Positions 1 to 64,000 of a stretch of DNA of 64,000 nt are shown piece by piece; position 1 is the stretch's first letter; every line of letters begins with the position of its first letter. A program made the translations under genes and the position numbers. Source of the stretch: Pyropia yezoensis (Eukaryota; Rhodophyta; Bangiophyceae; Bangiales; Bangiaceae); NCBI GenBank assembly GCA_009829735.1, contig CM020619.1:11460375-11524374 (forward strand). Direction: 5' to 3'. The notes under the pieces are model-generated. The model was given only the letters and a program-made list of their open reading frames with translations, ran no database searches and had not been told where the DNA came from.

Positions 1-564
1 GCGCGCATGCGCGACGCCGCCCGCGTGCCAGGGGCGGGGACTAAGGCGTGGCGCGGGGCCGTTGCCGACGGTGACGACGAAACGGTGCTGGTCCCGCCGC
101 TAGCGATGCCGACCAGCGTGGACCGCCTGTACGTGCGGTTTGGGGTGCCCCTGCGGCTGGGCGCCGCGGCGCTGGACGACCGCGCTGCAACGGCGGCAGC
201 GTACGAGGCGGTCCGCGATGCCGTCGCCGGGGGGGTGGAGGAGCTGCTCGACCGCCGCGAGCGGGACGCGTACCGGTCACCCGCTTCGCGGGCGGCGCTG
301 GGGGTGGGCATGCGCGCGGGGCTCGGCGGCCGGCCAATGGGCGGAGAGGGGGAGCCACCGCGAGCCGACATGGGGGGGGTGGCGGCGGTCGAGGAGCCAC
401 CGGTATCGGCGCGGGGGAGGGTCGGCGCGGAGGTGCGCCGGCTGGGGCGTCGTGTTGGGACTACCGTCAAGGCGGGGGGGGGGGTGGCCACCCCGGCATG
501 GGCGTGGTCTGTGGGCGGCAAATACATAGACGCCGACGGCTTCCCGGTAGACGTGGTGGAGTGA
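1..564 (+). CDS. C-terminal part of phytyl ester synthase-like acyltransferase (5' truncated by window edge)
   Basis: The reading frame is open from the first base and stops at 562-564, so this is the 3' end of a longer gene. The motif RLYVRFGVPL, followed by an Ala-rich helix and then LDRRERDAYR, is the pattern seen at the C-terminus of plant and algal esterase/lipase/thioesterase-family proteins of the phytyl ester synthase type (PES1/PES2). In that family a DAGAT-like acyltransferase domain ends in 'xFYxxFGKPI...VkxxVexxxxYLxxkRExDPYR'. Such enzymes esterify phytol or diacylglycerol in plastids. That role is known for the family and is not shown here. The residues after about 100 are a divergent Gly/Arg-rich tail. 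The gene converges on the minus-strand transporter at 713. The family call is from recognition of one short block. Confidence 0.55.
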   Translation, partial: ARMRDAARVPGAGTKAWRGAVADGDDETVLVPPLAMPTSVDRLYVRFGVPLRLGAAALDDRAATAAAYEAVRDAVAGGVEELLDRRERDAYRSPASRAALGVGMRAGLGGRPMGGEGEPPRADMGGVAAVEEPPVSARGRVGAEVRRLGRRVGTTVKAGGGVATPAWAWSVGGKYIDADGFPVDVVE

Positions 565-712
565 GGAGCCGTGGCGGGAAGCAGGTGAGGGCGAGTGGGG
601 TTGTGGGGAATGGGGAGGGCGGCGCGTGGAGAGCGACACTCAATGGATAGGACCACACACAATCAAATGAGGCGCACGGAACTGGACCTGGCGGCGTCGG
701 GTTTCATAAAGC

Positions 713-1156
713 TCAGTCGGCCAAGTCCACGCCCACCACCCCCCCGTGCCGCCGCTCAATCCACGCAACCAGTCCGTAGACCACGGCGGCGGTTGCGACG
801 AGTACCCCCGCGACGCCATACGCCACCGTCGACCCCGCCCACTGCATGACTGCAGAGCCACCGACGGTGCCCACAATCGTCCCCACCGTCCGGACGACGC
901 TGATAAACGCCTGGCCCGTGGCCTGCAGGTGGGGCGGCGCCAGGCGGGACGCCTCTGCCACGGTCGCTATATTCATCAGTGAGAACGTCACCCCATGCAA
1001 CGGCTCCACGAACAGCACGTATCGAGGGTCACTGATGCACACGTACACCGCCACCTGGACGACGTAGCACGCCATGGCGATGAGGAGCATGGCCGGCGCG
1101 CTGAGACGGCGAGATAGCCAGGGGGCGACCACAAAGAGGGGGACTTCACAAATGAC
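713..1156 (-). CDS. MFS_1-like transporter, last exon
   Basis: The exon starts after a clean acceptor (..gcag|GTCATT, phase 0) and runs to a stop at 713-715. The product begins VICEVPLFVVAPWLSRRL, continues through hydrophobic helices, and contains LFVEPLHGVTFSLMNIATVA and LAPPHLQATGQ. These match the second half of the MFS_1-like family (PF12832, MFSD6/nucleoside-H+ symporter type): 'SEIPVFF', then 'LLHGLTF', then 'LAPpxLrATaQ'. At least four membrane helices are visible. The substrate cannot be told. The rest of the protein lies to the right, across the assembly gap. It is tail-to-tail with the acyltransferase gene. Confidence 0.7.
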   Translation of the reverse strand, partial: VICEVPLFVVAPWLSRRLSAPAMLLIAMACYVVQVAVYVCISDPRYVLFVEPLHGVTFSLMNIATVAEASRLAPPHLQATGQAFISVVRTVGTIVGTVGGSAVMQWAGSTVAYGVAGVLVATAAVVYGLVAWIERRHGGVVGVDLAD

Positions 1157-1517
1157 CTGCGCGGGTAACACAGGAGAAGGGGGGAGGGCATGGTCGCGGG
1201 GGTAAGAGGGAGCGCGCGCAATAGTGCGAAGAAAGAGTGTGGGTGAGCAGTGGAAGGGAAGGGGCACAGGGAGGAAGCACGTCCTACGACGGAAAAGGCA
1301 CAGTGGCGAGAGTCAGGCGGGTCAGGTGGCGAGCTAGTGCAGCAGCGCGTGACAATGACGGACATGGCCCGCCTTGGCCACAAGAGTAGCGCGGACAGAG
1401 GGCCATGGTGAGCTGCAAAGAGTGTGCGGCCCAACCCCTGACCGGGGGTAATCCATCAGCATGGGGCTTTCCGCAGACGCCTCATGTACATCGAGCCCAC
1501 GGGGTAGCCGCCACCCC

Positions 1518-1908
1518 NNNNNNNNNNNNNNNNNNNNNNNNNNNNNNNNNNNNNNNNNNNNNNNNNNNNNNNNNNNNNNNNNNNNNNNNNNNNNNNNNNN
1601 NNNNNNNNNNNNNNNNNNNNNNNNNNNNNNNNNNNNNNNNNNNNNNNNNNNNNNNNNNNNNNNNNNNNNNNNNNNNNNNNNNNNNNNNNNNNNNNNNNNN
1701 NNNNNNNNNNNNNNNNNNNNNNNNNNNNNNNNNNNNNNNNNNNNNNNNNNNNNNNNNNNNNNNNNNNNNNNNNNNNNNNNNNNNNNNNNNNNNNNNNNNN
1801 NNNNNNNNNNNNNNNNNNNNNNNNNNNNNNNNNNNNNNNNNNNNNNNNNNNNNNNNNNNNNNNNNNNNNNNNNNNNNNNNNNNNNNNNNNNNNNNNNNNN
1901 NNNNNNNN
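1518..1908. other. Assembly gap (391 N)
   Basis: A run of N, 391 bases long. It falls inside the MFS_1-like gene and removes the helix that should link the coding segment at 1909 to the exon at 713-1156. Confidence 0.99.
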
Positions 1909-2440
1909 GCGGTGCCAACGTTGAGGATCATCACCGCAGCGAGAAAGACGGCCGAATATGGGGAGCACAGGAGGGAGGTCGCAAACGCGAACGCGCCGCC
2001 AGACTGGAGGGGGGCCGGGGGCGCCGCCGCCGCCCCGGCAGACGGCGTCGCCACCGCGTCGGCCGGGGCTACGGCCACGGCCGTAGCGGAGGTGCCCTCT
2101 GCTGGGGTGGCGTCGGCAGCGCCATAGGCGGCCGCCGGGGGCGGGGGCGCGGCGACCAGCGGGTGGGCCTCGCGCTCCCCCCCCCCGGCCGGCCTCGCCC
2201 CCCGTAGGTAAAACGCCCACACGACCAGCCCCACCAACCGCCGCCGCGACGGCGGGGCCGAGTCCCGCGTACAGCGCCGACCGCGGGGCGGAGCGGAGGA
2301 AGGAGAGGGCAGTGGGGAGAAGGCGAGCGGCGGTGGCACCCGCGCCAGTGGCGTCCACCGACCGGGTGGCCGCGTAGTAGGCGGCGTGGAGGGGGTAGGT
2401 GAGGGCGACGGCGGCGCCGTTTGGGAGCGCCCGCGAGACG
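1909..2440 (-). CDS. MFS_1-like transporter, central part (frameshifted, incomplete)
   Basis: Next to the gap the minus strand encodes FATSLLCSPYSAVFLAAVMI, matching the start of the second MFS half ('LLrnprfvlFLlavfllG'). Upstream of it lies LVGLVVWAFYLRG, a membrane helix, then a charged/Ala-Pro loop. Further upstream a second frame gives ALTYPLHAAYYAA and ALYAGLGPAVAAAV. The two frames join near 2240-2255, so that GPAVAAAV would run into LVGLVVWAFYL as one helix. This suggests a 1-nt indel in a GCG repeat (assembly error or real lesion) or a small intron. The N-terminal helices were not found; they may lie in unrecognised exons to the right. Strand and order agree with the exon at 713-1156. 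Confidence 0.45.
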
Positions 2441-2491
2441 CGGTATTGGGCAGGGCAGCGCGCTGCCCTGCCCAATGGGAGCGCCCGCGAG
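2423..2491. repeat. 32-bp perfect palindrome flanked by 15-bp direct repeats
   Basis: Half-site attgggcagggcagcg (2445-2460) is followed at once by its exact reverse complement (2461-2476). The palindrome is bracketed by identical 15-mers gggagcgcccgcgag at 2423-2437 and 2477-2491. It lies in or at the edge of the MFS_1-like coding region. The layout resembles a tiny palindromic insertion with a target duplication. Confidence 0.85.
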
Positions 2492-3635
2492 GCGCCCACC
2501 CTATCCACCCCCACCCCCGCCGCCGCCAAACGCCGCCAAACTCCTTCCCCAAAAGGCGGGTCAGAGAGGGCTGCTGCCCCCCCCTCCCCCGCCCCCACCC
2601 CCCGCCCGCCCACTCCTCCATTCCCCTACCACCCTCCCCAACCCACAATCCCGTGACGACCAGAGGGGGGCGGGGGGGGGGGGAGGGGGGCGCCCCCCCC
2701 CCCGACCGACAGCGCGCACCGGGGCTGTGCACCCACCGGGGGACGAACAGGGGCGCGCCGCCCGTGGGCGCCACCCCCCCGCCGCCGCGGGAGCCACTGC
2801 GGGCGTCGGTCAAGGCTCTGCTGCCGCTGGTGCCGCCGCCGCCGCTGAGGGAGCGGGGGGGGGGGGAGGGGGCACGGCAGCGGCGGCAGCGACGGGTGTG
2901 GCGGTGGCGGCGGGGAGAGGGGGGGGGGTGGGCGGCGCCCCCGCCTCACCCCCGCCCGTTGCCAAGGCCGCCTGGGCGTGGCACCAAGCGGTGGTGCGGG
3001 GGTGGCCACCGGCATCATCCGGGCATCAGTACCCGTGCCTCGGCGGGTGGCGCTTGAATGGGCAGGACGAAAGGGCCGCCCGAGCCCCTCCCAGCCCGCG
3101 CGGGAGGCCTTGTGGGGGCGGTACACACAGGGTGCCTCGCCTCGGCTGCGTTGGTGGCTACGTGCCGCCTCACCCTGTCCTGTACTCGTCTCTGTCTCGT
3201 CACACCCCGCAGGCTTGCCACCCCCCACCCCTGCCCCCCCCCCCCTCGCCCGATTCCCTCTCTCTCCACCCTCACACGGTGATTGCCCGTGTCTCGCCGT
3301 GTGGTCACCGTATAGCCCTGCCCAATCCCTCCCCTTGTCTCTCTCCCAGAGTGGCTTCGGAAGCCGGGCGGAAGTTCATTGGCCCCACGCTCAGGTGGCT
3401 CCACGCCAGTTTTGGGTGAGGACCCCCCGCGGCCGCCGCTGCGTCAATGGGTGTGGCGGCGACTGCAGTGGGGCGGCGGCTGCAGCGGCGGCGGTGGCTG
3501 CAGCGACGGCGTCGGGGGCGGCGGCGGTGACAGTCGAGGCTGCGGGGGCGGGGCTCGCTCCCCGCAGGCCCACGCAGGCGGCGGGGGTCCGCTGATGCTC
3601 AGTCGTCCTCCGATGCGTGGTAGACTTGGGGGCTC

Positions 3636-3643
3636 TATATAAA
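3636..3643 (+). promoter_or_regulatory. Candidate TATA box
   Basis: tatataaa stands out in an otherwise GC-rich stretch (context ggctctatataaagg). No recognisable ORF follows it, so it is an unassigned promoter candidate. Confidence 0.25.
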
Positions 3644-4196
3644 GGATGGGGTAGGTCTGGGACGGGGGAAAACCCAGACACCGGCAAAAAAATTGACTCT
3701 CCCCTTCCGACGGCCGGTCGCCACTCAGACAGCGCGGGCGCTCCCGCCGCCCGGCCGCCGCGTCCATCGGACCATCGGGCCTGGCTCTTGGCCCCCCGCC
3801 ACGGGCCGCGCACCCGGCCTCTCTCCCCTCTGGCACGTGGGCCGGGGTGGCCCACCACACATTGGGCTGGGCTGACCCGTCTACCTTTTGGGCATGCACG
3901 CTACAAGACAGACCAGGCCGGCCCGTTTGGCACGTGTAGGGATGTGTCCACCCCCGCCATCCTCTGTCCCCTTGACGGCGCCAAGGGTGCCCCTGGCCAG
4001 CATTGGCGGGGTAGGTAGGGTGAGCACGATCCACCATGGCACGCTCACCCTTACGCGGCTGCCCACGTGGTCGGCCCCTCCCCCCCACCCGGTGAAGGCC
4101 CCGCGCAGACCGTGTAGCGGCGGCGGCCGCGGCGTGCAAAACCGTCGTAGCGGCGGGGGGCACACTGTCCGACACACACACCGACCGCCGTCGCGC

Positions 4197-4232
<36 letters not shown>
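4197..4232. repeat. (CCG)n trinucleotide tract
   Basis: About 12 uninterrupted CCG units. Similar shorter tracts occur near 4338-4362 and 7333-7356. Confidence 0.85.
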
Positions 4233-7200
4233 ACCGCCACGGCTGGGGGGAAGGGGGGGACGGGGGGGGTGCACGCGAGCCCGCGCCCCACCCACGCGCG
4301 CGCGCATTGGCGGCGCGGCCGCCGCGTCGGCCATTCGGTGGCGGCGGCGGCGGCGGCGGCGGCCGCGCGCTGCGCCGCGTGCACCGGCTGGGAGGGGCGG
4401 TGCCGCTGCGTCCGCGCGCGCCGCCGTGGCTCCCCCCCCCCCCCCGCCCAACGCGGGTGTGACGTGGCTCCACCAGGCGGCAGACAGCGTCCCTACCGGT
4501 ACTGTGTAGCACCGTGTAGGGCACGTGCCGTCCTTGGTGCGGTCACGGCGCGCCGCCACGCCGGGGCACTGCCACGGGCTGGGCTCCCCCCCCATCGCAG
4601 CATGAGCAGCTGCGGCGCCGCCGTGCGCCCCAGTGCCCTCCCCTCTGCCCCTTACCCTCCCCACGCCTCCTGCTGCCCCTGACACCAGCGACCCCGGGGG
4701 GGCTGTCGAGAAATTGAATGAAACTTGGCCGCCCCCCCCGCCCCCGGTCCGCCCGTCGCCAATTCCTCGCGCGTCTCATCGAGTGAAAAAAAAGAAAAAA
4801 AAAGAAACGCCGTCCCACGTCGGCGCGGCACCAACGGCGGCAAGCCACGGGTCCCCCTTGAAGCTGGGGGCGTCGGCGGCTACCTACTGGAATAGACGGG
4901 GGATACGATTGGACGGTCTACAGCAGCCCACAGCTGCTCCCCCTTTGATCCGGCAACCCCCCCCCCGGGCGGTTCCCGTTCCAAGAGCCCCTCCACAGAG
5001 GCCCCCTCGTCGTTGATCCCCCCGTTTGATTGGTGGGACGAAGGTTTCCGGTTTCCGGTGGACCCCTCTCCACCACAAGCCCATCACGCAGCGGGCCGAC
5101 GGGCCGCGGCGCCCGTCGTTGCGGCCGCGTCGCGTCCCATCCGCGCCCGCCACGGGGCGGCGCGCCCCCGGGGGCGCGCCCAAAGCCGCCGGCCCAACCG
5201 CCACGCCAAATCACTAGCAGCCCCTCCCCTTGCGCGAGGCGTGGAGCCCGGTCCTGGTCCCCCCCCCCCCCCCCCCCCTTCCCCCCCCACCCCCCCCCCC
5301 CCCCCCCCACCTCCACCGCCCCTCTGATGATCTGTGTGCCCTGGCTTTGAGCGACGGCTCTCCCCCCCCCTCCACCACCACCCCACCCTACCCCACCCCG
5401 GCGCCGCCCGTTGCTTGGGGAACCCCTCTGGCGTGGCACCGGCGCGCGACCGCACGGCGTGCCGCTCTCTCTCTCTCTCTCCCCCCCCAACGCTGGGCTG
5501 CCGCCTCCCCCAACCCCCTTCCCCCTCTCTCCCAAAGCATTCCCCTGCCCCTCTGCCACAAGCCCCCCTCGGCGGGGCATGGCTGGCCCTCTTGCGCGAC
5601 CCGTCGGGGTCGTCCCCCCGTTTCGGGGCGCCAGGGCTGCCATCCCTGCCCCTGCCTGCGCAGGCGCACGCAGGTGACCTATACCCCACAGCCTGGGGGG
5701 AGACTGTGGCAGGGGGTTAGTGGGGGGGGGGGAGGGGAGGGTTCCCCGGCAGACCTGTCGAGCGCTCGTTTGGGTGGGGGTGGGCGCCCCCCACCCCACC
5801 CACCCCGTCCTTCCCTCGTCTCTCTCTCTCTCTCTCTCCCTCCTGTTCTCCCCTCCCCACACAGCCCTCATCACCATCGACGCTCCGCGCAGGCGCTGCA
5901 CCCACGCCCGTGCGGCACCTCCTTCCCTCCCCCCCCCCCCCCCCCCCCCCCTCACTCTGTTGGCCTGTGGTGGTGGTCACACTGCCGACGACGCCACCGC
6001 AGCAGCAAAACCGCACGCGCGTTTCTTGCCCCTCCCTTTTTTTTTTTTTTCCTCACCCCCCCCCCCCCCCCCCCCCCGCGTCCCCCCCCCTGGCCCCCGC
6101 GACTCGCTGTGTGCCCCTGTGTCTGTCTTGTCCCGCGTCTTTGCCTTTTTCGGCCCCCCCCCCTCCCCCCCCCGACCGCCACTGCCACCGCCACCACCCC
6201 GCGAGTGGCCGGAAAATCTGTGGCGCTCCCGCGTGCACCACTGAGCGCCCCCCGTTGGGGGGGGTGCCCCCCCCAGGCGCGTGATCTGGGTGGCTCGGCC
6301 GGCCGTGGGCCCCGCTTGCTGGCCGTAGATAGGTAGGCTCCCACGCCGGCACAGGCCGGCCAGGCGGGCAGGCGGCCGGCCGGGCGGGCAGGGGGGGGGG
6401 GGGGGGGGCGGGCGCGGCCAAAGCGGCCGGCCGGGCGGCCGGGCATATGCAGTCGTCGCGCCCGCAGTGGTGGGGGGGGGAGGGGGTGGGCAGGGTGGGG
6501 GGGCGGGCGTGTGCCGTCGACGACGCTGTGCCGGCAATGTCGACAGCGGCCGCGTCCCGTCCCTTTACCCCCCCCCCGCCCCCCGCCTGCCCCTCTCTTG
6601 GCGTTTGGTGCACCAGTCGCACGGCTTGGCGGACGGCGGCGGCGGCGGGGGGGGGGGGGGGGGGGGGGTGGTGGTGACTGGCCGCGTCATACGACGGGGG
6701 AAGGCGCGTGGGCGAGGGGGTGGTGGCGGGGGGGACGGCGGGGGGGGGGGACCTCGTGGGCGTGACTGCCGCGGCTGCTCTCTCTCCCCCCCCGCCGCAC
6801 GCGCGGCGGCTCGGCTCGGCTCGGCGCTGGCCGGCGGGGGCGGGCGGGCTGGTGGACGGGCGGGCGGGCGGGCGGGGGGGCTGCCGCCGCCGAGAGGGGC
6901 ATGTCCTCCCAGCCCGCGTTGCTTTGGGGGGGGAGGACGCGCTCGCTCGCTCGCTCGCCCGCCAGCCGCGCGGTCGCGCCTGGCAGGGACGGACGGCCCC
7001 TTCCCCCCCCCCCCCTCCAACCTCTCACGCGCGGGGCAGGCAGCCCCAGCGCTCCCCCTCCTCCCCCCCCCCCCTTTGTCACGTGGGCGCGCTTTGGTAG
7101 GTAGGGGGGCGCCACACGCGCTCCCCGCCTGCCCCCTCCCCACGCCGCGGCCACGAGGGGGCCCCCAGATTTTTCCCCTCACTGGGAGGGAGATTGGGGG

Positions 7201-7558
7201 GGGGGGGGGGGTGGCGTGCCGCCGCTATGCCGCGCGCGCTTTCCCGTACAAGAACCCCCCCCCCGCCCCCGCGCGTAGCTGCCACAGCTCCCTACTCCCG
7301 CCCGAGGGGGAGGTGCAGAACACAAACCGCCGTCGCCGCCGCCGCCGCCGCCGCCACCCCGTCCCCGCCCCGCCCCCCCCCCCCCCCCACGGTCTGCCAA
7401 CGCGAGTTCCGCTCCCCCCCCCCTCCCCCTCCCCCCCCTTTCCCCCCCCCACCACCCCTGCCGCTCTCTCCCCGACGTGCCGTGCCGTGTTTGCTTTTGG
7501 GCCGCGCCGCTTGCATCTCCACCCCCCCCGACCCACACCGACTCTGGCGGCCTTTTTC

Positions 7559-7584
7559 TTTTTTTTTTTTTTTTTTTTTTTTTT
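7559..7584 (+). repeat. Poly-T tract (26 T) just upstream of glutamine synthetase
   Basis: An uninterrupted T26 run, 55 bp before the start codon at 7640, followed by a CT-rich stretch. It is probably 5'UTR or core-promoter pyrimidine sequence, and it argues against the upstream open frame being translated. Confidence 0.8.
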
Positions 7585-7639
7585 CCTTTTCTCCCCCCTC
7601 CCTCCCCCCCACTCCCCCGTTATACTTGTGTGTGTGACC

Positions 7640-8695
7640 ATGGAGGCGCTGCTCAACCTGCCGCAGGGCGACTCGGTGTTTGCCGAGTACGTGTGGATTG
7701 ACGGGTACGGCAAGCTCCGCTCCAAGGGCCGCACCCTCACCCGCGCCATCCTGACCAAGGCGCCGACGGAGCTGCCCAAATGGAACTATGACGGCTCGTC
7801 CACGTCGCAGGCGCCCGGCAGTGACAGTGAGGTGATCCTGCGGCCGCAGGCGGTCTTTAAGGACCCCTTCCGCGCTGGCGACAACCTCCTGGTCATGTGC
7901 GACACCTACACCCCCGCCGGCGAGCCGCTGCCCACCAACAGCCGGTACAGCTGCGCCAAGGTGCAGGAGGCGGCCAAGGAGCACGAGCCGTGGTTTGGGC
8001 TGGAGCAGGAGTACTTCCTCACCAACCTCAAGACGGGCCGCCCGCTGGGCTTCCCCGACGATGGGTCGGAGCCCGAGGCCCAAAAGTGGTACTATTGCGG
8101 CGTGGGCGCCAAGTACATCTTTGGCCGCCAGATTGTCGAGGCCCACTGGCGCGCCTGCATCTATGCGGGCATCTCGATTAGCGGCATCAATGGGGAGGTG
8201 GCGTGTGGCCAGTGGGAGTTCCAGGTGGGCCCCGTCACGGGCGTGGCGCAGGGCGACCAGATGTGGATGGCCCGCTACATCCTTGAGCGCATTGCCGAGA
8301 CGGCGGGCGTGGGCGTGGACTACAGCGCCAAGCCCGTCAAGGGGGACTGGAACGGGTCGGGCTGCCACTCCAACTTTTCGACCGCCGCCATGCGCGCGCC
8401 GGGCGGCTATGAGAATGCCATCATCCCCGCCCTGGAGCGGCTGGCGCTCAAGCACGAGCTCCACATCAAGAACTATGGGGACAATACGGAGCGGCTGACA
8501 GGCAAGCACGAGACCGCGTCGATGGAAAAGTTTACGTGGGGCGCCGCCGACCGGGGGGCCAGCTGCCGCGTCGGCCACGACACGGTCAAGGAGGGGTGCG
8601 GGTACCTCGAGGACCGGCGCCCGTCGGGGGATGTCGACTCGTACGTGGTGACCAAGCTCCTTACCAGCACGTGCTGCGAAGTTCCCCTCGAGTAG
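7640..8695 (+). CDS. glnA (GSII): Glutamine synthetase, GSII type
   Basis: A complete single-exon gene of 351 aa, a normal length for eukaryotic GSII. It makes glutamine from glutamate, ammonia and ATP. The start is the ATG in gaccATGG. The frame stays open far upstream but through poly-T and C runs, and no transit peptide is apparent, so a cytosolic form is likely. Visible motifs: WNYDGSS (48-54), the metal-binding EQEYF block (122-126), GINGEV (182-187) and GQWEFQ (190-195), GDWNGSGCH (235-243), the flexible E-R-L-T-G-K-H-E-T loop (284-292) and EDRRP (324-328). The usual GDWNGAGCH is GDWNGSGCH here, and the usual ANRGAS is ADRGAS at 303-308. The gene faces the same way as the PWP1-like gene downstream. 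Confidence 0.97.
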
Positions 8696-9692
8696 GGCGT
8701 GGGTGGGGGGGGGTGTGCGGGGGGGGGGGGGGGGGGGGAAGGGGGGGGGGGGCCTCTTTCCCCCCCCCCCCCCCCCGCGCCCCCCTTTTCCCGTGTGGCG
8801 AGGGGACCAGCCACACCTGTGTGCGCAGTGTGGGTCCAACCCTAATCGATAGTGCTCTCAAACCGGTTGCTTCTTTTTTTTTTCGTCTTACGGCTCGTCT
8901 TCCCGTCACTGTGCGGGCGCGCGTGGGCGGCCCGCCGCGAGGCGCCGCCGCCGCCCTGTCTCGTATCGTCCACTTGTCCATGCCATTGTGCGGCGTCCCC
9001 ACCCCGGTCCTCTCTCCGCCTTCCCCTTTCTTTACCCTCGACGCGCACACTGGTCGTGCCCTATCATGACGTCACTGTGCACGTCCCCGCGGCATCATTG
9101 CCAAGGAAGGCTGGCCTCGCTGTCGTGGCCAGAGGAGGAGGGTAGGTGCCACGCTGGCGCTGGGTGACCATTCGCGACGCGTGTCTTTTTGTATTTTCAT
9201 GGGGTGCTTTTCGGGAAAAAGGCAAGGCGGAATATTGGACATTTTTTTTCACAACGATCGAATTTGACCCACGACCTGCTCCTCCATCACGGCCACAAGG
9301 CTGTCACCGGAAAGAGCTGGCGGATCAACGCGGCACCTGAAAATGGGCGGCGGCCGCGGCCGGGACGCCGTCGGCGCCCGCGCAGTTGTGCCCCACCCCG
9401 CCTCCTCACCTCTTTGCTGCCGCCTCCCCTCCCACCCCCGCGCCCGCGTCAACGCGACTCACGCCACCATCTGAGCTGGTCGCGGTCCCCCCCGACCCCT
9501 TCGCCAACGTCTCCCCTGAGTAGGAGGCCACGACCCGGCGGCAAGCCGCGGGCGAACCAGGCGCCGCGCGTCCCGGGCCTTGTCGAGGCGGGACTTTCCT
9601 GTTGTCGTCGCTGCGTCGTCCCCCCCCCCCCCCCCTACTGGTGCGCCCCAGTACTGTACCCCCCCCCACTCCCGGCCAAGCCCCCCACCAAC
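8696..9692. other. Intergenic region between glutamine synthetase and the PWP1-like gene
   Basis: It starts with G and C runs (about 8706-8776), which may belong to the glutamine synthetase 3'UTR. It then falls to a more normal composition. The frame of the next gene is open from 9189 but lacks an ATG there. No other gene is visible. Confidence 0.6.
9067..9074. promoter_or_regulatory. CRE-like palindrome TGACGTCA
   Basis: A perfect 8-bp bZIP (CREB/ATF/TGA) site about 0.6 kb upstream of the conserved start of the PWP1-like protein. It could serve that promoter. The assignment rests on the motif alone. Confidence 0.35.
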
Positions 9693-11777
9693 CTGTCTTC
9701 CGTGTGCTGGGTGCCCCCGGGGCGCTCCCGCACCGTTCTCCCTGCCGACGTGGCGGCGGCCGTCGGCCCCCCCCCCCCCCCGCCGCCCCCCGACGACGAC
9801 GCCATCTTGGATGACGCCCCCACCACTGCCACCAACGGCGCTGACAATGCCGACGACGACGGCGGCAGCACCGCGTCGACCGACAGCGACGACGCGGTGG
9901 ACGTGTCGGACGTGCTGTCGTCGGGCGTCGAGGCGCTGGCGCTCTTCCCCTCCAACGCAGACGACCCGGTGCTGGCGGCGGGGGCAGCCGCCGACGGGGC
10001 CGACCCCGACGCGGTGTACGATGAGGAGGAGCTGTCGGACGTGCTCCTCCGCCCCACCGACGCGCTCGTCATTGCGGCGGTCGCCGAGGAGGACGCGTCG
10101 CTGCTCGCCTTTCACGTCGTCGAGCCCGCCGTCTCGTATGGCGACGATGGCGCCGCGCTGGCCGACACGGATGAAGAAGAGGGCCGCGATGATGGGGCCG
10201 GCGAGCGCCCCCCCGAGGTGCCCTACACCCCCCACGCGTACGTGCACCACGACCTGATCCTGCCGGCCTTCCCGCTGGCCACCGCGTGGACCGACGGCCG
10301 CGTCGGGGGCGTCGACGCGGGCGGCTCGTACGTGGCGGTGGGCTCGTTTGGGCCCGCCATTGACGTTTTCGACGTCAACGCCATGGACAGCCTCGAGGCG
10401 GTCGTCACGCTCGGCGGCTACGCGCCCGTCCGGGCGGCGGCGGGGCGGCCGAAAAAGCCCCGCCGCCCCCGCCCGGGGACGGGCGCGGCGGCCGCTGCTG
10501 CCGCCGCGGCGGCGGCGGCGGCTGCCTCCTCCCCCAGCGGCGCGCCGCTGCTGCCGGGTTCCCACTCGGGCGCGGTGATGGCGCTCGACTGGCACCCGTC
10601 GCAGCGCGAGTACCTCGCGTCGGGGAGCGCGGACAGCACGGTCAAGGTGTGGGACGCCGAGACGGGGGTGGCGGCCACGACGCTGGGTCACCACGCGGAC
10701 AAGGTGCAGGCGGTGGCGTGGTCGCCGGTCGACGACGCGGCGCTCCTCACCGCCTCGTTTGACGGCCGCCTGGCGGTGGTGGACGTGCGGGCGCCGCCGC
10801 CGCCAACGGGCGGCGGGGCGGGGGGGGTGCGCCTGTCGGCCGACGTGGAGGCCGCGGCGTGGCTGGTTGGCGGCGCCGCCGCGGGGGGGGGGGTGCCCCC
10901 CGTGGGGACGGCCGTGGCGGTCACCACCGAGGACGGGGTGTTGGCCCTCCACGACGTGCGGCGGCTGGGGGGGGCGGCGTGCGGCGGCGGGGGGCGAAAA
11001 AAAAAGGGCAAGGGCCGGGCCGCGGCGACGCTGCTCGGGTCGGTGGTCGCCCATGCGGGCGCCGCGACGGCCATGGCCCAGTCCTCGGCCCTGCCGGGCC
11101 TCCTCGTCACGGGCGGGACGGACAAGTACGTGCGGGTGTGGGACGTGGCGGCGCTCGCCGCGGCGGCCGCCGCCGATGGGGGCCGTCCCGGGCCGCCGCC
11201 GCCCTCGCCGGCGTCCCCCCGGACGGCGGCGCTGTGGGAGCGCAACGCGGGTGCGGGGGCGGTCTTTTCCGCGGCGCTGCTCCCGCCGGCTGCGTCGCCA
11301 ACCGGCGGCACCGACGACGACGACGGCGTCGGCGTCGGCGGCGCCAGCACCCCCCCCCCCCGGGGGGTGTCCCCCTTTGTGCTGGCCGTCGGGGGTGCCA
11401 AGGGCACGCTCACCCTCCTCGACCTGGCGGTCGAGTGCGCGGCGGTGCGCGACCGGTGGGGCCCCACCGCCCTCGACGCAGACGGCCGCGCGGCGGCGGC
11501 GCGGCGGGCGGCGCGCAACGCGCGCGTCGGCGCGCGCGTCGCGTCGGGGCGGTCGCGGCGCGGGGCGACGGCGGCTGGCGGCCGGGGAGGCCGTGGCGGC
11601 GGCGGCGCCGCCGCGTCGGTTGGCGGCGGCGACGAGGACGGGCTGAGCTCCTCAGAGCCGGGGGACAGTGAGAGTGACGGGGAGGATGAGGTGCGCGGGG
11701 GGATGCGCCTGGACAGCAGTGACACGGGGAGTGGGGTGGAGGGGGAGGAGGATGACGGCATGGACGGGCGGGATTAA
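9693..11777 (+). CDS. PWP1: PWP1-like WD40 repeat protein (periodic tryptophan protein 1)
   Basis: This is a homologue of the nucleolar WD40 protein PWP1, which acts in large-subunit rRNA processing and rDNA chromatin. The family N-terminus ('M-x-S-x-x-WVPRG') appears as SSVCWVPPGRS. An acidic linker follows, then VLLRPTDALVIAA, then YVHHDLILPAFPL. WD blocks follow, with HSGAVMALDWHP...LASGSADSTVKVWD, HADKVQAVAWSP, VVDVRAP, and LLVTGGTDKYVRVWDV. Ala/Gly-rich insertions sit between blades. The tail is acidic and Ser-rich, typical of nucleolar proteins. No ATG is in frame before the conserved start. The base set aligned with the family's initiator Met is CTG (9693-9695), in the context accaacCTG. 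Either CTG is used, or a small upstream exon supplies the ATG; the frame itself is open from 9189. Confidence 0.85.
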   Translation: MSSVCWVPPGRSRTVLPADVAAAVGPPPPPPPPDDDAILDDAPTTATNGADNADDDGGSTASTDSDDAVDVSDVLSSGVEALALFPSNADDPVLAAGAAADGADPDAVYDEEELSDVLLRPTDALVIAAVAEEDASLLAFHVVEPAVSYGDDGAALADTDEEEGRDDGAGERPPEVPYTPHAYVHHDLILPAFPLATAWTDGRVGGVDAGGSYVAVGSFGPAIDVFDVNAMDSLEAVVTLGGYAPVRAAAGRPKKPRRPRPGTGAAAAAAAAAAAAAASSPSGAPLLPGSHSGAVMALDWHPSQREYLASGSADSTVKVWDAETGVAATTLGHHADKVQAVAWSPVDDAALLTASFDGRLAVVDVRAPPPPTGGGAGGVRLSADVEAAAWLVGGAAAGGGVPPVGTAVAVTTEDGVLALHDVRRLGGAACGGGGRKKKGKGRAAATLLGSVVAHAGAATAMAQSSALPGLLVTGGTDKYVRVWDVAALAAAAAADGGRPGPPPPSPASPRTAALWERNAGAGAVFSAALLPPAASPTGGTDDDDGVGVGGASTPPPRGVSPFVLAVGGAKGTLTLLDLAVECAAVRDRWGPTALDADGRAAAARRAARNARVGARVASGRSRRGATAAGGRGGRGGGGAAASVGGGDEDGLSSSEPGDSESDGEDEVRGGMRLDSSDTGSGVEGEEDDGMDGRD

Positions 11778-12707
11778 GGCGGGGGTGCCGCGCGCGGGGA
11801 CGGGCCGCGGGGGCGGCTGCGCGTGGGGGGGGAAGGGCGCTGCTGGTGCGGGGGGGGGGGCAGGGGTGTTGGTGGGGGGGGGGGGGGGGGGGAGGCGGGG
11901 AACCGCGTTGCCCTTGCAGACCAGACCACGCGCGCGACGTCGCGGCACGGGCGGCGGCGGGCGGTGCGCACAGCGCCGCCCGCAGTGCATCTATTTTGAG
12001 AGTGCCGCCGCGCGGCGCGTGGGCGACGGGGCGCGGTGGGGTGGGCAGGGGGACCAGGGGGGCTGGGGGGGGGTGGCGGACGCCACCGCCCGTCTTGCCG
12101 CCAGGGCGTTCCTCCCCGCGCCCCCCCCCCCCTCGACAGCGGCCCACCTCGACAGCGGCGCCGCGCAAGAGGGGCGCACGACCCCTCTGCTCCGCTCTCC
12201 CCTCTCTCCCTCTGCCGTGTGTGGCCGGCCGTCGCCGCCGCTACGAGCTCGTGCGGGCAGGGGGCGCCGCTGCGACCATCACTACCGCCGCCGCTGGATT
12301 TAGCGGCCGTGGCGGTGGCAGTCTGGGGCGCGGCGGCACGCTGCCGCGGCGCCGTCCGTTTTTATTGGGCTGGCGGCCGGGCGGACCCCAACCGGGCGGG
12401 CCGGCGGTAGGGTGACGGTGGCGGTGGGAGGGCGCAGGTGGGAGGGTTGTTAGTTGGGAATGTGCGATGATGCGGGACACGCTACGAGATGATGGGGGCG
12501 GCCGAGGGGGGGGGGCCGAGGCAGACGCGGTCGTGTCCCCCCCCCCCTCTGGGACGGCGGTCGTCGCACACGCGGCGCCCCACCGTCGGGCAGGGCGGGT
12601 CACGGGGCGGAAAAGAAAAACCACGCGGGGCGGGGGAAGAGCTCCCCCCTCCCCCGACGGTGCCATCATTCAAACGGGCAAAAGGGGGGAAGGGGGGGAG
12701 GGCCACG

Positions 12708-12740
<33 letters not shown>

Positions 12741-13038
12741 CGTGCGGGCCTCGCACCGCGGCGCGGGCCCGCGCTCTCTCACCTACCCAGACACGGCCAG
12801 ACCAGAACAAGAGAAAAAAAAACACAGACCGATGCTACACGGGCTACCCACCTGTTCCCGACACGCTCCCCTCCACCTCCCTCCCTCACTCCCTCTGCTG
12901 GCGGCTCCTTATCCCCGACCCCCCGCCCTCCATCCATGCCCCTCTTGCCCCAACCCCCCTGACTCTCCCGCCCATCCCCCACTGCGAGACAGTGGGGAGA
13001 GGGGGGTGGGGGCGTTCATTGAAAACTGCACCGGCCCC
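11778..13038. other. Intergenic, between convergent PWP1-like and profilin genes
   Basis: Both flanking genes end here, so it should hold their 3'UTRs. G runs (around 11,875-11,892) and a long C run (about 12,709-12,739) are the main features. No coding signal or RNA gene was recognised. Confidence 0.6.
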
Positions 13039-15617
13039 TTAAAAGCCCGACTCAACGAAGTAATCCCTGTGTCACGTGGAGGCAAGGACATTTGGGGAAA
13101 AAAGGCAGGGAGACGCCGGGGGGGGGAGGGGAAAGAGGCGGCTCGCACACACACGAAGGGCGGGACTGTGTCAGCAGCATGTCGTTGTGGCAGCGGCGGG
13201 CGCAGCGGCCCACCTTCGGCCCTCCCCACACCCCGTCCACCCCAGCAGCAGGACAGCTCCCACACGCGCCAACCGCCAGATGGACACCCGCCCGATAACT
13301 CCCAATCCCACCTCGACCACCCCCATTCCCACCACACACACCCACCCCCCACGCGCGCCCACCACTCTGCTCACACCTCCCACCCCCGCGGCCAAGCAAA
13401 AAAACGTACGCCAGGCGCCCGATATCCGTGTTGACCTTGCCAAAAGACGCGCCGTTTGCATACGCCGGGTCGTGGACGCCCACCAGCAGCGCCCCCGTCG
13501 TGCGCATCACAATGATGCCCTGGGAGCTCTTGCCCTCCTCCTTGCAGCGGCCCTGGATGAACGGCTACGGACGAGAAACAACGCCGGCATAGAAGAAGGG
13601 GCAGGAACAAAACAGGGGAGCAAGGCGGGAACAAACCAGGACCAGACAGCACAACAATACAGCAATGGGTGGCCGAGCCACAGATCACCCCCGACAAGTA
13701 ACCGATCAACAGAGCGCGCGTTAGAGAGAGTTCTCCAGCGGGGTGTGGCCGCCACACCAAGATGAGGGAAAGCACACCAAAGGGGGGAGGACGGGGGACC
13801 ACTGGCGGTACTGGCCAGCTGGTACGCTGCCACGGCCGCTGCCACCACCAACGCCAAGCGGCAGGACCCGTTGGCGGCGGGCGCGGCCGGCGCGGCCGCC
13901 CTCCTGTCCCAACCCCACCCCCCCCCCGACTGCCACAGGCTGATGGAGCGGGGTGGCGACCCACCCCATTCCCCGGGGAAGAAATCGGCCGGCCGGTCAG
14001 GCGGCGCCAGCCACCAGAGGGTAGCACGGGGCGCCGCTGCACTCCACCCCATCCTTCCCCCGCTCTCACTCAACATGCCCCACCACCGCTCGCGAGTGCG
14101 CGCAGCACAACTGCTGCTGCTGCACGAACGCCGTGTAGCCCCACAACGTGCACCACCCCCCAACCCCACCACCAAAAAGAGATCAAAACATACCACGCCG
14201 CCCTCATCGTCATCCACCTCGCCTCGTGTAAAGGCGTAGCGCTGGCCCGCGACGCTGAAGCCCGGTCCAGTGATGGGGTCAAGGGACTTGGACGCGAGGA
14301 GGGTAGCGAGGGACTTGGCCTCCTCGGGCAGGACGGTGTAGCCGGGGGAGCACGCCCACGTGGTGCCGTCGTGGCCCACAATCGCTGCAGGTAGCGGAGG
14401 AGGATGAGGTAGGAGAGGGGGAGCAGTCGCGTACGGAGCATGCAAACAGAGAATGGGGCAGGCGGGCGGGCGTCACAAAGGAACAAAAAAACAAGTGTTA
14501 GCAATGAAAGCCCACAGCGAGGGAGGGTGGCGGCGGGGCGGGGGAGGGGTAAGGTAATAAGGAGCGATCCCACCCCGGACCCCCCTCCCGCCCAGTAAGT
14601 TGACCACCCCGCCATGGCAGGTCCCGCAGCTGACGCGAGGCTTGCCCTCCACGACGCACAGAGACACAGGGGATGCGCGCAAGCGTGGGGAAGGGGGCAG
14701 GGCGCCCCCATTCCCACCCACCCACGTCGGCCAGGAGGCCCTGACCCCGCTGCCGCTGGCTGACACACGCTACCACCCATTGGGCAAAAACCTCTCGCAA
14801 ACATACAGGCATACGAAAAGCCCGCCGCCAGCAGCTGGTCGTCAATGTACTGCGCGCAAAGTGGGGCCAGGTGGGGGCGGCGGAGGGCAGACACACCATA
14901 CACAGATTCACCCACAACAGAGACGACCCCGCGTGTTGGTCCGTCCGTCATAGCAAAGCAGGCCGCCACGCGTGGTGGGTGTGTCCCCAGGTTAGCAAAG
15001 ACCACTCCATCCGACGGCCATCCCGCACGGAGAACGGCGAAAAGAGGGGCTGCAGACAAACGCCAGGCAGGCAGGCAGGCAAGGCAGACAATACTGTCCG
15101 CACCGCTCACCAGCACAAACACGGGCCAGACCTCCCACGCCCCCCTCGACCCAACCCCATCACACCACCCCATCCAGTGCGCCGCCCCACACACGCCGTC
15201 TGCTCCTGGTGTCGGGATCGCCCGCGCGGGGAGGGCAGTTCGGGGTCGGTCCCCCTCCCCTCCCCTCCCCTCCACCACCAAGGGGAGAATCAAAGGCAGA
15301 GAGCACCGGGGGGATCACGCAGCCACACGGCGCGCCCCAAAACACTGCCCCAATGCCGTCGCCGGTCCTTGGGGAGGCGATGTCCGCCGGCGGGGGGCGA
15401 CGGGCGGGGGGGGGGGGAGGAAGCGGCCAACCTCACCTCCCCCCCGACCCACCCTCTCTCCCTCCCACCGACCGAACACGCCACGCGGGGCAACAGCGGG
15501 CAGAAAAAAATACAACAGTGGGCAGAGAAAAATACAACAGCGGGCAGAAAAAAATACCACAAAAACCAAGCAGACAGCCCGCTGGTCGCGGCTACAACGT
15601 ACGCTCTGCCACGACAT
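13039..15617 (-). CDS. PFN: Profilin, five exons
   Basis: Actin-monomer-binding protein, complete at 143 aa. Exons on the minus strand: 15603-15617 (only 15 nt, encoding MSWQS), 14807-14849, 14194-14384, 13410-13564 and 13039-13066 (28 nt, ending DYFVESGF and TAA). Exon phases chain correctly (0, 1, 0, 2). All four donors are GTACGT or GTATGT, and all acceptors are YAG. Family hallmarks are the N-terminal MSWQ..Y-I-D-D-Q-L-L helix, IVGHDGTTWA, GQRYAFTR, IIVMRTTGALLVGVHD and the C-terminal LADY-F-V-x-x-GF helix. Both termini bind poly-Pro in profilins. The acidic insert EVDDDEGG after the YAFTR strand is less usual. Intron 1 (753 bp) carries a 3 x 22-bp tandem repeat. Splicing was inferred by eye, but it restores a full-length family member end to end. 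Confidence 0.92.
15491..15556. repeat. Tandem repeat, 3 x 22 bp, in profilin intron 1
   Basis: Unit caacagcgggcagaaaaaaa plus 'ta', with copies at 15491-15512, 15513-15534 and 15535-15556. The middle copy has two substitutions. It lies 47 bp from the intron's 5' splice site. Confidence 0.9.
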
Positions 15618-16757
15618 GATGAAGGTGGGGAAGGAGAGCGCCTGCGGGGATGGGGATGGAGGTGGGAGTGGGGGTGAGGGTGGGAATGGGGATGGGGAAG
15701 AGGACGGCGGGGCGATGAGGACGGATGGGGCGAAGGAGCGGCCGACGGTCACGCACGGCGCGTCAGACCGGGCACGCACGGCACAGCACACAGGGCAATG
15801 GGTGGTTTGATAGGGGGGGAGAGGGTGCGTTGGTTGCACGGAAACGTCGGCCGCTGCCAGCCGCCACCGTCTGGACTACTTGGGTGCCCAGGCCGGGGGC
15901 GCACCGTGGGCACACCGTGGGTGGGGGGGCACACGAAGCAAACCACACGGGCGGGGGAGGGAGGGGGAACGTCGAGTGGGGGGGCATCCGCTTGTGGCAA
16001 GCGGTGTGGCAGAACAAACCGGATCAATGGTGGCCGCAGGCGTCGCCGGTGCGACGTCGCCGGCCGTCGTTTGGGCCAATGGGCGTCCCGCATTCGTCAG
16101 GGGCGGGGCAGGAGGGGGGGTAAGCTGGTGGGGTTTTCCGCCCATCGCCGACCACGACCGGTAAGGGGGGCTCGCTGGAGGGGGGGGCGGGGGGGCGGTT
16201 GCTGGATGACAGTGCACGCTCACGCGCTGCAGCGCTGGTGCACACTCGTCCCCACCACCACTGTCAAGCACTTAGAAGGGGTGGTACGCTTCGTAAATAT
16301 CTTGGCGACAATACATGTTGGCCTACACTTACCTATGCCGTGAAGGGACACCGACATTGTACTTTTGAATTCCATTTATTCGTGGATGGCCCAGTCGACG
16401 AAAAACGCAACTGGTCCAGGGGGGCCATTCTGACACGTGGGAACGGGGAGTCTGCCACCAGACACGAAGCGCGTGCGTCGTCGGCGGCGTCGACCGGTCG
16501 CGGCCAGAGAACCGTCGCGGAGTGGCCCTCGAGGGCCACTCCTTGGGCGGCATTGCATCGGGGGCGGTGTCGCGTCCCGTTCTCGCCTCCGCCGCTTTCC
16601 GCAACGTGCACCCTGCGTGCACCCCCCTTTTCTTTTGCCTCCCCCCCCCCCCCCCCCCCCTCCCATCCGTATCATCTGTGTGTTTTCTGAGTACGTGCAC
16701 GCGTGTGGCACAGGCTTGTCGAGCTCCGGCCGCGGCGCGGGGGACAACTCCGCCACC
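15618..16757. other. Divergent promoter region, profilin (-) / eIF4G-like (+)
   Basis: The 1.1 kb between two head-to-head start codons. It contains a G-rich repeat (about 15,627-15,712) upstream of the profilin ATG, a less GC-rich patch near 16,260-16,430, and a C run (about 16,640-16,661) in the presumed 5'UTR of the plus-strand gene. It may act as a shared bidirectional promoter. No TATA box was seen. Confidence 0.5.
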
Positions 16758-19700
16758 ATGGCGGCCTCCATCGGGGTCGCCGAGCCGGCCGCGGCACCCG
16801 CGGCGGCGGTGGACCCGGCCGGCGCTGGCGCCACATCGGACAAGCCGGGGCAGTCTGTGGATGCCGCTGCGCCCGCCAAGGCGGAGCGCAAGACGTTTGG
16901 CCCCGGCGAGCGGCGAGTCTACCCCATCGATTGGCTCAAGCTCATTGGCCGCGAGTTCCTGTCGCCGGCGCTCGTGCCCCCGACGGTGGGCTCGTCGGAT
17001 GTCAACAAGCATAGCCCTGCGGAGCACGCGACGGCGGGCGGCGCCACGGGTGGGGGTGGCGCTGCAGGCGGTGGCCTTGGTGGCGGCCTTGGTTCGGGTG
17101 GGGGGCTGGACATGGCCCGCGCAGGGAGGACCGTGCCGGAACGCCCCGCGGGCGGACTCTTCCCCGAGCGTGGTAGCGCGCTGGGGCGGGCCAACAGCGG
17201 CGGCCTTGGCGGCGGTCTCGGCGGCGGCCTGGGCGGCGGCGGCGGCCTCGACATGGCCGACCCTCGTGGCACGATGCGGCTGGGTGCCGCGGGGGCGGCC
17301 AATGGGGGCAGCGGCACGGGGCGGGCGGCGCCGGCGCCACCGCGGAGCGGTGGCATGGGCGTCCTCGGCTCGTACACCGCGCCGCTGCCGTCGCGCAGCT
17401 CCAGCAGCGTGCCGGGGGGCCCCGAGCCCGACTTCCGCGCCGCGCGCGGGTCGATGAAGGTCCTCCCGCCGCCGTCGTCGCCGATTAGCAGCTCCTCGGA
17501 CCTGAGCACCGCCCGCACCCCGCGCACGGGGGGGATGGCGCCGGCTGGTGGGGGCGGCGGTGGCAGCGGCGGCGGCGCGTTTGGCAGCGGCCGCCGCGGC
17601 GGTGGCGGTGCCGGCGGGTACGCGGACATGTTCGATCCGCGCGGCACCAAGGTGCACGCGACGGTGGTGGCACCGCAGCCCGAGCTGAAGAAGAGCACCA
17701 ACGCGTGGGCCCGCAACCGCGAGGCTGATGGCGAGGTCGAGGCCAAGGTCAAGAAGGTCCGCTCGCTGTTGAACAAGCTGACGCTTGAGAAGTTCAACAA
17801 GATCTACGACCAAATCAAGTCCATTGAGGTGTCATCTCCCGAGGTGCTCGACGGCATCGTGTCGGAGGTATTCCAAAAGGCCCTGTCTGAAAGCAACTTT
17901 GCGGGCATGTACGCAGACCTGTGCTCGCGGCTGAGCAAGGAAAACTTCAAGCTGACGGGCTCTATGGCGGACGCCCCCGATAGCGAGAAGCAGAAGCTCA
18001 ACTTCCGGCGCATGCTGCTCACGAACTGTCAGTCGGAGTTTGACCGGTTTGCCAATGAGGAGACGATCATGAGCGACCTGAAAGCGCTGGAGGACAGCGG
18101 CAAGCTGACACCGGACGAGCTGATGAAGGTGGTGACTAAGGCGCGCGAGAAGAAGAGCGCGGCGATGAACGAGTTTGTGGACAAGCTGGAGACCATCTCC
18201 AAGCAGGAGGTCATCAAACCGGCTGACATTTCGGTGGTCATCTCGCGAGCCAAGCGGCGGATGCTTGGCAACGTCATGTTCATCGGTGAGCTCTTCAAGA
18301 AGAAGCTGATCTTGGAGAAGATTATCCACACTGAGTGCATACAGCGCCTGCTCACCATTGTGAAGGCCAAGAAGGAAGAGGACGTGGTCGAGGCCCTCAT
18401 CCAGCTGGTCTCCACCACCGGCAAGCTCCTTTCCATGAACGCCAAAGCTAAGTCATTGATGGACGACTACTTCAAGGACTTCGCGCTGCTGTCGCGGGAC
18501 AAGGAGATTCCCTCTAGGGTGCGCTTTTTGCTCAAGGACCTGCTGGACCTGCGCAGCAACGGCTGGCAAGGCCGGCGCGACGAGGGCGGCGCCAAGACCA
18601 TTGCGGAGATCCACGCGGACATTGAGAAGGAGGAGCAGGCGAAGGAGGCCTCTGCTGCCGCCGCGAGTGCGAAGTCGCGGGACTCTCGTGGGTTTGGCGG
18701 CAGCGGCCGCGGTGGCTACGGCATGGGCCTGCGTGGACCCATTCCCACTTCCCACCACACGGTGAGTATGCACATGCCGTCGTCCATGCGGGGTGCTGGT
18801 GCTGGTGCTACTGGCTCCACGCCGACGCGCAACCGGCTGAGCGCCGCGTGGGAAAACGTGGAGCGCAAGGAAGCGGCCGCTGCGGCCACATCCATGTCGG
18901 CTGACGCTGCTCAGGTGACGCTGCGCCCAGGAGGCCTGCGGCCGGGCGGCGGGGGCCTGCGGCCGGGCTCGCGTGCTCGCGGGCCTGCCAGCGATGCTCG
19001 TCCCAAGACCGGTTTGTTGGCCAACTCTTTCGCGCAGCTGGCCGACAACGCGTCGGGCACGCCCGTCCTGCGGCCAGGCGCCCGCAGCGGCGCGCGGCCT
19101 GGAGCGAGTGGCGGCGCTCCTGCTCCGAAGGCGGCACCGGCAACGCCAGCAGCGCCGCCCGGGTTGTCCAAGGAAGTGCTCAAGCGTAAGACCAAGAGCA
19201 TTCTCTCCGAGTACGTTGTCAACAAGGACGTCAAGGAAGCACGCGAGTGCGTCAAGGAGGACATTCCAGTGGCCAGCCACACGGGCTTTGTGCAGACCGC
19301 CATGCGGCACGTGCTGGAGCTCCGTGTGCAGGAGCGTGAGGTCATGTTGCCTCTGTTTGAGTACTTTGCGAGCTCCTCCACGCTGCCACATTCTGCATTT
19401 GTGGACGCCTTTACCGACGTGGTGCGTATGCTGGACGACCTGGACATTGACGACCCGAAGGCGTGTGAGTACGTTGGCAAGTTCCTTGGCCGCCTGGCCG
19501 CTCTTGGCGCTTTTACGCCCGAGACGGCGGCGGACGCGGCCATGCCTGCCGATGCCGGCCTCGGCTTCCTGGGCGCTGCTGTCAAGGAGATTGAGAACCC
19601 TGGGCTCGCGATCAAGCTTGTGGTAGGCACCTTTTCCAACTTTAAGGCCGCTCTGGTGGCGGGCGCTGGCGACCGCCCGGCGGTGGCCGAGGAAGCGGCG

Positions 19701-20390
19701 AACGCTGCCGTCGTGGCAGCTTACTCTGCCTGCGGTGCGGACCTGGAGGCTCTCGCGGCAGCGGTACCCGGTGGGAGTGGAGACAAGGTTCTGAACGGTG
19801 CACTGGACAGGATGAACATGGCATTCCTTTTGCCCGTCCGCGCTGCTGGCGGGGAGGTAGCCAAGCGCCTCCGTGACGGGATGGCGGTGGAGGAGGTGCG
19901 GTCGTGGATCGACGCGGAAGTCTCTGCGGAGGTGCGTGCCTCGCCGGCGTTTGTGCGCACGTTGGCGGCCGCCGCGCTGGGCGTGGCGGTGGCGCCGACG
20001 CTGTCTGCTGGCGAGCGGAACCTCACCGCTGAGGTAGTAGCAGAGGAGGCGCGGCTGCTTAAGACTGCTGTCGCCCCCTTGCTGCTGCCCTATGTCGAGG
20101 GCACCACGGAAGCGCAGGTGACTGTGCTGCTGGTGGTGCAGGCCATTTGCTATGGCGCCCGCTTCCCCGGCGCGGGCACCCTCACGGGTGCGGACGGCAA
20201 GCCGCTGTCGCCGCTGGTGCGGCGCCTCTTTGACGGCCTCTACGATCTGGACGTGATTGACGAGGAGTCGGCCAACGCGTGGAAGGACCGGGACCCTGGG
20301 TCGGACGACAGCGGTAAGACCGAGGCGCTGGTGCAGACCAACGCGTGGTTTGAGTGGCTTGCCACCGCTGAGGAGGAGGACGACAAGTGA
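16758..20390 (+). CDS. eIF4G-type translation initiation factor (MIF4G + MA3 + W2)
   Basis: A single-exon gene of 1,210 aa, starting at an ATG in a near-perfect Kozak context (cgccaccATGG). It is predicted to be the cytosolic scaffold of the cap-binding complex. Near residue 53, RRVYPIDWLKLIG resembles a degenerate eIF4E-binding motif. A Gly-rich low-complexity region follows, carrying four related short blocks (see separate entry). The MIF4G domain is at about 325-590, with KVRSLLNKLTLEKFNKIYDQ, the NFAGMYADLC region and RMLGNVMFIGELFKKK. A second Gly/Arg-rich linker has RPGG repeats. The MA3 domain begins at about 800 (LKRKTKSILSEYV.. to ..LFEYFA). The end, LFDGLYDLDVIDEESANAW to WFEWLATAEEEDDK, looks like a W2/eIF5C HEAT tail that would bind an eIF4A- or kinase-like partner. 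Plant eIF4G and eIFiso4G lack W2 while animal eIF4G has it. Confidence 0.9.
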   Translation: MAASIGVAEPAAAPAAAVDPAGAGATSDKPGQSVDAAAPAKAERKTFGPGERRVYPIDWLKLIGREFLSPALVPPTVGSSDVNKHSPAEHATAGGATGGGGAAGGGLGGGLGSGGGLDMARAGRTVPERPAGGLFPERGSALGRANSGGLGGGLGGGLGGGGGLDMADPRGTMRLGAAGAANGGSGTGRAAPAPPRSGGMGVLGSYTAPLPSRSSSSVPGGPEPDFRAARGSMKVLPPPSSPISSSSDLSTARTPRTGGMAPAGGGGGGSGGGAFGSGRRGGGGAGGYADMFDPRGTKVHATVVAPQPELKKSTNAWARNREADGEVEAKVKKVRSLLNKLTLEKFNKIYDQIKSIEVSSPEVLDGIVSEVFQKALSESNFAGMYADLCSRLSKENFKLTGSMADAPDSEKQKLNFRRMLLTNCQSEFDRFANEETIMSDLKALEDSGKLTPDELMKVVTKAREKKSAAMNEFVDKLETISKQEVIKPADISVVISRAKRRMLGNVMFIGELFKKKLILEKIIHTECIQRLLTIVKAKKEEDVVEALIQLVSTTGKLLSMNAKAKSLMDDYFKDFALLSRDKEIPSRVRFLLKDLLDLRSNGWQGRRDEGGAKTIAEIHADIEKEEQAKEASAAAASAKSRDSRGFGGSGRGGYGMGLRGPIPTSHHTVSMHMPSSMRGAGAGATGSTPTRNRLSAAWENVERKEAAAAATSMSADAAQVTLRPGGLRPGGGGLRPGSRARGPASDARPKTGLLANSFAQLADNASGTPVLRPGARSGARPGASGGAPAPKAAPATPAAPPGLSKEVLKRKTKSILSEYVVNKDVKEARECVKEDIPVASHTGFVQTAMRHVLELRVQEREVMLPLFEYFASSSTLPHSAFVDAFTDVVRMLDDLDIDDPKACEYVGKFLGRLAALGAFTPETAADAAMPADAGLGFLGAAVKEIENPGLAIKLVVGTFSNFKAALVAGAGDRPAVAEEAANAAVVAAYSACGADLEALAAAVPGGSGDKVLNGALDRMNMAFLLPVRAAGGEVAKRLRDGMAVEEVRSWIDAEVSAEVRASPAFVRTLAAAALGVAVAPTLSAGERNLTAEVVAEEARLLKTAVAPLLLPYVEGTTEAQVTVLLVVQAICYGARFPGAGTLTGADGKPLSPLVRRLFDGLYDLDVIDEESANAWKDRDPGSDDSGKTEALVQTNAWFEWLATAEEEDDK
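17108..17660 (+). repeat. Four short repeated peptide blocks D-x(4)-RG-[TS] in the eIF4G-like N-terminal region
   Basis: Blocks LDMARAGRTVPER, LDMADPRGTMRL, PDFRAARGSMKVL and ADMFDPRGTKVH are spaced through a Gly-rich linker before MIF4G. Each places an Asp-aromatic/Met pair four or five residues before Arg-Gly-Thr/Ser. They look like a repeated linear binding motif. Confidence 0.6.
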
Positions 20391-20966
20391 GCGCGGCGGC
20401 TCTGCCGTAGCCGCGCGGGCGGCGGGGGGGGGGGGGTTGGGGGGGGGGTGGGTGGGTGGGCAACGGGGAGCTCAGGGGGAGCGCTTTGCTTGGAAGGCCA
20501 TATTTCTGCATGGATGTTGCCGCCGCCGCCCCCCACCCCCTTCCCGGGACCCCTACCGGCAGCCTACAGCTCCCGCTTATTTCTTCCTCACGTCGTTCCC
20601 CCCTCCCCCCTCTCCACCCCTCCCCCCCTTCCCCGCCTCCTTTACAAGAACGCGCTGAGGGAGAGCAGCGCCTGTTGAGTCGCGTGTGTGTGTGCGTGGT
20701 AGGTGGCTCCGGTGCGCACGCTCGTGCGGCCGGCGCGAGTTTATGTTCCGTTTTTTTTTCACTTCCCCGCCGCTTCCGCATGATGTAGCGCCGTGCCGTC
20801 CGTTCCCGCCCCGCCCCGTCCCTCCTCCCCCCAGAAAGAGCCCCTTCCCCCCATTACCCGCCATGCGCAAGCCCCTCGCTATGTCGGCGGCGGGGAGGGT
20901 GCGCCCCCCCCATGGGTGGGCCCACCACCCCACACCCCCTCCCCACTCTTGGGGGAGGCGGGGGCG
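20391..20966. other. Intergenic, between convergent eIF4G-like and PLP-fold genes
   Basis: G-run (20,417-20,448), TC-rich and GT-rich stretches. These are presumed 3'UTRs of the two convergent genes. No further gene is visible. Confidence 0.55.
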
Positions 20967-23332
20967 TCACCCCCCCGCCTTCACCTGCGTGCCCCCCGCG
21001 CCCGCAGGCGGGCAGCCGCCGGCCGCGGCGGCCACGTCAAGGGCGCCAAGCACATCGCGGCACAGGTCGGCGGGGTCTTCCAGCCCCACCCGGAAGGTCA
21101 GCCGGCGGCAGCACAGGGGCGGCGGCGGCGGCGGCGGCGGCGACACCAACGGCGGACCCCCGCCGGGACGGCCGCCCCCCCACACCGCCGCCCGAGCGGC
21201 GGCGGTGGACGCTGCCGCAACGGCGGCGGCAACCTCATCGGCCGCGGCGGGCCACACGGTGGTGGCCACCCCCCCCGCGTCCGCCTCGGCGAGCGCCACC
21301 AGCGACAGGGCGTCCACAAACGTGTCGGCCGCCGTGGCGGCGCCGCCCGACAGCGTCACGCCCACCGCCGGGCCACCGCCGGGGTACCACACCCCAACCC
21401 GCAGCGGCGGGTGGGGGGGGTTGAGCGAGGGACGCGCCGATGACCGTGGCACCCACGTGGAGAGGGCGGCGGCGAGCGCCGCCGCCCCCGCCGTCGCCGC
21501 GGCGGCCACCACCCCCCGCGACCGCCCCGCTCGCCACGCCGCGTAGGCCCCCCCGGGGGAGAGCGCGCCCGCCGACGGGGTGGCGGCGGTCTTGACGCCC
21601 CCCCGCGCGCGCGCGTGGCCGGCGGGGGTGCCGGTGAAGAGGAACGCGCCGCCGTCGCCGCCGTCGGCGGCGGGCGCCACCACCGTCGTGACGCCCACGG
21701 CAAAGAGGGATGCGAGCCCGCTCCCGCCGCCGCCACCGCCGCGGCCGTCGCCGCCGCCGCCGCTGCCGCCGCTGCCGCTGGGGCGGTCGCGCCCGGGCGC
21801 GGCGGGCGCGGACAGGGTGCCGGTCACGTCGAGGACGGCAATGGAAACGCGCGGAAAGGCCGCCACCAGCCGCGCCGCGGTGGCGGCCAGGTCCAGGGCG
21901 GGGGCGTACGGGGTGGGCGGAACGAGCAACACCGCCAGCGGCCGCCCCGACCGCCCGCCGGCAGTCACCGCCGTGGGGCCCGCCGGCGCCCCGTCGGCCG
22001 GTGGCGGCGCCCCCCCCCCCCCCCCGGTCGGCCGGCCCCCGCCGGGACGGCCCACGCGGCTGGCAGTGGCGCGGCAATAACCCCCAGGCGGGCGTACAGC
22101 CCCCCCCCGCCGCCCCCCCCGACGCCCACCACCGCGGCAACGGCCGGGGGAACCCCCCCCGCCACCCACAGCCCCCCCCCCGCCCGGCACACGGGCAGCA
22201 GCGCCGCGTGGACGGCGGCGAGGATGGACGGCGCGCTGGTGGCGGCGGCCGCCCCCGCCGCGGCGGCGGCTGCCACCTCCGCCACCCGGGCGGTGAGGGT
22301 GCCGTAGCGGCCGTAAAAGAGGCCGTCCAGGATGCCGTCGCGGCGGGAGCCGGCGCCGGCGACGCCGGCGGCGCGGCCGCCGCCCCCGTCGCTGCCGCCG
22401 CCGGCGCCGCCGCCGACGCTGCCGCCGCCGCCACGGGCCGCCGCCACCGCTGAGGGCGACGGCGGCGGCGGCGGCGGCGTCCACGCGGCATAGGCCGAGG
22501 CGGCCACGTCCCGCCGCCGCCGGAACGCCACGGTCGACGCTCGCATGACGGGCGGGCCGGGGAGGACCACCCCGGGGGGCAACCGCCAGCCGCCAGCCCC
22601 CCCGCTGCCGGGGGTGGGGTGACCCGCCCACGCGCCGCCGGCAGCGGCAGCGGCAGCGGCAGCGGCAGCATCTGCGGGCGCAGCGGCGTCGTAGATGGGG
22701 GGGGTTGCCTCGGTAGTGGGTGCAGCGGTGGGGGTGGCAGCTTTGCCACTGTCGGCTGGCGGCCGCGGCGGCGGCGGTGGCGGTGGGAGTGGCGGCGGTG
22801 GCCCGGCCGAGACGGCAAAGTCCGCCCGCCGGTAGCCGCCGCGGACGCCGACCGTGGCCGCGCACCAGCCGGCAGGGTCGTCAGCGCCCGCAGGCCGCCC
22901 GTCATTCAAAGTGTGGGGGGCGGCCAAGCGGGCTTCGCGGTCGCCACCGCCGCGGCTGCTGCCACCCACTGCCGCCGCGGTGGGTGCAGATGCCGCCGCC
23001 GCCGCGGCAGCGGCGGCGGCATCTGTGGCTGCAGCTGCAGCGGCGGCAGCGGCGGCTGCAGCAGCGGCAGCAGCCGCAGCAGCGGCGGGGATGTCTGCCG
23101 GCCCTCCCCCGCCACTGGCGGCGGCCATCTGCGGGCGGCCGCCGCGATAACGGGCGGTGGGCGGCGATGGCGGTGGCGGCAGCGGCAGTGGCAGCGACGA
23201 CGGCAGCTGCAGCGGGCGCAGAGGGCGGGCGGCCAGGCGGGAGGGAGGCGGGAGCAGCGCTCGGCGTGGGGCGGGAAGGGGTCCCCCACGGGCGGGGGGG
23301 GAAAGGAAGGGGACGGTTAACGCGGGTGGCAT
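20967..23332 (-). CDS. Cystathionine beta-lyase-like PLP-fold protein, frameshifted, catalytic lysine not seen
   Basis: The ATG at 23332 opens a Pro/Ala/Arg-rich N-terminus that looks like a plastid transit peptide. A long poly-Ala stretch comes next. The Cys/Met-metabolism PLP-enzyme pattern follows: PPVMRASTVAF, then YGRYGTLTARVAE, then a short helix block ending VCRAGGGLWVAGG. The frame then changes across a C16 run (22010-22025). The second frame continues with LAVLLVPPTPYAPALDL, IAVLDVTGTL, GALSPGGAYAAWRAG and the C-terminal RLTFRVGLEDPADL. In active enzymes (MetB/MetC) a Lys in 'S-x-TKY-x-x-GH' binds PLP. The aligned stretch here reads VTTVVAPAADG, with no such motif. The 'DNTW' Asp also lies in a changed context (LDVTGT). 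The gene is either a non-catalytic paralogue or a decayed copy. The frame change may be a homopolymer sequencing error. Confidence 0.6.
22010..22025. repeat. C16 homopolymer at a coding-frame change
   Basis: On the minus strand this G16 run lies exactly where the reading frame of the PLP-fold gene must shift to join its N- and C-terminal halves. Confidence 0.8.
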
Positions 23333-24664
23333 GGCGGGGAGGGGGGACAGAAGGGGGAAGGGCGGGATGAGGCGCAGAGGGGGTAGGGCGGGATGGGGGG
23401 CAGAGCGGGAAAAGGGATGGCGGTGGGCGGAAGACGTCCTCCACGGTCCGGACCTGCGGGGATGCGTTTGGTTCGTGTGCAGATCTGCGGAGGGGTTGAG
23501 GTGACATTGATTCAGAGCTTGAATCGCTATTGAAATCCATCGATGGAGTATTGGTGTGCACCGGGACCGCAACCAGGGTGGAAAGAAGGGGTTGTCAAGC
23601 GTACCAGTTTTGGTCCAGCGTATGGTACTGGGAGTCGTGGCTGGGGCACGAGTTTCTACTGTCATCCAGCCGACTCTCGCCAAACGTAGTGGCGCCCGTG
23701 ACCGGAGTCATGAGTATTCACAAGCGTACTAGCCAGTAGTATACTTCGGCAACAGTATGAGTACTGCAAGAGTATCCAGCGCATGAAAAACTGGTCAATT
23801 TACGAAAATGTACCGCACTTTACATTTCCGTGTGACTGGATGCCCTTCTCTGATGGCTCTTCTGCATGCTTATCAAGCGAGAGGAGCACGGGATCCTGCG
23901 CTGCGCCTGTCTCTTGTCACGACTCCTGGGGACATTCCAGAGCCAGGTGGTGCACGGGCGCAGGCAAGAGCAGATGTCATTGGCTTCGGCTTGCCCGAGA
24001 GCACTGCCTGACCTTCCATGGCATCAGCAGGCTGCGAAGAAGTTTGTCAGCCCCTCACCCTAAAGGTCTACTCCATATAGCTAGTCACCTGAGACGACCC
24101 GACTTCTCGCCTCCCGCATGCCTCAGTACGTGCCGGGAGCGACCACTTGACGTTTTTTTATCGAGTACAGTACTCATAGGCATGAGATAGCGCCGCTTTC
24201 TTGTATTTTCAGGGATGGTCTCATGCGCTGAAAAGGATATCACTCTGTTTGTAGCCAAGACAGCGGTGCGACTCTTTCGTAAAAATCGGCAACTCCTCCG
24301 TTTTTCTCACTTTTGAGCTTCTTCTACGCGGTGCATTGTGCTTTAGTACTCTAGAGGTCCTGGACGAGCTTGTTCTCCCCTGTTCCACGCTATATTGCTT
24401 CCTCGCCGTGACAGAGAAGAACAGAGGCTGTTGTTCCTGACCGCCGATCGGACGTAAAAATCGGATACGGGGGCTACCTTAGAAGAACAATGACTTAAAA
24501 AACAAGTAACTTGGACTGAACTATGTCAGGCTGAAGCGCCGCCAGACATGCCTCTTCCCTTCACCCCAACCCGTCACTGCTAGCACCGCCGTTGCACCAG
24601 GCACTCTCCCCTACCACCTCCCTGCCCCCAACGCCCCGTGCGCGCTCAGGCTCGGCTTGCCACT
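23333..24664. other. Start of a low-gene-density, lower-GC region
   Basis: GC and homopolymer content drop sharply at about 23,500. Short words such as gagtattc/gtactac and a gagtacagtactc palindrome (24,161-24,173) recur. No ORF with a recognisable product was found. Confidence 0.5.
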
Positions 24665-25188
24665 ATGTCGCCCACGCGCCAGATTGTTTCTGGTGGTGGC
24701 CCCTCGCGTCGGCGTCGCGCTTTCTACCGACTGACGAAGGAGACGGCTGTCCTGGCGGACAACGTGCGACGATTTTTTGAGGGGGAGCGCGCGGCCGGCC
24801 GGACGCGCTCCTTGAGTAATCCAGTGCAGGGGGTGCGTTGGACGAGAGCGAGGCAGGGGAGGGAAGCGAATCGGGCAGTTTGGAGATGTGACCTGGGTAC
24901 TGAGTGTGCGCGTTTTTTTTTTTCTTAGGAGGAGCAGGCGACCGCCTTCAGCCGGAGGAGCTGTCGGTGGACGTAAAATTGGACCCCCGAAGGTCTCCGT
25001 ACGAGGCGGGGGGGCTGTTGTCTTGCGGCCAAGGCAATGGCGACACGCATTGCAATCGCCTACGCTTTGGCCGCGACGACGGGAATATGATCGGCTGCGA
25101 CTGTGTCCTCAGATGCGGCGGGATTACGAAGTTGGCGCAGCGCTCACTGTGTAATTCCTACTACGGTGAGGAATGGGCCAGCATGTAA
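24665..25188 (+). CDS. Uncharacterised ORF, probably spliced, transposon-like context
   Basis: The ATG at 24665 begins MSPTRQIVSGG.. followed by a basic helical stretch (RRRRAFYRLTKETAVLADNV), which could be a helix-turn-helix N-terminus. A possible intron (gtgcgt ... tttttttcttag, about 24,830-24,929) would lead to a second segment ending at 25186-25188. That segment is Cys/His-rich, with GNGDTHCNRLRFG, GNMIGCDCVLRCGG and CNSYYGEEW. The last part faintly resembles the end of a SET domain. Neither half can be assigned to a family with confidence. The surrounding DNA is transposon-like. Confidence 0.3.
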
Positions 25189-25463
25189 CCCCCGTTCGTG
25201 CACACACAAAGCCCGCCAATTTGATCTCGATCGGCATTCGGGCAAGACGGGCATGTCCGGTCCGCCCCACATCGGCTGGAGGACCCTCCGTGCTGTTCAG
25301 GCGTGCACTCCGGCGCAAGAACACGGTTTCAGGTCCTGTCATTTTTACCACAGGCCCAAAGCGTGATGCTGATCAGGTCGACCTATTTTGAGCCGTAGCC
25401 GACCAGAAGCGCATGAAATAAAACTTTTTTCTCAAATGACTAGTTATATGGAATAGACCTTTG

Positions 25464-26848
25464 GGCTTGGGTATTACGTGCCCAAAACCCGCATGTGACG
25501 TGAGTTCACGCCCGATCACGCCCGATTACGGCGTAATCACGTGTTTTTCAGCGCGTGTCACGCACAAAGTAGCCCACCTGAAATTGACTTTCAATGTAGT
25601 GTATCACGGCTCTCACAACATCCCCCGGTCCATTTGACACTTGGGGATCGCGTCCTGCAGGTACCACGACGAGTCGAATACCTCGCTCAGCAGCACAACT
25701 GGGGACGTCCGCGTGGTGCCAACGCCACTTGTCGCACCTGACCCGAACCTGCCTCTGGTCGACGGCACCGCGGGTCCATCGGCCGACCCCTGTGAGATGC
25801 AGCGACGCAGCAGCACATTGTACCTAGCCTTTGCCACCTCGTCCGAGAACTCTCGCTCCGCGACGCCGAGTAAGAGGGTGCCGTCGACGGCGGTGGAACA
25901 GGCGGTCAGGTCGGCGGCGGCCGCAAAGGGCGCCCACACGAGCCCCCACAGAAGGCACTCGTGGCCCACCGAGATGGACAGCACCCACCCGTCGGGGGTG
26001 ATGGGGGCGGCGAGGGAGCAGTAGAAGGATGGGGAGGGCGAGTCGCTCGTTCAGCACCCGCGCATAAAGGGCAGTGGGGAGGCGCGGGAGGGGGGGGGTA
26101 CGCCGACCGCGACCGCCCGCAACCTCCACCACCGCCGCCATCGCCACCACCACCGCTGCTGCTGCGGCCACCAGCACCTCCGCTGCAGCTGCTAGCGCTG
26201 CCGCACACGCCTTCGTTCCTAATCGGTGGCGAAGACATAGTGGACGTGGAGAGAGCGCCAGCAGCTGGAGCACACCTCAGACGGGGCCGCTGCTCGCCGG
26301 GGGCGACCTGGTGACCTACGAGTCCGGCCCGCCAGCGTCGCCGCCCCCGCGGTCACGGTCACCGCTACCTTTGCCGTCGCCGCCGCCGCTGCCGCTTCTG
26401 CCTCCGCTGCTCTCGCGGCCACCACTGCCGCCACCGCCGCCACTGGCGCCGCTGACGCCGCTTCCACCCATGCCGCAGCCGCCACCGCCGCTGCATTCCC
26501 TGTCGGCGGGCGCTTCGGCGCACGCTGCCGGCGCCGAAACGCCTGCCGGTGAGATGGGCGCCGGCGTCGGGTGCGCATCGCCGAAGCGGACGCGGGGCGT
26601 CGTCCGCGGCGTGTTGCGCTCTGCATCCCCATCACGGAGGACGAAGGGGAGGAGGGCAGAGCCACTAGATACAATTCGGGCCACACACCTCATTAGACGT
26701 AGTATTTGTGTCGTATACTGAACTCCTAATCACGTCCCCAATCACTCATTTTCTTGCCGCGCGTGACGTGTGATCACGCGCTAATTCACGCATGAGATCA
26801 CGCGAAATACGTGATCTTACATCACGTGCTGCGCGTGATACCCAAGCC
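25464..26848. mobile_element. TIR-bounded element of 1.39 kb
   Basis: Terminal inverted repeats ggcttgggtattacg (25464-25478) and, reversed, ggcttgggtatcacg (26834-26848) match at 14 of 15 positions. Inside each end lie many copies of tcacg/cgtga, including attacg-g-cgtaat at the left. The interior is GC-rich and repetitive. No transposase was recognised, so it is probably a non-autonomous DNA transposon. A target duplication could not be fixed by eye. Confidence 0.6.
25613..25984 (-). CDS. Uncharacterised coding-like ORF inside the TIR element
   Basis: It encodes about 123 residues of ordinary, non-low-complexity sequence (for example GHECLLWGLVWAPFAAAA, and near the end LLSEVFDSSWYLQDAIPKC). 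This differs from the Pro/Gly/Arg shadows elsewhere, so it may be a genuine exon, perhaps of a captured host gene. No family was recognised. The first codon in the frame may not be ATG. Confidence 0.25.
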   Translation of the reverse strand: MLSISVGHECLLWGLVWAPFAAAADLTACSTAVDGTLLLGVAEREFSDEVAKARYNVLLRRCISQGSADGPAVPSTRGRFGSGATSGVGTTRTSPVVLLSEVFDSSWYLQDAIPKCQMDRGML

Positions 26849-28507
26849 TACCTCACCCGCCCGCCCCGAGGGCCCGAGGGACCTCAGCGAGGCTCGGGTG
26901 CCATGCAGATACGAGATTTGTGCTTTGATTAGGGGCGCTTTTGGTTTTTGATTAGAGCTTCCGGTGACATCTGAAAAGTTTAAACATTTGAATAATTCCT
27001 GCTCGCCATGTATCTATCTGGCATGCGGTGAAGAGAGCGTCGTGTTGGATTCACGTTCTTGGACCTCCAAGAGGAGCACTTTAGTTGAGACATACAGTGG
27101 TGGAGAGGGAGTGCTAAGGGGGTGAGGAAGGAGCGCCATCTTCTGAACGGTGTTTGATGGCGGCGTCGGCGTGCGGCTTCCGCGGGCAGCTCTCGTATAT
27201 GACTCGACGAGAACGAGGCGAGAAGAGTGAAGGCGAGGGGAGGGAGTGGGGGTGCTCTTCAATGTAGAAATAGGTGAGGCTTTGTGGGGAGCGGGGGCGT
27301 GGGGTGTGCTTGCGTGGATCGCGGCCGTCCCGTCGCCTGGAACACGCTGACGACGCCGCCGTGCTCCGAGAGCGTCACCTGGGTTATGCCGGGGAAGGTC
27401 ATCACGGCGAGCCAGGCACCGCTGGCTCGCCTAGGCCGCGTGCTCCTCGAATCGGGGATGGTGGTGCTGACGGAGCGGCCGACGCAGCCGCTCAACGGCC
27501 ACAACGTGCTGTTCTACGGCACGCAGGGCAGGCGGAATGACTTTTGGGAACAGCTTGGAGGAGGGGGGAAGGGGGATGGGTGAGAGGGGACGAAGGTGGG
27601 GAAGAGACGGAGGGAGTTCCCGGAGGCCCGGTTGTCAGGGGACTACCAGCCCCTGCCGGGGTATGCCTTGGTCGGTGGCTGTCCCAACTCATACGTACAC
27701 AGAGCTGCGGACGTGTCAACTACTCTCGGACCTCGGAGGGGTGGTGGGAGAACGGGGGCCTCCCCGCATGCGTGATGCGGGGGGGCGACGGGGGTGCCTG
27801 TGGATGAAGAGCGCGAGAATGGACCAGATGGACAGGAAGAGAGGGGGCGGGTGCGGGGGCGGAGAGATTGGCGTAGCCCAGGTGGCAATGGTGACGGGAG
27901 GCGACTGCTCGAAATAAAGCCGAGGCCAACATGAGTTCCAAAAGTCGATACAATATTATATCTCATGTATTTTTTCGTGGTGGTCGAGGTCATGAGGTGA
28001 AAGTGTTATCCCTAGGATTCTATAGGCTGATGCCCGATGACCTTGCTGCGCTCCGGGCCATCCCTTAACTTTGCGGCTAGGATAGGTCGAGAGCTCGGCA
28101 CGAGGTCCCCACGTTAACAGATAGGTCAGATTCTATTGGCCGACTGAATTCGGAATCTCGTATATGCATGGCACTTGAGCCCTCGGTGACGCATCCAGGC
28201 ATCCAGGGTTGTTGTGGCGGGTGCGCCTGGGAGGCGTCGGTTCGAGGAGCAAAAACTGTGGATAGTCGTGCCTTGGAAGGTTGCCGCCCGAGATCGGCCG
28301 ACGTGCGGCCGCGGGCGGGTCTCCTTTTATTGCAGGCAGATAGTTGATACGGGTAAATATCAAGTACGATGCGGCTGTAGTTATCTCTCACACTTCCTGC
28401 CCGTCGGGCCGGTCGGATCGCCTGCCTCGATGTCTTGTTTCGGCGGCGTCTAGGTCGCGACGCGGCTGCTCTCATACATGGCACACTTCCCCGTCCTGCG
28501 TCCCCCC
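26849..28507. other. Gene-poor spacer up to element A
   Basis: Mostly non-coding in appearance. The minus strand at 27,259-27,504 has one coding-like stretch (GAWLAVMTFPGITQVTLS) that I cannot assign. The last few hundred bases may be the 3' non-coding end of the copia element that element A was inserted into. Confidence 0.4.
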
Positions 28508-28975
28508 TGTGGCAAAAACCACTCGCACACGCGGCACCCAAGTTGGGGCGGTGTACTAGGGCTGCCTCCCGTGTCGGGGGAACCGGAAGAAGTGCAAGTC
28601 GCACACACTCTGTCCCTGTTGTGGGGCAAACCCCCCACTGACAAACAAGAGGATGGTGTGTGGTCCAACAGTTTCTTGGTCGGGACGGGGACGCAGGGCC
28701 AAGCCCCGCTGTCCCTCCCCTTATCCCCCCAGGGTCCACTCAGAATCTCGCCACTCAGAATCTCGCACCCCAGCACCTGCCCACCGGGCCACACGAAAAT
28801 TCAAGACGATAAATGCAGAAAACCCTCAAATCCAAGTTGGATTTACTACTAAGCTAACTATCCCAAACTTAGGGAATCTGGACCCAAATGCAGGGGGAGG
28901 AACGGATCAGGCTAGTGGCCTGCCGCCCCTTGCATGGCACGTGTTGCCCCCCTACCTGGGGGTCAATACTGCCAC
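28508..28975 (-). repeat. Element A 3' LTR
   Basis: 468 bp, almost identical to 37417-37884, with a third copy reversed at 60438-60907. In element orientation it starts GTGGCAGTATTG and ends TTTTTGCCACA, giving short inverted termini. Confidence 0.93.
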
Positions 28976-28990
28976 GCTCCCCTCTCCTCA
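28976..28990 (-). other. Element A polypurine tract
   Basis: In element orientation, gaggagaggggagc directly precedes the 3' LTR. This is the expected site for plus-strand DNA priming. Confidence 0.65.
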
Positions 28991-29291
28991 GTTCCGACCG
29001 ACCCGGTCGGCCCTGTGAAGGGGTGCGTAAACGCACGTCTCGGCGTTGGGGGCGCGACTTGCTGTCCCCCATCGAGTACGTAACGCGGATGTGGAGGCGG
29101 TCACGTTGAACGCCCCTCTCCTCAAGCTTGCCCACTCGGCAGCTTGCTCTCCTCGGTTCACACTTCACCATCACCACCACATCCCCTTCACCTTCCACGG
29201 GGCCGCCCCACGCTGGGGAGGCCACCCGTCTACCCACGATCCGAGCCCCCCTCAACTCGAGGCGGGTCTCGTGCCGCTGTAGCCAGGGCGT

Positions 29292-29312
29292 CTCTCCCCA
29301 ACTTGGGGAGAG
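29292..29312 (+). promoter_or_regulatory. 21-nt perfect hairpin abutting the antisense ORF start
   Basis: Arms ctctccccaa and ttggggagag (10 bp each, 1-nt centre) end two bases before the ATG at 29315. In an mRNA this would be a stable stem at the start codon. The same CAA-C/G-TTG core recurs across element A. Confidence 0.6.
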
Positions 29313-29314
29313 CC

Positions 29315-31258
29315 ATGGCGACCCCGGGAGTGGAGACGGACTCTCTTGACGAGCGTATGGAGGATACCACCTACGGTGCAGCGCCCGCCGGAACTTCCGG
29401 CGGGGGCTCCGCGATCGCTCCGGGGGATGGGACTCCCGCGTCACCCGGCTGTGGGTTGACGGCGGGATCTCCCCCGGAGGCGGGACAAGTTGTCCCGCGT
29501 GAGGCCTTGGGGCGGTTGTTTTACCCCGCTTGGCCTCTATATGAGGAGGGGTTGACTGTTCTTCGCTGTGGCCGACTTGGCGCAGCGATGGGTCGGGTAT
29601 GGGACCGCCTACGGGAGAAGTATCCCCGTAGGGTCGGGTTCCCTGCCGGCTTCAGGATGGACCAGTTTGCCTTCCTGGACGACGAGGAGGTCGAGGACGT
29701 ACAGCGTGCCAAGGCCATGGTGGACCGCGGGGGAACTATCCCGGGTCCCGGCGACTTGCCGACCTTTACTTGGGACGCGGTGGCAACTCGCCCCCCGTAC
29801 CTTCACGAGGCCGATCCGCACACTCATCACTTTGATGTGCGGATGGAGAAGGACTTCCGGCGAGGTCCCTACTTGGTGACCTCGGCTCAACTTGAGTTTC
29901 CTCAGCAGTCTGCTGCCAGTAAGGAGCAGTACTATCCGAAGAAGCCCGAGTGGTGGCCTCAAGTTGAGGTCCCCTACGGGTTCCCGGCGTTGCTGCCACG
30001 GTTGGGTGACCACTTCGGCTCCGTCATGTTGACGGCTGGCCCTGATCACCTGGTGTGGGCCATATTGGCCACCTAGTGGCTCCTCGAGGTCATGTCGACC
30101 TGGGTGTCTTGTGTTCAGCGGCGGGGGATGCTCTGGCATCTCCCCCTTCGGCTTATCCAAGGTTTGGAACAGCTCACCCCTCAGCTAGTTGCTGAGGGGT
30201 GCTCATCAGGACAACTCACTCTACTTGAGGAGATGCTCCGCCTCCACAAGTTTATCGAGTGGGAGAGCATTGAGCACAAGTTGCGCCGCCCCACTCGTGG
30301 GCCCAAGGACGATGGCGCACTTCGCCAGTTCGTGTGGGTCGCTCGTGAACTTCACGACGGCCGTGTGGTCCTACGAGAGGGGTTGGGCATCGGGGACTAC
30401 CCGTATGCCCCGGGGGTGGATCGCCACACTGCGCCACCCCCGGACAAGCCCATAGTTATGGCCGTGCCCTCATATGATGACCATATGACTCAACCCACTG
30501 CGGGGGCCCCAAGTCGGGGTCGCAGTTACACCCGGGTCCCGCCACCTCGGCGTGCCCCTCCGCTTCCTCCTGTCCCCTTCCAGCCGCACGGGAACATCCC
30601 GATTAGCGTGGCCGTTGAGTCGTCCACCCCGGTGTCCCCCAACTTGGGGGCCACCCTCCTGACGGTATACCCCAAGTTGGTGTTACCGCCCACGCCTCTA
30701 ACCTCAGAGATGATGATCACCACGTTGGTGCGCACCATTTCCTGGTTGGCCGCGTCGACCGCAACCCTTCAAACTTCCGAGACTCCTCAACTTGAGGAGC
30801 GCGTTCGTACTGCAGTGGCGACCGCGAGTTGCGAGTCGGTGGCGGAGTTTATGACGGCCGAGTTGGCTCGCATTGGGGCTATTATGCCCCAACCAGCCCC
30901 ACTTGGGCGTGGCAAACGTCGTGCGAGCCGGGCATACTCGCCTCCTCGCCGTCGTCGCCGACGCTCGCGGCGCTCTCCCTCTGTGTCGGAAGACGAGTTG
31001 TCCTACTCCGTCTCGGAGTCCTCGACTCCGTCAGAGTCGGAGTCGGTCCGGCGTCTGCGTCGCCAGCTTGCGCGCAAGACTAAGCAGAAGAGCGGCCGCG
31101 GTCGTCTCCACTTGCGCGACCGTGAGGGGCGCGACGGGTACGACTTGGAGCCGCCGCCCCCTCCGACTGGTGGGGAGCGTTATCGCCGTGGGTCTCGCCG
31201 CTCGCCTCTACGTGAGGGCGAGGGCCGTGGAGTTGGAGAGTCTAGCATGCATGCCTAG
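29315..31258 (+). CDS. Element A antisense accessory ORF (interrupted by one TAG)
   Basis: It runs opposite to gag-pol, from an ATG in agccATGG to a stop at 31258. The frame is continuous over 648 codons except for TAG at 30074-30076. The N-terminal half is Gly/Pro-rich, then globular (about 29,480-30,300). The block LV[ST]x4EFx5Ax4YYPK (29,870-29,941) is shared with the antisense ORF of element B. So are the later W-L-x-E-V, LWxLP and a LT-containing helix (30,077-30,190). The TAG falls one codon before WLLEV, inside the conserved part, so it looks like a lesion rather than a true end. The C-terminus is Arg/Ser-rich (RRRRRSRRS and RRLRRQLARK) and could bind nucleic acid. No known family was recognised. 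Antisense ORFs are known from some plant gypsy elements, but their products are mostly unexplained. Confidence 0.75.
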
Positions 31259-31370
31259 TTGGCAGCTGCCTTTGTTGTGAGAGTGTGAGGGGTTAGGGCT
31301 GTAGTTAAAAGCCACTCTGCGTACCACTTCGACCTGAAGCACTCTCTTGGCACCGTTTCTCGGCCTTCCC

Positions 31371-34300
31371 TCACGTTGAGGGAGGGCTGTTAGGGTCTAT
31401 CTCATTCCGGGCACAGTAGGCCCGGACCTTCTCAGCGGGAAGGTCCTCCACATACTCCCACGTATCATCCTTGGCTTTGTAGCCAAACCAACGCACCCTC
31501 AACATGAGGCGGTCAGTGTCTTCATCCCATCCGTGGTCGATGAACTTATCGAACACGTACTCCTGCGGGCCCTGTTTGGCCGCAGGCAATGAGGGGAGGC
31601 GCCACGCTTCCAGAGCACGCGCCCAAGCTGGGTCGCCTGCAGGCGGTGGTGCAACTTTGACCACGTCCTGTCCGTTCACTGTGCGGACTCCATCGTCACT
31701 TTCGATGGTGAAGCGCCGCCCATCAGTACGAAGGACCTGGTACGGCCCCTTCGTCTGGAATACCAACTTACCCCCAGTTGGGGTGTGTGAGTGTACCAGC
31801 ACCCAGTCACCCTGCTCGGGGACATGCTTGGCGTTGCGCACCTTTTTGTCAAAGGTACGCTTGTAGCGCTTTTGTGCTTTGTCCATCTCAGCCCTGACTT
31901 TAGGGATGAGGTTTTCAAGCCTAGCAGCGAACTCCGCCTTACTCTCAGTAGGAGTAGGCGTCCTGCCACCATCCTCCCTAGTTGGGAGCGACCGCCGCAC
32001 AGCGATAGACCGCACGCGACGGGGGGTCACAAAAGCGAGGGGTACTTCCCCAGTAGATGAGTGAACCTGCGAATTGTAGGCAGTAGTAAGAATAGAAATG
32101 TATTGGTCCCACGTCTTCACGTGCTCACTCACATAGTGGCGCAGCTGCCTAACAATAGTTTTGTTGAAGCGCTCCACCTGCCCATTAGTTTGTGGGTGGT
32201 AGGGGGTGGCATAGTTTGCCTTAACCCCCAACATATCCAGCACTCCCTGAAACAGTACAGACGCAAATTGCGGTCCATTGTCCGATAGTGTACTATCTGG
32301 GATGCCATACGCGGCAACCCAGTGATCTAGGAAGGCTGACACGACCGACATGGCCGTGATCTCTGCCAGTGGGATCGCTCGCGTAAGTTTCGTGAAGCGG
32401 TCACAGATGACCAGGAGGTACTGGTTGCCCTCCTCGGTCACTGGCAGTGGCCCAAGGATGTCCATCGCCAACGCAGCGAAGGGCTCCTTGGCCGGGAACA
32501 ATAGCATAGCCGTAGTAGGCCGCCGTTCCATCAGACGATTCTGTGCACAACTTGTGCAGGCAGCCACCCAACTGTAGATGTCCACCACCATGGACGGCCA
32601 GTAGTACCTGGTCCTCAGGGTCTGGTACAGTTTACTAGACCCCAGGTGTCCACCCGTGGGAGCGTTGTGCTCCCTCTCAAGGATACTGTCCTTGAGGGAT
32701 GCGGGGACGACAAGTTGTTCGGTCCCCTGGAATACCCCCCTCCTCATGAGGAGGCCATCGTCTCCCAGAAAGAAACGCGTCTCCACCACTGTATCCAGTG
32801 TATCCCTCTGCGACTTGCAGAAGGGATCCTCGGCCTGGGCCATCACCACCTCGTCCAGGGACAGGGGCAAGTACTTCTTGTTCCCTGGCGCCTCGGGGTT
32901 CAACGCCTGACCCGAGCGCGTGACTACCCCCCCGATGGGGATGTCCTCATCGACTGGGTTAGTGTCCAACCCCTCGGTAGGTACCCGAGAGAGGCCGTCG
33001 GCAAGGGCATGTTGCCTGCCAGGTCGGTACTCAATATCGAAGTTGAAGGGTGCCAGTTGCACCCTCCACCGATTGAGACGAGTGTTCGTACAGTCCGTCT
33101 TGAAGATGAACTGCAACGCGCGGTGGTCACAGCGGATGAGGAACTTCTCACCCTCTAGGTAGTGACGAAGTGACGTCACCGCCCACACCACTGCGAGTCC
33201 TTCAAACTCGGTGACTCCGTAGTTCTTCTCGGCCGAGTTCAGCCCCTTGCTAAAGTATCCCACCGGCAAGTACTCCTTGTCCGGCTGCTGCTGAAGCAAC
33301 ACACAACCAAGTTGGTCGTAGCTAGCGTCCACATCCAGGATGTAGTGGCCTCCCAACCTGGGAATAGCCAGGATAGGAAGCTTCAGCAGAAGGTCCCGAA
33401 GAGTCTCAAAGGATTCCTGCTCCACCCGACTTGGGGGAGGCAGGTTCTTCGGTAGCGTTGAGCTAACTAGCTCATTCAACGGTTTCGCCACCTTGGCGAA
33501 GCCCTTGGTGAAACGTCGGTACACGTTACACATCCCGAGGAAGCTCCTCATCTGGGTCTGGGTCCGGGGGTACTGAGCCTTACGGATGGCCCTCAAGTTT
33601 TTCTCGTTGACACTGAGACGCCCCGGACGGACAACATGTCCCAAGTATTCCACCTCTTGAGTGAAGAGGTGACACTTACTCGCCTACAGTGACACACCGG
33701 CGTCAGCAAGTAGCTTGATCACCTGGCCAAGATGGCCAATGTGTTCCTCCGGACTTCGGGAGAACTCAATGATATCGTCTAGGTACACGAGACAGATCTG
33801 CCACCGTACTCCGGCCAGAATCATGTCCATAGCGCGCTGGAAAGTTGCCAGCGCGTTACACAGGCCAAACGGTAGACGCTTGCACTGGTAGGTACCACAG
33901 TGATAGGTAAAGGTAGTTTTATGCCTGTCTTCCGGGGCAATGGGAATTTGCCAGTACCCCGCGTTACAGTCCAGGGTAGAGAACACGTTGGCCTCCCCCA
34001 GGGAGTCCAGACAGTCGTCCATCCTAGGTAGGGGATAACTGTCCTTCATCGTGCTCTCGTTGAGCTTACGGTAGTCGATACAGAACCGGGGGGTCCCATC
34101 AACTTTGGGGACGATAACCACCGGACTCGCCCACTCGGCGTTACTGGCCTCGATCACATCGAGGGCCTCCATGCGAGCAACTTGCTCCTTAAAGAGGGCC
34201 CTTGAACGGGATCCTCCCCTATACGGCTGTTGGCGTATAGGGGGTGCACCGGGCTTCAACTCAATCCGGTGTTGGGTGGCTCTCATGAGTCCCAATTGAC

Positions 34301-35354
34301 CATCCCACAACTTGTGATATTGGTCCAAGAGGCGTTCAACTTGAACCCTCAACCCGGGTGGGACACCCTCCATGTTCACATGCGGCCGAGAAGAGGCGGA
34401 CGACTTGGCTTGATGCTTCTCCTTTCCGGACTTCGGGTCGCTACTTGCGCCCGCGTTGAGGGTGACCGCTACTACCGGTCCCTCGTGTTGGTCGATATAG
34501 CCGAACTTGGCTCCCGACTTGAAGTACTTGGGCGACGAGCTCAGGTTCATAACCTGGATCCTCCACGGGACTCCGGCTTTGGAGTCCATCATGCCAAGGG
34601 CAACATGCACTTGGAGCTTGCGAGCAAGACGGGGGTAAGGGTGCACCAACCCGTTCCCCGTATAATCAGTTACAACATCAACGTGCGCCACCGAGTTGGG
34701 GGGCAACGTGACTTTACGGGCTAAACGCAGGGTAGCAGTAAACCCTTCCCTCACAGAGCAAACAGGCTTCGACTGTGAGACTGTCACAGGAGCCACAGAC
34801 TTTCCCTTACCAAGGATGGGGATAGTCTCCCCATTCATCAACTTGACCCAGTACTCAGGGCCACAAATCAAAGGCACTTGTGTAACAACATAAGGGGTAC
34901 CCAGAAGCAGGGGTACCGATATATTCTCAACTACTCCATAGGTCACGTCGACCTCATGGGTCCCCAACCTAAATGGTAGGGTCACGGCACCAACGATGGG
35001 AAGTACCCCACCATTGATATCGATCAGATGGTCAGCTTTAGACTTCCAGCGTTGGAGCTTCACCTCCTTTGGTAATAGCGACTTGCGTATCAAGGAGGCT
35101 CCTGACCCGGTATCAAGTACGATACGGGCACAGCAGGCACGGCCGGGGGCAAGTTGCACCCGTCCAGCCACCTGGAAGTTCTCACCCGTCAGCACCGCGA
35201 TGACCCGACGTGGGTTTACGTTCTTGGGGAGTCCTACCCGAGGTGGGCGGACTCCCTTAGGTCGCCGCAGTATCCGGCACGGTTGATTCGTCCTCTTGGC
35301 CCACTTGGCTGAGGCTGCCGTTGTGAGCTTCGGACGGCCAGCCCCAACGGTCAT
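31371..35354 (-). pseudogene. pol: Element A pol: protease, RT, RNase H, integrase, chromodomain; one in-frame stop
   Basis: One frame of 1,328 codons broken by a single TAG at 33684-33686, inside RT. Aspartic protease: LDTGSGAS near 35,100. RT: DNAGYWQIP equivalent DCNAGYWQIP and YLDDI (about 33,771-33,785). The usual 'FGLTNAPATFQ' reads FGLCNALATFQ. RNase H: DVDASYDQLG and FLIRCDHRALQF. Integrase: HHCC finger (HNAPTGGH ... CTSC), then D-D-E residues in DILG, SDNGPQF and GQVERFNKT. A C-terminal chromodomain (VRWFGYKAKDDTWEYVEDL, about 31,430-31,560) makes it a chromovirus-type Ty3/gypsy. Its start overlaps the gag stop (ATGA), but the G_GGA_AAC site suggests -1 frameshifting from gag. Confidence 0.93.
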
Positions 35355-35356
35355 TC

Positions 35357-35363
35357 GTTTCCC
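35357..35363 (-). promoter_or_regulatory. Programmed -1 frameshift heptamer, element A
   Basis: GGGAAAC, read as G_GGA_AAC in the gag frame, two codons before the gag stop. A -1 slip enters the pol frame exactly. The same heptamer in the same register is present at the end of gag in elements B and C. Confidence 0.75.
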
Positions 35364-37141
35364 GCCGACTTGGCGTCCGAATCTGAGGACGAAGGGGAAG
35401 ACGACGAGTCCGAGGACGACGTGTCCGCCCCCTTCGTCGAGGGTGTGGCGACCGCCACCACCGGACGAGACCCACCCTCGCGGCGTGAACGTACTTTGTT
35501 CGTAGCCGACTTCTTACTCGCATTCCTAACAAGTTGTTGGATGCGTTTACTCAACTTGGGGCAATCATATGCCCAGTGTCCATCGGAGTTGCAGTTCCAA
35601 CACCGATTGTCAGTTCCCGGAGGGGTCTTCCCGACTGGGGAAGACGAAGAGGTACCCTGGGAAGTTCCCACGGCAGCTACCACCCTCTCCTTGCGGATTC
35701 GGCGTGCCTCTCTCAACTCTCTGGCCTGGCGCGCCTCCTCGCGTTCCTTGGCCAATTCGGCGTGACGCTCCTGGCGTTGTTCCTCCCGCAACTTGCGGTA
35801 GGCCTCACCTCTGCGGTAGGCGAACCTAGCCAACTCGGCCAGGGTCGCCCGGGCAGTGTTATGCTCCCGGGTCTCCATCCGGACTGACCAATGCAGTCCC
35901 TCCACAAACCGACTCTTCACCACAGCTTGTGGATGAAGAAACCCACAAAGATTGTTGAGCTTACGGACTCGCTCCGCAAAGGACAACTCGTCCTCCGCCT
36001 CTTCCTGATGGGCTTGCGTAAACTCCTCGACTTGAGAAGCCAACGCCGCTTCATCAACCATGGCCCTCAACAACCAGTTGACGAGCTCCAAATAGGACGT
36101 CACCTCCCCAGCGCCTCCACTTGAGGAGCTGGGCATGACGGACATAAGTTCTCTCCGCAGGTCGCCCCTCGTAAACTCCTGTAGCATGTAAAAAGCCATG
36201 CCTTCACTCATGGCATTGTCGTCACAGGCTTTTGTGAAACGACGTAGGAACTCAAAGACACGGAGGGGGGGAGTTCCATCCCACTCCGCTTTGTGCCGAA
36301 AAGAGTGAAATGCACTCTTCTTGGCACGGCCCATGGCTCGGGCCTGGTCAGGACCATACGCCACCGACTTGTTGTGGAGGGCGTAGGTCTCACAATCAAA
36401 GATCCTCTGGTAGATCGGGTTGGCTACCTGGATCTTGGGCGGCACCTCACGTTGAGGGAACAGCCGCTGTGACACTGGGGTAAGTTCACCCTCAGTGCCT
36501 GTAGTCCGGCGCGGCGCGCTTGGTGTAGCCGCCGGCGTTGCCGGGGGAAGCTCCCCCGTAGAGGGCGTATGCCCCACCGAGTATGGTGTGGCTCCCTCGT
36601 TGGGAGTCACAGGTGCCGCCCCCAGTTCGGGGCGACCAGAGGTAGGCGTCAAGAGGGATTCCCCCTGCGCCTGCGGGCTCGAAAGCCCCGATCCGGTCCG
36701 GACATTAAGGCCATCTGGCAAACTCGCCACAATCTGATTCAGAATAGTATTTGTCATCGTGACCACCACGTCCGGCAAAGTTTGCCGCAACACGTTGGTC
36801 GCCTCCCGACGGACAGTTTCCGCGAGGAGTGGATTATCGACTCCAGTTTAGTCTCGGTCCGCCTCCGGGAGTCCACCTGAGGGGTAAACACGATCCTCAG
36901 GGGTCTCAACCGGGGGCATGGGCGCGAGCCCATCGCCGACCAGCGGAGGTCCGCCGTCCTCCGAAAGCCTACTTGGCGACGGCTCCAAGCCAAAGTTGGC
37001 TCCAACCCGAGTGGGACCCGCGGGGACAGTCCTCTCACCTTGGGACGTTCCCGTTGAGTGTACCACGCGGTGGCCAGACTTCGGCCCACGCACATCAGAA
37101 GTGTCACCCGAATGAACTCCCGACTGAGTCTGGGTGGCCTG

Positions 37142-37297
37142 TTACCCGACCGTACTTCTAGTCCTGCCGGCTTGAGGGACCTCTAGTCCCTCTGCGACCC
37201 CAGGTAAACCCACCTTTGTCTCACCAGTATTCAAAGGCACTGAAGTACGTGCGTCACCCGTGTACTCCCCGGACGACGGGGGGTCCGAACTAGCCAT
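37142..37297 (-). CDS. Element A 51-codon leader ORF (conserved with element C)
   Basis: A strong-Kozak ATG and 51 sense codons (MASSDPPSSGEYTGD.. start) end in TAA, in frame with the downstream gag region. Element C has the same ORF and stop at 61027-61182. It is either a regulatory upstream ORF or the N-terminus of gag cut by an inherited stop. Confidence 0.5.
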   Translation of the reverse strand: MASSDPPSSGEYTGDARTSVPLNTGETKVGLPGVAEGLEVPQAGRTRSTVG

Positions 37298-37397
37298 GGT
37301 GGCTAACGATCCGTATGACACGGTCCAAGTCCACCGTTCCTCTGAGACAGAGGGCCCCCTACACCCGGGTGCACCCGGAGGTAAAGTTTACCTCTGT

Positions 37398-37414
37398 CCC
37401 CTGCTGCTCCACCA
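37398..37414 (-). other. Element A primer-binding site
   Basis: TGGTGGAGCAGCAGGGG, two bases after the 5' LTR in element orientation. It is identical in elements B and C. It would pair with a tRNA ending CCCCTGCTGCTCCACCA, and it is not the common plant initiator-Met PBS. Confidence 0.75.
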
Positions 37415-37416
37415 AA

Positions 37417-37884
37417 TGTGGCAAAAACCACTCGCACACGCGGCACCCAAGTTGGGGCGGTGTACTAGGGCTGCCTCCCGTGTCGGGGGAACCGGAAGAA
37501 GTGCAAGTCGCACACACTCTGTCCCTGTTGTGGGGCAAACCCCCCACTGACAAACAAGAGGATGGTGTGTGGTCCAACAGTTTCTTGGTCGGGACGGGGA
37601 CGCAGGGCCAAGCCCCGCTGTCCCTCCCCTTATCCCCCCAGGGTCCACTCAGAATCTCGCCACTCAGAATCTCGCACCCCAGCACCTGCCCACCGGGCCA
37701 CACGAAAATTCAAGACGATAAATGCAGAAAACCCTCAAATCCAAGTTGGATTTACTACTAAGCTAACTATCCCGTACTTAGGGAATCTGGACCCAAATGC
37801 GGGGGGAGGAACGGATCAGGCTAGTGGCCTGCCGCCCCTTGCATGGCACGTGTTGCCCCCCTACCTGGGGGTCAATACTGCCAC
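37417..37884 (-). repeat. Element A 5' LTR
   Basis: 468 bp, same length as the LTR at 28508. The differences seen are two bases near 37,775 and one near 37,801. Confidence 0.93.
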
Positions 37885-37901
37885 CCCCCCCGGCTGGGAT
37901 G

Positions 37902-40373
37902 TCAACCCAGGTTGATGCCCCGTCGCGGCGTGTTGCGGGAGCCGTCCGATGTCGTCTTGGAGGTGACGGTTGGGTGTAGCAGTCCGGTGGCCAGCGCGAC
38001 GGAGAGCGCGTTTTTTGGCGCGGGGCGGCAAAAAGTGGGCTTGGAGAGGGGGTCGGCGGGGTTGTGTTCGCCAGGTATGTGGAAAGCTCGGCGATGACGC
38101 CGGTGAGGAGGGAGCGGCGGAGTACGAGCAGGTCGTTTTTGCCGCTCATGTCAGCGGGGTCCAGGAAAGATGTGACGCTGTTGTAGAGCGTAGCTGAGTC
38201 CGTGTAGGCGTCGAGGGGGATTTTGTTGGTCCATCAGCTCCTCGAGAAGTTGGCGGATGTCCAGGGCGGCGGCCACGGCGTCGGCCAGCGCGAGTAGCTC
38301 GCCCGTCGTCGTGCCGCGGCAAACGCGTGAGGGGCGGTGCGATGCCCAGTGTAGACGGGCAAAGCGGTGCGTGCTGTCCGTGAGGACGATGATGTACCCG
38401 ACTTGGCCTTTGGCAAAGGCCGACTCGGTGGACCCGGAGTAATCAGCGTAGACGGCGACGCGCAGGCTGTCACGGTCCAGCTTTGGGAAGGTGAGCGTCA
38501 TGGGGCGGTGATGGAGGATGGCCAATATGTCGTTGGCGCGCTTGGCGTCCGTCCCCGTGGGCTCCTTCATATTGGCCAGATGAGTGGCGTTAGTCAGGCT
38601 GTCGGGCCTGCCGCAGCGGCCGACCCAGAGGAGCTTGGCGGCGAGGGAGTGCAGAGCCTTGCCCGAGGGAAGCTTGTCGTTGGCACGGGCTGGCACGTCG
38701 ACAGGGTTGACGGTGTCTGCGCATGCGCCAGCGCTGCAGTGTATGCCGTTGTTGTCCGTTGTGGCCGTGATGCCCGCGAACTGCACGGCGCCGCGGTCCA
38801 CGCGGTGGGTCTTGTACTGGGCCCTTACGGTTTCGATGGCGTCCATGAAGCGTTTGTTGCCAATGGAGAGAGAGTCGTCGACGTACGTTGCGAGTGCCCC
38901 TTGTTTGGGTATGATGTAGATCGTGTCGAACACCGCACTGAGGATGATGCCCGGGATCTTGAGGAACCGGCCTTGGGTGTCACAGTGAAAATGGCGCCCG
39001 GCGTCGTCCTTGCCGTTCGGAGCGGCAGAATGCCCAGACGTAGCCCTCTGGCTCGCCTGCCTCAGGCGGGATGCGCACGTAGATGGGCGCGTCGAGGATG
39101 TCTGACGCAGGTAGGCGCGGAGGAAATCTTCTGTGTGAATGGGAAGGTCCATGACGGCGGCCGCGGCGACGAGCGCCCGGATGGCGCGTTGTGGCGTCAC
39201 CGGGGAGGTAGGTACGTTGAGGTCCTTGATCCAGTCTTCGTTTCCTGCGATGCAAAAGCGCGCCCGCTCGTCGGGCTTGCCATTTCCGCGGTTGGCCTTG
39301 TGGGTGACTCGCCAGGTGTAGTTGAATATTTGCGTCCTCGCTGGCACCTCGGAGATGTGGATCGTGTTCTTGCAGTCGATGGCGTCGAATACGGCAAGCT
39401 CGGTGCGCTTGGCTGTGTCCCATCGCGGGTGGCGATGCGAGTTTGGGTTGATGCGGTCGGCATCGTAGACTCTGGCTGCTGGCGGGAGCTCGGCGGCAGG
39501 TGAAGGAGCCGGCGTGTGGGTCCGGAAGAGCGGGGGCGGCGGCAGGGTTGGCGGTGTGTCACCGCTGGAAGTTGTAGGGCGTGGGGTGGGCTTGCGCGCT
39601 ACGAATGGCTTTGTGCGTGACTCGTGGGAGGAAAAGACCTTCTCTTCCCGTCGCACGTAGACAGTTTAGCCGTCGAGGGAGTGGATGACGCCGCGTAGCC
39701 AGCCGTGGCGCTCTCTGTGGAAGAGCACCTCCTGGCCGACCTCAACGTACGGAAGGACCGTCCCGGGGTGCGACAGTGCGCCGCGCAGTCGGTCCGCGGC
39801 GGTGTGCCGCTCCATGGTGGCGCGCGCGACCTGCATTGCGCGCGCGCGGTCTGCGATGGACGACGCGGCGTGGGCGATATCGCCAATGAGGAGGCGGGGT
39901 GGCTCGCCGGTTACGGCGGTGGGGGGCGCTATCCCGTGCGCGCGGGGCGCGTCGTTCCGCGCCTTGTAAGCCATGGCGAGCGCCAGGTCTGTGGCCAGGG
40001 CGGAAGTCTCCGACATGATGCGGAGGTAGGCGTCGCGGATGGGGCCGTGATGGCGTTCGTTGCGGCCGATGGACCATGGGGTCTCGGTGGGTGCAACGCG
40101 CCAGTGGATGCCCATTGAGTTAAGCGCGTTGACGACGACGTCGTTTTTCGCTTCTGAGCCGCGGTCTGTCATGACGGTTATGGGGCAGGCGTGGATGACC
40201 AGCCACGCGAGGTAGAGCAGGACAAAGATGATCTCGCCACGCATATATGAGACAAATCGGCCTTGCCCATAGTCGGTGTGTGGACACGTGATGTCGAGCA
40301 CCTTGAGCGCCGTCGGTGAGATTTGGAAGACTTCCATGGCGATCGTCGGTGACCGGAACCACATGCAAGTCAC
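37902..40373 (-). pseudogene. pol: Ty1/copia pol remnant (integrase, RT, RNase H)
   Basis: From high to low coordinates: integrase core with a TDRGSEAKND block and PTETPWSIGRNERHHGPI (D and E of the DDE set), then TAA at 39666-39668 in the same frame. RT follows, with a frameshift near 39,080-39,120 (IYVRIPPEAGEPEGYVW lies in another frame) and the YVDDSLSIG catalytic box. RNase H then has VYADYSGSTES, and a late segment with LLVLRRSLLTGVIAEL has further frame changes before TGA at 37902-37904. gag, protease and LTRs were not found. The 5' end stops abruptly near 40,373. Element A sits immediately beyond its 3' end. Confidence 0.85.
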
Positions 40374-41534
40374 TCACACACACTGCATGGCGTTGTATTC
40401 CACAATTTTCCATTGCAACGTACTGCAACATCACGCGAAGACCGTCCACTGATGAAAAAAGAGCACCACTGCAATACATGTCATGACTTGTGTATCGCCG
40501 CATCTTCCTGTACTTCCCTGCGGTACAGATCCCTCATGCACATCACCGCCCCTCACACACTGGCCATCGCGACTCCGACAGTCGCATCGGACAAGCTGGT
40601 CGAGTCGCGGACGACGGAATATCGACCTTTCGTTCTCCGCGCCTATGCGCCCGGCCGCCAGTGTCGTCTTCGTTCAAAACTCATCGCTGAAGAGTCCACC
40701 AGTTCTTCCGACCCGACCAGATCGCGCGGTCCGGACGTTTCAGGACATCTGATTGACCACACAGCCTGGCCCGAGCCTCCATTCACGGAGGCTACTTTTT
40801 GACACCCCCTCCTGACCATGCTCAGTTGCGCATCTACCGACGCCAGTGAGCTGATTCTGGACTCAGCGAGTCCCAAATCGCACCACGACCCTCCATAAGT
40901 GATGATCCGGTTCCCGGCTCGCACCCCTCTCATATTCCCACACAATGCACCTCCCGAGAATCATCCTTGGTGAGGGATACGGTCGTTTCTTCGCTCAAGT
41001 CGGGGGACTATTGACTTGGTACAGTCGCGGAGAGCAAGAGCCTGTGAGCTCACCCGACCATGATTGAAGATTTCACTCAATGGCCTCTCCTTGCAACGTC
41101 CTGAGCCATCCCCACCCCTATTTCCCGGAATCCTTGTCTGACCCTTCAAATCACGGTCAATCGCAGCTGCTGATGCTGTCCGACCCACCTTTCCTTCCGC
41201 CCTCCAGCCCTCTCGCTTGCCCATGTCGACCCCCTTTCCAAGAAGGGCTCTTGATTCATTAAATCAGCTCATGGATCGTGAGGAAGAATGACGAAGGGTG
41301 CAAGACGCTCAACATACGCACTTCCACTTGGCACAATCGCTCATTGTCGCTTCAGAGAGAAACATTTAAGTCGATACATGGTCATACAAGCAAGCACCAG
41401 AGAACACACTCCCGAGGCCCACAACGACAGTATGGAAAAGACAGAATGGAAGTATTTCCGAGTTGCAGTCAAATGCAGTGTGTATACAGAGGATTGCAGA
41501 GCAAGACATCGAAAGACACGTACGACAAAGCAAC
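40374..41534. other. Spacer between the copia remnant and element D
   Basis: No recognisable ORF product, LTR or inverted terminus was seen. It may contain the left end of element D. Confidence 0.4.
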
Positions 41535-42629
41535 CTAACAAGCAAATGCATTGACGAAGAAGCGTCGCTGGTGGAGGTCACGTGCATCAATCGGGTGCGT
41601 TGTCGGAAAGTCAATGAGGCCGTTCCGCACCACCCAATCGTCCCAGTCGAGCTCAACACAGAGCACCTTTGTGATGGCACTCAAATCAATGGCTTCAAGG
41701 TCTGCCTCAGTACAACCCTGCTGATGAACCCAACGCAGCCGGGTGCACCCATAGGCAGAAAAAGGGCAGTCCGGTACTGCAGTTGTTGCTTCTACGCGCT
41801 CGACGACCACAGTTCTGCGGACCGACCCGTTCAGGCTCACCACCAAGACACAGGCTCGTCCGTATCGCTCCGAGCCGTCGGACGCCCGGTAGTTCACCCA
41901 GTCAAACCATGGACGGCCCTTGAGATTGGCTGTCGCCCATGAAGTCGACCGACGTCCGTCCGCCTTCTGCGGCACCTCCTCCGAGAGCCACACACCGGAC
42001 TGCAAGACGACACAGTCAGATGCATCACATTGCAATGCGTCTCAGAGCTTGGGCAGGCTTAGATCAACCGCGAGGTTACCAGCTGAGCACGGCCTGCCGC
42101 GTGTCCTTACCCGCCTGCGCCGGTTGCCCTCCCGCCTGACTGCTTTCTGCTCCGCCCCCAAAGGCGAGATGAGGGTCGATATCTGCTCAGCCAACACCAT
42201 CTGTAGCGCTGCATGTCCGCGGTTCTTGTCGGTGAGCTGGAAGGCCCGCTTCACGTACTTGTGCAGCGCCTCGTTTGCGCCGGTGTTGCCGTCAATCACA
42301 CTCGCGCGCAACAAGAGCTCATCTTTGAGATGAGATACAGTGCGATGCACCTTGCTGGTGTTGGTCTCGCCAAACAGCTGGTAGAAGTCATTCTCGACCC
42401 ACTCTGAAAACCGCTCGCACAGGTCCTTGGCATCGCGCCACGTCTTCGCCCGCGGATCGAAGAAGTCCCTGAGCAGCGCCGCCAGCTCACAGATGCTCCA
42501 TGTCAATATCCCATGGAATCGACGACTGGGCGCACCACGCCTATACAAGCCTGCGACCGCAAAAGGCAGGAAATGCACAGCGTCGCGGTGCTCCTTGCCT
42601 TTCAGCGTGGCTTGCAACACACCCGGCAT
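41535..42629 (-). pseudogene. Element D: C-terminal part of tnp2-like transposase
   Basis: Two open stretches in one frame (42042-42629 and 41535-42035), separated by a TGA or a very small intron ending cttgcag near 42,000. The first has VENDFYQLFGETNTSKVHRT and TGANEALHKYVKRAFQLT. This resembles the 'TKvHrl.Hl...G....aNEa.HK..K..y..Tn' block of large tnp2/CACTA-related transposases (Transposase_21 group). The second has WFDWVNYRASDGSERYGR, CTRLRW and VLCVELDWDDW. This fits the C-terminal accessory domain of the same proteins. The N-terminal pieces lie at 42983-43847 and, beyond element B, at 53503-54820. Confidence 0.6.
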
Positions 42630-42982
42630 AGTGAAGTAGACGGGGGCTACAGAGGGGACTTGATGGGTGCGGCACGCGAAGCGGAACCGCTTGTCAGCGT
42701 GACGTATCGACTCAGTGTCTGTCCCATGGAGGAGAAGTCCCTGTCGCGCAGTTGCCTTCGCGTAGTTCTACACGCTCTTTGTCAGATCCCGACAGATACC
42801 AAGATCGATCACCTGGCGAACGAGACGACCAGGCCATAACAAGGAGTGTAATGCGGTGCGACGTCTGTCTCGTCACGTACATGATCAGTAATTGGCAAGA
42901 ACCTACAGGGAATGACAAACATACACGGTTATCTCGTACCGAAGACAGCAACATACAGCGACATACAATCAACAACAGCACG

Positions 42983-43847
42983 CTACCGACACAAACATAA
43001 ACGAAATGGTAAACGTACATGCAGGCGGTCGAATCCGAATATCTTGTAGAGCAGAAGACAGCCCAGACCCGCCCAAGCTGCCAGTGCAGGTACGATGCAG
43101 TGGAAACTATACTTCATCTCCATTGCATCAATCATGACACCCGCACCATAGGTCCCTCTCATTCGAGCTCCCTTGAGTTGCTTGCCCACCATCTTCAACA
43201 TGTTGCGCTGCTTGTGTGGCACACTCGGCCGACGACCACAGCTGCCTAAAGGAGCCATACAAGGTGTACAGCTGAAGGCCGTATCGTGCCTCATCATAAA
43301 CACAATGTCTCGTTCCTCAGGCTGATCACTGACATACAGTACAACGCGAGGCGATACAATGCCTTGCGTACCGTCCAGCGTGGTAACTGCAACGCCGAAG
43401 TGACTCGCACACATAAGGTCGCCAAAGGCCAGGTTGAGCGTGTGCTGCAACACCTGCGCACGCGCTGCAGCGGCGTTGGATGCCGAGCACTTCTGGAAGT
43501 CTGCCCACACCTGTGGAACATGTACCACAGTCACCCAAGCAGGCACACGCGACAACAAGTTCATAATCCTCATTCTTATCGGGTAAGCAGACACACCTGT
43601 GGAAAGGCATGGCGGTGACCAAATGTGCGGACACGATGTCAGTATGGTACACATCGTGCAACGCAACAAGATACAACAAAATGCAAGTCGATGCATCACC
43701 TCCACAATACAAGGCGACGCACATACGCATCAACGCAACGCTGACGAAGCGGTGGCGCCACATACTGCAGAATGAACCCAATGGTCGCCAAAGGTGGCAA
43801 GTGGCATGTCTTACCTCCAGAGGTGGTCACGACAGTACCGTCCGAGA
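42983..43847 (-). pseudogene. Element D: middle part of tnp2-like transposase, cut by element B
   Basis: Starting at the element B junction (43847) the frame runs DGTVVTTSGGKTCHLPPLAT. A probable intron follows (gtattgtg ... ttccacag, about 43,702-43,594). The next segment has VVHVPQVWADFQKCSASNAA and YVSDQPEERDIVF, then a Cys-rich stretch (SCTPCMAPLGSCG). 'Y-x-x-D-Q-P-E' followed by paired cysteines is typical of tnp2-like transposases. It ends near a possible donor at about 43,017 (gtacgt). Confidence 0.55.
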
Positions 43848-44419
43848 TGTTGTATAAAACTCGATCCTCTCAGACACGTGTCAATATCCCTCGGGGGAAA
43901 GGGACAGGTAACACAGAAAGGGGAACTACGAGAATGGTATGCCTGTTGCCTCACGTGCCTGCTCGCCGAGCAAACAGATGCGCACGGTAGTGCACACGGG
44001 GAAGAGGAAAGCAAACGCGCAGTTGTCTTTCTCCTGAGGGCGCGGGCCAAGGGCGCCTCGCTGTCCCTCTTAACGTGCATCTGGGGGAGCCTCGGCACGT
44101 TGGCCAGGTATCCCCCCCCATAACCCCGAGTGGCCCCGACCCGAGTCTAACCTCGTCAGGTCAGGGGCCACTATCACTACTAATTCTATTCCCACTCACT
44201 AATCTCACACTCAAATTCTCTCAAATCAAGTCCCTCACAAGTATGCAAAAACCCATCAGAAATCCTTCTCTCACGTGTGGATAGCGTAGTCCACCGCATC
44301 CCAGTGCCGGGCACGGGCCACGGCCGCCAACCATCACCACACGGCGGGCGTGTTCTGGCACCTGGTGCCCTCTGGTTGTAGTCCCGGGTCGGCGCCAAGT
44401 CGGGGCCAGGGATGCTACA
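43848..44419 (-). repeat. Element B 3' LTR
   Basis: 572 bp, nearly identical to 52931-53502. Its ends are TGT.. and ..ACA. A purine-rich tract (agggagggagcta in element orientation, 44420-44432) adjoins it as the likely polypurine tract. Confidence 0.93.
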
Positions 44420-44606
44420 TAGCTCCCTCCCTAGTCCGGCACGTCTTCGGGCCGAACCAGGTGCCACCGTGCACAGCCACGAGCACGTCCACACCGGTGC
44501 CGAGGTCGAGCGTCTTCACCCCGGTCACGATCACCTGCTCCGATTCTGTCCCCCCCCCCTTCTCCTTCACCTCGGCCCTCTCGTTCCCCCCCGGATTCTG
44601 GACGTC

Positions 44607-46724
44607 ATGTCCAGTTCCGAGATCCAAGCTGGGCCCGTGGTTCCGGCGGCGAATGTTGCGGAAGAGAACTCGGGTAGTCGCGCCCCTCTCCTGCCTCCGG
44701 TTCCTCGAGTGTCGGTGCCGGCGCCGGTCGCCACGGCGGGGACGGATCGGGTTCCTTCGGCTTCTGCGGTGCACCCGGTCGAGACCCCCCCGGTGGGTCT
44801 CCCGGAGATGCTCCTTGGGCAGGATCCTCTGGCGGGCCGGCGCTACTCCACGGTGGTTGGCAACGCCAGCGCGGCCACGTGCCAACAGGACTGCTTGAAC
44901 ATCTGGCGCAAGGAACTCCAGCGCGGAGTCTTGACTGGGATGGATAAGACTCGTCTTCATACGGCAGACCAGATGCGCCTGGCACAAGACCGCTCCCAGA
45001 GCTTCTCGGGTTCTTCTTGGGTTGCTCGTCTGGAGGATCTGCCCTTCGCGCTGGTGCTGGATCTACCCTTGACCGAGCGTCGTGTATCCGCGTCCGTTCT
45101 CCGGTGGCCAGAGGAGGAAGGGTACGTCCACCGGGCACTTAAGGTCTGGGACGAGGCGCTCAAGGGGTCGGGGAGCCTGAACTGCGATCCCCGTCCGAGC
45201 ATGGTCGCTCTGGAGCTGCCTTTCCTGACTCGGAAATACTCCAAGTTGTCGCCAGCACGAGAGCAGGGTGAGCGACGCGGGCGTCAGCGTGACTTCCTCG
45301 TGAGCTGCAACCACCAGGAGTTCTGGAAGCTAAACAAGGCTAACCGGGCGGCGTACTACCCCAAGGTCATCCCGCAGCAGCAGGAAATCGAGATCATGGT
45401 CGGGTTTGCTCCATCCAGCATCTTTTTCACCTGGTACTTCTTGGACGCCTTGACTCAGGCGTCGATCAAGGGCTTCTTCCACTCGATCCCGTACATGATG
45501 TACACCTCCGAGATGACGGTCTTGGCGGCCAATCACTGGCTCCACGAGGTCTTGGTGTCCAACCGGCTTTGGCTTCTCCCCGACCTCCTGATGATCTGGA
45601 TTGTCGACAAGTTGACCGTCGACTTCCTGTGCAGCCAGGATGAGGAGTACAAGGAGCTCTTCCAGGCGATGATTGACTTCCGGCGTCGGCTGCCGGTGCA
45701 TGACCGGAGCTTCTTGAACGCGATCGCCGACCAGAACAGTCCGCGTCGGGATGGCTCCGGTTGGGTGCAGGTGGTCTACCAGTCTTCTCCGGTCAAGGTG
45801 CAGCTAGCGACACCGCTTCCGGGGTGGCCGCAGCTAGGCAGCTTTCCTGTTCCGGTCGCTCTCGATCTTCTGCCAACTGGGCTGCCGGTGCAACAGTCAG
45901 GGTGGGCCGCGGCGGTCGGTCGGGCGTCTGCGGCGGCTCCACTTGCTCCTGCTGCACCTGTCGTCCCGGTGGCTTCGCCTGAACCGTCGCCGGCGCGTCT
46001 GCGTCCTGCTCCGCTTGTGCTGGTGCTTCAAGCTCCTCCGGCACCGCGCTTGTCTGCCGCGAGTCTGGGGGTGGCTGTGCGGTCACCGACTACTCCGGCC
46101 GTTCCGCCTCGGACGCCTTCTTCAAACGTCGGCGGCCCTGTGCCTCCGCTGGAGTTGGGGACTCCGGTTTCTGGGGCTGTTGTGGACCGTCCGGTAGTGG
46201 CATCCTCGGGGCGGTTCGAGATCTCGGCGCCGACTCTGCGCCTTACCCGCTTCCGGGTGCCTGACTGGTACCTGAACCAAGGTGGCCCGACATGCGACCA
46301 GTACGACGTCGGTATGATTGAAGACCAGCTGGGTCGTCTTCCGGTGCAGGTTGAAGGCGTCGGGTCTTCCCTGGTGCTGGGTACTTACGCCAGCGTCTTG
46401 AACAACGTGGTTGACCGGGTTTTTGCTTGCGCGGACAGCGGCCAGATGTCGGACAGCCCGGTGGTTGGCGAACTTCTGGCGACTTTGACGCGGCATGGCT
46501 TGGCCCAACAGTGGTCAGAGACCTTCACTGGCTTCCAGGGGCGCCGGCAGGCATACCTGGATGAGCGGGAGCGCCCGGCGACTACCGGTACTACTCCGAT
46601 GGCGTCATACCGGGATGCACCGCGCCCACCGCACTACGTCATCCTGGCTTCCTCCGGTTCCCGTCGTGCCGCGGAGGCAGCGCTGGAGGACGCTCCCGCG
46701 GCACAGCGTCCGCGCCGGGAGTAG
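44607..46724 (+). CDS. Element B antisense accessory ORF (intact)
   Basis: An uninterrupted 705-aa ORF on the strand opposite to gag-pol, between the 3' LTR and integrase. The start is the ATG in gacgtcATGT. The N-terminus (about 60 aa) is Pro/Ala-rich. A globular region of about 350 aa includes the motif LV[ST]x4EFx5Ax4YYPK (45,294-45,365), also found in element A. Next are aromatic, hydrophobic helices (SSIFFTWYFLDALT; AANHWLHEVLV; RLWLLPDLLMIWIVDKLT). A Pro/Val/Ala linker and a final charged domain (about 46,220-46,724) complete it. No zinc finger, protease or envelope signature was recognised. Being open over 2.1 kb, at a codon usage unlike chance, it is probably functional or recently so. 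Confidence 0.8.
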   Translation: MSSSEIQAGPVVPAANVAEENSGSRAPLLPPVPRVSVPAPVATAGTDRVPSASAVHPVETPPVGLPEMLLGQDPLAGRRYSTVVGNASAATCQQDCLNIWRKELQRGVLTGMDKTRLHTADQMRLAQDRSQSFSGSSWVARLEDLPFALVLDLPLTERRVSASVLRWPEEEGYVHRALKVWDEALKGSGSLNCDPRPSMVALELPFLTRKYSKLSPAREQGERRGRQRDFLVSCNHQEFWKLNKANRAAYYPKVIPQQQEIEIMVGFAPSSIFFTWYFLDALTQASIKGFFHSIPYMMYTSEMTVLAANHWLHEVLVSNRLWLLPDLLMIWIVDKLTVDFLCSQDEEYKELFQAMIDFRRRLPVHDRSFLNAIADQNSPRRDGSGWVQVVYQSSPVKVQLATPLPGWPQLGSFPVPVALDLLPTGLPVQQSGWAAAVGRASAAAPLAPAAPVVPVASPEPSPARLRPAPLVLVLQAPPAPRLSAASLGVAVRSPTTPAVPPRTPSSNVGGPVPPLELGTPVSGAVVDRPVVASSGRFEISAPTLRLTRFRVPDWYLNQGGPTCDQYDVGMIEDQLGRLPVQVEGVGSSLVLGTYASVLNNVVDRVFACADSGQMSDSPVVGELLATLTRHGLAQQWSETFTGFQGRRQAYLDERERPATTGTTPMASYRDAPRPPHYVILASSGSRRAAEAALEDAPAAQRPRRE

Positions 46725-46869
46725 TACTTGGAGGCAATGAGGGTGAGAGTCTTGGGAGAAGCGGGGCGGGAAGAGGCGGAGAGAAGGGTTGCTCGAGCGG
46801 GTGCTTGTTTTTCTTGATTGTTCCGTGCTTGCATTGTGTGTTTTCCTTGATACACCTGTTCCCTTCTTC

Positions 46870-49800
46870 TCAATCCTCTTGTTCCGCGTCCGTAGCGGGT
46901 GAGCTCGTCTCGTCCCGAGGGTCTTGATCAGCCCAGTCCTCCTGGTTCTCCTCTGAGTCCGATTCCAGGACCTTGCCGGCTCTGGCCACCGGAGTGCCCT
47001 CAATCCCGTTCCGTCGCGTGTAGGCGCAGACGTCCGCGATGGGTAACCGGTTCGAGGGTTCCCAGGTATCATCTGCCGGGTTAAAACCGAACCAGCGTAC
47101 TCGCAGGTACAAGCGCCCATCTCTCCAGGCATGGTCGACAAACTTGACATAGACATATTCCCGGCCTTCTTCTTGGGATAGCCAGGGTACTGCGGCCCGC
47201 TTGCGCCGGGTCAAGTCCCGTTTGCTTGGCGGTGGAGCTCGGGTGACATGGTCGCTGCTCACCCGGTATGGGGAGCCATCCACGTCTAGAAGGAAGGTCC
47301 AGCCATCCGTATTCAGGATCTCATAAGGTCCATCCGTCTTAGAGTCCAGCTTCCCCCGGGTCTTGCGATGGTTGTCCACAAAAACCCAGTCGCCACCCCC
47401 CAGTTCCTTGTTCTTTTCTCGGACTCCCTTGTCATAGTCCCGCTTGTATCGCTCCTGGGTCTTTGAGATTGACTCCTTGACTCTAGGGAGCAGGAGCTTC
47501 AGTTGTTCCAGGAACTCATCCTTGGCCTTGGGACCTGACTTCAATGCAGGCTGGAGACCGTCTGGTATTCTCTTCAGGGAGAAGTTGGTCAGCCGCCTTG
47601 GGGTGACAAAGTCGAGTGGAGCGACCCCCGTTGTCCGGTGAACTCGGGAGTTGTAGGCTAGAGTGAGGACAGCCAGGAGCTCATCCCAGTCTTCTTGGTG
47701 CTCCTCCACGTAGTGCCGTAGCATATCCACTAGGGTCCGGTTGAATCGTTCCACCTGGCCGTTCGTTTGCGGGTGGTACGTCGTGGTGAACAAGTTTTTG
47801 ATGCCCATCAGGTCACAGACTCCTTGGAAGAACAGGGATGCAAACTGGGGGCCATTGTCTGATAAGACGGAGTCTGGAGGGCCGTATGCAGCTATCCAGA
47901 ACTCGCAGAAGGCTGACGTGACATCCAGAGCCGTGATGGTTCTCAGCGGAATTGCTCGAGTGAACTTGGAGAACCGGTCACAAATGATGAGCAGGTATAT
48001 GTTGCCACTGGATGTCTCAAGTAGGGGCCCCAGGATGTCCATGTTTAAGCTTGCAAAGGGTTCCGCCGCAGGAAACAGGCGGAGCTTAGAAGTCTTTTTC
48101 CTCTGGGACAACCGGTTCCTTGCACAGGAGATACAAGCCTCTAGACACTTGTGGACGTCACTTGCCATGGGTTCCCAGTAGTAGTGTCGTCGCATTGAGG
48201 CATACATCCGGTCGATGCCAGGGTGTCCGGCCTGGGGAGACGAGAGCTCCAGGCGAAGGATATCAGCCCGTAGACTCCGGGGTACTTAAACTTGAGTTGC
48301 CTCATCGAAGGGTGACACCCGTGCCAGGAGTCCGTCTGTAGACTCGGAGAAGCGACTGTTCCGGTTCACGTCCATTTGGTGGCGAAGCTCCAAGCATTGA
48401 GGATCCGTCAGTTGTGCCTCCAGCATCCGGTGAATGGTCACCGGTTGATGAGCTTCAGGTGTCTCATACAGGGGAGCATGCCAGCCACGTCCAACATTCG
48501 GGAGGATGAAGCAAGGTATTTCCTCCGGGATAGGACCGGTGTCGGCTGCAGGAGTCTCCAGCCGGGACATGGTGTCGGCGCAGTGGTGCTCCCTCCCTGC
48601 TCTGGTGCACACCTTGTACTTGAATTCCGAAAGGCGTAAGCGCCACCGGGCGACCCTTCCTTGGCTGCTGTCCATACATAGCAACCACTTTAGGCTGGCG
48701 AGGTCCGTCCGGATGAGGAACTCTTGTCCTTCAAGATATGGACGTAACAGGAAGCAAGCCCACACGACCGCCAAGCACTCGCGCTCCGTCGTGGAATAAT
48801 TCTTCTCGGCTGAAGTCAGGACGCGACTGTAGTAGCCTATCGGGAGGAAGTGCCCATCAGGTTGCTGCTGGAGTAGTGAGCACCCCACCTGGACGCCACA
48901 GGCATCAGTCTCCAGAACAAGCTGGCCCTCCCGCTTGGGTAACGCCAGTACTGGAGTGGTGGTCAGGCGCTTCTTGAGCTCTTCGAAGGCCGCGGTCCGC
49001 TTCTCGTCGAACACCGGGAGTTGTGCGGGAAGCTTCTTACTGGTGAGCTTGGTCAATGGCCGGGCCATCAGAGCATAGTCCCATACGAACCGGCGGTAGA
49101 TGTTGCACATACCCAGGAAGCTCTTGAGTTCCGTCTGGGTTTTAGGTTGCCGTGCATGCCGGAGGGCCTTGATGTTCTTCTCATTGACTCGGAGCTCCCC
49201 CGGACTCAGCACGTGCCCCAGGTACTCCACCTCAGTCTCAAACAGGTGACACTTCTCGGCCTTGAGGGTAACTCCAGCCTTGGACAGGAGGGCCAGGACC
49301 TCTCGAAGGTGCTCCAGGTGTTCAGTTGGGGTCTTGGAGAAAACTATAATGTCGTCCAGGTAGACCAAACATGTTCTCCACCTTAGCCCCGACAGGATGA
49401 TGTCGATAGCTCTCTGGAAGGTCGCCGGGGCATTGGTGAGACCAAAAGGGAGACGCTTGCACCGGAATAGTCCCAGGTGGCACGGGAAGGTGGTTTTGTC
49501 CTTGTCCTCGTCAGCCAGGGGGATCTGCCAGTAACCGGCATTACAATCCAGCGTCGAGAAGAGGGTGGCATCACCAAGAAAGTCGATGCAATCATCCATC
49601 CGGGGTATCGGGTATACATCCTTGACAGTCATCTCGTTCAGGCGCCTGTAGTCAACGCAGAAACGGAAGCGACCACCAGGTTTCGGGACGACTACCACCG
49701 GGAAGGCCCACTCGCCATCAGACGGCTCGATAACATCCATCTTGAGCATCTTGTTAACCTGCTTCTCAATCTCATCCCGGCGATGAGGTCCAGCTCGGTA

Positions 49801-50966
49801 TGGTTGCAGGTGTACTGGCTTAGCTTCCGGCTTGAGTTGAATCCGGTGTAGAGTGGCGTCCATCTTGCCCAGCTCTCCCGACCACAGGTGCCGATATTCC
49901 TGGAGAAGCTTCTCCAGTGCCTCCTTCAAGTCGGGAGGGACATTTTCTTGTTTGACCTTCGGCATCCCGGGTGGTGCTTGTTCGGGCTTCGGAGTAGCGC
50001 TGCCAGCCTGCTCTTGTTTCGGAGGTACGTCTAAGGCCGTCAAGTTGGATGCCAGCTCTTGTTTCAGGTTCAAGAGGTCTTCCTTGCTCATAGCACGGGC
50101 GGACCCCCGGTAAAGCTCTGCTGTACCAACTCGGGTGCCCTTGGCGAGGGTTATTGGCTTCCGGCTCACGTTGACGATCTGCACCGAGAACGGGGTGTGC
50201 CTTTCTACCTTCTTGTGATGTCCGTGGGCCAAGTATACCCGGTGTTTCGCCAGAAATTCCTTACGTCCGTAGATCAGGCATTGACCCGCAATCCGGGTCG
50301 TTACTTGAACCTTGGTCTCCGAGCGAGGAGGTAGGAGCACCGGTTTGGAGAGAGTCAAGGTAGAGGGTGGGATGCGTTTTCTCTTGTTCTTGGCTACACG
50401 AACCTTGGCGTCCAGATGCTCCAATACCAGTGACACAAACCCATGGTTGAACTGCACCTTCCCTTCTCCCGGTAGAATGCTCTTGACATGCTGCTTCTGG
50501 AAGTCCCAGCCTAGGTTGAGGGGGACTGATAGTGTCTTGACTACTAGAAAGGGAAAAAGCATTGGTTCATTATTGACATAGATGGCGACGGGAAGGCGGC
50601 CCAGCGGTCGTAGGGTTTGACCTGATGCGTCGACAATGTGGGTTTTGGTAGGCGCTCTCCAGGCATGTCGACGCCAGCCCGGAGGTAACAGGTTCTCAGT
50701 GATGACGCTTGGTCCGGCTCCCGTGTCAACCACCGGCGTAACAGCTTGGGGGAGGCTATCCCCCACACGCATACGAGCATTAATCTTGAGGTTTTCCTTT
50801 CGCAGGACGAGCAAGGTCCCCTTGAACAAACAGGGTGTCCAGGCGGCTACCAGTTGAGCAGGTAACTGCCGTCCTTTCTCCCGGCACGCAAGGGGAGAAC
50901 GGGTAGAAGTACCCTGCCGTTGGAGGTTCGGGAAGACACTTGGGGAGAGCGCCTGCCCTACTCGTT
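46870..50966 (-). pseudogene. pol: Element B pol: protease, RT, RNase H, integrase, chromodomain; one in-frame stop
   Basis: The frame is open from the gag overlap (about 50,966) to 46,870 except for TAA at 48286-48288, just before the integrase zinc finger. Protease: VVDTGAGPSVI (near 50,725). RT: DCNAGYWQIPL, FGLTNAPATFQRA and YLDDIIVFSK (near 49,355). RNase H: LETDACGVQVG and FLIRTDLASLKWLL. Integrase: H-H-C-C finger (AGHPGIDRMY ... CISCARNRL), then DILG, SDNGPQF and GQVERFNRT. The chromodomain (LRVRWFGFNPADDTWEPSNR) is at about 47,030-47,150. No ATG opens the frame at the gag junction, so it is expected to be translated by frameshifting. Confidence 0.92.
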
Positions 50967-52718
50967 TCCCGGATCCGAGGAGCCCTTAGAGGACTCGGTC
51001 TCCAGGTCAAAGTCAGTAGGAGCTTCCCTTGCCAGAGCCTCCGTGATGCTCTGTAGGGTTGCCACTCGGATTGCGTGTACCTGTGCCTTGTCCATCTTGG
51101 AGGGTGCTCGCCGGTCAGCCCAGTTGACCGCCCTTGCAAATACCAGTCCTTGACGCTTGAGCTTCTCCTGGAGATCCTTGGGAATGGTCGGGCACTGGTA
51201 GGACGTGTGGTCCTCCTTCTGGCACAGCCAGCAAGACCGAGACCGCTGGTTCTGGACCTGCTTGGGGGCGACCAGTGAAGGTTGTTCCTTAGAAACGAAG
51301 CCGCCCCACTTGTCCCCTGATCCCACGGATGAGGCCTCGCCAACTGCGAGTACCGGTACAGGGCTATCACCTCCCTTATACTTGTCGGGTCCGGGACGAA
51401 CTCGCGACAACGGCTTGGGAGTTGATACCATGGGAGCTTGGAGGGCCTTGGCTTGCCGGTACTTGCCCTGGGTGTAGGCCATCAACTGCTGGAAGGTATG
51501 TTCTTGATGTTCCTGGTTGTAGTTCTCCGCATCCACTTGAAGATATTCAGGAAGCCCTTCCGAAAAAATCATCTTGAGCCTGTCCTCAGGGTAGACGTTG
51601 CCACAAGCCTCGCTCATCTCCCGGACACGACGGGCGAAGGCCTCTGGAGTCTCTTGTATTTCCATGGTTGCCCGGTTCATCCTGCCGACTGCTTTCCGCA
51701 GGGAGTCCGCGTCAGCGTAGTTCGACAGGAGCCAGTTGACCGCCTCCGGATAACTCCCAACGGTACGCCCGACAATGTGTCCGGCAGAGTCTGGTAGAAC
51801 CTGTGCAAACCGCTGTTCCGCTTCTCCGGTCATGAAGTCAACAAGGAGGTAGAGAGCCTTGCCCACGGACACATCGTTGTCATTACATGCCTTGACAAAC
51901 CGGCGCAGGAAGGCAAAGATAAGCGCCGGTTTCTTCCCGGAAAACTTATGATGTCCCCCGAGGCTCGGCTGCATTCGCCGGTTCAGGGATGCCATCTTCT
52001 TGGCCATCTTCCGGGTGTAACCTTGGTCTTGGTTCTCCAGCCGGTAGTTACCCCAATACGTGACCTTGTTCAGGGCGGCGTCTCCCACTTGGTGGGCAGG
52101 GAAGTCAAACTTGACTAGCCTGCGCCGGGTGGGACCGGGAGATGCATCCCAGTCATATCCCTCCTCAGAGCTGGAGGAACTGGTCTCGCTGGTGCTAGAG
52201 CGACGGCGACGACGCCGACGCCTCCGGCTGCTCCGGTTACCGGTCTTAGAGCTCCCCGCCCCATAGGATGCAAGGGGAGGAAAAGCTTGGCCGGTCCCGG
52301 GAGTCGAGGTCTCAGGGAGACCCGTGGAACCAGTCACAGCGGTGCCTCTGGCACTGCTAGTGCCCACAGGAAGAGGTGTATACACCCAGCTGCCATGTGT
52401 GGGTCCAGGAGTAAACACACCAGGGGCTATCCCTGGAGGTTGAGGAATAGAACCGACAGGAGGGAGACGTCTGCTGCGAGCGGACTCAAACACCGTTGAC
52501 CCCGGGGTGGCTCCCACAGGAGGAACAGCCGGAGGAACGGGAGCAGGAGGTGCTTGGCCACCTGTAGACTCCAGTCCGCTACCGGATGACACACCCAGGT
52601 CTGCTTCACCCGTAGGGAGAACGCCGGGTTGGGCACCGTCCCCCGCGGTGACCAGGGATGCGTCAAGGGACGCCGGGTCTACCCCTTCGGGCACCGTCGT
52701 GCCAGGGAGGGTAGTCAT
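50958..52718 (-). CDS. gag: Element B gag
   Basis: The ATG at 52718 starts MTTLPGTTVPEG. The frame is intact for 586 aa to TAG at 50958-50960. The N-terminus is Pro/Gly/Thr-rich. A basic run (RRRRRRRRR) with Ser-rich flanks follows. The capsid-like domain includes KKPALIFAFLRRFVKACNDN, comparable to VFEFLRRFTKACDDN of element A. Near the end is a CCHC knuckle (CWLCQKEDHTSYQC). Confidence 0.88.
   Translation of the reverse strand: MTTLPGTTVPEGVDPASLDASLVTAGDGAQPGVLPTGEADLGVSSGSGLESTGGQAPPAPVPPAVPPVGATPGSTVFESARSRRLPPVGSIPQPPGIAPGVFTPGPTHGSWVYTPLPVGTSSARGTAVTGSTGLPETSTPGTGQAFPPLASYGAGSSKTGNRSSRRRRRRRRRSSTSETSSSSSEEGYDWDASPGPTRRRLVKFDFPAHQVGDAALNKVTYWGNYRLENQDQGYTRKMAKKMASLNRRMQPSLGGHHKFSGKKPALIFAFLRRFVKACNDNDVSVGKALYLLVDFMTGEAEQRFAQVLPDSAGHIVGRTVGSYPEAVNWLLSNYADADSLRKAVGRMNRATMEIQETPEAFARRVREMSEACGNVYPEDRLKMIFSEGLPEYLQVDAENYNQEHQEHTFQQLMAYTQGKYRQAKALQAPMVSTPKPLSRVRPGPDKYKGGDSPVPVLAVGEASSVGSGDKWGGFVSKEQPSLVAPKQVQNQRSRSCWLCQKEDHTSYQCPTIPKDLQEKLKRQGLVFARAVNWADRRAPSKMDKAQVHAIRVATLQSITEALAREAPTDFDLETESSKGSSDPGNE
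50964..50970 (-). promoter_or_regulatory. Programmed -1 frameshift heptamer, element B
   Basis: G_GGA_AAC in the gag frame, two codons before the gag TAG. Slipping -1 leads directly into the pol frame, which has no ATG of its own here. Confidence 0.78.
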
Positions 52719-52909
52719 GTTGGTCTCTTGACAGCCACAGTCCAGTTGCCTGCGTGTCCAAAGATCGCAAGACCACAAGAGAGGGGTAGGAGAGCCAGGA
52801 ATGGGACTCCCGTGAACGGGTGCATATAATTCCAAAACCACAGAAAAAGACAGAACAGGAACAACCCAACCGCTGCTCCCGAATGTCTCTTCTCGAACAC
52901 TCCGATAGT

Positions 52910-52926
52910 CCCCTGCTGCTCCACCA
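52910..52926 (-). other. Element B primer-binding site
   Basis: TGGTGGAGCAGCAGGGG, four bases after the 5' LTR. It is identical to the element A and C sites although the LTRs are unrelated. Confidence 0.75.
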
Positions 52927-52930
52927 AATA

Positions 52931-53502
52931 TGTGGTATGAAACTCGATCCTCTCAGACACGTGTCAATATCCCTCGGGGGAAAGGGACAGGTAACACAGA
53001 AAGGGGAACTACGAGAATGGTATGCCTGTTGCCTCACGTGCCTGCTCGCCGAGCAAACAGATACGCACGATAGTGCACACGGGGAAGAGGAAAGCAAACG
53101 CGCAGTTGTCTTTTTCCTGAGGGCGCGGGCCAAGGGCGCCTCGCTGTCCCTCTTAACGTGCATCTGGGGGAGCCTCGGCACGTTGGCCAGGTATCCCCCC
53201 CCATAACCCCGAGTGGCCCCGACCCGAGTCTAACCTCGTCAGGTCGGGGGCCACTATCACTACTAATTCTATTCCCACTCACTAATCTCACACTCAAATT
53301 CTCTCAAATCAAGTCCCTCACAAGTATGCAAAAACCCATCAGAAATCCTTCTCTCACGTGTGGATAGCGTAGTCCACCGCATCCCAGTGCCGGGCACGGG
53401 CCACGGCCGCCAACCATCACCACACGGCGGGCGTGTTCTGGCACCTGGTGCCCTCTGGTTGTAGTCCCGGGTCGGCGCCAAGTCGGGGCCAGGGATGCTA
53501 CA
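52931..53502 (-). repeat. Element B 5' LTR
   Basis: 572 bp, same length as 43848-44419. Only a handful of differences were seen (for example near 52,935-52,940, 53,064-53,071 and 53,246), so the insertion is recent. Confidence 0.93.
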
Positions 53503-54820
53503 CGAGTAAAAAGCCAAGGCCAACATGAGCGCACCCATGCCGAGAACGTTGAGCACATCGGCTCTCTGGGCCTCGTACGCTTTCCCATCGAAGCAGTCAT
53601 GTAACACGTCGTCGTTCTGCATCGGTGAAAGCCGGGGCTCGCCACACTCGTCGAGTTCAGGAGTGCAATCGCGGCAACCTCTTTCAACCCGAGGACTCTC
53701 GACATTGCTTGGGTCGCCTCGCACCACACTGTCTTTGCTTGCATCACAGTTGGGTCGGTCGTAGCGCACACCCTCTCGACAGTTGCAGGTACCACCTCCA
53801 CGCTCCCAACGAATAGATGGTGCCGAGGCGACTGCCTTCATGACCTCCGCCATGCCAAGGCGGAAGATGATCCGCTGTGGTCCAAAAATGGTAGGAGCGT
53901 CGGCCTCCTTCCATCCAAGCGACTGCAGCAGTCGCTTCTTCTCCTTCTGAACAGCCTCTTTGATGGCGGTTGGAGACTTGAAGGCGTCCTTGATGGGTCT
54001 GGTAGTCGAGCCGGTCCCGTCTTCGACCCGTCGACAAGGGCGATAGAGCCGGGCGACCTCACCCTTCGACACACCAGCGCCACCAGACGTACAAACGTGG
54101 AATAAGAACTGTCTCGTTGCAGGAGACCTAAATGCAGACACGTGCGTGTGGGATGAAGCAAACGTTGCAGGGTGATACAAGGGGTTGCTGGCGCACGGCA
54201 GTTCGTTGTAGTAGTCCCACACTTGCCCGCACAACGAGGCCCCAAGGTCGCCTGCTCCAATGTCCACTTCCCCCGGATGATTGCGAGCGGCAAGGAAGTA
54301 CATATAACTTGGACAAGGCGTGATCCTCCACGTCGTCCGCGGGCTCGCTCGACTCGCCTTCTACCCCCATTCGCATGGATCCACAGGTAGCAGCACACGC
54401 GTCCTCTGCGACAGTTGAACCAGTGTCATCGCTTGGTAGTACCCCCTCCTCGTCCGTCTCGTCACCAGGTTCACTGCGATCCTCGTCCATGAATCCATCC
54501 GAGTCACTGCTCTCACCGTCACTTGTCCCGACCGAGCTTGCACAGTCGTCTCCAAGATCGTTAGGGTGAGGGCCTCCATCCTCATCGCCCATACCACCTC
54601 CAGCCACAGTACCAGCATCTTCACCACCGCCACCGACTGTATTGCCCCCGCCTGCTGCGCCTCCACCAGGATCGGCATCACCGCAGCCTTCTCCACGAGC
54701 ATTACCGGGATCTTCGACGGGACGTCGCCCATCACGGGCATGGCGCCTCCGTGGGTGGCGACCCAATAAAATGGAGTACACAAACTGCTCCCCGCAGTCG
54801 AACACAGGACAATCGATCAT
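53503..54820 (-). pseudogene. Element D: N-terminal part of tnp2-like transposase, with C2H2 finger
   Basis: The ATG at 54820 begins MIDCPVFDCGEQF..GRHPRRRH, a C-x4-C-x12-H-x4-H zinc finger at the extreme N-terminus. A long acidic Gly/Asp/Ser linker comes next. Near 54,295-54,310 the frame changes by one (HALSKLY in one frame, MYFLAARNHPGE in the next), so the gene is already damaged there. The second frame runs through SRVCTS-type and RIIFRLGMAEVM segments to NVLGMGALMLALAFYS, and is cut at 53,503 by element B. It continues at 43847. Confidence 0.6.
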
Positions 54821-55787
54821 CACATTTGTTCACCGCCGTTGTGTATCACATCGCATCTCCGTGCATTGACAATTGCAACGCACTGCAACTCAGCCGAACC
54901 ACGTGGCTTCGCCAACGAAAATAGCGATGACCCCGGTGCACACCCACGCCAAGGTACACACGGACGACGGAAACACGCGCGCCCCGGGCATAGAGGACAC
55001 ACGCCGTTCCCGCCGCCGAGTCCGGGGTTGAGGATCAATCCTCCCGCTCGCAAGCAATATCCGAGATCGGTCGACGGAGTGCAGGACAATGGGGCAGTCC
55101 CACAACGAGCTCACCCCAGATTAGCGACCTGCTCTCGTCACACCCGCGCCCCGCACCTGTGGACACGCTTTGCAGTGAGCAGAATTGCTGTCTGTGGCGA
55201 TCACGGTGCGCCGGCCCCACCGCAGATCGTGCACAAGGAGATACACAGAATCTCTCATGGCACAATCTCACCTCCTCTATTTACTTCATCACGGTTGTTG
55301 GCAGAAACACCCCACCGTACACGCAGGACTATGAAGCTTCCAAGTAGGGATAAGGAGCAGCATGTATCATTCAAGTGCCGTGGGAATGTCAATGTGTTCG
55401 TGAAGTCTGAAGAAATACGGCTTTTGTCCTGCAAAGTATGCACACGTCTTCTTCTGATTGGTCGATACGTAAACGGGCTCTAAGAGTCTCTTTCGACCGT
55501 GAATTCACCGCACTTAAAGGCATAGACGAGGTTAATAACTTGCAGTCCTTGATATTGTTGTTACATGTCGTTAAACACAAAAAAAGTTTTGTAAGTACGT
55601 GTCTCATTTTAGAGCTGTGACCGCAGAGAATCTGATCGGGACACCCGGTCGAGCAAGCACCACATTATATTCGCTCACCCGACCAATCACTGCAATCCGC
55701 CACCACGAACTGGCCCCGCATACACCTTTTTGTGGACACAATAGCTGCGGGCACCAACCCCCCCCCCCTGCCCTCCCCGGCGCCTCC

Positions 55788-55819
<32 letters not shown>

Positions 55820-56340
55820 GGCACACACCCCTTCGGAGCTCCCACTGGACCTTGCAATGCACCACACAGCCACCCTCCCCGACACCCACTGAGATAGCGT
55901 ACAGCGAGTTCACCCCTGCAAGGCGCCGCAGGGTGGCCCCATACCTGGCCGGTGCAGCATAGGGCACAACAACAGGTCGCTGGCCCTCGAAGGAGTCACA
56001 CGCCGATACAGGCCCAGACAGCGGGCCTTCGTCCTTGCGTGTACCGTGCCGGGTGCCGATCTCACAGCTCTAGCGCCTGTACCTGTCGTGAAGCGCACGT
56101 ACTTGCTGTTCGAGAGCCTGCTACACACACTCACGTGATGGCATCCCCCCCCCCCCCCCCCCCTTCCACCCCCCCCTCCCCCACCTCACGCGCACCAGTC
56201 TGCCCCCTGCGACAACTACGCCGATACCGCCCCAACCGCAAGCCGCCCACACGCGCCCCCCCCACACGGACACAACTGACAACCATGCCTCACGCGCGGG
56301 CCCGGGGGCCGGGGCACTGCCGGCCACGAGGGGGGCGACC
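54821..56340. other. Spacer upstream of pseudogene E
   Basis: No recognisable gene. It should contain the right end of element D, but no terminal repeat could be identified. C runs lie at about 55,791-55,818 and 56,146-56,163. Confidence 0.4.
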
Positions 56341-59300
56341 ATGCAAGCAGCGCCCCAACCCCCGACCCTGGTGGGGGTGGCGGCGACAGCGGCCGACCCC
56401 GCAGCGGAGACCTCGGAGGCCGCGCCCGCCACACCGATGCGGTCTGAGGTGTCCCCGCCCACCGCGCCAGTGTGTGCGGCGGGTACCGCGGCGGCCGCGC
56501 CCACGGCGCCTCTCCTGGCAGCGGCAAGCACGGCGGCCGGGCCCGCCACCCCGACCCGGACGGCGGCGTCCCCGCCCACCGCGCCGGTCTGTGCGGCGGC
56601 TACCGCGGCGGCAGCGCCAGGGGCCGTGCTCGCCCCGGCGGCAACGACCACGGCGACACCAAGTGGGGCAGCGGCGACGACGTCGGCCTCGCCTTCCGCG
56701 CCGATCGAGTCGGAGGCCGTGCGGCTGGAGGCGGCGGCCACTTTGGCGGCGAGTCGCCTCTTCGGCGAGTCCTGCGGCGGCGGCGACGGCGCTGAATTGC
56801 CGGTGGTGACGCCCCCTGTGTCGACGCCCCTCCTGTCGACAGTCGCAACTACTGCGTGGCCGCCGGGTAATCCCTTCGAGGACACTGAGGGTAGTGACGC
56901 CGGGATGAGGCAGACGAGCCTCACCCCAGAAGGGGCAACAGACGCGTTGCGCGCGGCGCGCGTGGCGAGCGCGCTGACGCTGCCGCTGAACCAGGACGGT
57001 GGCGGTGGAACCGACGCTGGGGAAGTGACAGATGACGGCACAGGCGGCGTTTCTGGTGACGCCGGAGGCGCTGTTGGCAACGACGAGCAGGCCGACAAAG
57101 CGCCACTTGATGGTGTGGAAGCCGCAGATACGGCACCCGGCGATGGAGACGGTCCCGGCGTTGTGCCTGCTGATACCGTTGTGGGAGATTTAGTGGGGGA
57201 CGGCGCCCCTGTACCAACGCCAACAGCCGCTGAGAAGCGGACCGTAAGCCCGCGACAACGGTTGAGGTCGGCTGCCACGGTGAAGGTATGGACATATTGT
57301 GTACTGCGTTGTGTTTGTTGGGTTCTGTTGTGTCTGACCGTGTCACATTGTACTGGATTGCCTTTCGCCACCTCTCATTGTATCTCTTGTGCAACTCGTG
57401 ACGCGCCAGTTCCAGTCCTGGGTCCAGTTGTTGTATCACATGCCAACCGTCATTCACGCGCATGAGCGCCTCGTTGTTTTCACGGGCCTCCATGTCTAGA
57501 GCGTAGCATACCAATTAGACAGGTGGTCGAAAGCCACCGATGCGGCGGAAGGCCGCGGGCAAAAGGAAGCAACTGGTAGGCCTCGACAACTGCACCACTT
57601 CATGCTTTTTGCTTGTCTTGGACATGTCCTGCTGATATGGTGCGCGTGACCCTGCTCGTTGCAGGGAAATTATGTGCTGGCTTGCCAGCCAACTCTGCTC
57701 CCCGCCACTGTTTTACGTTGCTTCTGTTTCTTTGGAATGTCGTTCATCACCCTCCCTGTCTTTTGTCCCTTCTCAACAGAAGTCTGCGGTGAAAAAGCCA
57801 GTCGCGCCTGCGCGCCGGTCTGCGAAGGCGGTCGCACCTGCGATGGCGGTTGCAGCTTTCACCCCACGCCGTAGAGCCAAGCCGGTATCCGTGCGCAGTC
57901 CGCCAAAAGCGGTGGCGAAACAGAACCAACAGGTACGTTTACACTTTTGTTCTGCTTGCAATGGTGTGCTTGGCGATACTGCCCGGTCATGTGCAGGCCT
58001 ACGCAATGCGCTGTGTTGCGTGCAATGTGTTGTATGTTTGTGTATATTCAGGGGACTGACCCTACTCTCTCTCCCGTCTCCCGTAAGCCTTTGGCTGTCC
58101 ACCGTCCGCCGACTGCCCCTCTCAAACATTCCCCTCCCCCCCCCCCCCCCCCCCCCCCCCCCCCGCGTCCTGCCTGATCCCCTCGCCATGGTACTTTCTC
58201 AGGCAAGCACGGAGAGACAGGCACCAGCTGGCACGGATGAACAGACACCTGCCGAAGCGCCTCCTCGACCGGCAAAGGCGGTGTCGAAGACGAAGCAACA
58301 GGTACGTAGCGTCGGAGTCCACGTAGGGCAACGCCACGACCCGGTCCTTGTCGTGTGTTGTATTTGTGTGCTGCTGGTTGTACAGGCCTGTATTTCACGT
58401 CGTATGATACTGTATGTTCCGGATCCTTACCTGCAGCCTCTCAAGCACTATCTTGACGCCCTCCTCCCCCCCCATCGCCCCCGCCCCCCCCCCCCCCCCC
58501 CCCTCCTTCGATCTCCAATCCCCACCCCCCTCATCTTTCCTGATTCCCCCCCCCAGGGACGTGCGGAGGATGCCACGCCTGCGCCTGCCCCTCGTCCGAA
58601 AGCGCCCAAGAAGTCGGCTCTTGTCAAAGAGGCGGAGGGCACCGCGGGCCCTCAATTGAGGGCGGCGGCTGCCATCGCAAAGGCCCCCAAGCGGCCGGCC
58701 AAGGCGGTTGTCCCTGCTAAGAAGCTGCAATCGAAGCGGAAGAAGCCACCGCCGCCGAAGTCGCCGTCGATATCCGCCAGCGGGCGGTCCAGTAGCGACT
58801 CGGAGGACGCCGCAGCCGCAGAGGCGGCCGCGCAACAGAAGCGGAGCACCCGCCCGGCCAGCGCCACAGCCCCTGCAGTACGTCGCAAGACGCCTGTGCA
58901 GGGCAAGGTGGGCGGCGCGGCCAAGGCAGTCGTCGCCAAGGCGGTCGTTGTCGAGCGCCCGGCACAGCGCCGCACTCTGCCAGTCCCGGCTGCATCTGCG
59001 GGTGGTGCGGGGGCTGCCGCGGCCGCGTCGACGACGACACGCGCTCCTGCGCGCGTATTCAGAGCGCGGGTGCCTGCTGTAGTGCGTGGGATGAAGAAGG
59101 GGGGAGCTCTGGTCCAAGGACCACCCGGTGCAGTGGTTGGCGAGCGCCGCGCGCCTGCCGCAGCAGCGCTCTTACCTGCAAGCCTAGTTCCTGGGCACCC
59201 CATCGCCGACCCCGCCGACGGCGACGCGGACAAGGCCAACCGCCCCATGCACAAGAAGCCTCGCCTGTCGAAGAAGGGCAAGGGGCCGGCACGGCACCCG

Positions 59301-60437
59301 GACGAAAAAGAGGGGATCGTTTTTGCCGTCGCAGTTCGGGCGGAGATCAGCGCCCGCGTCAGCCACGGGATGGCGGCGCCCGAGGACGCTCACGACGTGT
59401 TCCTCTGTGCTGAAGATGCCGACGCCATGTACCTGGCGTCCATCATGGCGGCGGCCCCCGCCAGCCTGCAGCGGGCAAAGGAGTTGCGCCACACTGTGGC
59501 CGAGATGGTGCCCCGGAAGCACAACGGGAAGTCGAAGGAAGGTGGGTCGGGGAGCAAGAGGCGGGTAAATGACCTCCTCGGGCTCTGTGGGATGGCGCAG
59601 TCGGCCGCCTACGGCGCGCTCACGCGCTGGATCATCCATCGGTGGCAGTAACATGCCAAGTTCTACGACACAGCCGGGTTTACGCCACCGGACGAAGAGG
59701 ACGAAGGAGAGGAAGAGGTGCGGGGCGAAGGCGAGGAAGCCCGTGCCAAGGCGCGTGCCCAGGATACCCGGGCGAAGGCGGCGCGGTGGTGGCTGCGTGG
59801 CAGGCGGTACCTGAAGACAAAGAAGGGTCGCCTGGCGCTGTATTAGATTGCAGCTGAGTTCATCCGCAACCTCGACGTTGAAAACGCGAAGACAACGGCG
59901 ATCCATAAGGGACCCGTAGTGCTGCGGTTGCGGCTCTGTCAACTGACCATCATTCTCGCCAAGGTAAGTTATTGCATTCGTCTGCGCTGTTTCATAGGTT
60001 AGCGCATCTTCTTGCATCGCACTACATTGTGCTGTGCGGGTACAATATCTTTTGTACCGCACTCCATCGTACTGTATCTCTCTGCGATTCGTTGTGAGTC
60101 GCTGTCACGCAGTGCCAGTTCCCACCTCCGATCTGGGCCTGACACATGGTACTGTGTGGTTGGCTCGTGCTCTGTTGCTTCTTCTGTGTCGTGGATGTAT
60201 ACGGTTGGTGTGTGCTGTGCTGTCGCTTTTCCTGTCTTATGTGTGCAGGTGCGCGCCCAGCTACTGCTGTGGTCGCTGGGTAGGGACGGGAAGCAGAAGG
60301 TGTTTGGCGGCCTGAACCCGTCCCACCGTGCCATTTTCTGCGAGGAGCTGGCGGCTCTCTACGAGTCTGCGCGCTCGCCGGACTGTGTATGGGTACGGCT
60401 TTTTAAGACGGACGTGGACGAGGACGACTGCGCTTCA
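56341..60437 (+). pseudogene. Gene E: unrecognised multi-exon gene, two nonsense codons, cut by element C
   Basis: Five exons can be traced, all joined in phase 0: 56341-57285, 57780-57932, 58203-58301, 58557-59963 and 60249 onward. Donors are gtatgg, gtacgt, gtacgt and gtaagt. Acceptors are caacag, ctcag, cccag and tgcag. Exon 1 is Ala/Thr/Pro-rich with a repeated SPPTAPVCAA block. Exons 2-4 are Lys/Ala/Pro-rich and histone-H1-like. The end of exon 4 and exon 5 are globular (for example VFLCAEDADAMYLASIMAAA, and KVFGGLNPSHRAIFCEELAA). In-frame stops TAA (59649-59651) and TAG (59844-59846) break exon 4. Exon 5 is cut at 60,437 by a retroelement LTR. I do not recognise the family. Intron style resembles element D, so it may belong to a transposon. 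Confidence 0.5.
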
Positions 60438-60907
60438 TGTGGCAGTATGGGCTCCCGGGTAGGGGGGCAACACGTGCCATGCAAGGGGCGGCAGGCCACT
60501 AGCCTGACTCGTTCCTCTCCCTGCATTTGGGTCCACAATCCCTAAGTTTGGAATAGTTAGCTTAGTAGTAAATCCAACTTGGATTTGAGGGTTTTCTGCA
60601 TTTATCGTCTTGAATTTTCGTGTGGCCCGGTGGGCAGGTGCTGGGGTGGGAGATTCTGAGTGGCGAGATTCTGAGGGGACCCTGAGGGGATAAGGGGAGG
60701 GACAGCGGGGCTTGGCCTTGCTTCCCCGTCCCGACCAAAAAACTGTTGGCCCACACACCATCTTCTTGTTTGTCAGTGGGGGGATTGCCCCACAACAGGG
60801 ATAGAGTGTGTGCGATTTGCACTTCTTCCGGTTCCCCCGACACGGGAGGCAGCCCTTGCGCACCGCCCCAACTTGGGTGTCGCGTGTGCGAGTGGTTTTT
60901 TTCCACA
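60438..60907 (+). repeat. Element C 5' LTR
   Basis: 470 bp, reverse-complement relative to the element A LTRs, more diverged from them than they are from each other. It starts TGTGGCAGTAT and ends CCACA. Confidence 0.9.
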
Positions 60908-60909
60908 CT

Positions 60910-60926
60910 TGGTGGAGCAGCAGGGG
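60910..60926 (+). other. Element C primer-binding site
   Basis: TGGTGGAGCAGCAGGGG, two bases after the LTR, the same as in elements A and B. Confidence 0.75.
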
Positions 60927-61026
60927 ACAGAGGTAAACTTTACCTCCGGGTGCACCCGGGTGTAGGGGGCCCTCTGTCTCAGAGGAACGGTGGACTTGGA
61001 CCGTGTCATACGGATCGTTAGCCACC

Positions 61027-61182
61027 ATGGCTAGTTCGGACCCCCCGTCGTCCGGGGAGTACACGGGTGACGCACGTACTTCAGTGCCTTCGAATACTGG
61101 TGAGACACAGGTAGGTGTACCTGGGGTCGCAAAGGGACTAGAGGTCCCTCAAGCCGGCAGGACTAGAAGTACGGTCGGGTAA
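61027..61182 (+). CDS. Element C 51-codon leader ORF
   Basis: gccaccATGG start, 51 codons, TAA at 61180-61182. It matches the leader ORF of element A in position, length and stop. Confidence 0.5.
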   Translation: MASSDPPSSGEYTGDARTSVPSNTGETQVGVPGVAKGLEVPQAGRTRSTVG

Positions 61183-62972
61183 CAGGCCACCCAGACTCAG
61201 TCGGGAGTTCATTCGGGTGACACTTCTGATGTGCGTGGGCCGAAGTCTGGCCACCGCGTGGTACACTCAACGGGAACGTCCCAAGGTGAGAGGACTGTCC
61301 CCGCGGGTCCCACTCGGGTTGGAGCCAACTTTGGCTTGGAGCCGTCGCCAAGTAGGCTTTCGGAGGACGGCGGACCTCCGCTGGTCGGCGATGGGCTCGC
61401 GCCCATGCCCCCGGTTGAGACCCCTGAGGAACGTGGTTACCCCTCAGGTGGACTCCCGGAGGCGGACCGGGACTCAACTGGAGTCGTCAATCCACTCCTC
61501 GCGGAAACTATCCGTCGGGAGGCGACCAACGTGTTGCGGCAAACTTTGCCGGACGTGGTGGTCACGATGACAAATACTATTTTGAATCAGATTGTGGCGA
61601 GTTTGCCAGATGGTCTCAATGTCCAGACCGGATTGGGGCTTTCGAGCCCACAGACGCAGGGGGAATCCCTCCCTACGCCTGTCTCGGGTCGCCCCGAAAC
61701 GGGGGCGACCCCTGCGACTCCCAACGAGGGAGACACACCATTCTCGGCGGGGCGTACGCCCCTCACGGGGGAGTTCCCCTCGGAAACGCCGGCGGCTACA
61801 CTAAGCTCGCCGCAGCAGACGACAGGCACTGCGGGTCAACTCACTCCATTGCCTCAGCGGCTTTTCCCTCAACGTGAGGTGCCGCCCAAGATTCAGGTAG
61901 CCAACCCGATCTACCAGAGGATCTTTGATTGTGAGACCTACGCCCTCCACAACAAGTCGGTAGCGTATGGTCCTGACCAGGCCCGAGCCATGGGCCGTGC
62001 CAAGAAGAGTGCATTTCACTCTTTTGGGCACAAAGCGGAGTGGGATGGAACTCCCCCTCTCCCTGTCTTTGAGTTCCTACGTCGTTTCACAAAAGCCTGT
62101 GACGACAATGCCATAAGTGAAGGCATGGCCTTCTATATGCTACAGGAGTTTACGAAGGGAGACCTGCGGACAGAACTTATGTCCGTCATGCCCAGCTCCT
62201 CAAGTGGAGGCGCTGGTGAGGTGAGTCCTATTTGGAGCTCGTCAACTGGTTGTTGAGAGCCGTGGTGGATGAAGCAGCGTTGGCTTCTCAAGTCAAGGAG
62301 TTTACGCAAGCCCATCAGGAAGAGATTGAGGACGAGTTGTCCTTTGCGGAGCGGGTTCGTAAGCTCAACAATCTTTGTGGGTTTCTTCATCCACAAGCTG
62401 TGGTGAAGAGTCCATTTGTGGAGGGACTCCACTGGTCAGTCCGGATGGAGACCCGGGAGCATAATACTGCTCGGGCGACACTGGCCGAGTTGGCTAGGTT
62501 CGCCTACCGCAGAGGTGAGGCCTTCCGCAAGTTGCGGGAGGAACAACGCCAGGAGCGTCACGCTAAATTGGCCAAGGAACGCGAGGAGGCGCGCCAGGCC
62601 AGAGAGTTGAGAGAGGCACGCCGAATCCGCAAGAAGAGGGTGGTAGCTGCCGTGGGAACTTCCCAGGGTACCTCTTCGTCTTCCCCAGTCGGGAAGACCC
62701 CTCCGGGAACTGACAATCGGTGTTGGAACTGCAACTCCGATGGACACTGGGCATATGATTGCCCCAAGTTGAGTAAACGCATCCAACAACTTGTTAGGAA
62801 TGCGAGTAAGAAGTCGGCTACGAACAAAGTACGTTCACGCCGCGAGGGTGGGTCTCGTCCGGTGGTGGCGGTCGCCACACCCTCGGCGGAGGGGGCGGAC
62901 ACGTCGTCCTCGGACTCGTCGTCTTCCCCTTCGCCCTCGGATTCAGACGCCAAGTCGGCGGGAAACGAATGA
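61183..62972 (+). pseudogene. gag: Element C gag (1-nt deletion)
   Basis: In the frame after the leader stop, the product follows element A gag through the capsid-like region. One base missing near 62,222-62,225, relative to A (gtgagtcc instead of gtgacgtcc), ends the frame at 62256. The continuing frame (62232-62972) has the CCHC knuckle CWNCNSDGHWAYDC and ends at TGA 62970-62972. Confidence 0.85.
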
Positions 62973-63121
62973 CCGTTGGAGCTGGCCGACCTAAGCTCAC
63001 AACGGCAGCCTCGGCCAAGTGGGTCAAGAGGACGAACCAACCCTGCCGGATACTCCGGCGACCTAAGGGAGTCCGCCCACCTCGGGTAGGACTCCCCAAG
63101 AACGTGAACCCACGTCGGGTC
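62960..63121 (+). pseudogene. pol: Element C frameshift heptamer and 5' end of pol
   Basis: G_GGA_AAC at 62960-62966, then pol from the ATG at 62969 overlapping the gag TGA. Similarity to element A pol ends at 63121, before the protease motif. Confidence 0.75.
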
Positions 63122-64000
63122 GCATCACCGGCCGACAGGAGGGGGATGCAGCGTCAGCGGCTGTGGGCGCGTCACTCATGACGAAGAGGAGGGATGTGGG
63201 ATGGCTGCAGCGGCAAGCGCGTCGCCGGCAGGGAGCGAGGCGAGAGCAGAGCGGTAGCGGCGGCACGCTCGTCAACCGCAAGGAGGGGGAGGCGGGGGAA
63301 ACGGTCGCGGCGACGGGTGTGTTACCGCCAGGGGGGGGGGGGGGGGGGGTGAATGGTAGTAGCGAGCAAAGCGCCACTTGCGGGCCGGGGAGGGTTGAGG
63401 GGGGGGGCGACGACCTGGCATGGGAAAGGAGGGGAGGGAGCGTCGACCCTGACAGCGCAGAGGTAGATGGAGGCTAGGAGGAAGGCAAAGCAGTGTCCAG
63501 GCAGAGAAGAAAGAGGTCACACGGGGGGGGTGGGAGAATGGAAAGTGGGGGACTTGTGGCAGCCTTGAGTGGGGGATGAGGGCGGCGTGAGAGGTCTGGA
63601 GGTGCCCATAGTTGTGAAGAGCGAAACAGCGACAGCGCACTGGAGGAGATGGGCATGACAGCCGGCAAGAGCGTGCGGTGGGGCGTTGTACGCCTCGGTA
63701 TAAATAGGGTGGCGTCGGCGGCGCTGACAAAGCAGAGCAGTACAGTGCGTACGGGGTCATATGTGGGGGTCATCTAGGAAAGTAGCCCACTTTTATTTTA
63801 GACTATATGCCAAGATTGACGGACTGTTGCTGGTGTCCGACCAGTCCTGCTAATAAATGTGTATACAATTTGGTCAATGGTGCAGAGATGGAGTTGCCGC
63901 TGAGCGGTCGCCCTGCGGACAAGTCACAAGCCGGGGGTCAAACACGCTCCACGGGGGGACCGTGTCCAGCGCAGAGGTAAACGACAGGTTCATAGCACAC
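63122..64000. other. Sequence beyond the truncated element C
   Basis: No gene recognised. It includes a G run (about 63,332-63,348), and GC content falls towards the end. Confidence 0.45.
63699..63706 (+). promoter_or_regulatory. Candidate TATA box
   Basis: tataaata in the context cctcggtataaataggg. A plus-strand gene may start beyond the window edge. The motif is the only support. Confidence 0.3.

Follow-up and report, generated by a model that had tools for sequence, protein, structure and literature searches.

A conserved, probably protein-coding gene antisense to gag-pol in Ty3/gypsy elements of the red alga Pyropia yezoensis

The window analysed here, a 64,000-nucleotide stretch of Pyropia yezoensis DNA, contains two Ty3/gypsy LTR retrotransposons, elements A and B, which are assigned to this group by their paired LTRs, primer-binding site, CCHC gag and the order protease, reverse transcriptase, RNase H and integrase. 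Their parts, including the open reading frame (ORF) that each carries on the opposite strand, are as follows:

28508..37883, minus strand: element A, Ty3/gypsy, with gag-pol on the minus strand; paired LTRs 98.9% identical; ends read TG...CA in the sequence
28508..28974, minus strand: A 3' LTR, the end adjoining the antisense ORF
29315..31258, plus strand: antisense ORF of A (open copies about 647 aa); window copy split by a TAG
29780..30268, plus strand: shared core domain of the A antisense protein, including the motif discussed below and the window copy's TAG
31371..33653, minus strand: A RNase H, integrase and a weak chromodomain match (Pfam; Chromo 20.2 bits)
33684..35354, minus strand: A protease (weak) and reverse transcriptase (Pfam)
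35351..36793, minus strand: A gag with a CCHC zinc knuckle (Pfam)
37397..37414, minus strand: A putative primer-binding site, 18 bases identical to that of B
37417..37883, minus strand: A 5' LTR
43847..53502, minus strand: element B, Ty3/gypsy, with gag-pol on the minus strand; paired LTRs 98.95% identical
43847..44419, minus strand: B 3' LTR
44607..46724, plus strand: B antisense ORF, 705 aa; frame open already from 44412
45057..45719, plus strand: conserved core of the B antisense protein (median dN/dS 0.09), including the motif
46870..48207, minus strand: B integrase and a weak chromodomain match (Pfam; Chromo 24.8 bits)
48286..50829, minus strand: B protease (weak), reverse transcriptase and RNase H (Pfam)
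50958..52841, minus strand: B gag with a weak CCHC match; identity to A gag 27%
52909..52926, minus strand: B putative primer-binding site, 18 bases identical to that of A
52930..53502, minus strand: B 5' LTR

The CCHC match in B (E 0.15) and the protease matches (E 0.0056 in A and 0.0039 in B) are weak in Pfam, and both C-terminal Chromo scores lie just under the Pfam cut-off of 25.1 bits. A preliminary description of this DNA held that the two pol genes are clearly diverged and the LTRs unrelated; the pol genes are indeed 40–50% identical, and the LTRs are unrelated overall but share one 34-bp stretch (82%, E 0.007). Searches for tRNAs and Rfam families gave zero matches within the 64-kb window.

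Each element had been described as having a single long ORF on the strand opposite to gag-pol, in the interval from the 3' LTR to integrase, and both positions hold, but the A frame is broken in the window copy by an in-frame TAG at 30074–30076. The B frame is open over the 705 codons originally reported, starting at the ATG at 44607, and its region holds an open run of up to 767 codons, whereas 300 mononucleotide shuffles gave 191 on average and 387 at most; in the A region of the window copy the longest run, 393, is just above the maximum of 369 from mononucleotide shuffles. Across the genome, 24 of 37 distinct loci keep the A ORF open to the end (hand count) and the B ORF is open from 44607 at 17 of 20 loci, and among the matches listed 49 of 58 B rows, and 149 of 149 and 99 of 105 rows for the A pieces, have no stop; the copy listings favour close, intact copies, and these fractions are to be read with that in mind. 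Translation starting within the LTR, at 44412, is disfavoured, as the segment 44412–44606 has no third-position excess between copies (three pairs have changes at codon positions 1/2/3 of 1/6/5, 1/6/5 and 2/4/5). We reject the idea that the open frame reflects coding on the sense strand, since each of the other five frames has 14–22 stop-bearing codons in window B and in L007, a copy of the main B type. The motif LV[ST]x4EFx5Ax4YYPK, noted earlier in both antisense proteins with the same spacing, is present at exactly two places when the window is translated in all six frames, 29873–29941 (A) and 45297–45365 (B); the starts first reported were 3 bases early. An LTR precedes the antisense ORF at 20 of 20 loci of B and 20 of 20 of A, and integrase follows it at 19 of 20 loci of B and at all 20 of A.

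Selection on the antisense ORFs, suspected from their shared position and motif, is borne out by dN/dS values well below 1 across copies of both A and B. Medians, calculated from pairs with enough changes and for A and B only, are 0.206 for the B ORF (range 0.065–0.410; 178 of 190 pairs) and 0.151 for the A ORF (range 0.028–0.567; 371 of 378 pairs among 28 distinct sequences). The corresponding core values are 0.092 (143 of 190 pairs) and 0.086 (335 of 378 pairs), and the B core is as constrained as the B integrase, whose median is 0.130 (153 of 190 pairs). The A sample consists of copies with both ends in register (32 of 40 loci, giving the 28 distinct sequences), at least 3 of the 40 loci share an element with another (L041, L042 and L059 with L021, L027 and L033), and copies with an internal stop were retained with the stop codons skipped. 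Window B and L007 give a dN/dS of 0.213, compared with a mean of 0.84 and a minimum of 0.51 in 200 neutral placements of their substitutions, and a mean of 0.73 and a minimum of 0.46 in 200 context-matched placements. Their changes at codon positions 1/2/3 number 39/41/107 (frame from 44412), and the ORF frame gives a dN/dS of 0.21, whereas four of the remaining frames give 1.33–1.67; the last one, at 0.26, contains 15 stop-bearing codons and has its third positions opposite those of the ORF. These substitution patterns indicate that the A and B antisense ORFs encode protein and are under purifying selection.

Are the two antisense proteins related? The window copies of A and B alone are weakly similar (BLASTP 2e-4), and L028, an intact A copy, scores 81 against window B (z 3.0), where the best of 300 shuffles reaches 97. 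L028 against L007 gives E 7e-9 as a single comparison and 2e-8 to 4e-8 with the ends trimmed, with a score of 127 versus a shuffle maximum of 104, and the A and B profiles score significantly against each other (74.6%, E 2.6e-5). A third group, types C–F, was discovered adjoining other integrases (the six types A–F are our own grouping), and the homology of A and B is clear because these types match both: the C–F profile aligns over 306 columns with a profile of B and P0003 (hhalign 98.7%, E 4e-16) and over 240 columns with that of A (95.8%, E 7e-9). P0003 is a database relative for which no sequence closer than 43% identity was found in this assembly. Profile scores and homologues beside other gypsy integrases thus argue for the descent from a common source that had been proposed. 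The YYPK and LWxLP sequences, put forward as family features, are found in A and B but are not kept in C–F.

Of the C-like matches, 45 of 67 lie antisense to and 1.2–2.4 kb downstream of a listed integrase, 0 of 67 lie in any other arrangement within 5 kb of one, and for the remaining 22 no integrase in the list is nearby. Position is given here relative to integrase, and the list consists of the 150 best-scoring of 3515 first-look candidates, without the weaker-scoring integrases of the window elements. Six stretches downstream of listed integrases were read, and two of these (L062 and L065) held no homologue. No stop is present in 26 of 67 C-like rows (hand count, from listings that likewise favour close, intact copies); a number of rows are fragmentary, and because the query starts 82 codons upstream of its first Met, stops near the beginning may be of no consequence. 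Among types A–F the antisense protein diverges together with integrase (Pearson 0.987; exact Mantel 3 of 720), a correlation that rests on the close C–F group. The deep order is not mirrored, since among the deep pairs A and B have the highest integrase identity (0.51) yet an antisense identity among the lowest (0.20).

No Pfam domain pointing to an activity was found in the antisense proteins, nor, in those of A and B, one from PHROGs or NCBIfam; Pfam gave two matches at chance level (E 0.14 and 0.18), each in a single one of nine proteins. Profile searches of the PDB gave nothing or one match at E 0.68 and so no credible relative, bacterial, archaeal and viral contigs gave no confirmed relative with B and A5 as queries, and two AlphaFold2 models were poor (mean pLDDT 31.5 and 42.5). 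The protein-database searches each scored the best 8000 candidates by shared words, and the N-piece of A was not queried separately. The term “undescribed” first applied to the family is apt for Pfam, PHROGs, NCBIfam, the PDB, and the protein databases and literature searched.

We regard it as close to certain, judging from these sequence comparisons, that a Ty3/gypsy lineage carries a real, conserved, protein-coding antisense gene. The best overall explanation, to which we give a probability of roughly 0.6, is an old accessory gene that lies antisense to gag-pol in the integrase–3' LTR interval. The types that carry it have integrases that are now about 43–51% identical, and since selection kept the gene working while the elements diverged, it probably helps them to spread. 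An antisense transcript would yield an accessory protein, for which regulation is the role we favour, at somewhat less than even odds. The proposed mode of action is modelled on HBZ, the HTLV-1 antisense gene, a bZIP factor that regulates sense genes: the algal protein would likewise be a regulator of sense genes, made from an antisense transcript arising in the 3' LTR. The A–F antisense proteins differ from HBZ in having no bZIP or other Pfam domain. The antisense promoter of HTLV is located in the 3' LTR (PMC7264820). More tentatively, the red-algal Ty3/gypsy lineage may have evolved, independently of flowering plants, fungi and deltaretroviruses, an antisense regulator of a new family, countering host silencing or tuning sense expression, before A–F split.

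The arrangement of such genes is already known. The A and B antisense ORFs fit the aORF-3R layout, in the pol–3' LTR interval and opposite to gag-pol, which is described for the plant Ty3/gypsy elements Grande of maize (gene23), RIRE2 of rice and Retand of Silene (PMC7264820; PMC11963269); the layout is the same and the hosts differ, flowering plants versus a red alga. The plant ORFs are reported to be conserved within lineages and to have no established role (PMC7264820; PMC11963269); antisense transcription of Grande gene23 starts at an upstream promoter, and the product is nuclear (PMC7264820). TRP28 (PF04195) is reported in 97% of clusters of Retand ORFs (PMC7264820; PMC11963269), whereas the A–F antisense proteins contain no match to it and a search of the genome that admitted E values up to 10, with no plant control, gave 0, which leads us to reject membership in the Retand type. 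Retand is, in addition, a non-chromovirus lineage, while the A and B integrases end chromodomain-like, just under the Pfam cut-off. The gypsy-type Boty elements of Botrytis cinerea and Sclerotinia likewise have an additional antisense gene, brtn (PMC8365987; PMC7264820), in fungal hosts; the likeness is one of description. The protein family and the red-algal host lineage appear to be new for such genes. Where antisense genes at the pol–3' LTR position are treated, in flowering-plant elements and fungal Boty, their origin and role are described as unsettled (PMC7264820); here a protein family for which no relation to TRP28 was detected fills the same site in a red-algal lineage, which suggests that LTR elements evolved such a gene layout more than once, and its retention by selection in two diverged elements makes it testable by comparison whether antisense ORFs serve the element. 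An independent regulatory origin, if true, would mean a convergent solution of LTR elements on several branches of life.

The alternative that survives best, though we think it unlikely, is a structural or particle-associated accessory protein that joins Gag or the pre-integration complex, for packaging or nuclear entry, and does not control expression. Selection on the B core that matches the B integrase in strength agrees with such a role, and the Arg-rich tail of A copies could bind RNA or aid nuclear import; however, the A and B antisense proteins resemble neither gag nor pol of the two elements (best E 0.16), which also argues against descent from these genes, and a separate antisense transcript would be an awkward supply route. 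A strong Arg-rich basic tail is present in A alone and is absent from B–F as a shared feature, and RNA binding through an Arg/Ser tail, which the preliminary description raised, therefore fails as a family property. Far less probable, and strongly disfavoured as the sole function, is control by antisense RNA, in which pairing of the transcript with gag-pol RNA is the selected feature and coding a by-product; non-coding antisense transcripts of other retroelements are reported, with regulation considered possible (PMC7264820), but pairing predicts no codon pattern, and the codon-position changes and frame-specific dN/dS (above) display one. A captured host gene that hitch-hikes in the elements and functions in the host is about equally improbable. 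No relative outside the elements was recognised, which leaves room for a host source, but many copies of several types adjoin integrase and are under selection, a host-serving copy would need a single locus, and two of the three database relatives match this genome's copies at 95–98%. We give marginally less weight again to a reversed envelope-like or cell-to-cell spread protein: the interval from pol to the 3' LTR is the retroviral env site, and Athila, Bagy2 and others are described as having envelope-like ORFs downstream of pol (PMC7264820), but those are sense and some have transmembrane segments, whereas the coding strand here is opposite to the genomic RNA and a simple hydropathy scan finds no membrane-like segment in any of the six proteins (maximum mean over 19 residues 1.54). 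That the frames are open by chance in GC-rich DNA and the motif is a coincidence, as the window A run barely beyond chance and the weak similarity of the two window copies might suggest, is refuted by long homologous antisense frames at constant position in six types, with profile E values down to 4e-16 and dN/dS no higher than 0.410 (B) and 0.567 (A). The elements carrying this accessory gene are numerous (at least 149 rows for A copies and at least 58 for B, both lower bounds), and the antisense protein may therefore matter for genome growth.

The genome was searched as 11 contigs (107.5 Mb), in which the window is C2:11460375-11524374. Its minus strand holds two complete Ty3/gypsy elements, A and B, whose gag, protease, RT, RNase H and integrase follow the usual order and whose LTR pairs are 98.9% and 98.95% identical, respectively; the LTRs of the two elements are different, and their identity is 40–50% in pol and 27% in gag. 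An 18-base putative primer-binding site is identical in A (37397-37414) and B (52909-52926), so both probably use one tRNA primer. The elements and their antisense ORFs lie as follows:

28508-37883, minus strand: element A
29315-31258, plus strand: antisense ORF of A, interrupted in the window copy by a TAG at 30074-30076
43847-53502, minus strand: element B
from ATG 44607, plus strand: antisense ORF of B, 705 codons

The preliminary description had taken both for single long ORFs; that of B is indeed open throughout, and that of A is not in the window copy. Copies of B show no third-position excess in 44412-44606, so 44607 is probably the earliest start of the B protein. A third, partial A-family copy (60439-63121, plus strand; LTR and gag side) is 95% identical to inverted 35202-37884, and the antisense ORF lies outside this match.

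The motif reported as common to the two antisense proteins occurs at 29873-29941 and 45297-45365, its sole occurrences in the window. Window A and window B alone make a weak case for relatedness (BLASTP 2e-4), and comparison of window B with an open A copy elsewhere in the assembly (L028) gave a score of 81 (z 3.0), below the maximum of 97 among 300 shuffles. L028 and the main B type (L007), on the other hand, align over 166 aa with E 7e-9, and their score of 127 (z 6.7) is above the shuffle maximum of 104. Judged from these alignments, it is the copies outside the window, not the two within it, that settle the relatedness of A and B.

A profile search of a 5.8-billion-protein collection found P0003, a protein with 40% identity to B (344 aa) and 22% to A (E 8e-6); its top match in the assembly is 43% identical (110 of 814 candidates scored), so it is probably from another organism. 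An integrase search found at least 150 places in the genome, and four of the six stretches read downstream of such integrases (L061-L066) hold a homologue of the family: a 663-codon antisense ORF in L061 (type C; 8.6e-13 against B and 9.6e-11 against A), an antisense ORF 59% identical to it in L064 (type D), an A copy in L066 and a C-like fragment of 156 aa in L063. No homologue was found in the stretches read at L062 and L065. Two further types are E (L067) and F (L068); the six types A-F are our own grouping, made without a formal family criterion. Profile comparison of A with B directly gave 74.6% (E 2.6e-5), and C-F matched the B/P0003 profile at 98.7% (E 4e-16, 306 columns) and that of A at 95.8% (E 7e-9, 240 columns), so the similarity proposed between A and B is significant.

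In L062 (C1:34415300-34417900), downstream of an integrase with a 1673-codon pol frame, a sense ORF contains a DLFANRANK-type motif, presumably that of an additional RNase-H-like domain. It is followed by an Arg- and Ser-rich antisense frame of 650 codons that has no significant similarity to the family; at the 70% GC of this stretch, chance frames are likely. L065 carries a 731-codon gag-like ORF (18-2210, minus strand) downstream of integrase C3:10580523, with a CCHC-like knuckle as judged by eye.

With C as the query, the genome gave at least 67 matches, 100% down to 46% identical, 26 of which have no stop (hand count; fragments among them). Relative to the best 150 of 3515 first-look integrase candidates, 45 of the 67 lie downstream on the opposite strand, 1237-2439 bases away (median 1288) and paired with 43 integrase rows; the other three arrangements within 5 kb were found for none, and 22 have none of these integrases nearby. 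Homologues thus do stand beside other gypsy integrases, as anticipated. An LTR precedes the antisense ORF at 20/20 B and 20/20 A loci and integrase follows it at 19/20 and 20/20, the two A sets of 20 partly overlapping.

Hand counts among the matches listed, which favour intact copies, were at least 58 matches of B type, of which 49 lack a stop, at least 149 A N-terminal pieces (all lacking one) and at least 105 A C-terminal pieces (99 lacking one). By the stricter measure of the whole ORF, the frame is open from 44607 at 17 of 20 B loci and to the end at 24 of 37 distinct A loci (hand count). Since those 149 or more N-terminal pieces are 96-100% identical to the window copy, a recent burst of A-family copies is suggested.

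Among pairs of A copies and pairs of B copies with enough changes, dN/dS is well under 1, in keeping with the selection first proposed. The median is 0.206 for the B ORF (range 0.065-0.410; 178 of 190 pairs, 20 copies) and 0.151 for the A ORF (0.028-0.567; 371 of 378 pairs, 28 distinct sequences); it is 0.092 (143 of 190 pairs) and 0.086 (335 of 378) for the conserved cores of B and A, respectively, and 0.130 for B integrase (0.050-0.880; 153 of 190). Window B differs from L007 by 39, 41 and 107 changes at codon positions 1, 2 and 3 (frame from 44412), with an observed dN/dS of 0.213; the same substitutions placed neutrally gave a mean of 0.84 (minimum 0.51, 200 trials), or 0.73 (minimum 0.46) with context kept. 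One minus frame, with 15 stop-bearing codons, is also low (0.258), as expected because its third codon positions lie opposite those of the ORF. On the evidence of these sequence comparisons, the antisense gene shows itself to be protein-coding, selected in A and B, and positionally fixed. The B LTRs (43847-44411 against L007, L009 and L018) diverge by 1.6-3.7% and the adjoining ORF by 6.6-8.0%; LTR exchange between subfamilies or LTR constraint may account for the lower value.

The antisense protein begins with a Pro-rich region, continues with a core of ~150-300 residues and ends in a variable linker and tail. Poor AlphaFold models make the core mostly helical, and no membrane-like segment was found in six antisense proteins. 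Sixteen columns are invariant over eight rows, including the E-F pair and one Tyr of the original motif and a Gly downstream; that much of the motif stands, but YYPK and LWxLP are not conserved in C-F, whose C-terminal ends have a common GSRVRGR-type motif. The Arg/Ser tail is real in A and, among the six types, confined to it. In B gag (50958-52841), a long Arg run gives way to a Ser/Glu-rich segment, which resembles the tail of the A antisense protein in composition and order (Arg-rich first, Ser/Glu-rich after it). As in the preliminary description, no known family was recognised for the proteins searched: Pfam gave only two chance-level matches (E 0.14 and 0.18), PHROG none for nine A/B proteins, NCBIfam none for three, and PDB profile searches no credible relative.

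Across A-F, identities of 0.43-0.87 in integrase and 0.20-0.66 in the antisense protein are correlated (Pearson 0.987, Spearman 0.84; exact permutation 3 of 720), a signal whose source is the close group C-F. Because of this correlation and the constant position, we take the antisense gene to have been passed down together with pol since a common ancestor, and not captured repeatedly. There are three deep groups (A; B with P0003; C-F), and among deep pairs A-B has the highest integrase identity (0.51) and an antisense identity among the lowest (0.20), so the antisense protein does not mirror the deep order of integrase.

The protein family is real and apparently new, and its architectural slot is already known: PMC7264820 describes the antisense layout in Grande, RIRE2, Retand, PvRetro13 and fungal Boty, and reports that in maize Grande the antisense gene has a promoter upstream of it. 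Here, expression would start from an antisense promoter within the 3' LTR or next to it, and the product would affect, in trans, how the element is expressed or propagated; we put the probability of such a regulatory role at about 0.4. A role in the particle or in pre-integration seems somewhat less likely, and minor rivals and roles outside this list share the remainder. TRP28 is reported in 97% of Retand clusters (PMC11963269), whereas a search of this genome, run without a plant control, found no TRP28. In the open-licence literature, which leaves subscription papers mostly outside, no red-algal gene of this kind was found, including in passages of PMC8365987, PMC2864245 and PMC5408684. Elsewhere in the window, a 117-base unit is present in two tandem copies at 56373-56618 (76-83% identity).
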